Source: Membranipora membranacea (lineage: Eukaryota > Bryozoa > Gymnolaemata > Cheilostomatida > Membraniporidae). Taken from it: 64,000 nt of DNA. Shown one piece after another: positions 1-64,000 of the stretch. The notes under the pieces were generated by a model, which was not told where the DNA came from, ran no database searches, and was given only the letters and a program-made list of their open reading frames with translations. Made by a program: the position numbers and the translations under genes. The stretch lies in NCBI GenBank assembly GCA_914767715.1, contig OU612066.1:13023001-13087000 (forward strand), in the 5' to 3' direction. How positions within the stretch are numbered: position 1 is the stretch's first letter; every line of letters begins with the position of its first letter.

Positions 1-306
1 GTCTACAAGGTCAGCCACAGCAGAATTTATGCTGGGCCCCTGTTTCTCAGTTACTAGCTGAGTAAGTTGGCTTAGATAAGCACTGCCATTGTTTAAGCTG
101 TGATCCTCGTCGCTTATGGCATTTTCTTGATTAGATTCTCTTGTAGTTCTGAAGAATCTACCTAGAGCCTGGTCCCCGGAGTCTACACCGCGTCCAGGAC
201 TGTCATTGTTTTCTCTATTATTATTGTCATAAATACCTCGATCTTCTTCTTCTTCCTCCTCATAGTTGAGCTGTTCCTCGTGTATCTCTACACCTCCAGA
301 TGCCAT
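1..306 (-). CDS. N-terminal exon of unknown acidic protein (partial)
   Basis: An open frame of 102 codons runs from an ATG at 306 down to the window edge without a stop. The start sits in a good context (aataaccATGG). The N-terminus is acidic, with a run of six glutamates near residues 16-21. It is followed by a polar, probably disordered stretch rich in Asn, Asp, Ser and Arg, and then a more ordered-looking segment (YLSQLTQLVTEK) ending at the edge. No signal peptide or membrane segment is visible. I do not recognise the family. The last residues (GPSINSAVADLVD) faintly recall the first ORF of DIRS-type retroelements, but an ETS-like motif about 90 bp upstream fits a host gene better. Both readings are inference. 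Confidence 0.5.
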   Translation of the reverse strand, partial: MASGGVEIHEEQLNYEEEEEEDRGIYDNNNRENNDSPGRGVDSGDQALGRFFRTTRESNQENAISDEDHSLNNGSAYLSQLTQLVTEKQGPSINSAVADLVD

Positions 307-393
307 GGTTATTAAGTAGAAAAGTTTAGATAATTTTTAGGAATTTTATAAGAAGAAAATTTTTCCCCTGTCTTGGTGAGTAAGCTTAACAAG

Positions 394-402
394 CCGGAAG
401 TG
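394..402. promoter_or_regulatory. ETS-like CCGGAAGTG motif upstream of the minus-strand gene
   Basis: The motif CCGGAAGTG, read on the plus strand, lies about 90 bp upstream of the ATG at 306. CCGGAAGT is the core recognised by ETS-family factors at many TATA-less animal promoters. The surrounding 390-430 is locally richer in G+C than its neighbours. Promoter activity is inferred from position only. Confidence 0.25.
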
Positions 403-571
403 AGGAGCTGCTCAGGCGCGGTGGAATTCCTTTGGGAATCCCATAGTATTATTGCAGTGCTTCAGTATGAGAATCCCAGTTATCATATTCACATAGTACC
501 TTGTTAAACCCATGCATGGCAACGTTGGAATTAACTGTCAGACTTTCCAGTTGCAGCCCCCCCCCCCACAA

Positions 572-2382
572 TTAGGCCAGAAGCAGCTATAGCATAAGTT
601 GTTATGACACGGACAATATTTGATGGCAGGATACTGAGCAGGTTTTATACTTCATTGGTGTATGTTCTGCAAAATTCACCGGGTGTACCCAGTTGTAATG
701 GTCATTTTTAGAAATTAAAAGGTGTTTCGTTTTTTGCATTGTGTGGGGACATAATTCCTACTAATGAACAACTTATATGCAAAACGCTCTTATCTTCACG
801 AAATTTCAGGTTGCAATTGCATTGTGTGATTTTGTTGACATGACAATTGATTCACCAAGTAAACTTGCAGAAGTCTGCTCGTATAAGACCAGCACAAATT
901 GAAAATTTCAATTGATTTATGTCCAACTTCTTATGAGACTAATTTGACATTGCATGATCTTAACACCACTGTCTTGGGGTAATTACAAACAAAATTTATG
1001 ATGTTTTAATTGTCTCGTATGTCATTTTTCGACTGGAAACCTTTTGCATAACACATGAGCAAAGAGTTCAATGAGTGCCTCACTTTTCAGAACGAAACTC
1101 AACTGTCAGAGTCTGAAATCAATCACTTCTAAAGATGGTTCACAAATACTGACTATCTGAGAGCTTGGTGTCATTTGTTTGTGGGAACATAAAAAAGTTT
1201 TGACACGAGATTTTAATGTGGCTTTGCAACGCCAACTGATAAAAGCCATAGACATTAAAACTGTTTTTATATCTATGATAAAGGCACATTTTTTCAACTC
1301 AGATATGTCAGCATCGCATCTTTTCCTAACATGCAAATGACATGATATGGGAATATGCGGTAGCGCTGTCCCAGACAACCACCTCATGCAATGATAAAGC
1401 ATATACTATGTTGAACCCAGGACTATAGTCTTGACTTCTACCAACTGCATCATACTCTTCCAACTAATCACAATAGATCACAATAGATAGTGTGAATATT
1501 TGGGATATGCAGTAGTGCTGCCGCTGACCTCGTCAACTGGGTAAACACTTTTTTCCTACATCAAATTTGTCTCATGCTATCACTCACACGTCTTACTACT
1601 AGGCTTCTTTTTGTCTTGTTCTCGTGGAGATGTCGTGCTGACGCTGACCACCTTTTGACATGACGTGTGATAGAATATCTTGTGAAAATCATACGTATAG
1701 TCGTGTTTTCCGCTGATCATATTAAACACTTAGTATTTCACTTACCTAACCGATTGAGAGAAAAAAATTTCACTCATTGAAAGCAATTTTTAGAAGAAAT
1801 GAGGATATGCTGCCGCGCTGCCGCTGACACGATTGCGACAAAGGGCACACCCATATTTTATGGATTCAACACGTTGTTTCACACTAGAAACACCTTTCAT
1901 TAAGAACTTAACATTTCACTTACTATATGCTATTTTGAGAACATTTGCGGATATGCTGCCGCAAGACAGTAGTCTTAGACCACACAATATCACACTAGCC
2001 TCATAAAGGTCTGACAATATGCTATATGAATTTTATTTCAGTTTGTGCTGATCTAACACAAGCAGACTTCTACAAGTTCACTTGGTAAATAAATTGGCAA
2101 GTAAACAAAATCCCCACAATGCAGTTTCAACCCAGAATTCCCTGAAGATCAGAACATTTTGCATATGAGTTAGTTCATTAGAAGGGGTTATGTCCCCACA
2201 CATATACTGTTAAAACAAAACACATTTTAATTTCCAAATATGACCACTACAGCTGGGTACACCCGGTGAATTTTACAAAACAAACACCAATGAAGTTTAA
2301 AACGTGATCAGTATCCTGCCATCAAAAGTTGTCCGTGCCATTATTTTATAGAGCAGTTATTGCGAGGCTGCTTCTGGCCTAA
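572..2382. mobile_element. 1.8-kb inverted-repeat (foldback-like) element
   Basis: The left arm (about 572-905) and right arm (about 2040-2382) are inverted copies, roughly 340 bp each, with scattered substitutions and small indels. Shared landmarks are TTAGGCCAGAAGCAGC at the outer ends, GATGGCAGGATACTGA, and CACCGGGTGTACCCAG. The about 1.1-kb middle contains several related short motifs around GGATATGCNGCCGC and GCTGCCGCTGAC (near 1340, 1505, 1630, 1805, 1950), which could be subterminal binding sites. No coding capacity was seen; the 98-codon minus-strand frame at 1106-1402 has no recognisable domain. The target-site duplication could not be defined and the superfamily is not assigned. Confidence 0.75.
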
Positions 2383-2724
2383 ATGGCTTACTATTTCATC
2401 AAAAATGTCATAAAACCTTTATCAGTTTATGATGGCATTGTTAGAACTAACAACATGTTACAAGCATTACTGAAGCCCTGTGTCTTCCAATAGATAGCAG
2501 CACTGATGCGGATTAGATCAAGTTTTTTTCAATTTGCCTGCATCTGGAGTTGCTTCTATTCTACTGGTGGCCTGACGCTGATATTTTGAAGGGTGAGAAA
2601 CTCTGAAATGCAGACAAATGGTTCATACTTGATCTACATACGCTTTACTACTACAATAATTTTCTTAAAATTACCTGAGTTATTCAATCACAAAAGGTTT
2701 TTTCTGTTTCCAGGTAACTGTTAT

Positions 2725-3048
2725 TTAAAGGGCAACCAGGGTTTCATTGATTAATAGCAGATTGCACCTCCTGCATGGGGAAAAGTACAAAATCTAATTT
2801 GTTATGGATGATTATTCATTCTAAAATAGAAAACCATAGAGCAGTTTCCTGTTCCTGTTATCATTTAGCCTGTGCTCTATCATATCTTTACATCAATGTC
2901 TTGCAACCTTCCCTAAACTGAAGTGTTACCGAGCTTAGAGTCAGCAACTACATTGAGTTTGCATCGCGCAATGCATAAAGCTGATGCTGCCTATCACATT
3001 ATTTACTACCCATTAATGCATTGCTTCGAAACCTTGGTTGCCCTTTAA
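2725..3048. mobile_element. TTAA-flanked MITE with 17-bp terminal inverted repeats
   Basis: TTAA-AGGGCAACCAGGGTTTC at the left faces GAAACCTTGGTTGCCCT-TTAA at the right, one mismatch over the 17-bp inverted repeat. TTAA on both sides fits a TTAA target-site duplication as in piggyBac- or Kolobok-type elements. A three-base TTA/TAA target (Harbinger-like) cannot be excluded. The element is 324 bp including TTAA and has no ORF. Confidence 0.7.
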
Positions 3049-4004
3049 TGAGAAAAAGGTGATGGGCCATTACACATAACTGTTCAGTTTATCACCATGA
3101 CTTTGTGACATAAATCGTAATGTTTTTTTTTTATGTGAAGGAGAAGGGAGCTATCATTCATAATTTCATAATTCATATTTTTAAAAAACCACAGACAGCT
3201 GAACGATTACATTCTGTTAAAATTGCTTTCCTCAGCAGTTCAATCAGCCCTTTACCGGCCAAAAATCTTTAGTCTCTACTGATATGGAACGGTCGCTGGG
3301 GACCCTATCTCTTTACTGTTCCCAAATCAAGAAGTTAAATTACATTTACTGATTATACTATTACACACTATACCTATCAATGCTTATATCATATTTAGTT
3401 TAAATAGTTTAAACTACCGCTGTCACTCAGGCAAATTCCATTGAATTCCGTATAGCTCCAAGATAACTAATTGAGGTTTATATCTCAGAATTGCACAAAC
3501 TGAGTTTCAAAATCTGGGTATGAAGTCATTGTACTACTGATGACGCCATTATTTTAAACTGAGCTCACCAAAACCCCAACACAATGACTATTCAGTTTAT
3601 AGTCAAATCATTGTTCTGTTATAGAACGATAGCTGTACATTCAGAGAGCTGTACGAAGGACAGGTGGCGCGTATAACAAAACAGTAATCGCCACCAATCT
3701 CAGATTTAATCACTATATTGAAATTCCCATGTATATTTTGCAGCTTCGTACAGATATACTGTTCTCCTCTCCACCTGTCTGCTGACTTTTGGGACCTACT
3801 TCTGTACTGATATGCCCAGTGTTCTTCAAACACATTTCACTTGTGTGAGTGTCTAATATCTCGTAACTAAGGTATTGAAACTTGTAGTTTGATTCTGTGT
3901 GTTTGTAACAGAGATTAATTTTAAATAATCTGAGCAATCTATCATCATATACAGTCGATCTAAATGAGGCCAACATTAATGAAAATCTGACTGATATTTT
4001 TCAG
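3049..4004. other. Stretch without recognised gene, upstream of first seen transporter exon
   Basis: Together with 2383-2724 this is where the missing 5' exon(s) of the MFSD1-like gene should lie. I searched it for a frame encoding a start and a first membrane helix ending at a phase-0 donor and found none. The sequence is AT-rich with short T-runs. The 76- and 87-codon frames at 3603-3976 on the minus strand overlap each other in different frames and match nothing. Confidence 0.5.
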
Positions 4005-7000
4005 AATTTGACATGTTCAGACAATGATAACGCTACGACTTATAGTACAGCAGCAGCCAACACTGCAATGTCCAACACAAACAACAGCACTATGTGTGGG
4101 GGAGATTGTCTAGGCATGTCAGACAGTCAGTATAATCTTCTCTATGCCATATATGCCTGGCCAAATGCTGTTTTTGTCATCGGTGCAGGCATAGTTATTG
4201 ATAAGCTAGGCATCAGGGGTAAGGCTTAAGGCTTAAATATTGAGCATGGCTTCTGCATTATGTGTTTTGCTGTTGCAGCCGATCATCACAACTAATCAAA
4301 TCTAATATGCTATATGACCTTATGTAATGAAAACAATTAAAGTTGCTGAATGCTGATATTATCTGACAATGTCTTGGTATTCCACATAATATTCAGCTCG
4401 TTTCTTACCTGTGTAAAGCTACTTGTATGGAATTCAGATTGTAAATATTCATCTCAGGCCGCAGTAAATGAGCAATCAGGGCTTTCGACAGTAAGGTTGA
4501 TCATAGAAAATAAAGGCTATCTCTATTTGAATTCTACAATTGCATCTCTCCAGTATTACCATTTTTTCAACCTTTAATGCCTTACCCACGTCCATTTGCT
4601 CAACAACAAACACAACACAAACCTATACATAAATACTGATAATAATAGAAATGTGGTCATGATTAAAACACACATTACGCAAGTACTTTCTGTATTTGGT
4701 CTGAATAATGTTTTTTCCTTTTTTTAATTTTTTTTTTGGCACTGTTCAAACAACATTTTGATTAGAAATGATTTACAGCTAGTTATTCTGAATCCTGCTA
4801 ATACAAAATTCCTGTGAATTCAGACACCTGAAAGTGGTCCCAGCTCTGCCAATAGTTTTTACAGGCTGCTCATTCGAAGTTGTAACTGTAATTCAAAGTT
4901 ATCTTCTCAGACCAAGGAAGAAAGTAACTCACTATTCAGTTGGTTGTTTGTGACAAAGCAGACAATATGAGTGATCATGATCTGGATTAAGCACTCACAA
5001 ACAAAGATGCCAACCGCGCTTTTCACTGTTCACTCAGTCATCAGTGTTTTATTTCCATTACCACTTGCATAGCATGATGCCACGATTGAAATGTTTCTCT
5101 ATATTGAAAAGAAAGTCTATTTCTCAAATTTCTGGAATTCGTTAAAAAATTTCCGCGAGCTAGCATTTTTATAATTGGAACAATTCTTGATTGGAAACAA
5201 TTTCTTGGGTCCCCTGGAGTCTGAATTGAGTGTCATACATTACGAGGGGTGAAGATGCAGTCGTAGAATTCATATTGTACATAAGATTGTCTTCTATGTT
5301 AAATTTAGCGGACAAATTCAGAAATAAAGAACAAATTGCTGAAGTATTTTATCTTTGTAGTTGGACTGCTTTTATTCTCCTCCCTGTGCTTGATTGGTTC
5401 TATATTATTGGCTGTCGGTGCTCTGTTCCAAGGATCAGCAGCTCTTTTACCAGTGATGTTATTAGGACGTCTTCTGTTTGGGTGTGGTAACGGCTCACTC
5501 ACAAGTAAGTGTTTGTATGGTAATAATTTACTGCCGAGAAATCACTTTAGAATTCAATTATTTTCTATAGGAATGATAATTAAAGACTACCCAAAGACCA
5601 AAGGATGTTATAGCCAGGCAGTTACTTATGATAATGTTGTGATGGACTTGCATGGTGAAAAAATTCAATACTCTACTTGACATGAATTATTGATGGAAAG
5701 AGTGCCTTCCATCAGGGAAGGTAACTCTCATTCTCCGCATTATGATGTCACAGTCTCCAGGGAGTGCTTGTTTCTCGTATTGCACATCCGGGTGACTGTG
5801 ACATCATAATGCAGAGAATGAGAGTTACCTATCATAAGTAACTGCCTGGCTTCAACATGCTTTGGTCGGTAATCTTCATGCTTAGCTTCATTGCAAGGCC
5901 TATTGTATTTTTGTGTTCCAAATAAAAACCAGTGTGACGCTGTAAGAAGGCCAGTAGATAGTCTCCAAACTATCTTTTATTTATCTTGAAATGACTTCAT
6001 TGTTGTTGATTCCAGTTGCCCGGAAGAAGCTGGTGGCATCTTGGTTCAAGGACAAAGAACTAGCCTTAGCCTTTAGCCTGACATTGTCAGTCTCAAGGCT
6101 GGGGAGTATGCTCAACTTCTTGCTCACTGAGACCTTCACAGATACTTTTGGGCTAAAGTCGACGCTATGGGGAAGTGAGTTTTGTCACTCTAGCACTGCC
6201 TTATTTTATGTGGCATATCATTCTTTTATGTATTGACTCGAAAGCCCCCGGACCTTTATCCAATTTGATATTAGAATAATGCACACATACACTTTAGTTC
6301 ATAAGTTGACATCGCACAACCTGCCTGAACAATGTTTTTTTAAGGTATCATCCTCGTTGGGACCGGGTTTATTGCAGCAATCTTTTTATCAATACTTGAT
6401 AAAGCTGGGACTGAACAGCTTGGACAATCTGATTCCATCATAGAACAATCGAAAGGAATGGTAAGTCTCCGCGTATCCGAATGTCCATTGTGGAAATCAC
6501 AAATCAATAGCACCACCACATCCTGCTACTCTTCAATTTAATTTTCTTCATCTTTTTGTTTTGTCTACAGATTTTTAGTAGTGTTATTAAAACATTATTT
6601 ATAAACCAAATTTAACTTTGTAAAGTAATACCATACTTTGCGCATCGTTTGGATGATTTCTACCCAAATGATTTTAACTTGCACAGGGACTGAGAGATAT
6701 CAAAGATTTCACTTTGAGCTTCTGGCTTCTTAGTCTCACTATTGTATTCTGCTATAGCGGAGTGTTCCCATTCGTCGCAGACGCCAGGTTAGTAAATTTA
6801 CCTTACCTGAGTGAAACAACAGTTTAGCCTACATATTATTCGATTAAATATCAGTAATACCTTTAATTAATGATGAAAATCCAATAAACTTATGCTTAAA
6901 TATCATCAAATTGATGATTGAATATTAATAATTAAATACTAAATATAAATAATTAATAATTAATTTATTAATGATTATTGATTAATATTTATATGAATCA

Positions 7001-10000
7001 ATTTTGGTTAAAAATTATTGATGACTATTATTAATGATCAATATATTATTGATATACAAGATGAATATTAATATTAATTAATGATCAAATTACAATATTT
7101 AATGTCATCGAAAATTAACTATTTATTTTAGTTGGTCAAAGCCCTGAATATATTACTGTTATTTTTATAAAAGATGAACACAGGTACCCTTTAAAGTGAC
7201 AGTGCTATTAGAAAAGTGGATATATACCCAGTAAATCAAATATTGTGAGTTCATAGGGCAAATAAAAATAATAAAAAAATGAAAATTGTGGAAAATAGCA
7301 TTTTAATTTAAAAAAAATATTTTAGCAAAGATCATAGTGAATCATAGTGGTCAGGGGGAGGCAATTGATCCCAATTTTCAGACTTTGCAGCAGTCTTACT
7401 GCAACTATGCCCCAATGACTTTTCAGCCTGAGATCTGTAAAACCATACCAAACATGGCCTAGTAGGACTGTCACTTGAAGAGACGGAATATTTAATTTTC
7501 GATCCTTCAAACTATTCAAACACATCTGTTGTCACTGTTTATAACTCTCTGCCAGGATTTATTAGCTCATCAAATACTCTATATCAACTTTTAAAAGACA
7601 ACTTATCATTTATCTCTCCAAATTACTATTAGCTTAATTCACATATCTTTACGAATTTCTTTTTTTCCTTTTTTCTCTTTGCACATAACGAAAAGCATTT
7701 CTTTTCTTAAAGATGATTGTGATGCCAATAAAAGTATTAAAAGAAACCTATCATTAAAGTTACTATATAAACTTTAAGTCTTTAGATTCCAATAGTAGAT
7801 AGTAATATCCAACTGAATATATAGTACCTAAAGTCAAGTCAAAGAACAGTTTCCATCGATTTATCAGGTGTCTTGTATTTTGCAGTAAATTCATCAGTAC
7901 AAAGTACCAGTTCTCAAATGATAAGACACCTTCATACATAGCCGGAGCAGTGTATGATTGTGGTATGCTGTTGCCTCCATTCCTTGGCGGTGTTATTGTA
8001 AGTAAATGCATATTTAAATATTTATCATGATTGCCCAACAAGTGATGATTGTCCATATATATATCTTTTGTAATCATGTTCTTAATGGTGCCTCTGAACA
8101 AATTGTGTCATAAAGCTGGAAAAGTCTCTAGTTACATAAATACAAATACTTTAATATGAAATTTTACACTACAGGATATTGTTGGGAAAAGAGGCTATCT
8201 TATATTCACAGGTAGGCAACATACTCAACAATGATGAATCAAGGTGTAAGCTCTGGTTCTGCCAAACAGGGCAGTCAGCAGCCCTTAAACCACAATGATT
8301 GCAAATAAACTGAATCACTTTGGGAGGCTTTGTTTTGTTTATGATCTCATAGAAAATGCTTAATTTGTTTGTATTGTAGATTCTTTTGTAACATTGCTTT
8401 TGTAGATTCTTTTGAATTCGAGAAGACTGTTTATGCATTTGGAGAAAAAAACAAAAAATAACTGCTTTCATTTACAGAACAAATACTGTTATACATTTAC
8501 GATTCCCAATAATATATCTATTTTGAGAGTATAATCACTTGGCCCGTCATCTTGGGTATTCTAGTTACTGAAACAAAATGGTGGAAGAGAGTTTGCAATT
8601 GGAAGACTTAAAATTTTTCTAATTTTATATTAATTTTAAATGTGCAAATTGAAAAGGAGTACATCATTACGCATCAAATATCAAAATCAGACTGCTACTT
8701 GAACGATTTTGCTTTCTGTGTGCAATTATTGCGTATTCGTGAAAACGGCCTAACAGCTGTTTTGCTATATTGACACGAAACTTATGTAAAATATTGACAT
8801 CGGCGACATTGGCTAGCTACTGTTAACAAGAGATACTGTTTTGAGTTTTCCAATTTCAGTGTATTGGGGTATCTTTTCTTGATCTGAGGTTTACTAATTG
8901 TATTGCAATACTAAACATTTTTAATTTGGTGTCTTGGTTATTGACTGTGTATATTTTCTATTCAGGCATCAACTTGGGCGTCCATTCCGCTGGTAGTGAA
9001 GGATTCTGTTGTCGGCACTGCTCTGGGTATAGCTTCTTCCATACAGATGATAGGGGTTGGTCTGTGCAACGTGAGCGTTGGTGCTATTCTAGGAGATGAT
9101 AAAGGGTAAGAATATTCAAGGAATCTTTTACGAATCTTCCCACAAGTGTGTTATAAATTCATCTCAATGTTGGTGCATACTAAATGATGGATAAGGAACA
9201 AACCAAGTTATATATGTGAGAGGGATCACAATAGGAAACAAAAAATCATCAGAGAATTTGCTGAATGAATTGTTTTTTAATACAGCATATACTGAAATGT
9301 TTTTTATACTTCAGGGTATCACATGAGGAGAAGTTATTAAGATGGAAGTATGTCATGATACTCCTTTTGGGGATCACTCTTGCCTGTGTGCTGTGTGCAT
9401 TTTTACTCAATCTCAATGATAAAAGAAAGGTTAGTCCAACATCTCTATATGTTCCATGAAGAACTCTTTGGGTTTGCTTCGCCGACTAAAGCACTCACTG
9501 GCTGTGCATCAAATGATCCATGAACTACATCAGCTGCTGTTTGACACTCGGAACCTGTGAAGTGATTATTTCGTGTGTTTATGTGGCCTTTTGATTTGAA
9601 TGTACCAATTTGTTATTTTAGGGAGGTGTCCGATACAATATGTTGTTGGGCGGACAACTACTAAATCATGGTCCTTAATGCAGACAAACCCAAATACTTC
9701 CAAATCCTAGCCTTCCTGATTCTAAATCAATAATAATAATCATCTTTGATCGATATGTACCAAAGCGAAATAGTGTCAGCAGTAAGTTGCCTGCCTGGTA
9801 CCTGTTCAATCATTTTATTGAATGACTGGCAGTTGCTGACCTCAACACCTTGCCAGAGATCCTCAACATGAACTGCCATGCCTAGGCAATTCAGCTCAAG
9901 ATCAATTCAAGACACCTGCTAACACCATCTTCAAGGTGTAAAGGATCCATGCCAACTGAATCTGACTTTTAGATTAAAATATCCGCACTGTTCAGCAAGG

Positions 10001-10423
10001 GCAATCAATACTTTCAAGCTGGAAGTATTTTGAAGTGAAAAATATTTAATATTGTTTGCCACATCCAAAGTATTTTTATTTTTTGACGCTTACTCTTCTT
10101 TTATATGGAAACAATAGAATAAAGAGTGTTGAGTTAAACAACAAGCCAGCGAACAAAGCACAACTCAATGACAATATTGGTGCATGGACTAATTTTGCTT
10201 AACCAAATGCTGAGGAACAGACAATTTTGATCCCATTTTGTTTCTCTCCTTGCAGAAAGGGATACTGAACATCAGCAGGTCAGAGAAGGAGGAGAGAGAG
10301 AAACAAGGAATGAGAGATCAGTACAAATCATCTACATCATCAGTAGATAGTGAGACTGATGAACTACCTCTCACTGAGACCGACAGGCTACTACCTCACA
10401 GCAAGGCTGGGGCCATTAATTGA
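4005..10423 (+). CDS. MFSD1-like lysosomal major-facilitator transporter (ten exons seen)
   Basis: Exons: 4005-4218, 5361-5504, 6016-6174, 6345-6460, 6687-6787, 7886-7997, 8175-8211, 8966-9105, 9315-9429 and 10256-10423 (stop TGA). All have AG/GT borders. Phases join except between 8211 and 8966, where an exon of 3n+2 bases is missing. The first exon gives a luminal loop with NLT, NAT and NST glycosylation sites, then QYNLLYAIYAWPNAVF, the loop-1/TM2 signature of MFSD1. Later matches are WFKDKELALAF, RDIKDFTLSFWL and YSGVFPF. MFSD1 is a 12-TM lysosomal member that exports dipeptides together with GLMP. The C-terminal tail is charged and ends with a possible acidic dileucine signal (ETDRLL). 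The N-terminal exon with TM1 and one exon of about 35-40 codons (TM8-9 region) were not found, so the model is incomplete or the gene is damaged. Confidence 0.8.
5582..5876. mobile_element. Long-TIR MITE in intron 2 of the transporter
   Basis: The ends AAGACTACCC...GCCAGGCAGTTACTTATGAT and ATCATAAGTAACTGCCTGGC...GGTAATCTT are inverted copies. The inner arms GGTAACTCTCATTCTC / GAGAATGAGAGTTACC, followed by a shared GCATTATGATGTCACAGTC segment, continue the stem. The left arm carries about 85 bp (near 5632-5717) with no partner in the right arm, so a later insertion or a deletion split the palindrome. There is no clear target duplication and no coding content. Confidence 0.65.
6830..7110. repeat. 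AT-rich low-complexity tract in transporter intron 5
   Basis: The stretch is nearly pure A+T with overlapping variants of AATTATTAATTAAT. It lies between the exons ending at 6787 and starting at 7886. No function is visible. Confidence 0.6.
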
Positions 10424-10776
10424 GATAATTATCCATTTCAAAACAAGGGGTTGCATCAGTTCTGTATTTGCTTGTCCAATGTTTTAGAAAATAACAATTC
10501 GCCCGCTAGCTAGAGGGCAGCATGCTTCAGTTGTGATTACAGGATTAAGCCATCAGTAAAAACTTATCGATATGAAATTCTATTGCGTTGTCTTATCTCC
10601 ATTCTTGTTCACATTTATTGGTTAACTCGTATCCCTTATGGGCTGCTAGATTGAATGATCGATTCCGCTTAATGTCTTATCAAAGCATCGTTGTGAGTCG
10701 AACCCAGTACAACATTTCTTTTGCATCCAAGTGTTTTATGTCACAATTTAATTACAAATAAGGTAAGATATAGGAT

Positions 10777-13700
10777 ATGGTATTTAAATTACTAAGTGTA
10801 ATTTTTTTCGTTTTAGCAATGTGCAAGGCTACAGGAAACATGAGAAGATTCCATGCAGTCGATGGCTTCCTCACTTCCTTCACAAAATCTTCTGTAAATT
10901 TTAACACGCCTTGGGCAAGGTCCGTGGTTGAATGCGGGTCACACTGTACAGCTGATAATGTGTGTGCAGGATTCGAATTTAATGAGGCAACGCAGAAATG
11001 CACAATCTATCAAGGATGTTTAACAGTAGTTAATACCACTGACGAGGTTGAGAATGTCAAATGCTACGCTCAAGCTTTCCACAAAGATTTAGCACACAGT
11101 AAGTTTATTGTTACACCTAATACAAGAGCTGAAACGGGTATTGAACCCGGTTTTGGTTTTGGCACGTGATCATAGTATTATGTTTATCCAAGAATTCCAG
11201 TCAGAATGATCCTGTTAGAAGTCCTCTGCTGTTATCAATATAGTGCTATAAAAACAGTAGTGATGGTGTGGTTGACTCAATAAATGTATACTTCTTAATC
11301 TCACAAACAGCCTGAAATTGCACTGTTCTGTTCAGTTCTCTTTACTTTTCAACGTGATCTTTACAAGATCCAAGGACAAATCATATAGATAAGTAATATA
11401 CAAACCTTTTAAAAGCAATGAATATCATCAGAACAGGGGCGTATATTCTAAAAAATTTCACTCATTGACTTTTTAGAGATGAGCATAATGATCGGGCGCA
11501 GCCCGATCCACACGCCGTAGGCGTGGCGGGGAGGGTGTGGGAACGCGCCTAAGCGCCCTCCCACCACGGTATTTTTGCATATCCGTAGCAAAATAGTGCA
11601 AGCAGAGAGGTATTTCAATAGCTCACTGAGCTGTTGGGTACTTTCAGAAAACAACTCAATAGCAGTAGAAGATTACGGTAAAAATTCTCCAGTTATAAAG
11701 CACCCATTTGAAAAAAAATCTGAACTGGTTGGGATTCAAACCCACAACATTCTTTAAAAACAGTGATCACTAGGCAGACGCTCTACACACTGAGCTTTAA
11801 AAGTTGTGCTTTGATACGCGGGTTATAGGTGAGGAATTGCGGTAGTAAGCTACACCCTGTTCCCATGACTTGCACACAGTAATCATGGATTTTTATCCAC
11901 GGATATCCGTGGTCCATGATTGCTAATATACGCCACTGCATCAGAAGCATGCAATTTAGTCAGATGAAGAATATTGTAAGACTCATATGCTGAACATGAT
12001 GATTGTATGAATTTTTAGCCCAATCATTGTTTAATTGGGACTCTTGGCATTGGAGTCACTGTGAGTTTTTCTAACCCAATATATGGATTTTCCGGAAAGT
12101 GGTCATCTTGCACCACCAACAACGCCACATGCGGCCACATGCACGCCTGCTACCACGCCATATTCCATGCATGCTACAACGCCTGGCACAACGCTGCCTT
12201 TATTGAGTCAGGCGTTGTACCTTTTGTTGTGTACAACTTCACCTACCACTATATATGCAACGCTGGACTGCGTACTGGCGTTGCTTGGCGTTGCTTGGCG
12301 TTGCTTGGCGTTGCTTGGCGTTGCTGGGCGTTGTGGGTACCACTGATGATGTCTCACGCACCTGGGCGCGCCTGAGTTCTGCTGATAAACTGACAAAGAC
12401 CCCCAAAGTAAACTTTTTTCAGTTTGCTTTTCAACAGCACGCAGTGGGTGGAAATTCCAGGTTAAAATGTCAAGGTCAATTAAGTGTGCTGTTTATAAGA
12501 AGATTTTAGGCATACAACTTGATAAAACTAGCTTGTGTGAGCAGCTGGCACAAAATAATCAGTAAAAGAATACTGGAACCGCACTAACAGCAATATCTGT
12601 GGAATAAGATGTACAGATAGTTTGGAGTTGTCTTCTTATAAACAGCACACTTAATTGACCTTGCCATTTTAACCTGGAGTTGTCTTCTTATAAACAGCAC
12701 ACTTAATTGACCTTGACATTTTAACCTGGAATTTCCACCCACTGTGTGCTGTTGAAAAGCAAACTGAAAAAAAGTTTACTTTTGGGGTCTTTGTCAGTTA
12801 ATCAGCAGAACTCAGGCGCGCCCAGGTGCGTGAGACATCATCAGTGGTACCCACAACGCCCAGCAACGCCAAGCAACGCCAGTATGCAGTCCAGCGTTGC
12901 ATATACAGTGGTAGGTGAAGTTGTACATAACAAAATGTACAACGCCTGACACAACAAAGGCAGCGTTGTGCCAGGCGTTGTAGCATGCATGGAATATGGC
13001 GTGGTAGCAGGCGTGCATGTGGCCGCATGTGGCGGGGTTGGTGGTGCAAGATGACCATTTTCCGATTTTCCATATCTGTGTACATACATGGTCAAGTTTC
13101 AATTGTTGGTCATTATACTGTGAGGGATAATGACCTGAAACCATAACAAAATTTGGTTAGAAAATTATTTGTTGGTGAAGCTAATCTTACTGCAATTACT
13201 AACTACAAGCTGGATATTGAGTGTTTTCTGTTAGTGTTCTCTCTTGTCCAAGCCAATTGGCTCTGATTTGATTGGTTGTTTGGTTGGAAAGAGTCCTAAT
13301 GCCAGGCAACTGAATGTTCTTATCTTGATATTGTTAAAGCGAAACTGCATTCCTAATCACTTGCTATCATTGAATTGTACTATTCTTAGAATAGCATTCT
13401 CAACTCACCATTCATCACTTCACCAATTTTCATTTGACATCGAGCTCAGTCCCTAGTAGCTTTTTGGAGTTTGCGCAATGTTTGATTATTAAAAAAATCA
13501 ATTTTCTGTGAGCAACAATTTGTATAAACTAGTGTCTTTTTCTTTTATTTGGTTGTTATTTCGAACATAACAACTTTTATTTATGCCTTTCTTGATAATA
13601 TAAAACAATAAAACACTAGGAAACAAATCCATAAATCAATGAATATTTTATTAGAGACTGCACTATTAGTCAGGTGACTGTCACGTGGTCATACAGTAGA

Positions 13701-14232
13701 GATGGCACCCTCTACTAGGGACAGCCAATCACATAGCATTTCACATAGCAAATCACATAGACATCTATAAACTTAAATTATTTGAGGATTGAGGAGTTCA
13801 TAAAATCAAGTAAGTATTCCTAAATTGAGTGAGGTAGAGGCATGAAAAATTACTTAAATGTATTGTAATTATACTTGGCAGAAGTTGACGGAGAGTCTTT
13901 GTACATTTGCTTGAACTGCTGAATTATTACCTGATACAAATATAATATTCTGATTCATTCAAGGTCAAAGAAGAAGAGAGATGAGAGTTTCTGTATACAG
14001 TGATGACGATTCATATTCCGTTGACAAAGGGTTCGGATACCATGCAGGAGATCTTGCCTCACCATGGCAGCTTATTGAATGCCACACACCAATGAGTGGC
14101 CTGTATGTCAGAGCTAATCTGTACTGGGTCGAGTCAAGCATTACTAGACTTAGGAATTCTATGAATTCCTTATTTATGGCTATTAATTTGTGTTCAACTA
14201 ACTATTTCCTTCTTCGAAATCAGTATAATTGA
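10777..14232 (+). CDS. Secreted PAN-domain protein, two exons seen
   Basis: Exon 1 (10777-11098) starts at an ATG followed by a hydrophobic signal peptide (about residues 1-19). It encodes a PAN/apple-like module with cysteines in the pattern C-GSHC-TADNVC-AGFEF...KC-TIYQGC...KC. It ends in phase 1 at GTAAGT. A phase-compatible exon begins at 13964 (TTCAAG acceptor) and reads RVSVYSDDDSYSVDKGFGYH...CHTPMSGLYVRANLYW. This resembles the end of F-type-lectin/fucolectin or discoidin-like domains (C...P..GxYV), but the first half of such a domain is absent. An exon may be missed, or the C-terminal part may be divergent. The stop at 14230-14232 assumes no further splicing. The 2.9-kb intron holds two mobile elements. 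Joining the two exons is inference; the PAN exon is firm. Confidence 0.55.
11434..11938 (-). mobile_element. hAT-like MITE, copy 1 (505 bp) with tRNA-like core
   Basis: The ends CAGGGGCGTATATTCT (11434) and, inverted, CAGTGGCGTATATTAG (11938) match at 13 of 16 positions. The flanking 8-bp duplication CATCAGAA is perfect (11426-11433 and 11939-11946). An 8-bp target duplication with CAG-starting ends is typical of hAT elements. Read on the minus strand, about 11805-11722 is tRNA-like, with a pol III A-box-like TAGCTCAGTGTG-type stretch and a B box (GGTTTGAATCC, one mismatch). Unlike copy 2 it carries a GC-rich module (11491-11570) with three hairpins. No transposase ORF was seen. Confidence 0.85.
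11491..11562. repeat. GC-rich triple-hairpin module inside the MITE
   Basis: Three consecutive hairpins are readable: ATCGGGCGCAGCCCGAT (11491-11507), CACGCCGTAGGCGTG (11511-11525), and a stem GGGAGGG (11529-11535) with CCCTCCC (11556-11562). The block is far richer in G+C than its surroundings and is absent from the other MITE copy at 19130-19468. It is either a recent insertion here or a loss there. Confidence 0.7.
12094..13063. mobile_element. 970-bp long-TIR palindromic element with 8-bp target duplication
   Basis: The left arm (about 12094-12506) and right arm (about 12630-13063) are inverted copies, starting GGAAAGTGGTCATCTTGCAC and, on the other strand, GGAAAATGGTCATCTTGCAC. The 8-bp sequence GATTTTCC flanks both sides (12086-12093, 13064-13071). 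Long inverted repeats with 8-9-bp duplications fit Mutator-like or foldback elements; hAT is less likely because the ends do not start with CA. The left arm holds six units of a 10-bp repeat, where the right arm has about three. Near the inner end of the right arm a segment of about 52 bp is tandemly duplicated (about 12626-12730). The several short frames in the arms mirror each other on both strands and are not genes. Confidence 0.8.
12276..12335 (+). repeat. 10-bp minisatellite (TGGCGTTGCT) x6
   Basis: Six near-perfect copies of TGGCGTTGCT lie in the left arm of the palindromic element. The matching position of the right arm (about 12850-12882, inverse orientation) has about three units, so the array grew or shrank after the arms formed. 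Confidence 0.8.
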
Positions 14233-16945
14233 GTTTTTTGTTGGCAACAGTATTTTGTAGATGTTATAGCATTGACAAAGCCCGCTTTTGTTCTAAAACT
14301 GTGTTCTATCTATATATCTACCGCTTTATCTAATAAGCTTTCTTTCTGACTGCAAGTCATTGCTTTCCATACAATGGTGAAAGCATTTCACCAGTTTACT
14401 GTCACTGGTCACCCAGACATTGCAAGGGTCACATCTCTCAGCCAAGAGCTCTAATCCATGTTGCAAGTGCTTCTGACTTTTATATTGCATGTCCACTTTG
14501 TTTTCTGTGGTATCAGATATTTCATTTTCAGTTGCATTTTCAGACATTCTATTATCATTTTTGGCATTCTAATTTTAGCCAGATGTGATCCTTACTAGTC
14601 GACATTTATAGTTGCTCACTTACTATCGGATTTTCTATTCCCCCATGATGTGTGAGTTTGTATCAATCGTAATTTTCAATGTTAAATTTGTATGCCATGT
14701 AATACCATAACTCAATACAGAGCCGTTATGATCTTGTTTTTTTGCATAATTTCAATCATTTTCAAAACATACTATACCTTTAACACATGTCTTGGAACGC
14801 AGCAAACCAAGTTACAGGATTACCAAATGACTGGAGAGGTTTAATATAATCATTAGCACTCTACTACCTGCGTCATTCACGGGATAAACTATAACTATTC
14901 GAAACATAAACAGTTCTGAATATTCGACAGTATAACAAGTAAAAGAATTATCGCCTTGTACTACCCAAAGTTTTTAATATTCATTGTTCTTTTCTATTTT
15001 TATTTGCGATTAAAAATTGCTGATTAAGATTACAAAACTATAATAATTGATACCAAAGAATGTTGGTTGGAAAAATTCTTTTATGTAGGTCAAAACTGGG
15101 ACTAAAATTCACATCTGACGGGCTTAGAGTTATCATTGAAAAACATATTAAGTTTTCATCACCGTTTGAGGAAAACATTCAACCTTCTCAAAGGAGCAGA
15201 ATGCTGTTATATCTTTCATATTTGTTTTGACAGCACATATCTACCTACTTCAACCACACAGTGCCATTAAACCCAATAAAAATGTATACATATATATATA
15301 TACCCAAGAGGATGATTTTTAGCATGGGAGAAAGCTAGCTCGCTCTGAAGTTATTGAGTTATTTATGTCTCTGCTGTTAGCTCACATGGAATGACTTATT
15401 ATCCTAAAAAATTTAGCAGCCTTGTTTTTGTATTTTTCGATATTATAAAAAAATTATATGATCATATCGATGGTGCCACAGGACAGTTTTCTAAGCTCAA
15501 ATCTGAGCCTGTGTTCATAGTTGCCCTCTCTTTATTTGGGTACTCTTTAGTCCATGCAGCATAAGAAAAAGGGGCCGAAATGGGCTATGACATCAAGTAT
15601 CCTGGCCCATGACATTCTTGCATTTGGAGACATTGACAATCGGTTGAGAACATAATTGCTCCTAACTGTGAGGGAATTACCATGATCGATAGGTGTGTAA
15701 CATATTCAGCTAAGTTGTTGAAGATTGAGAGCGTTTTAATTACGATCCGATCATTATAGCACTGCAAATTCCTAAACTGACTCCGCTGATGGATTTTTGA
15801 AAGCTGATTCTCTTTTTTCAAAAGAAAATAAGATATGAAAAAATGTGGGAATACAATAATTTTGACTACTAATTCTCATCGCTGAGTTCAGTTTTTAGTC
15901 AAATTACGATGTCAAGATGTGTGCCATTTTGATTTTCTAGTGTATTATAAATAAATAGATCATTAATCATCTTGCTTTACGCTATGAAATATGGCTCAAT
16001 GTAGCCTGTCTTGAAACACGCTAGGCTCGGTAGGCTTAGTTCGGTGTTTCGTGATGTCAAAAGTTATTAGGATGTAAATTTGAGCATAGCAAATTGGTAA
16101 AAGTGAGTCACATTAAAATTGTTTCTATTTATTTGTTTAAAGAGGTTTTCTAGAAAGTTTACAGATAACAGAGTAGTTAAAAAGTAACTTGTTGACCTGT
16201 TTTTGTCCATATTAATGTTCCCAACATAAAACCCCTGTAGATAGACCACCGTGTCTTTATAATTAATTCTTGATCTGAATTGCAGTCCATCTTTAAGGCA
16301 TGGTTCCAATGCTTTCATTGGGATAAGATTGAGTATTCATAGACATAAATATAATAAGGTCATAATCATTATGATAAAAAATTATTATTTTGGCTCAAAA
16401 ATTAGTTATCGAATATCAATGATAATGATTCTTGGTCTGCATTGTTTTTGCAAGCTATGTGTCAACGGTCGATTTTGCCTCATATGGATAACGAACAATG
16501 GCAGAGCTTGAAGTCGGCCAAAATCAATTTTCAGCAGGATTAGTTCTTTAACATGTAAGGACTTCTACGCAGCAAACTGAAATCAATCCTATTCCCACCA
16601 AGTAAAAAAGCTGCCATAACTAATTTGCTTTTCCTAAAAGTAAAAGTTTTAAAGTCCTACGCGCCAAAGGTGGTGCACGGGGATTAATCATAATTAGTAT
16701 TTGCTATTGACAAGCAACACCATTGGATAATGAGTGTAATGTCACGCCTAGTTACGCCTATTTTAGTCCAGTCCACGTGGCATTTGAGGTTTGCAGAAAT
16801 CGAGCTTGCATGTTTCAAGTGTTTTCTCAAGTGCTCAAGTGTGTTATGCAAGAAATCAAGCAACACCTGTGCCCTTGCAGCTTTGCAGCTGACTGCAATG
16901 TTTATGTGATGTTGAAAGGATGCGACCTGCTATTCCACTGTATAA
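14233..16945. other. Intergenic stretch, no gene recognised
   Basis: AT-rich sequence with short low-complexity runs, for example TATATATA near 15288. The open frames here (largest 83 codons) lack recognisable motifs, splice context or conservation clues. Confidence 0.5.
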
Positions 16946-17172
16946 CAGGGCCGTAGATTAGAAAAAACGGTAGGGGAGGCAAGGTCCGAGGCGAGTCCAA
17001 TGCATCACCAGTAACCTCCTCCCCGAGAAACTTAAGCCATGTAATAAGCAACTGGAAATCCCATGGGAGCTGATTCTGACATGGATTATTGAATTAGAGT
17101 GTTTTTAGGCCACTGTATTTAGCTATCTAGGGGAGGCAGTGCCTTTCTGCCTCACCTAGAACTACGGTCCTG
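16946..17172. mobile_element. Small hAT-like MITE (degraded)
   Basis: CAGGGCCGTAG at the left faces CTACGGTCCTG at the right (inverted: CAGGACCGTAG, one mismatch). A weaker continuation follows, GGGGAGGCA in both arms. The 8-bp flanks do not match well, so the target duplication is lost or the ends are slightly misplaced. No ORF. Confidence 0.45.
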
Positions 17173-19121
17173 TACAATAAATAGTGTAAGCTAATTCTAA
17201 CTATCGTAAAGGTATAATTGTAATAATCTTTGACACAATGATAATCAAAACAATCTTGCAGAAATGAAAGTGAATTAGAGAGATGCTGCTGCATTACCCT
17301 CCTCCAGAAAAAAACTTGTTACGGAAAAATTTGCGGTACAAATTTTTAATGGTATGCGTTACATTAGAGTCCTATGGGCAGATGAAGATAAATGCAAAAG
17401 ACGGAGGATGTCCGTGGTAAAGTGAACATCCGAAGGGAAGTCACTTCGACTGTGGTGTGAAAGTGTGTGATAATCCGGCCATAGCAAACCTCCGGTCGAT
17501 TGTGAGTTTTGCCGAAAAGGTCACTTTGTTTGGCCAGTTGCACTCTCACCACAGAGAAAAGTTGAAACGCACTTTCTCGCATTGTTCAAAATTTTGGTGT
17601 ACAATATATTCATTATGGTCGCATCTGAAACTCAGGAAATTTCTAGTTGTTGCTCTATTGCAACAGATGGGAATTCCCCACTACATGTAACATTCATGGA
17701 AAATACAGGTCAAAAAAAAGGTTGCATACAGATTGTTGCGGCTAATTGGTATACTCCCAAAAAAAATAGCCAATCTCGAGAAAAAAGTTCGGTGATGCAT
17801 GCCCTAATCCTCCATATGTCCGGTATACATGGATGACAATGTGCGACAACCAAAACGACTAGCCCTAAACCCAATGAACATTTTCAGGACCACCAATTAT
17901 AAATGAAGTGATTGTTTATTTATGTCACGTCATAAAAAAAATTAGTAATAATGAATTGTTGCTGACAATAAAAGTATATATATTGTTTTGTTCACAATAT
18001 ACACTAATACATGACATCATCATACTCATGTTTACACAAATTCTTCATACTTTGTCATACTAATCTCTTAGATGAGATAAATAGAGTTTTGGTCATTACA
18101 ACCCTCACAAACTCCCAAAATGATGGATAAGAATAGTGTTTATTTGTGGCCGCTTGTCTGCAACATCAATGAAAAATACTGTATTCAACAGTGCCCTTGG
18201 ATAAAGCCCATATAGCTATTTTATCCCATCTCATGTAAACTTGATTGTAGGATTTTAATAGCATATAATTGCCAATTAATGACGTCAACCGTAACTAGGC
18301 ACTTGAAAAAATTCTAGGCACTATATAAATCTGTCAATCGTATTTCAAAATCGACCAATAAGAACCAGTAAAATGTGGGGCGGGTAATTTGAAATCTCTG
18401 CGGCTGTGCAATTTTTAGTCAAAGCTGATGCGTTTTCACCACTTTCTAAGGAGATTTTTGGAATAAGATTTATATTGGGATGTGTGTATGAAAAATCTGC
18501 ATCAACCCATGCAATTTTCATATCAATAAAGCCAAGACAGCTCATCATATTCCCAAAAAAGCAGGAGGAATTTGAATGCTGCTAACCCCATTTGAATTTG
18601 ATATGGCTGGGTGATCGCTTTACATTGACTGTCCCTTATATACCGGTCGAGCCACTTTAAGAGTGCTAGTGCCAAAATTCATCTTGATTCACAGTTGAGT
18701 TCTGAGAATTTTTTGGTTGGTGATGGCACTACAGTTCATAAACCCTGAAAACCTTAATTTGTTGTTGTGTTTAATCCATGTATATTCACAGGTTAGTTGA
18801 GGTATTTTTCATAGGCAGTGGCTCTATCCAACTTACAGCAAATAATTAATTCCGACAATTACAGCTACAATACTTAACTCCTAGCGAAGAATCCACAATA
18901 CCTCAGACAGCCCAAATTTGATTTAATTGTGTGATAATCAAAATAAACCTGAATATTAAACACTCTTGGTAGCTAAAGACAATGCAGCCATATTTTACTA
19001 TGTAACCTTTATCAACTCTGGCAATGGTGCAGCTCCTTTTAATACTCTAGTAAGTGGTTGACAGTATAATTATGAAGGTATATCATCATGTCGTATATGT
19101 TATATTGATGACTAGGATATC
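17173..19121. other. Intergenic stretch, no gene recognised
   Basis: The segment 17270-17640 has a different base texture, with less A+T and several TCGACTGTGGTGTGAAAGTG-like phrases. It may be an old dispersed repeat, but only one copy is in this window. Two overlapping plus-strand frames at 17457-17836 show no domain. The rest is AT-rich without recognised features. Confidence 0.4.
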
Positions 19122-19129
19122 ATCATGTC

Positions 19130-19468
19130 CAGTGGCGTATATTAGCACTCACGGCCCACGGAATTCCGTGAGTGGCTGAATAGCTCAGTGTGTAGAGCGT
19201 TCGCCTTATAATCACTGTTAATAAGATTGTTGTGGGTTCGAATCCCATCAAGTACAGTTTTTTTCAAATGGGTGCTTTATAACTGGAGCGTTTTTACCGT
19301 AATCTTCTACTGCTATTGAGTTGTTTTCTGAAAGTACTCAACAGCTCAGTGTGCTATTGAAATACCTCTCTGCTTGCACTATTTTGCTACCGATATGCAA
19401 AAATTCCCGATTATTATGCTCGTCTCTGAAAAGTCAGTGAGTGAAATTTTTTAGAATATACGCCCCTG
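19130..19468 (+). mobile_element. hAT-like MITE, copy 2 (339 bp) with tRNA-like core
   Basis: Same family as 11434-11938 but in the opposite orientation and without the GC-rich module. The ends CAGTGGCGTATATTAG and (inverted) CAGGGGCGTATATTCT are flanked by a perfect 8-bp duplication ATCATGTC (19122-19129, 19469-19476). The flanking locus itself contains a local direct repeat (ATATGTTATATTGATGACTAGGATA-like on both sides), so part of the host sequence was duplicated around the insertion. Confidence 0.85.
19175..19250 (+). other. tRNA-derived sequence inside the MITE
   Basis: TAGCTCAGTGTGTAGAGCG (from 19181) has the D-arm GCTC/GAGC pairing and A-box pattern. GGTTCGAATCC (19235-19245) is an exact B box, with a T-stem GTGGG/CCCAT. 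The anticodon arm does not fold properly and the variable part is too long, so this is a tRNA relic and not a working tRNA gene. Pol III transcription is possible but inferred. Confidence 0.6.
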
Positions 19469-19917
19469 ATCATGTCATATATGTTATATTGATGACTAGG
19501 ATACTCATGGACGGTATTAACTTTAGGACATCAGATTGTTGTTGTATTTCAGGAACCAAGCTATTGTACAAACTCCATTAGACCAAAGAGTTTAAATCAC
19601 TTTCGTTTGTTTCTTGTATAGTCTAATTTGAGAGGTAAAGAGAATTTTAGACCAAGGATGAAGGGTCACACAACATACTGAAGGTCTTTGGTTCACCTGC
19701 AAGTGACATTAATGCTTCATCCCGTTTGGCTGCACCTTCTCAGTATAGAGGGGTGCAGCCAACACCCTAAACTTTGAGCTTCATTTATTTGAAAATTTCT
19801 GTTATGTTTTGTGAAGATGAGACAAGCCGCATCGTTTGAATTTTATTGACTCTTCTGTTATATTATTTTATCAGGATTAAAAGAACGCATAGTTACATGT
19901 TACATAATATGTTTTTT

Positions 19918-19923
19918 TTTATT
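19918..19923 (-). terminator. Candidate poly(A) signal of the LDLa gene
   Basis: AATAAA on the minus strand (TTTATT on plus) lies about 200 bases past the stop at 20125. It is the first canonical hexamer noticed downstream and supports a gene end here, but it sits next to a T-run and could be chance. Confidence 0.35.
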
Positions 19924-20124
19924 AAAATAAGATAAAAGTGTAAGCTCTCATATACAAAGTATAGAAAAAGATGATGTTAAACTTTAAAAATACACTCTCA
20001 ACAATTATTTCCGAGCTGAAGAGATGTAATTATATTATGAAAGAGAAAACTTAACTTATACACAAAACTTATCCCTGTGACCATATAGACAACATAAATT
20101 TACCTGCAGCGAATCTTGGGTGAT

Positions 20125-23100
20125 TTAAAACATACCAGGTATCCAGTAGTGCCAACCTGTAAATAAACAAAAACAGTGTTATATGATCACACGTACATGC
20201 AGATACTGGCATATGAGGGTCGAATAAACAACTAATGACTCAGAGGTAAATCATTGTCTGATAGTTGTAGCTACTACCTCTGCGAGTGTGTGTGTGGTTT
20301 TTGTTTTCATTATCAATTGGACTGATCAATTGAAGACGTAGTGGGTTAATGGCCAGCTAAGGTTATTCGGACTTCTGTGCCTAAATGAGTTGCAGAACAT
20401 GAAAGTTATGTGGGTAAGGAGTTTGTATCTACGGTAAGAAATCTTGTTGTGGTTCATCAGCTCACAGTTGCCTCCTCAAAAAGATTATGTCAAGCAGCCA
20501 AGGACCCAAACAGTGAGCAAAAGACAGTCACAAACACAGGGGGAAAATTGGTACAAACACAGAGCACAAAAGCAAAACCAACAGCCGTTGGTGTACATAA
20601 GGATATGACTAGAAAATCAGGAAAAAAACGAAACTTCCACTGCGGGACAATCTTAAGCCATTTAGGATATATATATATGACACTAGTTGCCTTCCAGGGT
20701 TGGAATAATATCAATTAAGTCAATGAATTGATATATTTTTTTTGCCAATGAAAGAGGGTTTAATCCCATCAGACTGTTCTTTTAACTTCTGTTTGTTGGA
20801 AGGGAAGTTAAAATATTAGGGTTATTATATTGGTCTTTTCAGAACCTTAGCTTATAGATAATGAGTAACATTTGGTAAGGAAAATCTCCTTCCAAGGTGT
20901 GATGGTTATCTAAGTTATAAACCCCATGGTTTCTGTGAGAGTCTCAATATAATCTTATCTTATCTAAGTCAAAGTCAAGATACAAGTCGGGTTGTTTAAA
21001 GTAATGTACTTTTGTTACCTCGGTTAATTTGTACTTACATTCTTGTTCATCCTCCCCACCATCACAGTCTGTCTGTTTGTCACATCTCCATTTATCTGGG
21101 ATACACTTAGCAGCAAATGAGTTCTCAGGATTTTCTCGATCATACTTAAGTGGACAGTAGAACTCATCATCCTCACAATTTTCTGAGCCATTGTTGTTGA
21201 GTTGTTCATAGATGGAAGATATATTGTCTGCAAATAAAACAACATCTTGATTAGTGTTTACTTTACTGTTCAGTGTAACTTCTGTTACAAACAAACTTCA
21301 AAAGGCAATTATACGTATATTTGTTGGTTTAGATTTGTTAAAGTTTTCCTTGTGAATGAAAAACTTACCGCTGGAGTCAGTAGCAATATATGTACTGTTT
21401 GCCTCAGGTGAACAGTCAAGTTCATCTTCCTTTGCCATGCCGCAATCACTTATTCCGTCACACACCCATCTACTGGGGATACATACTCCACTATTACACT
21501 GGAATTTCCCATTTTGACAATATGATCCCTCATCAACAGTCCCATCTGCAAAAATATCAAGTGATTGAATAAAAAGTTTTTATTACGTCCTCAATAAATA
21601 TCAAAATCTGACATAATACATTTTATATTATACTTTGTTGCCTAGCTTGTCTGAGTTACACATTAGGTTATCTGATAAATTTTTGCTAAAAAACGCACAA
21701 GGCAATTGAGGTTAAAGCTATAGTTGCGCCTCCCCATATTTGGTATCATTTCGAAGGTCTCCGACTTATTAAGAGCACCATGGCAACCTCTTAGGTAGCC
21801 TTACAGACAGAACTTTTCTTAAAAACTTCTCCTCTTTATTGCTCTATAAATATGTATGAAATAAATTCAGACTATGGTGCCCTGATGTTGGGAAAAATCT
21901 TTGAAAACATGATAATTGGCATGTGTTTTGCCATAAGTTTTTACCCGATCTTTGAAGGTTAAGCAAAAAGACAAACCAGACAACTGACCTTGACATCATG
22001 AGTTGCTGGTTTTTACTCCAAAAGAAAGAATGTATAAATACGAATCATTAGTTCGACCATATTTTTTGTGTAAATAAATATAGTACATTTCAAGGAAGCA
22101 TTCCTAAATTCTAACGTGTGACCTTCATCATCACAAAATCACATCAACGTTTCCCTTCAGCATACAAAACACAGTTTGAAAGTCACTCAATTTTTTTAGA
22201 GCTCGTTACCCAAAATTTAAATGAAGGGTGTCTACATGAAGAATACAAATATCTATTAATTTTTGAAGGTTGAAACTTACAACCGGATGTCACATCATCG
22301 CACCCTGCCTCATCTTCACCACCAGAACAGTCCTCATCTCCATCACAAACCCATGTGCTATATGGTAAACAGTCCCCATCAGTGCATGTGTAACCGTCAC
22401 AAGAAGCTGTATAACACACAAAACCTTCTTTGCCTTTCTTCTTATATAGACCACAAACCACAAGATGTACTGTCGTTGAGAAATGTTTAAAACAGTTTAA
22501 GCAGCCTTTCATATTTATGCCCAGAGTACTACAACCATTACATTGACCTAGTAGGCGTTGTTGTGCCTCTCACCTAAGCAGTGGCAACTTCTTAATTTTC
22601 TAAATCTTAATTTTATCAAACGAAATACAGCAATAAATTCGTAGGCTTGAGGTGTTTAAAATAGAAACATGTAGTACTGGTTTGTATAGCTTACTAGAAA
22701 ATGTTGTGGTTGTTGTTGATGGTTCAGTAGTTGGATAGTAAGATGTTGTAGATGTAGTTGATGTTTCTGTAAATGATGAAGACCCAGAAGCTGTCAAAAG
22801 GAAGTTGATCAAAAATAATTATTAACAAAGAGAGCCATAAAAGGTTGTTAGATTTTGATGAACATTGCGTGATTTACGATGATGAGATCCAATGATTGTA
22901 TATGATCCGGTTTTTTCACACTTCACCTTCTTGTCTAATAACTTACAGTCACACACCAATTCATCTTCGCCATCTTCACAATCATTCATATTATCGCACA
23001 ATGAATGGTACGGAATGCACCCTCCGTTAGAACATGTGTATTCATCACATCCCACTATGTATAAAAGAGGAAACATTATGTCATTATGGTTTCTCTAAAC

Positions 23101-24598
23101 CAATGTATATAATTAGAATGTGTAGGCCTACATCACGCCAGAGCATCATAAATTGGTAATTTGAATAAAACGAGAATTCTTTTCCAACCTCAAACACTCA
23201 ATGTGAATGGATCGAGGAAGGTGCATATACATTAAACTTATATGTTGAAGCTTCAACTGGATTCATTGGACTGAAGGAAAAAAGTAAATGTGTACATGCT
23301 GTCAGCAAAATGTTTTATGTGTCATTTAATTACAAGAAAATAGTTGTGATGATAAACGACTAGTGATAACATTATCATGCGCAGCCTTTTCTGTGGTCAC
23401 GACATGCAGTTGAAACTATGCATTTTAGTTTGTTTCTTACTTTCAGTAGTTGTTGAAGCTGTTGATGTAGACTCTGTTGATGTTGAAGATGACATGAAAA
23501 ATGGTCCACTCATTGTTGGGTCGATGAATGATATCTCAGTAGGTGTTACGTCAGTTGTAGATTCTATCTCTGAGGATGGAGAAGGATCTGTCATGATATG
23601 AAATTTTATGACTGATAGAATGAATATATATATAAGTATAGGCCCCATATATATGAATCAGTTTTATTTGGAGATCAATTCAGTTGGACACATGAAACCA
23701 TGCTCAAACAAAACTAAATTAAAAAAAAATCAAGCTAATTTGCTAAACATATTATTGTATACAAGGGCTGAAAGTTTGTTTGTCTGTTATAAAGTGCTGA
23801 TGGCAGGGGTGATTGTCGTAGAGTGATTGAGTTTATTGACTTGTATAATGTAGTTGATAATAAAAACACCCAAATACTATATGAAACCGACTGCCTTCCA
23901 TTGAGCATGGTTTATTTAGTTGTTTTTCCCAACAATAGCAATATTGTTAAGGTTTCCAGTGAATTTCATAGTGAAAGATGGGTTATCCTGCACTGCATTA
24001 AGAACAATTAATAGGTATGGTTAATTTTGCTTTCTTTGAAGGCAGCAATTAGTCACAACCCATTCATGCTATTGATGGCAGAAAACAGCAAAAACACCCC
24101 TAAATTTTCTTTTATCTCACCTATATCGGGTCGTTTTTTGATACATAAACTCTCATCATCTCCTGCTGGGCACTCCACCTTACCATTACAGAGATATGAC
24201 ACAGGGACACATCCTCCTTTCTCTCCCTCACACTCATATCCGTCACACTCTATGGGAGCACCTGTAATATATGTGACACCCAAAAAGTTAATCATGACAC
24301 TAATCTAAGGAGATTTATAATCATAATTGATGAATGGAAAGTGAGCACTGTCCCTATTATGGATTTTAAAACTTCCAATCCTAAGTCCAATGCTAGGTAA
24401 TCCACATAATAAAAACCATGCTAGAATTACTACTGAAATTAAGTATAAGACTGAATAATCTTTTAATAACATTAAAAAATACCATAAACGTACTACATAT
24501 GAGGGTCATTTTGAAAAAATAGCAAAGTGGTACTTACAAGAAACAATTGTAGTTGTACATATTATACAGAGGTAAATAATAACACTGGTCCCGTTCAT
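20125..24598 (-). CDS. Secreted protein with five LDL-receptor class A modules
   Basis: Exons on the minus strand: 24598-24538, 24261-24121, 23587-23441, 23054-22947, 22790-22695, 22406-22281, 21545-21369, 21227-21039 and 20156-20125. They total 1077 bases (358 residues). Every intron is phase 1, the hallmark of shuffled extracellular modules. Order: signal peptide (1-20), LDLa1 (26-60), Ser/Thr-rich mucin-like linker (68-116), LDLa2 (119-151), second Thr-rich linker (153-184), LDLa3 (187-220), LDLa4 (236-271), LDLa5 (303-349). Each module has six cysteines and the acidic calcium-binding end (such as [16 protein letters not shown]; LDLa4 is variant, [11 protein letters not shown]). The last cysteine codon is split into the final exon, which ends nine residues later. 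No membrane segment is visible. Alternative: the last exon could use GTATGT at about 20136 and continue. Confidence 0.85.
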
Positions 24599-26172
24599 TG
24601 TTACAAAATATTTAAAGCATTTCAGTTAAGTAAAGTATTATAGCTGTGAGCCTGTTTATATATGTCCAATACTTCTCTATGTGTATCTTGCTTTACACTC
24701 GCTCATAACGGTGTCCTGATATGCAGGTACCCTCAATTAAGCATCCACACCTAGGGTGGGTCTTAATTTGCCGACAATGATCGTGGTATTATGATTCAAG
24801 TGACTCAAATAAGCAGGTAAGTTGATAGCTGCTTGACACAGGTACCAGCGTCGAGATTTGGGAGGTTTGTATTTTATTGGGTTCAACCCATGTTGACGCA
24901 GGCAAACCTTTTTCCTTCAATTTCTAATAAATCACTAAGGGGAGCAATCTGCCTGTTACTAGTTGCATGTTCCAGCTGAAAACAATTGAGTTCCAATTTG
25001 AATTACTCATTTTGTTTGACAAATTTGTGAGGGAATCCCTTGTTTCCATCTGGGAGATGATTGCCTTATTTTGCTAAAACTTGCTGTTAACTGATTAACT
25101 ACATAAGAGAATTGGCTGTAGACAGCTTCCCTTACTATAGCTGTAATTACAGTATCACCCTTCTAATAAACTGCAACAATTTCTGAGCTTGAATTTAAGG
25201 TTATGATACCAACATTGACCGATTTTGACATTTGATATATCATTGGAAAGGTAATCGAACACTGATCCTGAAAAATATTGTTTTCAACAGGACTTCATGT
25301 CATGGCGTTGCACTATTTTGACAAAACGCAAGATAATCGTCTTTGAGAAGGACTTTTTAGGACAATTTGGTGCAGTTACTATGATTTCATATCAGACTTT
25401 CAACTGCATAATGTTTACAAGACACCTCTGAAGCACCCATGAAGGGCAATCTCTGGATCCTGTGGCATTGCGCACCAGAAGAAAAATGATCTTTTTATCA
25501 TTGGATTTTAGCTTATTTATGTCGCTTTGGTTTAATGGATGAGTATCCAATTTGAGCCAGCCACACAGCCAGACACAGAAACACACAGGTTATTTACTTC
25601 GGGAAGACCTTATGCTACATGTAATGAGTAATAAAAGACATTGGAATCAAAAATAGAACGAGTTGCCCTCTCTGTCAAAATACTATGATGCGTGTATGTA
25701 GCTTTGAAACATGGGCCTAACTTGGAGCTTTGTGTTCCCAGTTGTGTTTTGCAAGTGTCAAAGATGAAATTATAGTTGTAATGGCCTGCAAAGTAAACAC
25801 TTTTGTACTAACAAAACATGCCAAATGGCAGCATTAAAAAAAGTTCCGATCATATCGTTCTGAGAAAGCCGATATATTTTCATTCTCTTATCGATGTGAC
25901 ATTTTTTGAGTCTAAAGATATTTTCGATTTCTAACCATACTCAATATAAGAGATCATTTGGTTCGGATGAAGGGGTGGATGTGATATTCTCTCTGGTGGT
26001 TGTTTATTAGGAAATGTAAACATCAACATCAAAGACAATTATATTTGAAACCTCCTTAAACATCAGTTCTACACAGTCTACTTGTACTTCATTTAATCAG
26101 AAATAAAATAAGCCCCTTAAGTATGTAACATATGATGTAAGTAAGAGAGACAGGACAGAGCTAATATGGCAG
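24599..26172. other. Spacer between LDLa gene and satellite array
   Basis: No gene was recognised; the 64-codon minus frame at 25392 has no features. An isolated piece of satellite (about 25802-25842) precedes the array by about 330 bp of unrelated sequence. Confidence 0.5.
25802..25842 (+). repeat. Isolated satellite fragment outside the array
   Basis: CTTTTGTACTAACAAAACAT followed by GCCAAATGGCAGCATTAAAA matches the end and start of the 335-bp satellite monomer with a few changes. Array-free sequence then separates it from block A. Confidence 0.65.
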
Positions 26173-29100
26173 CGGCAGCATTGAAAAATTAAATCTCTGT
26201 CAGATTCTTATCAAACTCCGACCAGTTCAAGCTCTTATTGGCCTTATTCAAAATCCAGAATATGGAGATCCTCGGATAATCTTGTGGGTAATTACGCTGA
26301 CTTTAAATCTCAAAAATTATACCAAGGGTGGGTATCATGTTTTTTTTCGCCAAGGACGAATAATAGATTCGATTCAAACCAACCTCATAAAAAGGAGCAA
26401 CTCCTGCTCGTCTCAAATCTGAAAGCCGTTTGGCTCTGTGGGTCTTTGTTCTCCGTCAGCGTTCGATTTAACAAGGCTCACTTTTGCTCTAAAAAAACAT
26501 GCCAAACGACAGCATTGAGAAAATAAATCTCTGTCGGATTCTTATCAAACTCCGACCAGTTTGTTCTCCGTCGGCGTTCGTTTTAACCAGGCTCACTTTT
26601 GCTCTAAGCAAACATGCCAAACGGCAGCATTGAAAAATTAAATCTCTGTCAGATTCTTATCAAACTCCGACCAGTTCAAGCTCTTATTGGCCTTATTCAA
26701 AATCCAGAATATGGAGATCCTCGGATAATCTTGTGGGTAATTACGCTGACTTTAAATCTCAAAAATTATACCAAGGGTGGGTATCATGTTTTTTTTGGCC
26801 AAGGACGCCAAAGACAAAAAATAGATTCGCTTCAAACCAATCTCATAAAGAGGAGCAACTCCTGCTCGTCTCAAATCTGAAAGCCGTTTGGCTCTGTGGG
26901 TCTTTGTTCTCCGTCAGCGTTCGATTTAACAAGGCTCACTTTTGCTCTAAAAAAACATGCCAAACGAGAGCATTGAAAAATTAAATCTCTGTCGGATTCT
27001 TATCAAACTCCGACCAGTTCAAGCTCTTATTGGCCTCAGTCAAAAACCAGAATATGGAGATCCTCGGATAATCTGGTGGGTAATTACGCTGACTTGAAAT
27101 CTCAAAAATTATACCAAGGGTGGGTATCATGGTTTTTTTTCGCCAAGGACGAATAATAGATTCGATTCAAACCAACCTCATAAAGAGGAGCAACTCCTGC
27201 TCGTCTCAAATCTGAAATCCGTTTGGCTCCGTGGGTCTTTGTTCTCCGTCAGCGTTCGTTTTAACGAGGCTCACTATTGCTCTAAAAAAACATGCCAATC
27301 GGCAGCATTGAGAAAATAAATCTCTGTCGGATTCTTATCAAACTCCGACTAGTTCAAGCTCTTATTGGCCTTATTGAAAATCCAGAATATGGAGATCCTC
27401 GGATAATCTGGTGGGTAATTACGCTGACTTGAAATCTCAAAAATTATACCAAGGGTGGGTATCATGGTTTTTCTTCGCCAAGGACGAATAATAGATTTGA
27501 TTCAAACCAACCTCATAAAGAGGAGCAACTCCTGCTCGTCTCAAATCTGAAATCCGTTTGGCTTTGTGGGTCTTTGTTCTCCGTCGGCGTTCGTTTTAAC
27601 AAGGCTCACTTTTGCTCTAAAAAAACATGCCAAACAGCAACATTGAAAAATTAAATCTCTGTCGGAGTCTTATCAAACTCCGACAAGTTCAAGCTCTTAT
27701 TGGCCTTAATCAAAATCCAGAATATGGAGATCCTCGGATAATCTGGTGGGTAATTACGCTGACTTGAAATTTCAAAAATTATACCAAGGGTGGGTATCAT
27801 GGTTTTTTGTCGCCAAGGACAAAAAATAGATTCACTTCAATCCAACCTCATAAAGAGGAGCAACTCCTCCTCGTCTCAGATCTGAAATCCGTATGGCTTT
27901 GTGGGTCTTTGTTCTCCGTCGGCGTTTGTTTTAACGAGGCTCACTTTTGCTCTAAAAAAACATGCCAAACGGCAGCATTGAAAAATTAAATCTCTGTCGG
28001 ATTCTTATCAAACTCCGACCACTTCAAGCTCTTATTGGCCTTATTCAGAATCCAGAATATGGAGATCCTCGGATAATCTGGTGGGTAAATACGCTGACTT
28101 GAAATTTCAAAAATTTTACAAAGGGTGGGTATCATGGCTTTTTTTCGCCAAGGAAAAAAAATAGAGTCGCTTCAAACCAACCTCATAAAGAGGAGCAACT
28201 CCTGCTCGTCTCAAATCTAAAATTCATTTGGCTCTGTGGGTCTTTGTTCTCCGTCAGCGTTCGTTTTAACGAGGCTCACTATTGCTCTAAAAAAACATGC
28301 CAATCGGCAGCATTGAGAAATAAAATCTCTGTCGGATTCTTATCAAACTCCGACCAGTTTGTTCTCCGTCGGCGTTCGTTTTAACCAGGCTCACTTTTGC
28401 TCTAAGCAAACATGCCAAACGGCAGCATTGAAAAATTAAGTCTCTGTCGGATTCTTATCAAACTCCGACCAGTTCAAGCTCTTATTGGCCTTATTCAAAA
28501 TCCAGAATATGGAGATCCTCGGATAATCTGGTGGGTAATTACGCTGACTTTAAATCTCAAAAATTATACCAATGGTGGGTATCATGTTTTTTTTGGCCAA
28601 GGACAAAAAATAGATTCGCTTCAAACCAACCTCATAAAGAGGAGCAACTCCTGCTCGTCTCAAATCTGAAAGCCGTTTGGCTCTGTGGGTCTTTGTTCTC
28701 AGTCAGCGTTCGATTTAACAAGGCTCACTTTTGCTCTAAAAAAACATGCCAAACGGCAGCATTGAAAAATTAAATCTCTGTCGGATTCTTATCAAACTCC
28801 GACCAGTTCAAACTCTTATTGGCCTCAGTCAAAAACCAGAATATGGAGATCCTCGGATAATCTGGTGGGTAATTACGCTGACTTAAAATCTCGAAAATTA
28901 TGCCAAGGGTGGGTATCATGGTTTTTTTTCGCCAAGGACGAATAATAGATTCGATTCAAACCAACCTCATAAAGAGGAACAACTCCTGCTCGTCTCAAAT
29001 CTGAAATCCGTTTGGCTCCGTGGGTCTTTGTTCTTCGTCTGCGTTCGTTTTAACGAGGCTCACTTTTGCTCTAAAAAAACCTGCCAAACGGCAGCATTGA

Positions 29101-32100
29101 AAAATTAAATCTCTGTCGGATTCTTATCAAACTCCGACTAGTTCAAGCTCTTATTGGCCTTATTCAAAATCCAGAATATGGAGATCCTCAGATAATCTGG
29201 TGGGTAATTACGCTGAAATGAAATCTCAAAAATCATACCAAGGGTGGGTATCATGATTTTTTTTCGCCAATGACAAAAAATAGATTCGCTTCAAACCAAC
29301 CTCATAAAAAGGAGCAACTCCTGCTCGTCTCAAATCTGAAATCCGTTTGGCTCCGTGGGTCTTTGTTCTCTGTTGGCGTTCGTTTTAACGAGGCTCACTT
29401 TTGCTCTAAAAAACATGTCAAACGGCAGCATTAAAAAAATTAAATCTCTGTCGGATTCTTATCAAACTCCAACCAGTTCAAGCTCTTATTCGCCTTATTA
29501 AAAATCCAGAATATGGAGATCCTCGGATAATCTGGTGGGTAATTACGCTGACTTGAAATCTCAAAAATTTTACCAAGGGTGGGTATCATGGTTTTTTATC
29601 GCCAAAGACAAATAATAGATTCGATTCAAACCAACCTCATAAAGAGGAGCAACTCCTGCTTGTCTCAAATCTAAAATTCATTTGGCTCTGTGGGTCTTTG
29701 TTCTCCGTCAGCGTTCGTTTTAACGAGGCTCACTATTGCTCTAGAAAAACATGCCAATCGGCAGCATTGAGAAATTAAATCTCTGTCGGATTCTTATCAA
29801 ACTCCGACCAGTTTGTTCTCCGTCGGCGTTCGTTTTAACCAGGCTCACTTTTGCTCTAAGCAAACATGCCAAACGGCAGCATTGACAAATTAAATCTCTG
29901 TCGGATTCTTATCAAACTCCGACCAGTTCAAGCTCTTATTGGCCTTATTCAAAATCCAGAATATGGAGATCCTCGGATAATCTGGTGGGTAATTACGCTG
30001 ACTTTAAATCTCAAAAATTATACCAAGGGTGGGTATCATGTTTTTTTTGGCCAAGGACAAAAAATAGATTCGCTTCAAACCAACCTCATAAAAAGGAGCA
30101 ACTCCTGCTCGTCTCAAATCTGAAATCCGTTTGTCTCTGTGGGTCTTTGTTCTCCGTCAGCGTTCGATTTAACAAGGCTCACTTTTGCTCTAAAAAAACA
30201 TGCCAAACGGCAGCATTGAAAAATTAAATCTCTGTCGGATTCTTATCAAACTCCGACCAGTTCAAGCTCTTATTGGCCTCATTCAAAAACCAGAATATGG
30301 AGATCCTCGGATAATCTGGTGGGTAATTACGCTGACTTGAAGTCTCAAAAATTATGCCAAGGGTGGGTATCATGGTTTTTTTTCGCCAAGGACGAATAAT
30401 AGATTCGATTCAAACCAACCTCATAAAGAGGAGCAACTCCTGCTCGTCTCAAATCTGAAATCTGTTTGGCTCCGTGGGTCTTTGTTCTCCGTCAGCGTTC
30501 GGTTTAACGAGGCTCACTTTTGCTCTAAGAAAACATGCCAAACGGCAGCATTGAAAAATTAAATCTCTGTCGGATTCTTATCAAACTCCGACCAGTTCAA
30601 ACTCTTATTGGCCTTATTCAAAATCCAGAATGTGGAGATCCTCGGATAATCTTGTGGGTAAATACGCTGACTTGAAATCTCAAAAATAATACCAAAGGTG
30701 GGTATCATGGTTTTTTATCGCCAAAGACAAAAAATAGATTCGATTCAAACCAACCTCACAAAGAGGAGCAACTCCTGCTCGTCTCAAATCTGAAATCCGT
30801 TTGGCTTTGTTGGTCTTTGTTCTCCGTTGGCGTTCGTTTTAACGAGGCTCACTTTTGCTCTAAAAAACATGTCAAACGGCAGCATAGAAAAATTAAATCT
30901 CTGTCGGATTCTTATCAAACTCCAACCAGTTCAAGCTCTTATTCGCCTTATTGAAAATCCAGAATATGGAGATCCTCGGATAATCTGGTGGGTAATTACG
31001 CTGACTTGAAATCTCAAAAATTATACCAAGGGTGGGTATCATGGTTTTATTTCGCCAAGGACGAATAATAGATTCGATTCAAACCAACCTCATAAAGAGG
31101 AGCAACTCCTGCTCGTCTCAAATCTGAAAGCCGTTTGGCTCCGTGGGTCTTTGTTCTCCGTCAGCGTTCGTTTTTAACGAGGCTCACTATTGCTCTAAAA
31201 AAACATGCCAATCGGCAGCATTGAGAAATTAAATCTCTGTCGGATTCTTATCAAACTCCGACCAGTTTGTTCTCCGTCGGCGTTCGTTTTAACCAGGCTC
31301 ACTTTTGCTCTAAGCAAACATGCCAAACGGCAGCATTGACAAATTAAATCTCTGTCAGATTCTTATCAAACTCCGACCAGTTCAAGCTCTTATTGGCCTT
31401 ATTCAAAATCCAGAATATGGAGATCCTAGGATAATCTTGTGGGTAATTACGCTGACTTTAAATCTCAAAAATTATACCAAGGGTGGGTATCATGTTTTTT
31501 TTGGCCAAGGACAAAAAATAGATTCGCTTCAAACCAACCTCATAAAGAGGAGCAACTGCTGCTCGTCTCAAATCTGAAAGCCGTTTGGCTCTGTAGGTCT
31601 TTGTTCTCCGTCAGCGTTCGATTTAACAAGGCTCACTTTTGCTCTAAAAAAACATGCCAAACGGCAGCATTGAAAAATTAAATCTCTGTCGGATTCTTAT
31701 CAAACTCCGACCAGTTCAAGCTCTTATTGGCCTCAGTCAAAAACCAGAATATGGAGATCCTCGGATAATCTGGTGGGTAATTACGCTGACTTGAAATCTC
31801 AAAAATTATGCCAAGGGTGGGTATCATGGTTTTTTTTCGCCAAGGACGAATAATAGATTCGATTCAAACCAACCTCATAAAGAGGAGCAACTCCTGCTCG
31901 TCTCAAATCTGAAATCTGTTTGGCTCCGTGGGTCTTTGTTCTTCGTCTGCGTTCGTTTTAACGAGGCTCACTTTTGCTCTAAAAAAACCTGCCAAACGGC
32001 AGCATTGAAAAATTAAATCTCTGTCGGATTCATATCAAACTCCGACTAGTTCAAGCTCTTATTGGCCTTATTGAAAATCCAGAATATGGAGTTCCTCGGA

Positions 32101-35100
32101 TAATCTGGTGGGTAATTACGCTGACTTGAAATCTCAAAAATTATACCAAGGGCGGGTATCATGGTTTTTTTTCGCCAAGGACGAATAATAGATTCGATTC
32201 AAACCAACCTCATAAAGAGGAGCAACTCCTGCTCGTCTCAAATCTGAAATCCGTTTGGCTTTGTGGGTCTTTGTTCTCCGTCGGCGTTCGTTTTAACAAG
32301 GCTCACTTTTGCTCTAAAAAAACATGCCAAACAGCAACATTGAAAAATTAAATCTCTGTCGGAGTCTTATCAAACTCCGACAAGTTCAAGCTCTTATTGG
32401 CCTTAATCAAAATCCAGAATATGGAGATCCTCGGATAATCTGGTGGGTAATTACGCTGACTTGAAATTTCAAAAATTATACCAAGGGTGGGTATCATGGT
32501 TTTTTGTCGCCAAGGACAAAAAATAGATTCACTTCAATCCGACCTCATAAAGAGGAGCAACTCCTCCTCGTCTCAGATCTGAAATCCGTATGGCTTTGTG
32601 GGTCTTTGTTCTCTGTCGGCGTTTGTTTTAACGAGGCTCACTTTTGCTCTAAAAAAACATGCCAAACGGCAGCATTGAAAAATTAAATCTCTGTCGGATT
32701 CTTATCAAACTCCGACCACTTCAAGCTCTTATTGGCCTTATTCAAAATCCAGAATATGGAGATCCTCGGATAATCTGGTGGGTAAATACGCTGACTTGAA
32801 ATCTCAAAAATTTTACAAAGGGTGGGTATCATGGCTTTTTTTCGCCAAGGACAAAAAATAGAGTCGCTTCAAACCAACCTCATAAAGAGGAGCAACTCCT
32901 GCTCGTCTCAAATCTAAAATCCGTTTGGCTCTGTGGGTCTTTGTTCTCCGTCAGCGTTCGGTTTAACGAGGCTCACTTTTGCTCTAAGAAAACATGCCAA
33001 ACGGCAGCATTGAAAAATTAAATCTCTGTCGGATTCTTATCAAACTCCGACCAGTTCAAACTCTTATTGGCCTTATTCAAAATCCAGAATATGGAGATCC
33101 TCGGATAATCTGGTGGGTAATTACGCTGACTTGAAATCTCAAAAATAATACCAAAGGTGGGTATCATGGTTTTTTATCGCCAAAGACAAAAAATAGATTC
33201 GATTCAAACCAACCTCACAAAGAGGAGCAACTCCTGCTCGTCTCAAATCTGAAATCCGTTTGGCTTTGTGGGTCTTTGTTCTCCGTTGGCGTTCGTTTTA
33301 ACGAGGCTCACTTTTGCTCTAAAAAAACATGTCAAACGGCAGCATAGAAAAATTAAATCTCTGTCGGATTCTTATCAAACTCCAACCAGTTCAAGCTCTT
33401 ATTCGCCTTATTGAAAATCCAGAATATGGAGATCCTCGGATAATCTGGTGGGTAATTACGCTGACTTGAAATCTCAAAAATTATACCAAGGGTGGGTATC
33501 ATGGTTTTTTTTCGCCAAGGACGAATAATAGATTCGATTCAAACCAACCTCATAAAGAGGAGCAACTCCTGCTCGTCTCAAATCTGAAAGCCGTTTGGCT
33601 CCGTGGGTCTTTGTTCTCCGTCAGCGTTCGTTTTTAACGAGGCTCACTATTGCTCTAAAAAAACATGCCAATCGGCAGCATTGAGAAATTAAATCTCTGT
33701 CGGATTCTTATCAAACTCCGACCAGTTTGTTCTCCGTCGGCGTTCGTTTTAACCAGGCTCACTTTTGCTCTAAGCAAACATGCCAAACGGCAGCATTGAC
33801 AAATTAAATCTCTGTCAGATTCTTATCAAACTCCGACCAGTTCAAGCTCTTATTGGCCTTATTCAAAATCCAGAATATGGAGATCCTAGGATAATCTTGT
33901 GGGTAATTACGCTGACTTTAAATCTCAAAAATTATACCAAGGGTGGGTATCATGTTTTTTTTGGCCAAGGACAAAAAATAGATTCGCTTCAAACCAACCT
34001 CATAAAGAGGAGCAACTCCTGCTCGTCTCAAATCTGAAAGCCTTTTGGCTCTGTGGGTCTTTGTTCTCCGTCAGCGTTCGATTTAACAAGGCTCACTTTT
34101 GCTCTAAAAAAACATGCCAAACGGCAGCATTGAAAAATTAAATCTCTGTCGGATTCTTATCAAACTCCGACCAGTTCAAGCTCTTATTGGCCTCAGTCAA
34201 AAACCAGAATATGGAGATCCTCGGATAATCTGGTGGGTAATTACGCTGACTTGAAATCTCAAAAATTATGCCAAGGGTGGGTATCATGGTTTTTTTTCGC
34301 CAAGGACGAATAATAGATTCGATTCAAACCAACCTCATAAAGAGGAGCAACTCCTGCTCGTCTCAAATCTGAAATCTGTTTGGCTCCGTGGGTCTTTGTT
34401 CTTCGTCTGCGTTCGTTTTAACGAGGCTCACTTTTGCTCTACAAAAACCTGCCAAACGGCAGCATTGAAAAATTAAATCTCTGTCGGATTCATATCAAAC
34501 TCCGACTAGTTCAAGCTCTTATTGGCCTTATTGAAAATCCAGAATATGGAGATCCTCGGATAATCTGGTGGGTAATTACGCTGACTTGAAATCTCAAAAA
34601 TTATACCAAGGCCGGTATCATGGTTTTTTTTCGCCAAGGACGAATAATAGATTCGATTCAAATCAACCTCATAAAGAGGAGCAACTCCTGCTCGTCTCAA
34701 ATCTGAAATCCGTTTGGCTTTGTGGGTCTTTGTTCTCCGTCGGCGTTCGTTTTAACAAGGCTCACTTTTGCTCTAAAAAAACATGCCAAACAGCAACATT
34801 GAAAAATTAAATCTCTGTCGGAGTCTTATCAAACTCCGACAAGTTCAAGCTCTTATTGGCCTTAATCAAAATCCAGAATATGGAGATCCTCGGATAATCT
34901 GGTGGGTAATTACGCTGACTTGAAATTTCAAAAATTATACCAAGGGTGGGTATCATGGTTTTTTGTCGCCAAGGACAAAAAATAGATTCACTTCAATCCG
35001 ACCTCATAAAGAGGAGCAACTCCTCCTCGTCTCAGATCTGAAATCCGTATGGCTTTGTGGGTCATTGTTCTCCGTCGGCGTTTGTTTTAACGAGGCTCAC

Positions 35101-36916
35101 TTTTGCTCTAAAAAAACATGCCAAACGGCAGCATTGAAAAATTAAATCTCTGTCGGATTCTTATCAAACTCCGACCACTTCAAGCTCTTATTGGCCTTAT
35201 TCAAAATCCAGAATATGGAGATCCTCGGATAATCTGGTGGGTAAATACGCTGACTTGAACTCTCAAAAATTTTACAAAGGGTGGGTATCATGGCTTTTTT
35301 TCGCCAAGGACAAAAAATAGAGTCGCTTCAAACCAACCTCATAAAGAGGAGCAACTCCTGCTCGTCTCAAATCTAAAATTCATTTGGCTCTGTGGGTCTT
35401 TGTTCTCCGTCAGCGTTCGTTTTAACGAGGCTCACTATTGCTCTAAAAAAACATGCCAATCGGCAGCATTGAGAAATAAAATCTCTGTCGGATTCTTATC
35501 AAACTCCGACCAGTTTGTTCTCCGTCGGCGTTCGTTTTAACCAGGCTCACTTTTGCTCTAAGCAAACATGCCAAACGGCAGCATTGAAAAATTAAATCTC
35601 TGTCGGATTCTTATCAAACTCCGACCAGTTCAAGCTCTTATTGGCCTTATTCAAAATCCAGAATATGGAGATCCTCGGATAATCTGGTGGGTAATTACGC
35701 TGACTTTAAATCTCAAAAATTATACCAAGGGTGGGTATCATGTTTTTTTTGGCCAAGGACAAAAAATAGATTCGCTTCAAACCAACCTCATAAAGAGGAG
35801 CAACTCCTGCTCGTCTCAAATCTGAAAGCCGTTTGGCTCTGTGGGTCTTTGTTCTCCGTCAGCGTTCGATTTAACAAGGCTCACTTTTGCTCTAAAAAAA
35901 CATGTCAAACGGCAGCATTGAAAAATTAAATCTCTGTCGGATTCTTATCAAACTCCGACCAGTTCAAGCTCTTATTGGCCTCAGTCAAAAACCAGAATAT
36001 GGAGATCCTCGGATAATCTGGTGGGTACATACGCTGACTTGAAATCTCAAAAATTATGCCAAGGGTGGGTATCATGGTTTTTTTTCGCCAAGGACGAATA
36101 ATAGATTCGATTCAAACCAACCTCATAAAGAGGAGCAACTCCTGCTCGTCTCAAATCTGAAATACGTTTGGCTCTGTGGGTCTTTGTTCTTCCTCTGCGT
36201 TCGCTTTAACGAGGCTCACTTTTGCTCTAAAAAAACCTGCCAAACGGCAGCATTGAAAAATTAAATCTCTGTCGGATTCTTATCAAACTCCGACCAGTTC
36301 AAGTTCTTTTTGGCCTTATTCAAAATCCAGAATATGGAGATCCTCAGATAATCTGGTGGGTAATTACGCTGTAATGAAATCTCAAAAATTATACCAAGGG
36401 TGGGTATTATGATTTTTTTTCGCCAATGACAAAAAATAGATTCGCTTCAAACCAACCTCATAAAAAGGAGCAACTCCTGCTCGTCTCAAATCTGAAATCC
36501 GTTTGGCTCCGTGGGTCTTTGTTCTCTGTTAACGTTCGTTTTAACGAGGCTCACTTTTGCTCTAAAAAACATGTCAAACGGCAGCATTAAAAAAATTAAA
36601 TCTCTGTCGGATTCTTATCAAACTCCAACCAGTTCAAGCTCTTATTCGCCTTATTAAAAATCCAGAATATGGAGATCCTCGGATAATCTGGTGGGTAATT
36701 ACGCTGACTTGAAATCTCAAAAATTTTACCAAGGGTGGGTATCATGGTTTTTTATCGCCAAAGACAAATAGTAGATTCGATTCAAACCAACCTCATAAAG
36801 AGGAGCAACTCCTGCTCGTCTCAACTCTGAAATCCGTTTGGCTTTGTTGGTCTTTGTTCTCCGTCGGCGTTCGTTTTAACAACGCTCACTTTTGCTCTAA
36901 AAAAACCTGCCAAACG
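26173..36916 (+). repeat. 335-bp satellite array, block A, with higher-order structure
   Basis: About 32 monomer equivalents of 334-336 bp in head-to-tail order. A monomer runs from CGGCAGCATTGAAAAATTAA through CAGAATATGGAGATCCTCGG and GAGGAGCAACTCCTGCTCGT to GCTCTAAAAAAACATGCCAA. Six monomers are cut to 118 bp by the same internal deletion of about 217 bp, with junctions at 26561, 28359, 29813, 31267, 33727 and 35515. Spacings are 1798, 1454, 1454, 2460 and 1788, which equal 5, 4, 4, 7 and 5 full monomers plus one truncated. A variant with CAACATTG and GGAGTCTTATC recurs at about 27630, 32335 and 34795. The last two are again 2460 bp apart, so multi-monomer blocks were amplified together. 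Frames of 60-88 codons recur but change phase every unit; none is a gene. Confidence 0.95.
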
Positions 36917-37121
36917 CCCAGCAAACGCAAAATGTTTTTAAAATGTTTTGTACCTCGTGATAATGTTGTGATCGGGCAATTGCATTCAAGAGCATACTCC
37001 CTGATATTGTTGTATGATATCGGGTTGACTGGCTGAAACGCATCTCATTGGAGATATCATATTATTGTGTTTAAAACATCGCCTCAAAATGTTATTCCCA
37101 TCACCTCACAAAATTATTTTT

Positions 37122-37363
37122 TGTAACATTATCAGCAAGTTTTGACATAACGCTCTAACGACAAGCTATCCAAAATGTTCCCATAACTCCAATATAATAT
37201 CTAGCAATATTGATATCCAATGTCTTTGTTTTAACAATTTTGTGTAACATTATCCACCTGTTGTGACATAACGTTTTAACGAGAAGTTTTCCAAAATGCT
37301 ATGATAACTCCGATATAATATCCAGCATGATTGATATGCCATGTCCTTGTTGTAACAAGGTGC
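37122..37363 (+). repeat. 121-bp subterminal tandem repeat at left end of the island
   Basis: Two diverged copies start TGTAACATTATC at 37122 and 37243. They share GACATAACG, CCAAAATG, AACTCC and ATATAATATC. The motif ATAACATTATC / GATAATGTTRTG also occurs beside both terminal repeats, so these may be binding sites for a mobilising protein (inference). Confidence 0.7.
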
Positions 37364-38908
37364 ACCGACTGTTACTGTAACATCTAGTGGAATTGACTAT
37401 ATGGCAATTTGACAAATATGCTTTCATGACACTCTGTTAATGTTCTGAATGACTTCGTGGAATGACATCACTACAACTTCTTGAAGCTTATCCAACAATA
37501 ACATCATGGCAAAACAGGTGTAAAATTGTTCTCTCAAAATCATTTTGTAACCTGATCAAAACAATATCAATGAATAATCATCAGTAATTATATGATTACT
37601 GTGTCTCAGAGCTTTGCAAAATTTTATCAATAGATATCACAGATAGTATATTTTATTATCTTTCATTTTATCTGTTTAGAAACATTTATTCTGACTGCAA
37701 CTTGTGAGTGAATAAGTGGTTTCCACTATTTGAATAGCATATTTTTAGTTGTGGGAGCATTTTAGGCTAATGAGGCTTGGGTCAACGTCCAGTTGAGTGT
37801 GGTTTACAGGATTGAACAACTTTTTGTGAAAGGTTGATAGTCATGCTGCGGCCCATCATGCGACGATTGGCTGTATTTTGCTGCAAGGCACGCAGCTGAG
37901 TTTAACGAGGTTTTATGTTTGTGTTGCGAGTTCATATCATGTTCACCGTCTACCATATGTCCACAAGCAGTGCGAATAATAACCACCATACCAGTTCTAA
38001 TTTGTTCTGAAAAATTGACATTTCTAACCCTCATTTTATGCGTATGTCACATGGGCTTATGCAAAATTAACATCCGATGATGAATTGGGAGTTGTTCTCT
38101 CATGAACCATAATGTCATTGGGACTGCATTACGTTTATCATCTAAGCATAACCCAGGAATTATACACAGATGCTACAATTCCATACGAAAACTGGTTGGA
38201 CCACATGCCATCGGAATTTTAACTTCATGTAGGAAGATCATGTAAAATAATATTAGCTGCTTAAATTGGAAGATAGAAATCATACAATATGACTTTTTGT
38301 TGACTATGCAGGAATGTGCACAGCAGCGTATCAAGTTTGAGAACTACCGCTATTTCTGTTTCAAGGTTTAAAGTCTGATGTCACAAAGACAATCAGCCAT
38401 ACATTTAAAAACACAAAATTACACCCCGTACACGTGGGCACAGCAACTGCAATATATTTAATAAATTGCTTTGCTTGCTTCAACATAAATAACTGTATAA
38501 TAGAAATCCTTGAATTAGGAGAAAAAGTATCGTAAACAATTTTATGCACACGCTTAACAAAGAGTTGCTCCCACTTGCATAAAAAATCACATTTATACAT
38601 TGTTCGAATAAATTCCTAAGGTTCAAGGATTCCACACCATGCAATAATTGTTCATCACCTGAGGGATTGCTCATTGGGCACTATTGAATTACTTTTAGGG
38701 CCTGGTGTTGTCTGAATAAGTGGAAATTATATAAAAAAAAAAGCGATGCTCGAAGCTTTTCTTGATCTATTGTGAGGAGAAAACTCTGAGAAGGGCACAA
38801 TCGGATCGTTAATCCTGATTGACCACTATGGCTAGATTTGACCTGAAGGCAGTCAGGGTAGAAATAGTTTGCAGGCAAACCAACAATAAACAATAGTGAT
38901 CACTACAT
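37364..38908. other. Island sequence without recognised gene
   Basis: AT-rich, non-satellite DNA. Minus-strand frames at 37804-38034, 38361-38674 and 38681-38893 have no domain, splice pattern or start context I can defend. Confidence 0.4.
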
Positions 38909-39499
38909 CATAGGTGCCCAAACTTGTCTTACCATGGGTCATATTCGCAGTTTAGAAAATGTCCGTGGGCCAAGAGTAGTTATGCTTGGTGATTATTGAT
39001 AGTCGCTAGGAGGCCCCATAACAAATATTTTGCTTCATAATTTTGAACATTGCATGAGGAAATAATTTTTTTGGGCTAGTGAACTGACTAATCCAAATAA
39101 TCACATGTCCTGGTTGAGGATTTTTCAAAACTGATTCCATTCGGAAAATGAGCAAATAAGCGAATAAGAGGGCGGCTTATAAAAACGGGAGAATCAGAAC
39201 CATTCAGGGGCGTACTGTAATTATTTTTGTTGTAGAGAACTAATTCAACAAGTGGGAATTTTTTTGGTGTCCTTTTCTTGCAGACTGATGTTCTCTAGTT
39301 CTGTTCTCTATTCAGTTGTAGGCCAATCCATGTAAGTTTTTTCAGAAAACAGACCATGTTGCATGGTATGAGTTATCAGGACATTTGCGCCCCGCATGAA
39401 TTATCGCCGTTTGTAGAGTGTCACGATGGCAATTGAGCCACTTAAATTTGCTAGTTGTGGGCCACATTTGGCCCATGGGCCCCAATTTGGACACCCTTG
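38909..39499. mobile_element. hAT-like element, 591 bp, nested in the island
   Basis: The ends CATAGGTGCCCAAACTTG and (inverted) CAAGGGTGTCCAAATTGG match at 13 of 18 positions. The 8-bp duplication CACTACAT is perfect (38901-38908, 39500-39507). GGCCCATGGGCC-like phrases next to the ends recall hAT families of animals. No transposase ORF. Confidence 0.8.
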
Positions 39500-41643
39500 C
39501 ACTACATAGTCATGGTTTGAAGTTAAAATCTGGTTTTCAGTCTTCCTAAAATTTAAACGAATTATAAAGTACATTTAGTACAAAAATTATCACATTTACA
39601 TGTTCACTTTGAAATCTCAGCAAACAACAATTCAACTTTGAGAAATGCATAATGATTGATAGGGTTTGCTCCTCACACTTACATAGAAATTAATTAATCA
39701 AGGGTAAGTCCAACAAAAGAACTTTGCTGGCGAAGTGTTGGAGGATAAATACCATCAATCAAGCAATTTATCAGTTCACAATGTATTACAAGTGTATCCC
39801 TAAAACATCCGCCTCCATTACAATTCGGCAATCTAGACAACAAATTAGTTATTTTGGTATCACATTTATACGTGGCTGTCTGCGCTGAAGGTAAAAAGCT
39901 CACATTTAAAAATCAGAAATTGAAATTCTAGCGATACATACTATAGAAATGATTCCTAAGAGTATGATTTACAGGGTGGATTTCTCCCTTTTGATTGTGA
40001 CCCTGCCATCTTTTACCAAAGCGCCTAGTAAGTAAACCCAGCTGAGGGGTTAGGGGGCGCTGGAAGCCCACCCAACGGGGTTCGGCGCAGAGCCCCGGCC
40101 CCAAAGCCTAGAGAGCAATTTTGGGCCTTTGCATTGCATTGACTGGGTTTTGTAGGAGTGTCTCAGGTGAAAATTCACAAGCAGATTACTAAAAGAATAA
40201 AGCAGTCAACCTAAATAGTATGCAACCTACAGCCACGATCGCCATCCCGAACGCCATAAAGGGCTGCCTGTGGGTTGTTTTTTGTTGTAATCTATCTTAT
40301 CATACAATCAAGGTGCTTGTCAATTAGATCAGGAATAATTCTGCCTGGTATCATACCTAATAACCTAAAGCATGACATAAGTATTCCAAATGACAGCACC
40401 TTAATCGGCCGCCTGTATATCAACGAAGTGTTTTTTCTGAGGGAGATCAATTAAATTAGCTTGAGCAGACACAGCTGAATTTTATTGTGAAAAAAACTAT
40501 GGAGCTTAGCTGACTTTGAACAAGAGAAAATCACAGATGAGTATGGGCTAATAAATTCTGTGTTAATTTGGCCTCAGTTCAATCTGTGCTAAATAAGGGA
40601 CAGTTTGTTGACACCCTCTGATTATTATGATTATAACACTGGGCTAATACAATTCACTGCTAAGCTTCTGATCCCACTGTTGAATAGAGTTGATGATTGA
40701 CTGTCCATTCATACAGTTATAAAATTGTCAATTTAAATAAACATACATCATCTAGTATTGTCATTTACATGAAATAGGCCTATATTATGTAACTTTGGGG
40801 TGTGGCGGTATACTTTAGAACATTCCTGTTGCTCTCTTCCACCGGTCACGGCCTGCGGCGTAACCAGTTGATCAGGAGCGACTCGGAATGCAGGCAAATG
40901 GACCAAACTTGGTCTAGTATACTAGGACATGGCCCTTATATTTTAATTAAGAGGTAACATGAGTGAATATAATTAGGCTGAGTATTATGTAACCTCAAGG
41001 TCAGATTATCAAACCATTACTGGCTAGGTTTCATCTGGCTGAAAAGTGTGATGGCAGTCATAAGATCAAAGTGATAAACATCATGAAATTCCTTTGCCTT
41101 GATAATGATCGATCAATCACATGCAGGTATGGTGTAAGACTACCTGTCATACATGACAAGTTGTCATACATGACAAGTTGGCAGACCCAGAAATCAGGAG
41201 GTCTCCAAGGACGAACTATAAACCCGGACTACCACTCTGCGTCCAAGAGTGTGGATGCAATTTAGGCCTAATGTATGATATTTCCAAGCCAAAACTTGAC
41301 TGTAAATTTTATTAATTGCATAATTTTACCTCATTATGTGGATGAAATTGTCTTGATTTAACCAACTTGGGCGGAGCAGCCATAACAACACTGGTAGGTA
41401 AGGCTCGAATATTGAATAGCCGCTTACAATACGTAGTGTTAATAAGCAAATACATAGGTATGTGTACTGTGATGGTAGGAGAACACAGTAACTCTTGCAA
41501 AGGGTAGCTTCAAAAACTTTCTGAGTAAAGGAAGCTGGAAAAGGGAGGAGAAAGGGAGATAGGGAGGGGATGGGAATTACCCCTAAAAACTGGGAGCCTC
41601 CCTACCAAAAAGGGAGACTTGTCAGGTATGCTACCTGCATGTG
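39500..41643. other. Island sequence, possible minus-strand exons only
   Basis: A minus-strand frame at 39903-39694 has an acceptor-like TTTTTACCTTCAG just upstream of its coding part. Another, near 41400-41330, reads MAAPPKLVKSRQFHPHNE before a GT. They could be exons of an unknown gene, but I cannot join or name them. A GC-richer patch (about 40020-40140, with GGGGCGCTGG and GCGCAGAGCCCC) looks like a dispersed repeat. Around 41140-41180 a near-palindromic TTGTCATACATGACAAG is repeated twice in tandem. Confidence 0.3.
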
Positions 41644-41689
41644 ATCACAGAGTAAGGATATATATATATATATATCCTTACTCTGTGAT
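41644..41689. repeat. 46-bp perfect palindrome with AT core
   Basis: ATCACAGAGTAAGGATA is followed by alternating TA and the exact inverse TATCCTTACTCTGTGAT. It would extrude a cruciform or form a long RNA hairpin. It may be a tiny foldback or a replication-slippage product; function unknown. Confidence 0.85.
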
Positions 41690-41922
41690 GTGATCATAAT
41701 GCTGTTGACTGTAGTAATAATTTTTTCTAAGTTTGCATTTGACATGATCTGGCAACTGTCACTGCGGGAGGTTAATCTTCGACTATGTTGTCCTTTTTAT
41801 GAACTCAGGGACTGTGGAAATAGTGTACAAATCCTCTGTCTGTTTAGACAGAATCATTACGGAATGCACTTTCTATTGAATAAGTCAGAGTCATACACTT
41901 AGGTGCAAGATTTACTAGCTTA

Positions 41923-42605
41923 AGGTGTGGCTACATGTCACGATTTTTACATCGATTTGGGGTCACGAGTGGTTAATCGGTGGATCTGCACGAGTGATTA
42001 CTCGTGTTAAGTGGACATCCAACTTGTTGGTCTTTTGCCCGAGTGATCTAGACGATCCTCTATGCTGATTGGTTGTTGATTGCTTGCTTAAATAATTACG
42101 CGGTTAAACACGTCATCTATCAAATCGTGACAGGCTATCAAAAATGGAGGAGTTGATAATATCTGTAGTTAAATCACATCCTCCTATTTATGATAAAAAA
42201 GACCATAACTACAAAGATAGGAGTGGTGCTGTAGTGAAAATATGGAAGGTAATAGCTGTATCACTTGGAAATGGAAGCTGTCCTGACATGACATCCATAG
42301 TATAGCATAGGAAAATCAATTTTACAGAAGAATGAAATTTTATTTGGTGAAGATTCTAAGTGACAAAGACCCGGATTTAATATGACATATCCGGTCATTT
42401 GTTAACACGCCCATTAAATATCATTGGTCAATCGATTGAACTGAGGGAGTTAATTGGTCAATCTAGGCACCTGATTTATTACCCCACTATAACTCACTAA
42501 ACCATCGAGTACTAACTCATAGGCCTGTGTAGCAGTGTGAGATCGGCCTAGCATGTCTAGACATGCCATCGGCCTGTGATTACATCGTGACATGTAGCCA
42601 CACCT
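41923..42605 (+). mobile_element. Harbinger-like element, 683 bp, carrying a MADF relic
   Basis: The terminal inverted repeats AGGTGTGGCTACATGTCACG... are identical over 22 bp at both ends and are flanked by TTA on each side (41920-41922, 42606-42608). TTA/TWA is the three-base target of PIF/Harbinger elements. The internal 53-codon frame encodes part of a MADF domain, matching the DNA-binding partner protein such elements carry. The transposase gene is absent, so this is an internally deleted, non-autonomous copy. Confidence 0.85.
42144..42305 (+). pseudogene. MADF-domain fragment of a Harbinger partner protein
   Basis: A 53-codon frame starts MEELIISVVKSHPPIYD and continues with HNYKDRSGAVVKIWKVIA. 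This matches the first half of the MADF (Myb/SANT-like) DNA-binding domain: helix 1 with the P-x-x-Y-D turn, then Y-K-D and a W in helix 2. A GT follows the W-K codons (about 42247), so in the parent this may be exon 1 with a donor there. Here the frame runs on to a stop. Too short to be a working factor. Confidence 0.65.
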
Positions 42606-44299
42606 TTACAGACTATGCATGATAATATCTCGCATTATTCAATTTCCATAGGCTAAGTAATTGGCTCATCCAACATTCCCTAAAACCACAAACTGATTGA
42701 TTCAGCAGCCACACGTTTCAAAATTATTATGATGTAAACAATTTCAACAGTTCAATAAAAGGACAGATAATAGTGACTGCAAAATAAGCAGTAAGCCCAA
42801 AATTGACCAGAGGACTATGAACAAGGTTTTTAGGCTACATGAATCTGTACGTACAGGGGGGGGGGTTCTCCTAGTTTTCGCCACATTCTACTGCTCAATA
42901 ATTTATTTTTAACTGTTACCAGTTCCTAGTCTAATTTAAGCTCGACAAATCTTCATCCATGCTTTTTATATTGACCCAGGACGATTAAATGAGGCTAGGG
43001 TGTCAACTAAAACTTTTAATAATTTTTATACCCTTGTATACTGCTGCATTCCTATTCTGCTGTGATAGAATTGAGAGAGTATGGAGTTTTGCAAAAAAAA
43101 ACGATAAAGAAAATCGGAATCAATATAACACATCACATGTAATAATCTGTGGAGTGCCACTAGTATAGACCTTATGACATGAATTAGCACTGCAGTGCAC
43201 TGATGATTAATTATGCATACTGCAACTGCTAACTGCAATTATGCTAACTGCATAATACAGAGGCACTACACAAAGGATCATTGTGTAGACCACAACAAAT
43301 ACCTTATGATATCAGGACCTATGATATTATCTATAAATAGCAAAATTTATAAATAGCACATATGGATCACATTGACCTAGCTCAGTGTCAATCCTCTGGC
43401 ATCCTGTGACATCATGCATCTAACCCTAGCATAAAACATCTTGCTAAAATTTTACAGTATTTTCAGACTGTTCAGATTTTTTACCCAATCGCAGGCACTT
43501 GGTGTCATGGTGTCAGGTAATCAACACACAGTCTTTTTCTGTGATTTGGTTCCGCTTTTTCGATGTTTGCCAGATTATAGGCAGTACCTAACTACTTGCA
43601 TGTCCAAGCATGTCAAAGCATGATTTCCAAGCAATACTAATTAAATAGTACATCTCCAAACAAGCTTTGATCTTTTGAGTGAATAATTTGGCCATTAATT
43701 TGACACTTGTTACCTGGTTATTTCGGAAAGTTTTATAATCGACTTTTAAACGTTTGCAGGGAAATGAGTATACGAGTCATCATTCTGTCTAATTTACCCA
43801 GTCTCCCTATCTTATTTAAATTTTGTGCGAAATATATATATTCTAATCAATTAAATATTTATGATCTGTGTCTGACACAATTAGCCTATTGATAATCTCA
43901 TGCAGTTATAGCAATTCTACCCCATATCATTCCTATGCACACATGGTTGGAGCCACCAAAACTCGTTTGGGCTTCTTGTTGTACTAAGGTACACAAAGAG
44001 ACAACATCTTCATGTGGCGACTTTCTATTCATGATGAACACAGACAACAGTTTCATACACCCACATGAAAAAATCATAGGGTTATGTGAAATAGAGCTTA
44101 TTTCAAGAATTGTGTTGTTACAATATGTGGTCAAAACATTTTATAATTGACCACTATTGATAAGCACCCTTGAGACTTGTAAAGCACAGCCAGCCGAATA
44201 ATTGTAGCTGGCATCAACCACTTGTGCCATCATAGGATACCTCATTCAATTGAAATCTAATCTGAAAACAACATCAGTCTCTCAAACTAGTACAGCAAA
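42606..44299. other. Island sequence without recognised gene
   Basis: Simple-sequence bits include a run of ten G near 42857 and repeated ACTGCA/AACTGC words near 43200-43255. Short frames on both strands overlap each other and show no domain. Confidence 0.4.
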
Positions 44300-47200
44300 A
44301 TGGCTCCAAAAGCACCATTGTATTACATCGTCAGCTCCATTGGAAGAGAGGAAGTAAGCATTGTTAGCAGTAATTGGATCAAAAACTCAACTTTATTAAC
44401 GGAAAAGGACAAGCCAAAACACTCAGTTGTGGTGAGTCATAAATTTTCTTAGCAAACACTTTTTTTTTTAAATTTCCAATATTCAAATATGCAGTTTTAT
44501 TTTAATGATTTCAAATCTATTTTTTAAGATTTATCAAGTTGGTTCATTTGAAAAGAGTGCCATATGGTTGAAATTCCCCAAATACTGATTTTTGGTATAC
44601 ATTGGTGTTTAGCAGCGCCAACATGGATTGACAAGACAAAGCCTCGCAAGTGCCTATGCCTTACTGATCTGTGGATATTCCAAATGTTATCTTGGATTCC
44701 TTTCTTATTGACTAGTGTAACAGCTGCTCTGATTATTTTTTCCAGAAATGCTATTGGCCACCACCCACCACAAACGGAAAAAGCCTCAGGAAGGAGCATG
44801 CATTTCCAGATATTGGCAATTGGAAGTTGCATGACGCGAAGATATTGCAGCTTACAGGTAATGAGACAAAGCTAACATTGTCTACGGCATTGGTTTCAAT
44901 AATTTATCATGATTGCATCACACTATAGGAAAGTACTATATTACGCCGATAAATTCTTGTGGGATATCCCATTCACTTGGTATTATCGGCTGTGGAATCT
45001 TTTAATCTTCGAGGGTGGTTATAGCGGAGATTATAGCTCAAAAAATAATTTCTATAATGAGAGATTTTCAAAAAAAAGCACAGCTGATACATATATCCTC
45101 AGTAACAGGATGGAACTCGGAGTTGCAACCTCAGTCAATTCATATGTATTTGAGCGCTGCACACATAACATGACCACCGCATGCACAATAGAGCCAAACT
45201 TAAGTTCAATCTACAAAAGTTTGCAGTATTAAGCAAGATCGTGTTGCAAACATATGATATTTGGTGTGAGTTGATCATTACTATACACGTTATGGCCGGT
45301 CTAGGTCTTGCTGCTAGTCAGCATTTCCTTTATACTGTGATATATATTAAAATGTATCCCACATTGAGCACCATTATCGATTTGTTGCACTCAAACCCCT
45401 TGCCGGCAATACGTTAAATATGATCTGTGGTTTGTTATGGTCCATATAATAAACAATTTTGTGCCCGGTGCAATCATTTGACTAAGAAAATAATTCAGTT
45501 GTAATTTTTTAAAGATGATGGTGATGGAGAAGAGAGGAATGGTGCAAATGATGACAATAGTACACATGATGGCAGTAGTATGGCTATACCACTACCGTCA
45601 TTTGATCTAAAGACCTCTCATGGTGAGTTATAACTCAAGATTGATTCATGAGATAAAATGCATTACCAACTTAAAGACCGATTATAGAAGAATCATGATA
45701 GCGGGCCCCACCAGATGCACTTGACTCAGAATTGATTTAATAACCTATAATGTTATTCGAGGCAGCCTCTTCCCAATATATATGTTCAATGATTCGATAT
45801 CTCTGATTTTTGCAACACAATAAGCTAGCCCAATCATCCAGGCGTTGATGTAGTCGCAGAAAGGGATCATTATTATCAGCCAAGTCTATTTTTGACATTG
45901 CCTTGGAGTTGCAATGTCACGGGAAAGGGGTTGACAACTCCGACCATCTGTGAACAATAATTGAAATACACCAGAAGTGCTAAACATCTATTTCTCTCTT
46001 GGTATCTTCAATATCAACTAACATCCGTTGACAGTTAACGTCCACCATGGGTTCAATATTTAGATGGTTTCTGCCAAAGATGAATATCATGGATCCATTT
46101 CGGTTCATTGATAACCCATAGTTACATTAAAAGCAGCCACTTTGTTTTGTTGTTAAGTTTAGAGAGAGTGAAAATACGACTTCAGAATAAGTACCTAACA
46201 ATTTATCGACTGCTAGCAAAAAAATTCTTTGTTTTTAGATGAAGATCTCACTTCAACTCTGAAAGAAAAAAGCCCAGAATTATGAGTCCAGAACCATCGG
46301 CTAGTACGCGTAAGTATCCCTTTCTCTTTTTAGTCTCTGTACAAAAATCAGGCTCCTTGCAACAAAGATACAGTATCCAGTTTTTTCTGAGACTTGAACA
46401 GTATTGCTCAAATGAGAGAACAATATTGGAATAGATAATAGCCAGACAACTTTGGACCGGAACTGAGATCTACCTCCGCTTCTAACACTTAATTGGAATG
46501 CCTCAGAATCATGCATAGGTGGTTCAATATATCAGTGCACTCTTTAAAACATGTTCATTGCAGTAAGATGAAGTTGGATTGAACCTATAGCAGGACAATT
46601 TCAAAAAGAATACAGATAAGCTTAAGATTTTTGAAAACTTATCATCTGAAATCCTTTTCACATATTTTGGTCAAATATTTGAATAAATTCCAACCAATAG
46701 ATTGGCCGAGGTCACTGCAGAGTAATCAATTTTGTTGCTGATGATAAATGTGACCAACTTGATCCGAATCGATACGGTAATTTCCGGACTACAATAGCTC
46801 AGTCAAGTTTGCTAGACAGATATTTATCATCTGTTCCTATCAAAACTGTGGACCACCTCGCTACCTTTGTTCTGTAACTAGATTTAAGCTCATTGGTCAC
46901 TTTTTCAGCTCAACAATGGTATACTATAACAACACAACCCTATTAGTAACGAAATACATAAATATCTTATGAGTTGTCCCCCTCTGTGAAAAATGGTGGA
47001 CGACTCCTGATTGAACTGTTGAACCTTGATAAGGAACTTTTAGCATTGAATGGAATACTATGATATTTTAATTCCAAGTTTTTATTGTAGATGGATATTC
47101 ACAATCGTGTGTGGAGTTGGGGGAAACTTCAAATCAGAAAATTGAAAGTGAGTTATTTGAATGTTGATAAATAGATTAATACTCCCTGGATGGCAGCGAC

Positions 47201-49870
47201 CATTTCGATCTAAATCATACATTTTTTTATCTGTTTGTCAATTATTAGGCTGTCACTTACTGCCAACACCAACACAATCAGGCAAAGTAATTCATCCACA
47301 GTCTTCCCTCAAATACAGGACAAAGTACCCCAATATATTCTTTGCGAAACAAAAGACTTTGCCTTTGGTTGTATCGCTGGAAAAAACTTTGTGAATAATT
47401 GGTTGAATGGATTTTCATATTTCTTCTATAGGGTTGCTGACAAACCTTGTTATGAAGGTCAGCAAGATAATCAGACACCTTGAGAGAGGAGAGAGTGGCA
47501 GTTGCTCTGCAGTCGAGAAAAACATACTCGCCATGTTTGAGAGCCCTCTGATATCTCCAGAGGAGCTCACGCTTTTCAACGAGCAACTCAAAGAGGATGA
47601 TACCAAGTATCAGCAGTTTGTAAGTAGACCAGTGGTTAATCAGTACTTTAATTTGCAATATCAAAAATTTTGGGTAGCAAACATGCTGCAAAAATAGGTG
47701 GATATGTAAAATGGTGGCTAGATTTGGCCTGGAGTTCAGGGGTCAAGGGAAGAATCATTTTTGCAGCGCATGATCTACATCTGATATGAATCATGACTGT
47801 GCTCGAATTAGTTTGCTCTTATTAAACCTAACGGCAAAGAGAAGGCGAATTACAGAATGTCAACCATATCGGCAGATCGGCTACATGGGGGCCTGGACGG
47901 AAAAAAGCAGACTTTTTAACTTTCATGACACATATACAGATACGCCATTATAAAAATGTTGTGTTTTTTTCAGTTTCCATAAAATTTATTCTTGCAGCAA
48001 AAATTCTGTGAGACAATCGGAGGAAGGAGCCTCACCGAGGCTGTTTTCACCACAATGAGGAGAGTGGCTTCAAACCATGTTTGGCAGCATTTCACGCTGC
48101 AGGGCACAAAGACAAAACAGTGCCTTGCAGGCACAAGAGTCTTCAAGACGATAGGAAGTAAGTAAAGGGTTTGATGACAAAATGCTGCCTTAAGCGTAAT
48201 TTACACACCTTTGTTGATTCAATGAGTGCTTTCAGAATTATTAGCGGAAGTTACCTGCCCATGAGGTTTTGGAAGACAACTACTTGTGTAAGGCATTTAG
48301 TATGAACCCTCATGTGATGGGCAACATAGACAATTGTTATTCATTATTTACTCTGTGAGCTTTTAAGGGTAGAAGCACATGATATTTATGAGCAGGCAGG
48401 GGTAGTGGTTCTCACTGTACTTCAAAAATTTTATGATAAATCTAGACAGGACATGAAATGGAGTATTAGCAGTGATGCATTTATTCTAGGGTGCCATTAC
48501 ACCATTGGGATGTGTAGTAGCAACGGTGTTATCATCAATCATACCTTGAGTTTGAGCTTTTCGAGATCAACTGATATTAATTTTAATCTACCCTATAGGA
48601 GTTTAGTTTTCGCGGCATTTAGGATTCGCATTTCGGTTGATTCCTAGGTTGCGAAATTTAGTGTATCTTAAATTAAACTCACTCACCATAGTTGCATAAA
48701 CAATGTACAATTATACAGGAACACACCTTCCCAAGCATGCAAGCTAGCGTGGTGTAGTGGTCTAAGTGTCTGCCTTGCAATCAGATGGAGAATTATGCCC
48801 AGCTTGGACATTTTTTTTAAATTTTCACTAGTAAGCCTACTAGCGAAATTTAGTTCCAGGTCCAGATAGCGAAATTAAACTCTAGCTAAATTAAACTCCT
48901 ATAGGGTAAATGATTTCTTTAACAAATAACAACTCGAACGTGATTGTGAAACGCTGCTCAATCTCATGCAATTTTCAAACTCAAAACCCAATTAAAGTTG
49001 ATCAAGTAGTAAATAAAACCTGGACTGCAGACCAAATGAGAACAACATTGCCAATAAACATTTCAATGGTCAAAACTCAAGTGCCTGTATATTGTGCTTT
49101 GTTTAAGTTTCTTATGTTCACTATGTTTTACCCCAGTTTTGTTTGACTGCCTGCGCTGCCTTCTAGTAATTGATATGTTTACCTTTCAAAGGAGCTGTGA
49201 GGGCACTGGGACACAATGACACTGTGTTGATAGAGAAGATGGGGGATCTCTGTAGAGCCGCACCTAATCAGAAGGGCGGCATCAACTTTAGTGTTGGAAA
49301 CAAAATGTAAGTTGAGTGGCAAATGGCCTGTCATGACAACCTTTGTTGGGTGGGGAGGGGGCGCCGACAAAGCTTGTCAAGACATACTATCTGGCTCAGT
49401 ACAATGAATTGCACACAGACTGGCACTTTTAGGTTAATTGCAGTTCAAGCTCCAGGTAGTTAAGTTTCATTGAAATACTTAAGATTGTGTAAGGTCTTTC
49501 AAGTAAGTCTTAGCCTAGTTTTTCTAAACAAGTTACAAATATGTATGCAGCTTGTTAGAACTTAAAGTAGCGAGCAAATAACAAAGGTCATTGCTAAGCC
49601 GATGCTCAATGAATGATAAATTTTTATTTTAGGAGCCCTATTTTGAGTTTTCTATCTGACTCTGTTACCATTCAATCCAACGAATCATATAACTATTTTG
49701 AGCTTTGAGCTCAGACCTCTGTACAAGAGCGGACAACTCCTTAAAATACAAAGGAGTCTTGAAAGAAGCATTGTATCGGTGGAGTTGAACCAAATGCATT
49801 GTAGAAAAACAACTGTAATAAGAATGTGTTGTTATTCTCTTCTTTTAGAAAATCACAGAGCTTACTCTGA
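44300..49870 (+). CDS. DUF4806 domain protein, eight coding exons
   Basis: Exons: 44300-44431, 44746-44857, 45515-45622, 47091-47147, 47432-47619, 47998-48157, 49192-49306 and 49849-49870. They total 894 bases (297 residues). All borders are AG/GT and all phases join. Residues 1-81 form the usual N-terminal module of this family: YYIVSSIGREEVSIVSSNWI, then KCYWPPP and later WKLHDAKIL. Residues 82-136 are acidic and low-complexity. Residues about 165-240 are the DUF4806 core: MFESPLISPEELTLFNEQL, ETIGGRSLTEAVFTTMRRV and VWQHFTLQGTKTK. AATAAA follows at 49904. DUF4806 proteins are widespread in invertebrates, often in many copies, and of unknown role; nuclear or DNA-linked work is guessed. The gene lies wholly inside the TIR-bounded island. 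Confidence 0.8.
46240..46310 (+). other. Possible frame-breaking (poison) exon in the DUF4806 gene
   Basis: Between the third and fourth coding exons, TTTTTAG precedes a 71-base segment ending at GTAAGT. Read in the incoming phase it meets TGA after 15 codons, and its phase does not fit the next exon. Skipping it gives a clean join. It could be an alternative exon causing early termination, a decayed exon, or chance splice sites. Confidence 0.3.
48591..48906. mobile_element. TA-flanked MITE (316 bp) with tRNA-like segment
   Basis: The ends CCCTATAGGAGTTTAGTTTT and (inverted) CCCTATAGGAGTTTAATTTA are flanked by TA on both sides (48589-48590, 48907-48908), as in Tc1/mariner-type MITEs. It lies in the intron after the exon ending at 48157. 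The inner part repeats GCGAAATTTAG and AAATTAAACTC words. At about 48744-48800 lies GTGGTGTAGTGGTCTAAGTG with CTGCCTTGCAATCAG, which resembles the D and anticodon arms of a tRNA. The T-arm is lost. Confidence 0.7.
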
Positions 49871-49903
49871 ATGGGGACAGCGATGACTACAACATAGATA
49901 GCC

Positions 49904-49909
49904 AATAAA
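49904..49909 (+). terminator. Poly(A) signal of the DUF4806 gene
   Basis: AATAAA lies 34 bases after the stop codon, followed by an A-rich stretch. It supports the short last exon. Confidence 0.6.
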
Positions 49910-50230
49910 GTAAAAAAAATAGATATCTAACCAATTTTATTTTTCTCTACCATTAATGTTCATTTTTTACTTTTGATAAACAAAATTGTTGATTACACGT
50001 ATATAATCATCATTGAACATTATTTTGCAATGAATAAAACAACTTGGAACATCACTACACTCTTTGCTAATCAGATGACGAATATGAGGATTTGATAGAC
50101 TTGTGAGGTAAACAGAGCTTTGAAAGTTGTAGTGATGAAGCAATGGCTGTTGTCTTACTGTCATTGCTGTGCAGTGCAAATCGTCAAGTCATTTAAATTT
50201 GGAAATTTTAATGGAGTTCAGCATTGACGA

Positions 50231-50400
50231 ATTGGATTGTTATGATGACGTTATATAAATGGTTTGTCCAAATATCGGGCAAAAACATGCTTTTAGCAGA
50301 GTTCGACGATGACGGATTGGATTGTTATAAAGACATTATCTAGATGGTTTCTTCAAATATCGGGCAAAATGCGCTCAGGGAATCGCCACAATACTGGGTT
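50231..50400 (+). repeat. 85-bp subterminal direct repeat at right end of the island
   Basis: Two copies start ATTGGATTGTTAT at 50231 and 50316 and share ATGGTTT and CAAATATCGGGCAAAA. This mirrors the tandem repeat near the left end in position but not in sequence. Confidence 0.65.
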
Positions 50401-50595
50401 TCAATGATAAAAAATTTTATCGTGAAACTGTTATGAAAACATTTTGTAAAACATCGTTCGAAACTATTATCACGGCAATAAAATTGTGTCTACACATTTT
50501 GCTATTTTGATGTCGTGGCACGACGTTATCACGAGGACCACTACTGTTATGATAATGTTATCAGAATATTTTAATAACATTTTGTGTTTGCTGGG

Positions 50596-53500
50596 CGGCA
50601 GCATTGAAAAATTAAATCTCTGTCGGATTCTTATCAAACTCCGACCAGTTCAAGTTCTTTTTGGCCTTATTCAAAATCCAGAATATGGAGATCCTCAGAT
50701 AATCTGGTGGGTAATTACGCTGTAATGAAATCTCAAAAATTATACCAAGGGTGGGTATTATGATTTTTTTTCGCCAATGACAAAAAATAGATTCGCTTCA
50801 AACCAACCTCATAAAAAGGAGCAACTCCTGCTCGTCTCAAATCTGAAATCCGTTTGGCTCCGTGGGTCTTTGTTCTCTGTTAACGTTCGTTTTAACGAGG
50901 CTCACTTTTGCTCTAAAAAACATGTCAAACGGCAGCATTAAAAAAATTAAATCTCTGTCGGATTCTTATCAAACTCCAACCAGTTCAAGCTCTTATTCGC
51001 CTTATTAAAAATCCAGAATATGGAGATCCTCGGATAATCTGGTGGGTAATTACGCTGACTTGAAATCTCAAAAATTTTACCAAGGGTGGGTATCATGGTT
51101 TTTTATCGCCAAAGACAAATAATAGATTCGATTCAAACCAACCTCATAAAGAGGAGCAACTCCTGCTCGTCTCAACTCTGAAATCCGTTTGGCTTTGTTG
51201 GTCTTTGTTCTCCGTCGGCGTTCGTTTTAACAAGGCTCACTTTTACTCTAAAAAAACCTGCCAAACGGCAGCATTGAAAAATTAAATCTCTGTCGGATTC
51301 TTATCAAACTCCGACCAGTTCAAGTTCTTTTTGGCCTTATTCAAAATCCAGAATATGGAGATCCTCGGATAATCTGGTAAGTAATTACGCTGACTTGAAA
51401 TTTCAAAAATTATACCAAGGGTGGGTATCATGGTTTTTTTTCGCCAGGGACAAAAATAAATTCGCTTCAAACCAACCTCATAAAGAAGAGCAACTCCTGC
51501 TCGTCTCAAATCAGAAATCCGTTTGGCTCCGTGGGTCTTTGTTCTCCGTCTGCGTTCGTTTTAACGAGGCTTACTTTTGCTCTAAAAAAACATGCCAAAC
51601 GGCAGCATTGAAATATTAAATCTCTGTCGGATTCTTATCAAACTCCGACCAGTTCAAGCTCTTTTTGGCCTTATTCAAAATCCAGAATATGGAGATCCTC
51701 GGATAATCTGGTGGGTTATTACGCTGACTTGAAATTTCAAAAATTATACCAAGGGTGGGTATCATGGTTTTTTTGCGCCAAGGACAAAAAATAGATTCGC
51801 TTCAAACCACCCTTATAAAGAGGAGCAACTCCTGTTCGTCTCAAATCTGAAATCCGTTTGGCTCCGTGGGTCTTTGTTCTCCGTCAGTGTTCGGTTTAAC
51901 GAGGCTCACTTTTGCTCTAAGAAAACATGCCAAACGGCAGCATTGAAAAATTAAATCTCTGTCGGACTCTTATCAAACTCCGACCAGTACAAGCTCTTAT
52001 TGGCCTTATTCAAAATCCAGAATATGGAGATCCTCGGATAATCTTGTGGGTAATTACGCTGACTTGAAATCTCAAAAATTATACCAAAGGTGGGTATCAT
52101 GGTTTTTTTTCGCCAAGGACAAAAAATAGATCCTGTTCAAACCAACCTCATAAAGAGGAGACAACTCCTGCTCGTCTCAAATCAGTAATCCGTTTGGCTC
52201 CGGGGGTCTTTGTTCTCTATCATCGTTCGATTAAACGAGGCTCACTTTTGCTCTAAAAAAACATGCTAAACGGCAGGATTGAAAAATTAAATCTCTGTCT
52301 GATTCTTATCAAACTCCGACCAATTCAAGCTCTTTTTTGCCTTATTCAAAATCCAGAATATGGAGATCCTCGGATAATCTGGTAAGTAATTACGCTGACT
52401 TGAAATTTCAAAAATTATACCAAGGGTGGCTATCATGGTTTTTTTTCGCCAAGGACAAAAAATAGATTCGCTTCAAACCAACCTCATAAAGAGGAGCAAC
52501 TCCTGCTCGTCTTAAGTCTGAAAGTCAATTGGCTCTGTCGGTCTTTGTTGTCCGTCAGCGTTCGTTTTAACGAGGCTCACTTTTGCTCTAAAAAAACATG
52601 CCAAACGGCAGCATGGAAAAATTAAATCTCTGTCGGATTCTTATCAAACTCCGACAAGTTCAAGCTCTTATTGGCCTTATTCAAAATCCAGAATATGGAG
52701 ATCCTCGGATTATCTGGTGGGTAATTACGCTAACTTGAAATCTCAAAAATTATACCAAGGGTGGGTATCATGGTTTTTTTTCGCCAAAGACAAACAATAG
52801 ATTCAATTCAAACCAACCTCATAAAGAGGAGCAACTCCTGCTCGTCTCAAATCAGAAATCCGTTTGGCTCCGTGGGTCTTTGTTCTTCGTCTGCGTTCGT
52901 TTTAACGAGGCTCACTTTTGCTCTAAAAAAACATGCCAAAGGGCAGCATTGAAAAATTAAATCTCTGTCGGATTCTTATCAAACTCCGACCACTTCAAGC
53001 TCTTATTGGCCTTATTCAAAATCCAGAATATGGAGATCCTCGGATAATCTGGTGGGTTATTACGCTGACTTGAAATTTCAAAAACTATACCAAGGGTGGG
53101 TATCATGGTTTTTTTGCGCCAAGGACAAAAAATAGATTCGCTTTAAACCACCCTTATAAAGAGGAGCAACTCCTGCTCGTCTCAAATCTGAAATCCGATT
53201 GGCTCCGTGGGTCTTTGTTCTCCGTCAGCGTTCGTTTTAACGAGGCTCACTTTTGCTCTAAAAAAACATGCCAAACGGCAGCATTGAAAAATTGAATCTC
53301 TGTCGGATCCTTATCAAACTCCGACCAGTTCAAGCTCTTTTTGGCCTTATTCAAAATCCAGAATATGGAGATCCTCGGATAATCTGGTGGGTTATTACGC
53401 TGACTTGAAATTTCAATATTATACCAAGGGTGGGTATCATGGTTTTTTTGCGCCAAGGACAAAAAATAGATTCGCTTCAAACCACCCTTATAAAGAGGAG

Positions 53501-56500
53501 CAACTCCTGCTCGTCTCAAATCTGAAATCCGTTTGGCTCCGTGGGTCTTTGTTCTCCGTCAGCGTTCGGTTTAACGAGGCTCACTTTTGCTCTAAGAAAA
53601 CATGCCAAACGGCAGCATTGAAAAATTAAATCTCTGTCGGATTCTTATCAAACTCCGACCAGTTCAAGCTCTTATTGGCCTTATTCAAAATCCAGAATAT
53701 GGAGATCCTCGGATAATCTTGTGGGTTATTACGCTGACTTGAAATCTCAAAAATTATACCGAAGGTGGGTATCATGGTTTTTTTTCCGCCAAGGACAAAA
53801 AATAGATCCGGTTCAAACCAACCTCATAAAGAGGAGCAACTCCTGCTCGTCTCAAATCTGACATCCGTTTGGCTTTGTGGGTCTTTGTTCTCCGTCGGCG
53901 TTCGTTTTAACAAGGCTCACTTTCACTCTAAAAAAACATGCCAAGCAGCAACATTGAAAAATTAAATCTCTGTCGGAGTCTTATCAAACTCCGACAAGTT
54001 CAAGCTCTTATTGGCCTTAATCAAAATCCAGTATATGGATTCGGTATTTACGCTGACTTGAAATTTCAAAAATTATACCAAGGGTGGGTATCATGGTTTT
54101 TTGTCGCCAAGGACAAAAAATAGATTCACTTCAATCCAACCTCATAAAGAGAAGCAACTCCTCCTCGTCTCAGATCTGAAATCCGTATGGCTTTGTGGGT
54201 CTTTGTTCTCTGTCGGCGTTTGTTTTAACGAGGCTCACTTTTGCTCTAAAAAAACATGCCAAACGGCAGCATTGAAAAACTAAATCTCTGTCGGATTCTT
54301 ATCAAACTCCGACCACTTCAAGCTCTTATTGGCCTTATTCAAAATCCAGAATATGGAGATCCTCGGATAATCTGGTGGGTAAATACGCTGACTTGAAATC
54401 TCAAAAATTTTACAAAGGGTGGGTATCATGGCTTTTTTTCGCCAAGGACAAAAAATAGAGACGCATCAAACCAACCTCATAAAGAGGAGCAACTCCTGCT
54501 CGTCTCAAATCTAAAATTCATTTGGCTCTGTTGGTCTTTGTTCTCCGTCAGCGTTCGTTTTAACGAGGCTCACTATTGCTCTAAAAAAACATGCCAATCG
54601 GCAGCATTGAGAAATAAAATCTCTGTCGGATTCTTATCAAACTCCGACCAGTTTGTTCTCCGTCGGCGTTCGTTTTAACCAGGCTCACTTTTGCTCTAAG
54701 CAAACATGCCAAACGGCAGCATTGAGAAATTAAATCTCTGTCGGATTCTTATCAAACTCCGACCACTTCAAGCTCTTATTGGTCTTATTCAAAATCCAGA
54801 ATAAGGAGATCCTCGGATAATCTGGTGGGTAATTACGCTGACATGAAATCTCAGAAAATTATACCAAGGTTGGGTATCATGGTTTTTTTACGCCGAGAAA
54901 AAAAACAGATTCGCTTCAAACCAACCTCATAAAGAGGAGACAACTCCTGCTAGTTTCAAATCAGTAATCCGTTTGGCTCCGTGGGTCTTTGTTCTCTGTC
55001 ATCGTTCGATTAAACGAGGGTCACTTTTGCTCTAAAAACATATGCCAAACGGCAGGATTGAAAAATTAAATCTCTGTCGGATTCTTATCAAACTCTGACC
55101 AGTTCAAGTTCTTTTTGGCCTTATTCAAAATCCAGAATATGGAGATCCTCGGATAATCTGGTAAGTAATTACGCTGACTTGAAATTTAAAAAATTATACC
55201 AAGGGTGGGTATCATGGTTTTTTTTCGCCAGGGACAAAAAATAGATTCGCTTCAAAACAACTTCATAAAGAGGAGAAACTCCTGCTCGTCTTAAGTCTGA
55301 AAGTCAATTGGCTCTGTCGATCTTTGTTGTCCGTCAGCGTTCGTTTTAACAAGGCTCAGTTTTGCTCTAAAAAAACATGCCAAACGGCAGCATTGAAAAA
55401 TTAAATCTCTGTCGGATTCTTATCAAACTCCAACCACTTCAAGCTCTTATTGGCCTCATTCAAACTCAAGAATATGGAGATCCTCAGATAATCTGGTGAG
55501 TAATTACGCTGACTTGAAATTTCAAAAATTATACCAAGGGTGGGTATCATGGTTTTTTTTCGCCAAGGACAAAAAATAAATTCGCTTCAAACCAACCTCA
55601 TAAAGAAGAGCAACTCCTGCTCGTCTCAAATCAGAAATCCGTTTGGCTCCGTGGGTCTTTGTTCTCCGTCTGCGTTCGTTTTAACGAGGCTTACTTTTGC
55701 TCTAAAAAAACATGCCAAACGGCAGCATTGAAAAATTAAATCTCTGTCGGAATCTTATCAAACTCCGACCAGTTCAAGCTCTTTTTGGCCTTATTCAAAA
55801 TCCAGAATATGGAGATCCTCGGATAATCTGGTGGGTTATTACGCTGACTTGAAATTTCAAAAATTATACCAAGGGTGGGTGTCATGGTTTTTTTGCGCCA
55901 AGGACAAAAAATAGATTCGCTTCAAACCACCCTTATAAAGAGGAGCAACTCCTGCTCGTCTCAAATCTGAAATCCGTTTGGCTCCGTGGGTCTTTGTTCT
56001 CCGTCAGCGTTCGGTTTAACGAGGCTCACTTTTGCTCTAAAAAAACATGCCAACAGCAGCATTGAAAAATTAAATATCTGTCGGATTCTTATCAATCTCC
56101 GACAAGTTCAAGCTCTTATTGGCCTTAATCAAAATCCAGAATATGGAGATCCTCGGATAATCTGGTGGGTAATTACGCTGACTTGAAATCTCAGAAAATT
56201 ATACCAAGGTTGGGTATCGTGGTGTTTTTACGCCAAGGAAAAAAACAGATTCGCTTCAAACCAACCTCATAAAGAGGAGACAACTCCTGCTCGTCTCAAA
56301 TCAGTAATTCGTTTGGCTCCGTGGGTCTTTGTTCTCTGTCATCGTTCGTTTTAACGAGGCTTACTTTTGCTCTAAAAAGACATGCTAAACGGCAGGATTG
56401 AAAAATTAAATCTCTGTCTGATTCTTATCAAACTCCGACCAGTTCAAGCTCTTTTTGGCCTTATTCAAAATCCAGAATATGGAGATCCTCGGATAATCTG

Positions 56501-57805
56501 GTAAGTAATTACGCTGACTTGAAATTTCAAAAATTATACCAAGGGTGGCTATCATGGTTTTTTTTCGCCAAGGACAAAAAGTAGATTCGCTTCAAACCAA
56601 CCTCATAAAGAGGAGCAACCCCTGCTCGTCTTAAGTCTGAAAGTCAATTGGCTCTGTCGGTCTTTGTTGTCCGTCAGCGTTCGTTTTAACGAGGCTCACT
56701 TTTGCTCTAAAAAAACATGCCAAACGGCAGCATGGAAAAATTAAATCTCTGTCGGATTCTTATCAAACTCCGACAAGTTCAAGCTCTTATTGGCCTTATT
56801 CGAAATCCAGAATATGGAGATCCTCGGATTATCTGGTGGGTAATTACGCTGACTTGAAATCTCAAAAATTATACCAAGGGTGGGTATCATGGTTTTTTTT
56901 CGCCAAAGACAAACAATAGATTCAATTCAAACCAACCTCATAAAGAGGAGCAACTCCTGCTTGTCTCAAATCTGAAATCCGTTTGACTTTGTGGGTCTTT
57001 GTTCTCCGTCGGCGTTCGTTTTAACGAGACTCACTTTTGCTCTAAAAAAACATGCCAAACGGCAGCATTGAAAAATTAAATCTCTGTCGGATTCTTATCA
57101 AACTCTGACCACTTCAAGCTCTTATTAGCCTTATTCAAAATCCAGAATATGGAGATCCTCGGATAATCTGGTGAGTATTTACGCTGACTTGAAATTTCAA
57201 AAATTATACCAAGGGTGGGTATCATGGTTTTTTTTCGCCAAGGACAGCAAATAAATTCGCTTCAAACCAGCCTCATAAAGAGGAGCAACTCCTGCTCGTC
57301 TCAAATCAGAAATCCGTTTGGCTCCGTGGGTCTTTGTTCTCCGTCTGCGTTCGTTTTAACGAGGCTCACTTTTGCTCTAAAAAAACATGCCAAACGGCAG
57401 CATTGAAAAATTAAATCTCTGTCGGATTCTTATCAAACTCCGACCAGTTCAAGCTCTTATTGGCCTTATTCAAAATCCAGAATATGGAGATCCTCGGATA
57501 ATCTGGTAGGTTATTACGCTGACTAGAAATTTCAAAAACTATACCAAGGGTGGGTATCATGGTTTTTTTGCGCCAAGGACAAAAAATAGATTCGCTTTAA
57601 ACCACCCTTATAAAGAGGAGCAACTCCTGCTCGTCTCAAATCTGAAATCCGATTGGCTCCGTGGGTCTTTGTTCTCCATCAGCGTTCGTTTTAACGAGGC
57701 TCACTTTTGCTCTAAAAAAACATGCCAAACGGCAGCATTGAAAAATTGAATCTCTGTCGGATTCTTATCAAACTCCGACCAGTTCAAGCTCTTTTTGGCC
57801 TTATT
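50596..57805 (+). repeat. 335-bp satellite array, block B
   Basis: Same subfamily as block A, about 21 monomers, with more monomer-to-monomer differences (for example GTAAGTAATTACG or GTGGGTTATTACG in place of GTGGGTAATTACG, and GGAGACAACTCC with an extra base). The first 672 bp repeat the last 672 bp of block A almost exactly. One truncated 118-bp monomer of the block A type occurs (junction 54653), and the CAACATTG/GGAGTCTTATC variant recurs at about 53945. So blocks A and B share history beyond the monomer. Confidence 0.93.
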
Positions 57806-60800
57806 CAACACGCCGAATATTTGAATCCTCGGATTAACAGGGGGTCACAACGCTGACTTAAAAATCCAAAAATTATACCAAGGGAGGGTATCATGCTTTT
57901 TATTCGGCCAGATCAAAAAATAGATTTGCTTCTAACTAACCTCATAAGGAGGAGCAAGTCCTGCTTATCTCGAATCTGCAGACCGTTTGGCTCTGCGGAT
58001 TTTTGTTCTCCGTCAGCGTCCGTTTTAATTAGGGCCACTTTTGCTATAAAAAAACATGCCAAACGGCAGCATCGGAAAATTAAATCTCAGTTGGATACTA
58101 ATCAAACTCCGACCAGTTCAAGCTCTTATTGCCCTCATTCAACACGCCGAATATTTGAATCCTCGGCTTAACAGGGGGGTCGCAACGCTGACTTGAAAAT
58201 CCAAAAATTATACCAAGGGAGGGTATCATGCTTTTTTTTCGGCCAGATCAAAAAATAGATTTGCTTCTAACTAACCTCATTAGGAGGAGCAACTCCTGCT
58301 CATCTCGAATCTGCAGACCGTTTGGCTCTGCGGCTTTTTGTTCTCCGTCAGCGTCCGTTTTAATTAGGGCCACTTTTGCTATAAAAAAACATGCCAAACG
58401 GCAGCATGGGAAAATTAAATCTCTGTTGGATACTTATCAAACTCCGACCAGTTCAAGCTCTTATTGCCCTCATTCAACACGCCGAATATTTGAATCCTCG
58501 GCTTAACAGGGGGGTCGCAACGCTGACTTGAAAATCCAAAAGTTATACCAAGGGAGGGTATCATGGTTTTTTTTCGGCCAGATCAAAAAATAGATTTGCT
58601 TCTAACTAACCTCATAAGGAGGAGCAACTCCTGCTCATCTCGAATCTGCAGAGCGTTTCGCTCTGCGGTTTTTCGTTCTCCGTCAGCGTTTGTTTTAATT
58701 AGGGCCACTTTTGCTATAAAAAAACATGCCAAACGGCAGCATCGAAAAATTAAATCTCTGTTGGATTCTTATCAAACTCCGACCAGTTCAAGCTCTTATT
58801 GCCCTCATTCAACACGCCGAATATTGGAATCCTCGGATTAACAGGGGGGTCACAACGCTGACTTGAAAATCCAAAAATTATACCAAGGGAGGGTATCATG
58901 CTTTTTTTCGGCCAGATCAAAAAATAGATTTGCTTCTAACTAACCTCATAAGGAGGAGCAACTTCTGCTCATCTCGAATCTGCAGACCGTTTGGATCTGC
59001 GGCTTTTTGTTCTCCGTCAGCGTCCGTTTTAATTAGGGCCACTTTTGCTATAAAAAAACATGCCAAACGGCAGCATCGAAAAATTAAATCTCTGTTGGAT
59101 TCTTATCAAACTCCGACCAGTTCAAGCTCTTATTGCCCTCATTCAACACGCCGAATATTGGAATCCTCGGATTAACAGGGGGGTCACAACGCTAACTTGA
59201 AAATCCAAAAATTATACCAATGGAGGGTATCATGCTTTTTTTTCGGCCGGATCAAAAAATAGATTTGCTTTTAACTAACCTCAGAAGGAGGAGCAACTCC
59301 TGCTCATCTCGAATCTGCAGACCGTTTGGCTCTGCGGCTTTTTGTTCTCCGTCAGCGTCCGTTTTAATTAGGGCCACTTTTGCTATAAAAAAACATGCCA
59401 AACGGCAGCATCGAAAAATTAAATCTCTGTTGGATTCTTATCAAACTCCGACCAGTTCAAGCTCTTATTGCCCTCATTCAATACGCCGAATATTGGAATC
59501 CTCGGATTAACAGGGGGGTCACAACGCTGACTTGAAAATCCAAAAATTATACCAAGGGAGGGTATCATGCTTTTTTTTCGGCCAGATCAAAAAATAGATT
59601 TGCTTCTTACTAACCTCATAAGGAGGAGCAACTCCTGCTCATCTCGAATCTGCAGACCGTTTGGCTCTGCGGCTTTTTGTTCTCCGTCAGCGTCCGTTTT
59701 AATTAGGGCCACTTTTGCTATAAAAAAACATGCCAAACGGCAGCATCGGAAAATTAAATCTCTGTTGGATACTTATCAAACTCCGACCAGTTCAAGCTCT
59801 TATTGCCCTCATTCAACACGCCGAATATTTGAATCCTCGGCTTAACAGGGGGGTCGCAACGCTGACTTGAAAATCCAAAAGTTATACCAAGGGAGGGTAT
59901 CATGGTTTTTTTTCGGCCAGATCAAAAAATAGATTTGCTTCTAACTAACCTCATAAGGAGGAGCAACTCCTGCTCATCTCGAATCTGCAGACCGTTTGGC
60001 TCTGCGGTTTTTCGTTCTCCGTCAGCGTCCGTTTTAATTAGGGCCACTTTTGCTATAAAAAAACATGCCAAACGGCAGCATCGAAAAATTAAATCTCTGT
60101 TGGATTCTTATCAAACTCCGACCAGTTCAAGCTCTTATTGCCCTCATTCAACACGCCGAATATTGGAATCCTCGGATTAACAGGGGGGTCACAACGCTGA
60201 CTTGAAAATCCAAAAATTATACCAAGGGAGGGTATCATGCTTTTTTTCGGCCAGATCAAAAAATAGATTTGCTTCTAACTAACCTCATAAGGAGGAGCAA
60301 CTTCTGCTCATCTCGAATCTGCAGACCGTTTGGATCTGTGGCTTTTCGTTCTCCGTCAGCGTCTGTTTTAATTAGGGCCACTTTTGCTATAAAAAAACAT
60401 GCCAAACGGCAGCATCGAAAAATTAAATCTCTGTTGGACTCTTATCAAACTCCAGCCAGTTCAAGCTTTATTGCACTCATTCAACACGCCGAATATTTGA
60501 ATCCTCTGATTGACAGGGGGGTCACAACGCTGACTTGAAAATCCAAAAATTATACCAAGGGAGGGTATCATGCTTTTTTTTCGGCCAGATAAAAAAATTG
60601 ATTTGCTTCTAACTAACCTCAAAAGGAGAAGCAACTCCTGCTCATCTCAAATCTGCAGACCGTTTGGCTCTGCAGCTTTTTGTTCTCCGTCAGCGTCCGT
60701 TTTAATTAGGGCCACTTTTGCTATAAAAAAACATGCCAAACGGCAGCATGGGAAAACTATATCTCTGTTGGATACTTATCAAACTCCGACCAGTTCAAGC

Positions 60801-62268
60801 TCTTATTGCCCTCATTCAACACGCCGAATATTTGAATCCTAGGCTTAACAGGGGGGTCGCAACGCTGACTTGAAAATCCAAAAATTATACCAAGGGAGGG
60901 TATCATGCTTTTTTTTCGGCCAGATCAAAAAATAGATTTGCTTCTAACTAACCTCATAAGGAGGAGCAACTCCTGCTCATCTCGAATCTGCAGACCGTTT
61001 GGCTCTGCGGCTTTTTGTTCTCCGTCAGCGTCCGTTTTAATTAGGGCCACTTTTGCTATAAAAAAACATGCCAAACGACAGCATCGGAAAATCAAATCTC
61101 TGTTGGATACTTATCAAACTCCGACCAGTTCAAGCTCTTATTGCCCTCATTCAACACGCCGAATATTTGAATCCTCTGATTGACAGGGGGGTCACAACGC
61201 TGACTTGAAAATCCAAAAATTATACCAAGGGAGGGTATCATGCTTTTTTTTCGGCCAGACCAATAAATAGATTTGCTTCTAACTAACCTCATAAGGAGGA
61301 GCAACTCCTGCTCATCTCGAATCTGCAGACCGTTTGGCTCTGCGGCTTTTTGTTCTCCGTCAGCGTCCGTTTTAATTAGGGCCACTTTTGCTATAAAAAA
61401 ACATGCCAAACGGCAGCATCGGAAAATTAAATCTCTGTTGGATACTTATCAAACTCCAACCAGTTCAAGCTCTTATTGCCCTCATTCAACACGCCGAATA
61501 TTTGAATCCTCGGCTTAACAGGGGGGTCACAACGCTGACTTGAAAATCCAAAAATTATACCAAGGGAGGGTATCATGCTTTTTTTTCGGCCAGATCAAAA
61601 AATAGATTTGCTTCTAACTAATCTCATTAGGAGGAGCAACTCCTGTTCATCTCGAATCTGCAGACCGTTTGGCTCTGCGGCTTTTTGTTCTCCGTCAGCG
61701 TCCGTTTTAATTAGGGCCACTTTTGCTATAAAAAAACATGCCAAACGGCAGCATCGAAAAAGTAAATCTCTGTTGGATTCTTATCAAACTCCGACCAGTT
61801 CAAGCTCTTATTGCCCTCATTCAATACGCCGAATATTGGAATCCTCGGATTAACAGGGGGGTCACAACGCTGACTTAAAAATCCAAAAATTATACCAAGG
61901 GAGGGTATCATGCTTTTTTTTCAGTCAGATTAAAAAAATAGATTTGCTTCTAACTAACCTCATAAGGAGGAGCAACTCCTGCTCATCTCGAATCTGCAGA
62001 CCGTTTGGCTCTGCGGCTTTTTGTTCTCCGTCAGCGTCCGTTTTAATTAGGGCCACTTTTGCTATAAAAAAACATGCCAAACGGCAGCATCGAAAAATTA
62101 AATCTCTGTTGGATTCTTATCAAACTCCGACCAGTTCAAGCTCTTATTGCCCTCATTCAACACGCCGAATATTGGAATCCTCGGATTAACAGGGGGGTCA
62201 CAACGCTAACTTGAAAATCCAAAAATTATACCAATGGAGGGTATCATGCTTTTTTTTCGGCCGGATCA
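57806..62268 (+). repeat. 335-bp satellite array, block C (distinct subfamily)
   Basis: About 13 monomers, mostly 335 bp. They differ from A/B throughout the second half: ACACGCCGAATATTTGAATC in place of the ATCCAGAATATGGAGATCC segment, GGCCAGATCAAAAAATAG in place of GCCAAGGACAAAAAATAG, AATTAGGGCCAC in place of AACGAGGCTCAC. They are very alike among themselves, suggesting recent homogenisation. Each holds an open frame of about 92 codons on the plus strand, but 335 is not a multiple of three and A/B lack the same frame, so coding is unlikely. The array ends abruptly inside a monomer at about 62268. Confidence 0.93.
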
Positions 62269-62549
62269 TAAAAATCAAACTTTCCTAAAGTTGTTTTTTA
62301 GACTGAAATTAATCCAAAACAAATGCTCAAGTATCTCAGCGCAGCTCCAATAGTCAGAGTCGTCTGGCCCTCCCAACAAGCCCCGACAACTCCAACGTGT
62401 TTTATAAAGTACTGATCTGACAACAAGGAAGTCATGTGATCACTTTGTATTGAATTGTGGGAGACTTAAACTCATCAATCCTTTGGTTGCTAGCCTTGAG
62501 ACTGTGAACTACCCACCACCTTGTGACTACTGTATTTAATGATAGCTAA
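62269..62549. other. Junction between satellite and retroelement
   Basis: About 280 bp of non-satellite sequence with no gene. It may be the 5' part of the retroelement or plain host DNA; no terminal repeat was recognised. Confidence 0.4.
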
Positions 62550-64000
62550 CATTATTTACAATTTCTATTTTTAGAATTAGTGCAAAATGTAAAATCAATA
62601 GCTGATGCGGGAATCGTAACACCAGTCAGCTCCAACAGATTGTGGAACTGTTTAAAAGGCTATCCTAACAGGGACTTCATTGTGTCGGGTTTCAAGAAGG
62701 GATTTCGCATCGGGGTGCCTTCTGTAAACTCTATTCCTGTCAATAATGTAACCCTAGACAAAAAACCAGCTAGGAACCGCGAGATAGTCATTGAAAAGCT
62801 AAACAGTGAGCTGCAGCAAGGTCGCATCTTAGGGCCATACAATGCTTCACCACTACCAATGGCATCATATGCTCCTTTATATGCTATTCCGAAGAGCACT
62901 CTGGGAAAGTTTCGCCTCATTCATGATCTGAGTAAACCTTATGGCACATCTGTCAATGATAATATTCCCAATGAACTTAAAGGTGTGAGCTACTGTAATG
63001 TTATGCAGGTGGCAGAATCGCTGTCAAGAAGACAAGAGAAAGAGAAGGCCCCAACCTTCATGGCGAAGATCGACCTAGCAGATGCGTAGCGGTGCTGCCC
63101 AATAAACAAAGAAGACTGGAGATATCTGGGGATGCAATTTGAAGATAAGTTGTTAATCGATATATGTTTGCCCATGGGCCTGAGCACATCATGCGCTATA
63201 TTCCAAGCCATATCAAACAGCCTTGCTTGGTTATTTGAGAAAACCCACCCAGACTGTGAAATGTTCAATTACATCGATGACTTTTTGATACTGGCGTCGA
63301 GCCATCAGCGATGTCAAGAGGCATTGTCAGAATTTCTCTCATGGCTAGAGTATTTAGGTTTCCCGGTCAGCCCACAAAAGACTGTGCTTCCCTGCACCCA
63401 CATAGAGTTCCTAGGACTGGGTATCGATAGCTGTCACCTGTCATTCTTTGTGCCTTTGTCAAAAAGAGAAAAGTACGAAAGGGAAATTACTAACTTTATT
63501 GCGAAGAAGGGGCACCGTGTTCACTCTATACAGAAACTGGTTGGTAAACTCACATTTCTTTGTGCCACCTTTTTACCCGGAAAGGCGCTGTTGGCGGGAT
63601 TATACCAAAACCTATCTGGTATCCTATCATCAAACAAGTGGGCACAGCGCAGATTAAATGAAAATGTTCGTGCAGATCTGCGTGTGTGGCGGTCCTTCCT
63701 GTCTCAACCGGAAGGAAAACCATTTAAATTCATTTTTGCAGGATCTCAGGAAGCCTCACATTCTATCATATCAGACGCCTCAGGATCGGTTGGCTATGGA
63801 TGTGTGTTCGACAACTGGTGGTTCAACGGAATTTGGCAAGATGAATGGTGGTCAAAACAGAATATCGCTCTCTTGGAACTGATTCCGATCTACATTGCCG
63901 TTAAGCTCTGGGGCGACAAGATAAGTGATACGATACTCTCTATTCAGACTGACAATCAAGCTCTGGTGGCCATGATCAACACATTCTTCTCTAAAGAGAA
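62550..64000 (+). pseudogene. DIRS-like retroelement, RT-RNase H region with one in-frame stop
   Basis: One frame is open from 62550 to the window end except for TAG at 63087-63089. The N-terminal part has the family phrase FIVSGFKKGFRIGVP, followed by the LNSELQQGRILGPY and KFRLIHDLSKPYG blocks. RT motif A is KIDLADA (Asp near 63070). The stop comes right after it. Beyond it the frame continues with the LPMGLSTSCAIFQ block and motif C YIDD (63271-63282). RNase H follows, with SDASGSVGYG, a Glu in LLELIPIY and QTDNQALV as metal ligands. DIRS/Ngaro-type elements also encode a tyrosine recombinase, which would lie beyond the edge. No gag-like ORF was seen between the satellite and the RT. AG at 62573-62574 could be a splice acceptor. 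The stop suggests a recently inactivated copy. Confidence 0.85.

What the first reader, a model, noticed from the sequence alone, without database searches (positions are those of the whole stretch)
36917..50595. Giant 13.7-kb TIR-bounded insertion in a satellite, carrying a DUF4806 gene
The two borders of a unique-sequence island have matching inverted ends (30 of 34 bases, CCCAGCAAACRCAAAATGTT...) and shared subterminal CCTCGTGATAAYGTYGTG. The satellite monomer is broken at a single point with 2 bp (CG) duplicated. This is what one transposition event leaves. The cargo is a complete intron-containing DUF4806 gene, and no known transposase was recognised. Either a MITE-type family has mobilised host DNA at very large size, or DUF4806-bearing elements are an undescribed class of giant transposon. 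The role of the gene is inference.
Basis: partly seen in the sequence, partly recalled or inferred. Interest (0 to 1): 0.88.

Follow-up and report, generated by a model that had tools for sequence, protein, structure and literature searches.

The report
Giant transposon carrying a DUF4806 gene
The island is one copy of a family of about 14-kb jumping DNA elements that has recently spread through this genome, nearly always carrying the same intron-containing DUF4806 gene but no recognisable enzyme of its own for moving.

Summary
The borders are real: 30 of 34 terminal bases match as inverted repeats and the target is duplicated as CG. In the window's own genome (339 Mb, 18 contigs) the left end has 38 matches and the right end 37; 32 of 38 left ends pair with a right end in inverted orientation. 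Pair lengths run from 7.7 to 47 kb, 23 of 32 between 13.0 and 15.1 kb. Exact 2-bp target duplications flank 28 of 32 pairs (TA in 15). The DUF4806 core exon lies inside 29 of 32 pairs, same orientation. So this is a giant inverted-repeat transposon family, not a MITE. The nearest sister differs at 14 of 12,990 aligned bases.

No Pfam transposase was found in six frames of two copies, and over 18 copies the exons show no overall sign of selection. Best reading: a non-autonomous element moved in trans with a captured DUF4806 gene. A 17.4-kb subfamily could hold the enzyme but could not be read. A 670-bp satellite duplication at the window copy's insertion point is unexplained.

The parts
36917..50595 (+). 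Whole element, 13,679 bp; one of 32 end-paired copies in the genome
   Evidence: Ends; copies
36917..36950 (+). Left terminal inverted repeat
   Evidence: 30 of 34 with the right end; 38 matches of the 67-bp left end genome-wide, 18 of them identical over 67 bases, window included
50562..50595 (-). Right terminal inverted repeat
   Evidence: 37 matches of the 100-bp right end genome-wide, window included
36915..36916 (.). Target-site duplication CG, left copy
   Evidence: Exact 2-bp duplication in 28 of 32 pairs genome-wide
50596..50597 (.). Target-site duplication CG, right copy
36953..36970 (+). Subterminal motif, left
   Evidence: pair I15 (89%)
50519..50536 (-). Subterminal motif, right
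   Evidence: pair I15
37116..37357 (+). Two 121-bp subterminal tandem repeats (81% alike)
50206..50369 (+). Two subterminal repeats of 79 nt spaced 85 bp (81% alike)
44300..49869 (+). DUF4806 gene. Exons modelled: 44300-44431, 44746-44857, 45515-45622, 47091-47147, 47432-47619, 47998-48157 (core), 49192-49306, 49849-49869; introns of the model GT-AG
   Evidence: Splice model by eye and script; PF16064 27.7 bits, cut-off 25
45254..45256 (+). Place of an internal deletion of about 1 kb that removed exons 2b and 2c from this copy and its sister C7:15758682
41922..42606 (+). Nested 685-bp element with 23-bp perfect inverted ends, absent from the 9 other full copies; a MADF-like open frame inside (19.4 bits, below the cut-off of 22)
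36245..36916 (+). Satellite, left copy of the 670-bp duplication flanking the element
   Evidence: 99.55% to 50596-51267
50596..51267 (+). Satellite, right copy of the 670-bp duplication
26445..36916 (+). 335-bp satellite array, left of the insertion
50596..62275 (+). 335-bp satellite array, right of the insertion

Best explanation
The island is a recently inserted copy of a giant, non-autonomous inverted-repeat DNA transposon. Shown: a multi-copy family with conserved ends, 2-bp target duplications, mostly 13-15 kb long, with a DUF4806 gene in almost every copy. Inferred: a transposase supplied in trans binds the CCCAGCAAAC ends, excises the whole unit and joins it to a 2-base staggered target that is usually AT-rich. 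The DUF4806 gene was captured before the present subfamilies arose and now rides as cargo without being needed in each copy. In the window the copy landed in a CG of a satellite monomer, and an unequal exchange at or near that break may have duplicated two monomers.
For: 38 left and 37 right ends, 32 pairs in inverted orientation. Exact 2-bp target duplication in 28 of 32 pairs: TA 15, AT 4, AA 2, TT 2, CG 2, TG 2, GA 1. Of 10 other places fetched, 9 have both ends and align over most of the island in pieces of 94.6-99.8% identity (one of them lacks about 2.7 kb); the tenth is interrupted by another element. DUF4806 core exon in 29 of 32 pairs, same orientation. The nearest sister differs at 14 of 12,990 bases, apart from the nested element and a few small gaps, so the activity is recent. 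No Pfam transposase in six frames of the window copy or of the copy at C7:8262007. Over 18 copies exons are about as variable as introns (86 of 1006 against 456 of 4920) with 69 replacement, 16 silent and 3 stop changes; 71.7%, 24.0% and 4.3% are expected without selection (p = 0.21). A clade of five insertions carries damage in exon 2c (four a 1-bp loss, one lacks the exon), so these copies probably moved without a full-length protein of their own.
Against: No autonomous partner was found, and exact end patterns showed no other family with these ends. Two insertions of 17.3 and 17.5 kb were not read and might encode a transposase. The core exon 7 has 7 replacement to 6 silent changes against 62 to 10 elsewhere (Fisher p = 0.014, chosen after seeing the data), which hints at some constraint on the protein. 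Exon 2c begins and ends in the same phase, so skipping it would keep the frame.
Confidence: 0.55

Rival explanations
1. The DUF4806 gene is the element's own accessory gene, for instance a BEN-like DNA-binding protein that helps transposition or evades silencing, and an autonomous longer form (the 17.3-17.5 kb subfamily) encodes the transposase.
For: The core exon is in 29 of 32 pairs, including the 17.3 and 17.5 kb insertions, whose exon 7 is 94% identical to the window's. DUF4806 genes are expanded in two hydras (69 and 54 genes, 0-6 in five other cnidarians) in a table that also lists transposase-associated domains (PMC7642931 section 15). [quoted passage not shown]
Against: No overall sign of selection in the exons of 18 copies. 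Broken copies multiplied. Three of 32 pairs lack the core exon.
Confidence: 0.25
2. An undescribed recombinase, encoded by the DUF4806 gene itself or by exons not recognised by Pfam, moves the element; it would be a new transposon superfamily.
For: No Pfam transposase in six frames of two copies. The ends and target duplications do not fit the CACTA or ISL2EU definitions seen in papers.
Against: No second coding region stood out: the left 7 kb has only short open frames and, in 10 copies, varies like introns (353 of 6589 against 240 of 5116 positions). One short stretch there (38779-38925) is conserved, 1 of 146 positions variable, but that is not exceptional among 515 overlapping windows.
Confidence: 0.1
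3. The copies are segmental duplications of a genomic region, not transpositions.
For: 14 of 32 pairs lie on contig C7 and 8 on C5. Two pairs of C7 copies share their flanks.
Against: By eye the other flanks printed differ from one another, and 28 of 32 are interrupted between an exact 2-bp duplication; copies lie on 9 contigs.
Confidence: 0.03
4. The island's place in the satellite is an assembly join.
For: The 670-bp satellite duplication at the insertion could come from mis-threading through identical repeats: the first differences between neighbouring units lie 32 bp to one side and 99 bp to the other.
Against: Both element ends recur with the same structure elsewhere in the genome, and the two flanking repeats differ at 3 positions.
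Confidence: 0.02

Closest known systems
Giant and gene-capturing eukaryotic DNA transposons (Pack-MULE type and others; review PMC6431247, passages seen)
   Same: Inverted ends enclose captured gene sequence; presumed mobilisation in trans
   Different: The passage describes Pack-MULEs as packed with gene fragments. Here a multi-exon gene is kept in nearly every copy of a 13-15 kb unit
CACTA (Chapaev-Mirage-CACTA; PMC6004678, passages)
   Same: 2-bp target duplication, inverted ends
   Different: Ends here are CCC...GGG, not 5'-CAC...GTG-3'; no transposase found
ISL2EU (PHIS superfamily, PMC4482050, passages)
   Same: 2-bp target duplication; found in animals
   Different: ISL2EU has AT duplications, ends usually starting GG, and THAP and YqaJ proteins; here AT is 4 of 28, ends start CCC, and neither protein was found
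Tc1/mariner (recalled)
   Same: TA is the commonest target (15 of 28)
   Different: 13 of 28 exact duplications are not TA; no DDE transposase found

Membership tests
Cut-and-paste inverted-repeat DNA transposon (general) | Inverted ends at the exact borders in many copies | tested here: met
   32 of 38 left ends paired with a right end
Cut-and-paste inverted-repeat DNA transposon (general) | Constant-length target duplication | tested here: met
   Exactly 2 bp in 28 of 32
Cut-and-paste inverted-repeat DNA transposon (general) | Encoded or partner transposase | tested here: inconclusive
   None by Pfam in two copies; the 17-kb subfamily was not read
MITE | Short non-coding units in high number (recalled definition) | tested here: not met
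   Shortest of 32 pairs 7.7 kb; 23 of 32 are 13.0-15.1 kb
CACTA | 5'-CAC...GTG-3' termini | tested here: not met
   CCC...GGG; definition from PMC6004678
CACTA | 2-bp target duplication | tested here: met
ISL2EU | AT target duplication | tested here: not met
   AT in 4 of 28 exact duplications; definition from PMC4482050
ISL2EU | THAP/DDE and YqaJ proteins | tested here: not met
   No Pfam match to them in six frames of two copies
Tc1/mariner | TA target (recalled) | tested here: not met
   TA in 15 of 28 exact duplications
DUF4806 (PF16064) | Score above the curated cut-off | tested here: met
   27.7 and 28.1 bits, cut-off 25
Gene-capturing (Pack-type) element | Cargo derived from a host gene still present elsewhere | tested here: inconclusive
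   One diverged exon-7 match (C5:726185, 83% over 156 bp) may be a source gene or an old copy; the PF16064 genome search did not complete

The most novel reading that the evidence does not exclude
A new superfamily of giant DNA transposons in which a DUF4806/BEN-like gene is a conserved working part, mobilised by an undescribed enzyme that may be encoded in the longer 17.4-kb subfamily. DUF4806 expansions in other animals, as reported for hydras, would then mark the spread of such elements.
Probability: 0.13. Interest if true: 0.9.

Novelty: new variant of a known kind. Interest (0 to 1): 0.68.

Why it matters
Cut-and-paste elements of about 14 kb that spread recently and keep a multi-exon gene in nearly every copy are, as far as I recall, unusual in animals. 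If the gene is cargo, this is a natural case of repeated whole-gene mobilisation and shows that the unknown transposase tolerates very long elements. If the gene is functional, it gives DUF4806, a domain without assigned function, a first testable role. The term DUF4806 is in 4 open-access papers of the library; from the listings and the two papers whose passages I saw, none treats it as transposon content. The other two were seen as listings only.

Tried and rejected
MITE reading: rejected, no pair shorter than 7.7 kb and no other family with the exact end patterns (looser patterns not searched). Positive selection on the DUF4806 protein: 8 of the 10 full copies (two with large deletions in the gene were left out) gave 37 replacement to 3 silent changes and 1 stop (p = 0.006), but 18 copies gave 69 to 16 and 3 stops (p = 0.21), so I do not claim it. 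In one search no row was dropped; three copies had exon 1 cut by my fetch and two had deletions, whose edges may add a few false differences. A 672-bp target duplication as a property of the element: rejected, none of the 9 other full copies has one. A weak BTB_2 match (E 0.046 and 0.029, below the cut-off) was not pursued. A 71-bp candidate exon at 46239-46309 was dropped from the gene model because it breaks the frame; it is 71 bp in each copy that has it. Searches that gave nothing: phages, viral contigs. Prokaryote contigs gave 5 matches in bacterial records, four of them Marinobacter, taken as unrelated. Rfam and tRNA scans gave nothing. Protein searches gave one 94% match over 62 aa from an unnamed 1,988-bp contig, whose four differences from the window agree with other copies of this family, and one DUF4806 protein at E 0.88, which is not significant. 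The organism was not identified.

Limits: of the 32 pairs I read 10 in full (window included) and 8 for the gene only; C7:3027022 was read for 19 kb, 1.1 kb of it element; for the rest only the ends. Counts from the genome search DNA searches are lower bounds by its own statement. An earlier count said 24 of 32 pairs are 13-15.1 kb; one search gives 23, which is what I report.
Full report
Observation. The island 36917-50595 has inverted ends (30 of 34; 36 nt with the flanking CG). None of 100,000 random 34-mer pairs from the island reached 30 matches, and the 20-base end pattern with up to 3 mismatches occurs nowhere else in the window. The flanks are two parts of one 335-bp satellite array. 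The joined flanks, with one CG removed, align to intact units through the joint (best 96%). Base composition sets the island (37.3% GC, CpG observed/expected 0.51) apart from the satellite (41%, 0.95-0.96) and makes it like the left part of the window (36.5%, 0.50).

The gene. Splicing by GT-AG sites gives an open frame of 297 aa that passes the DUF4806 cut-off (27.7 bits, cut-off 25). Unspliced six-frame translations show no DUF4806 and no transposase. Other copies have two more exons, 2b and 2c, in the stretch that the window copy lost; both are present in 14 of 18 copies. With them the protein of copy C5:26578790 is 342 aa and scores 28.1 bits.

The family. A 67-bp left-end query has 38 matches in the window's own genome, 18 of them identical over 67 bases, window included. 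A 100-bp right-end query has 37. 32 of 38 left ends pair with a right end in inverted orientation within 60 kb; 6 left and 5 right ends stay unpaired. Lengths: 7.7, 10.3, 11.3 and 11.6 kb, then 23 from 13.0 to 15.0 kb, then 17.3, 17.5, 19.7, 30.2 and 47 kb. Two exact patterns for the ends give the same 70 places, with none for the reversed control pattern; 69 of 70 are ends in the two lists above and one is not (C4:25833829). So at this stringency there is no MITE set and no other family with these ends.

Target sites. The window and the 9 other full-length copies fetched all have exact 2-bp duplications (10 of 10). Of 22 further pairs 18 have them. Sum 28 of 32: TA 15, AT 4, AA 2, TT 2, CG 2, TG 2, GA 1. 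The four misses are TA/AA, TA/TT, GC/CA and one (C5:22033498) whose left match begins two bases inside the end; I count it as a miss, although shifting by those two bases would read TA/TA. Two pairs of copies on C7 share flanks (C7:6940626 with C7:7537493; C7:6207396 with C7:7593092), so these look like duplicated regions and not separate insertions. The clustering on C7 (14 of 32, p about 1e-7 if independent) is partly due to that.

Content of the copies. Of 10 other places fetched, 9 have both ends and align over most of the island in pieces of 94.6-99.8% identity; one of these (C7:7593092) lacks about 2.7 kb that holds most exons. The tenth, C7:3027022, matches the first 1.1 kb and is then interrupted by a virus-like element. 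It has the right end at 30.2 kb with a TA duplication, and the DUF4806 core exon. The 685-bp nested element at 41922-42606 is absent from the same place in all 9. The DUF4806 core exon is found at 36 places: inside 29 of 32 pairs in the same orientation, and at 7 outside. By position, five of those seven lie near an unpaired end of the family. The three pairs without the exon are 7.7, 11.3 and 11.6 kb long.

Age and selection. The closest copy, C7:15758682, differs from the window at 14 of 12,990 bases and shares the 1-kb deletion. Pairwise identity among 10 full copies is 97.7-99.9%. Over 18 copies exons vary about like introns (86 of 1006 and 456 of 4920), with 69 replacement, 16 silent and 3 stop changes against an expectation of 71.7, 24.0 and 4.3% (p = 0.21). 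An earlier count on 8 of 10 copies (37 to 3, p = 0.006) did not hold. The core exon 7 has 7 replacement to 6 silent against 62 to 10 elsewhere (Fisher p = 0.014); this was chosen after seeing the data and is a lead only. Of 18 copies: 2 have all nine modelled coding exons open (exon 9 not checked); 3 are open in the exons seen, but exon 1 was cut by my fetch, and one of these three (C2:36676110) shows one splice dinucleotide that is neither GT nor AG; 3 are open but lack exon 2c or both 2b and 2c (window, sister and C6); 10 have a frameshift, a stop or missing exons. Four insertions share the 1-bp loss in exon 2c, and a fifth in the same clade lacks 2c.

Mechanism. Shown: ends, 2-bp duplications, recent copies. 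Inferred: a transposase acting in trans, since none was found in six frames of the window copy or of the C7:8262007 copy. The gene behaves like cargo. The strongest open alternative is that the 17.3 and 17.5 kb insertions, which have different flanks, exact TA duplications and core exons 94% identical to the window's, are the autonomous form.

The satellite duplication. Comparing the array with itself at a shift of 670 bp gives 98.2-100% identity for the two units that flank the insertion and about 89-95% in the 168-bp tiles next to them. Because neighbouring units are identical for 32 bp on one side and 99 bp on the other, the exchange point is fixed only to about 130 bp around the insertion. 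Against a special cause: at longer shifts other 500-bp tiles of the array are also up to 99.6% alike (64 tile comparisons at 97% or more), so the array is being homogenised anyway and coincidence is not excluded. None of the 9 other full copies has such flanks (one has matches of 26 and 23 bp only). It therefore most likely belongs to the satellite, by unequal exchange or by mis-assembly, and not to the transposon.

Literature. DUF4806 is in 4 papers of the library. I saw one section of PMC7642931, one passage of PMC11075544, and listings only for the other two. Hydra viridissima and H. vulgaris have 69 and 54 DUF4806 genes against 0-6 in five other cnidarians, in a table of enriched domains that also lists transposase domains (PMC7642931 section 15). 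DUF4806 is described as a subtype of the BEN domain (PMC11075544 passage). Neither text that I saw speaks of DUF4806 as transposon cargo. Definitions of ISL2EU and CACTA come from passages of PMC4482050 and PMC6004678; the Tc1/mariner and MITE definitions are recalled.

Noticed in passing
G000:C7:3027022-3057200 (L026, L027): A copy of the transposon is interrupted after 1.1 kb by a virus-like element with long open frames that look, by recall and untested, like a Polinton (polymerase-, integrase-, protease- and capsid-like); observed only.
   Followed up: no
window 36245-36916 and 50596-51267: 670-bp two-monomer satellite duplication exactly flanking the insertion, 99.55% identical; unequal exchange, mis-assembly or coincidence.
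   Followed up: partly
window 48590-48907: 318-bp element with inverted ends ACCCTATAGGAGTTTA inside the giant element, TA on both sides, enclosing a tRNA-like, SINE-like stretch (recalled resemblance; ARAGORN found no tRNA).
   Followed up: no
window 5574-5872: MITE-like repeat of about 300 bp with inverted ends, apparently in an intron of a transporter-like gene (by eye, not searched).
   Followed up: no
window 11460-11940 and 19140-19450: Two inverted copies of a SINE-like repeat with a tRNA-like head (recalled resemblance, by eye).
   Followed up: no
window 12060-13070: About 1 kb of near-perfect inverted repeat with TGGCGTTGCT tandem units, by eye.
   Followed up: no
G000 contigs C7 and C5: 22 of 32 paired copies lie on two contigs; C7 also seems to have duplicated regions containing the element.
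   Followed up: partly
G000:C5:726185-726340: Diverged DUF4806 core exon (83% over 156 bp), possibly the source gene or an older relative of the element.
   Followed up: no
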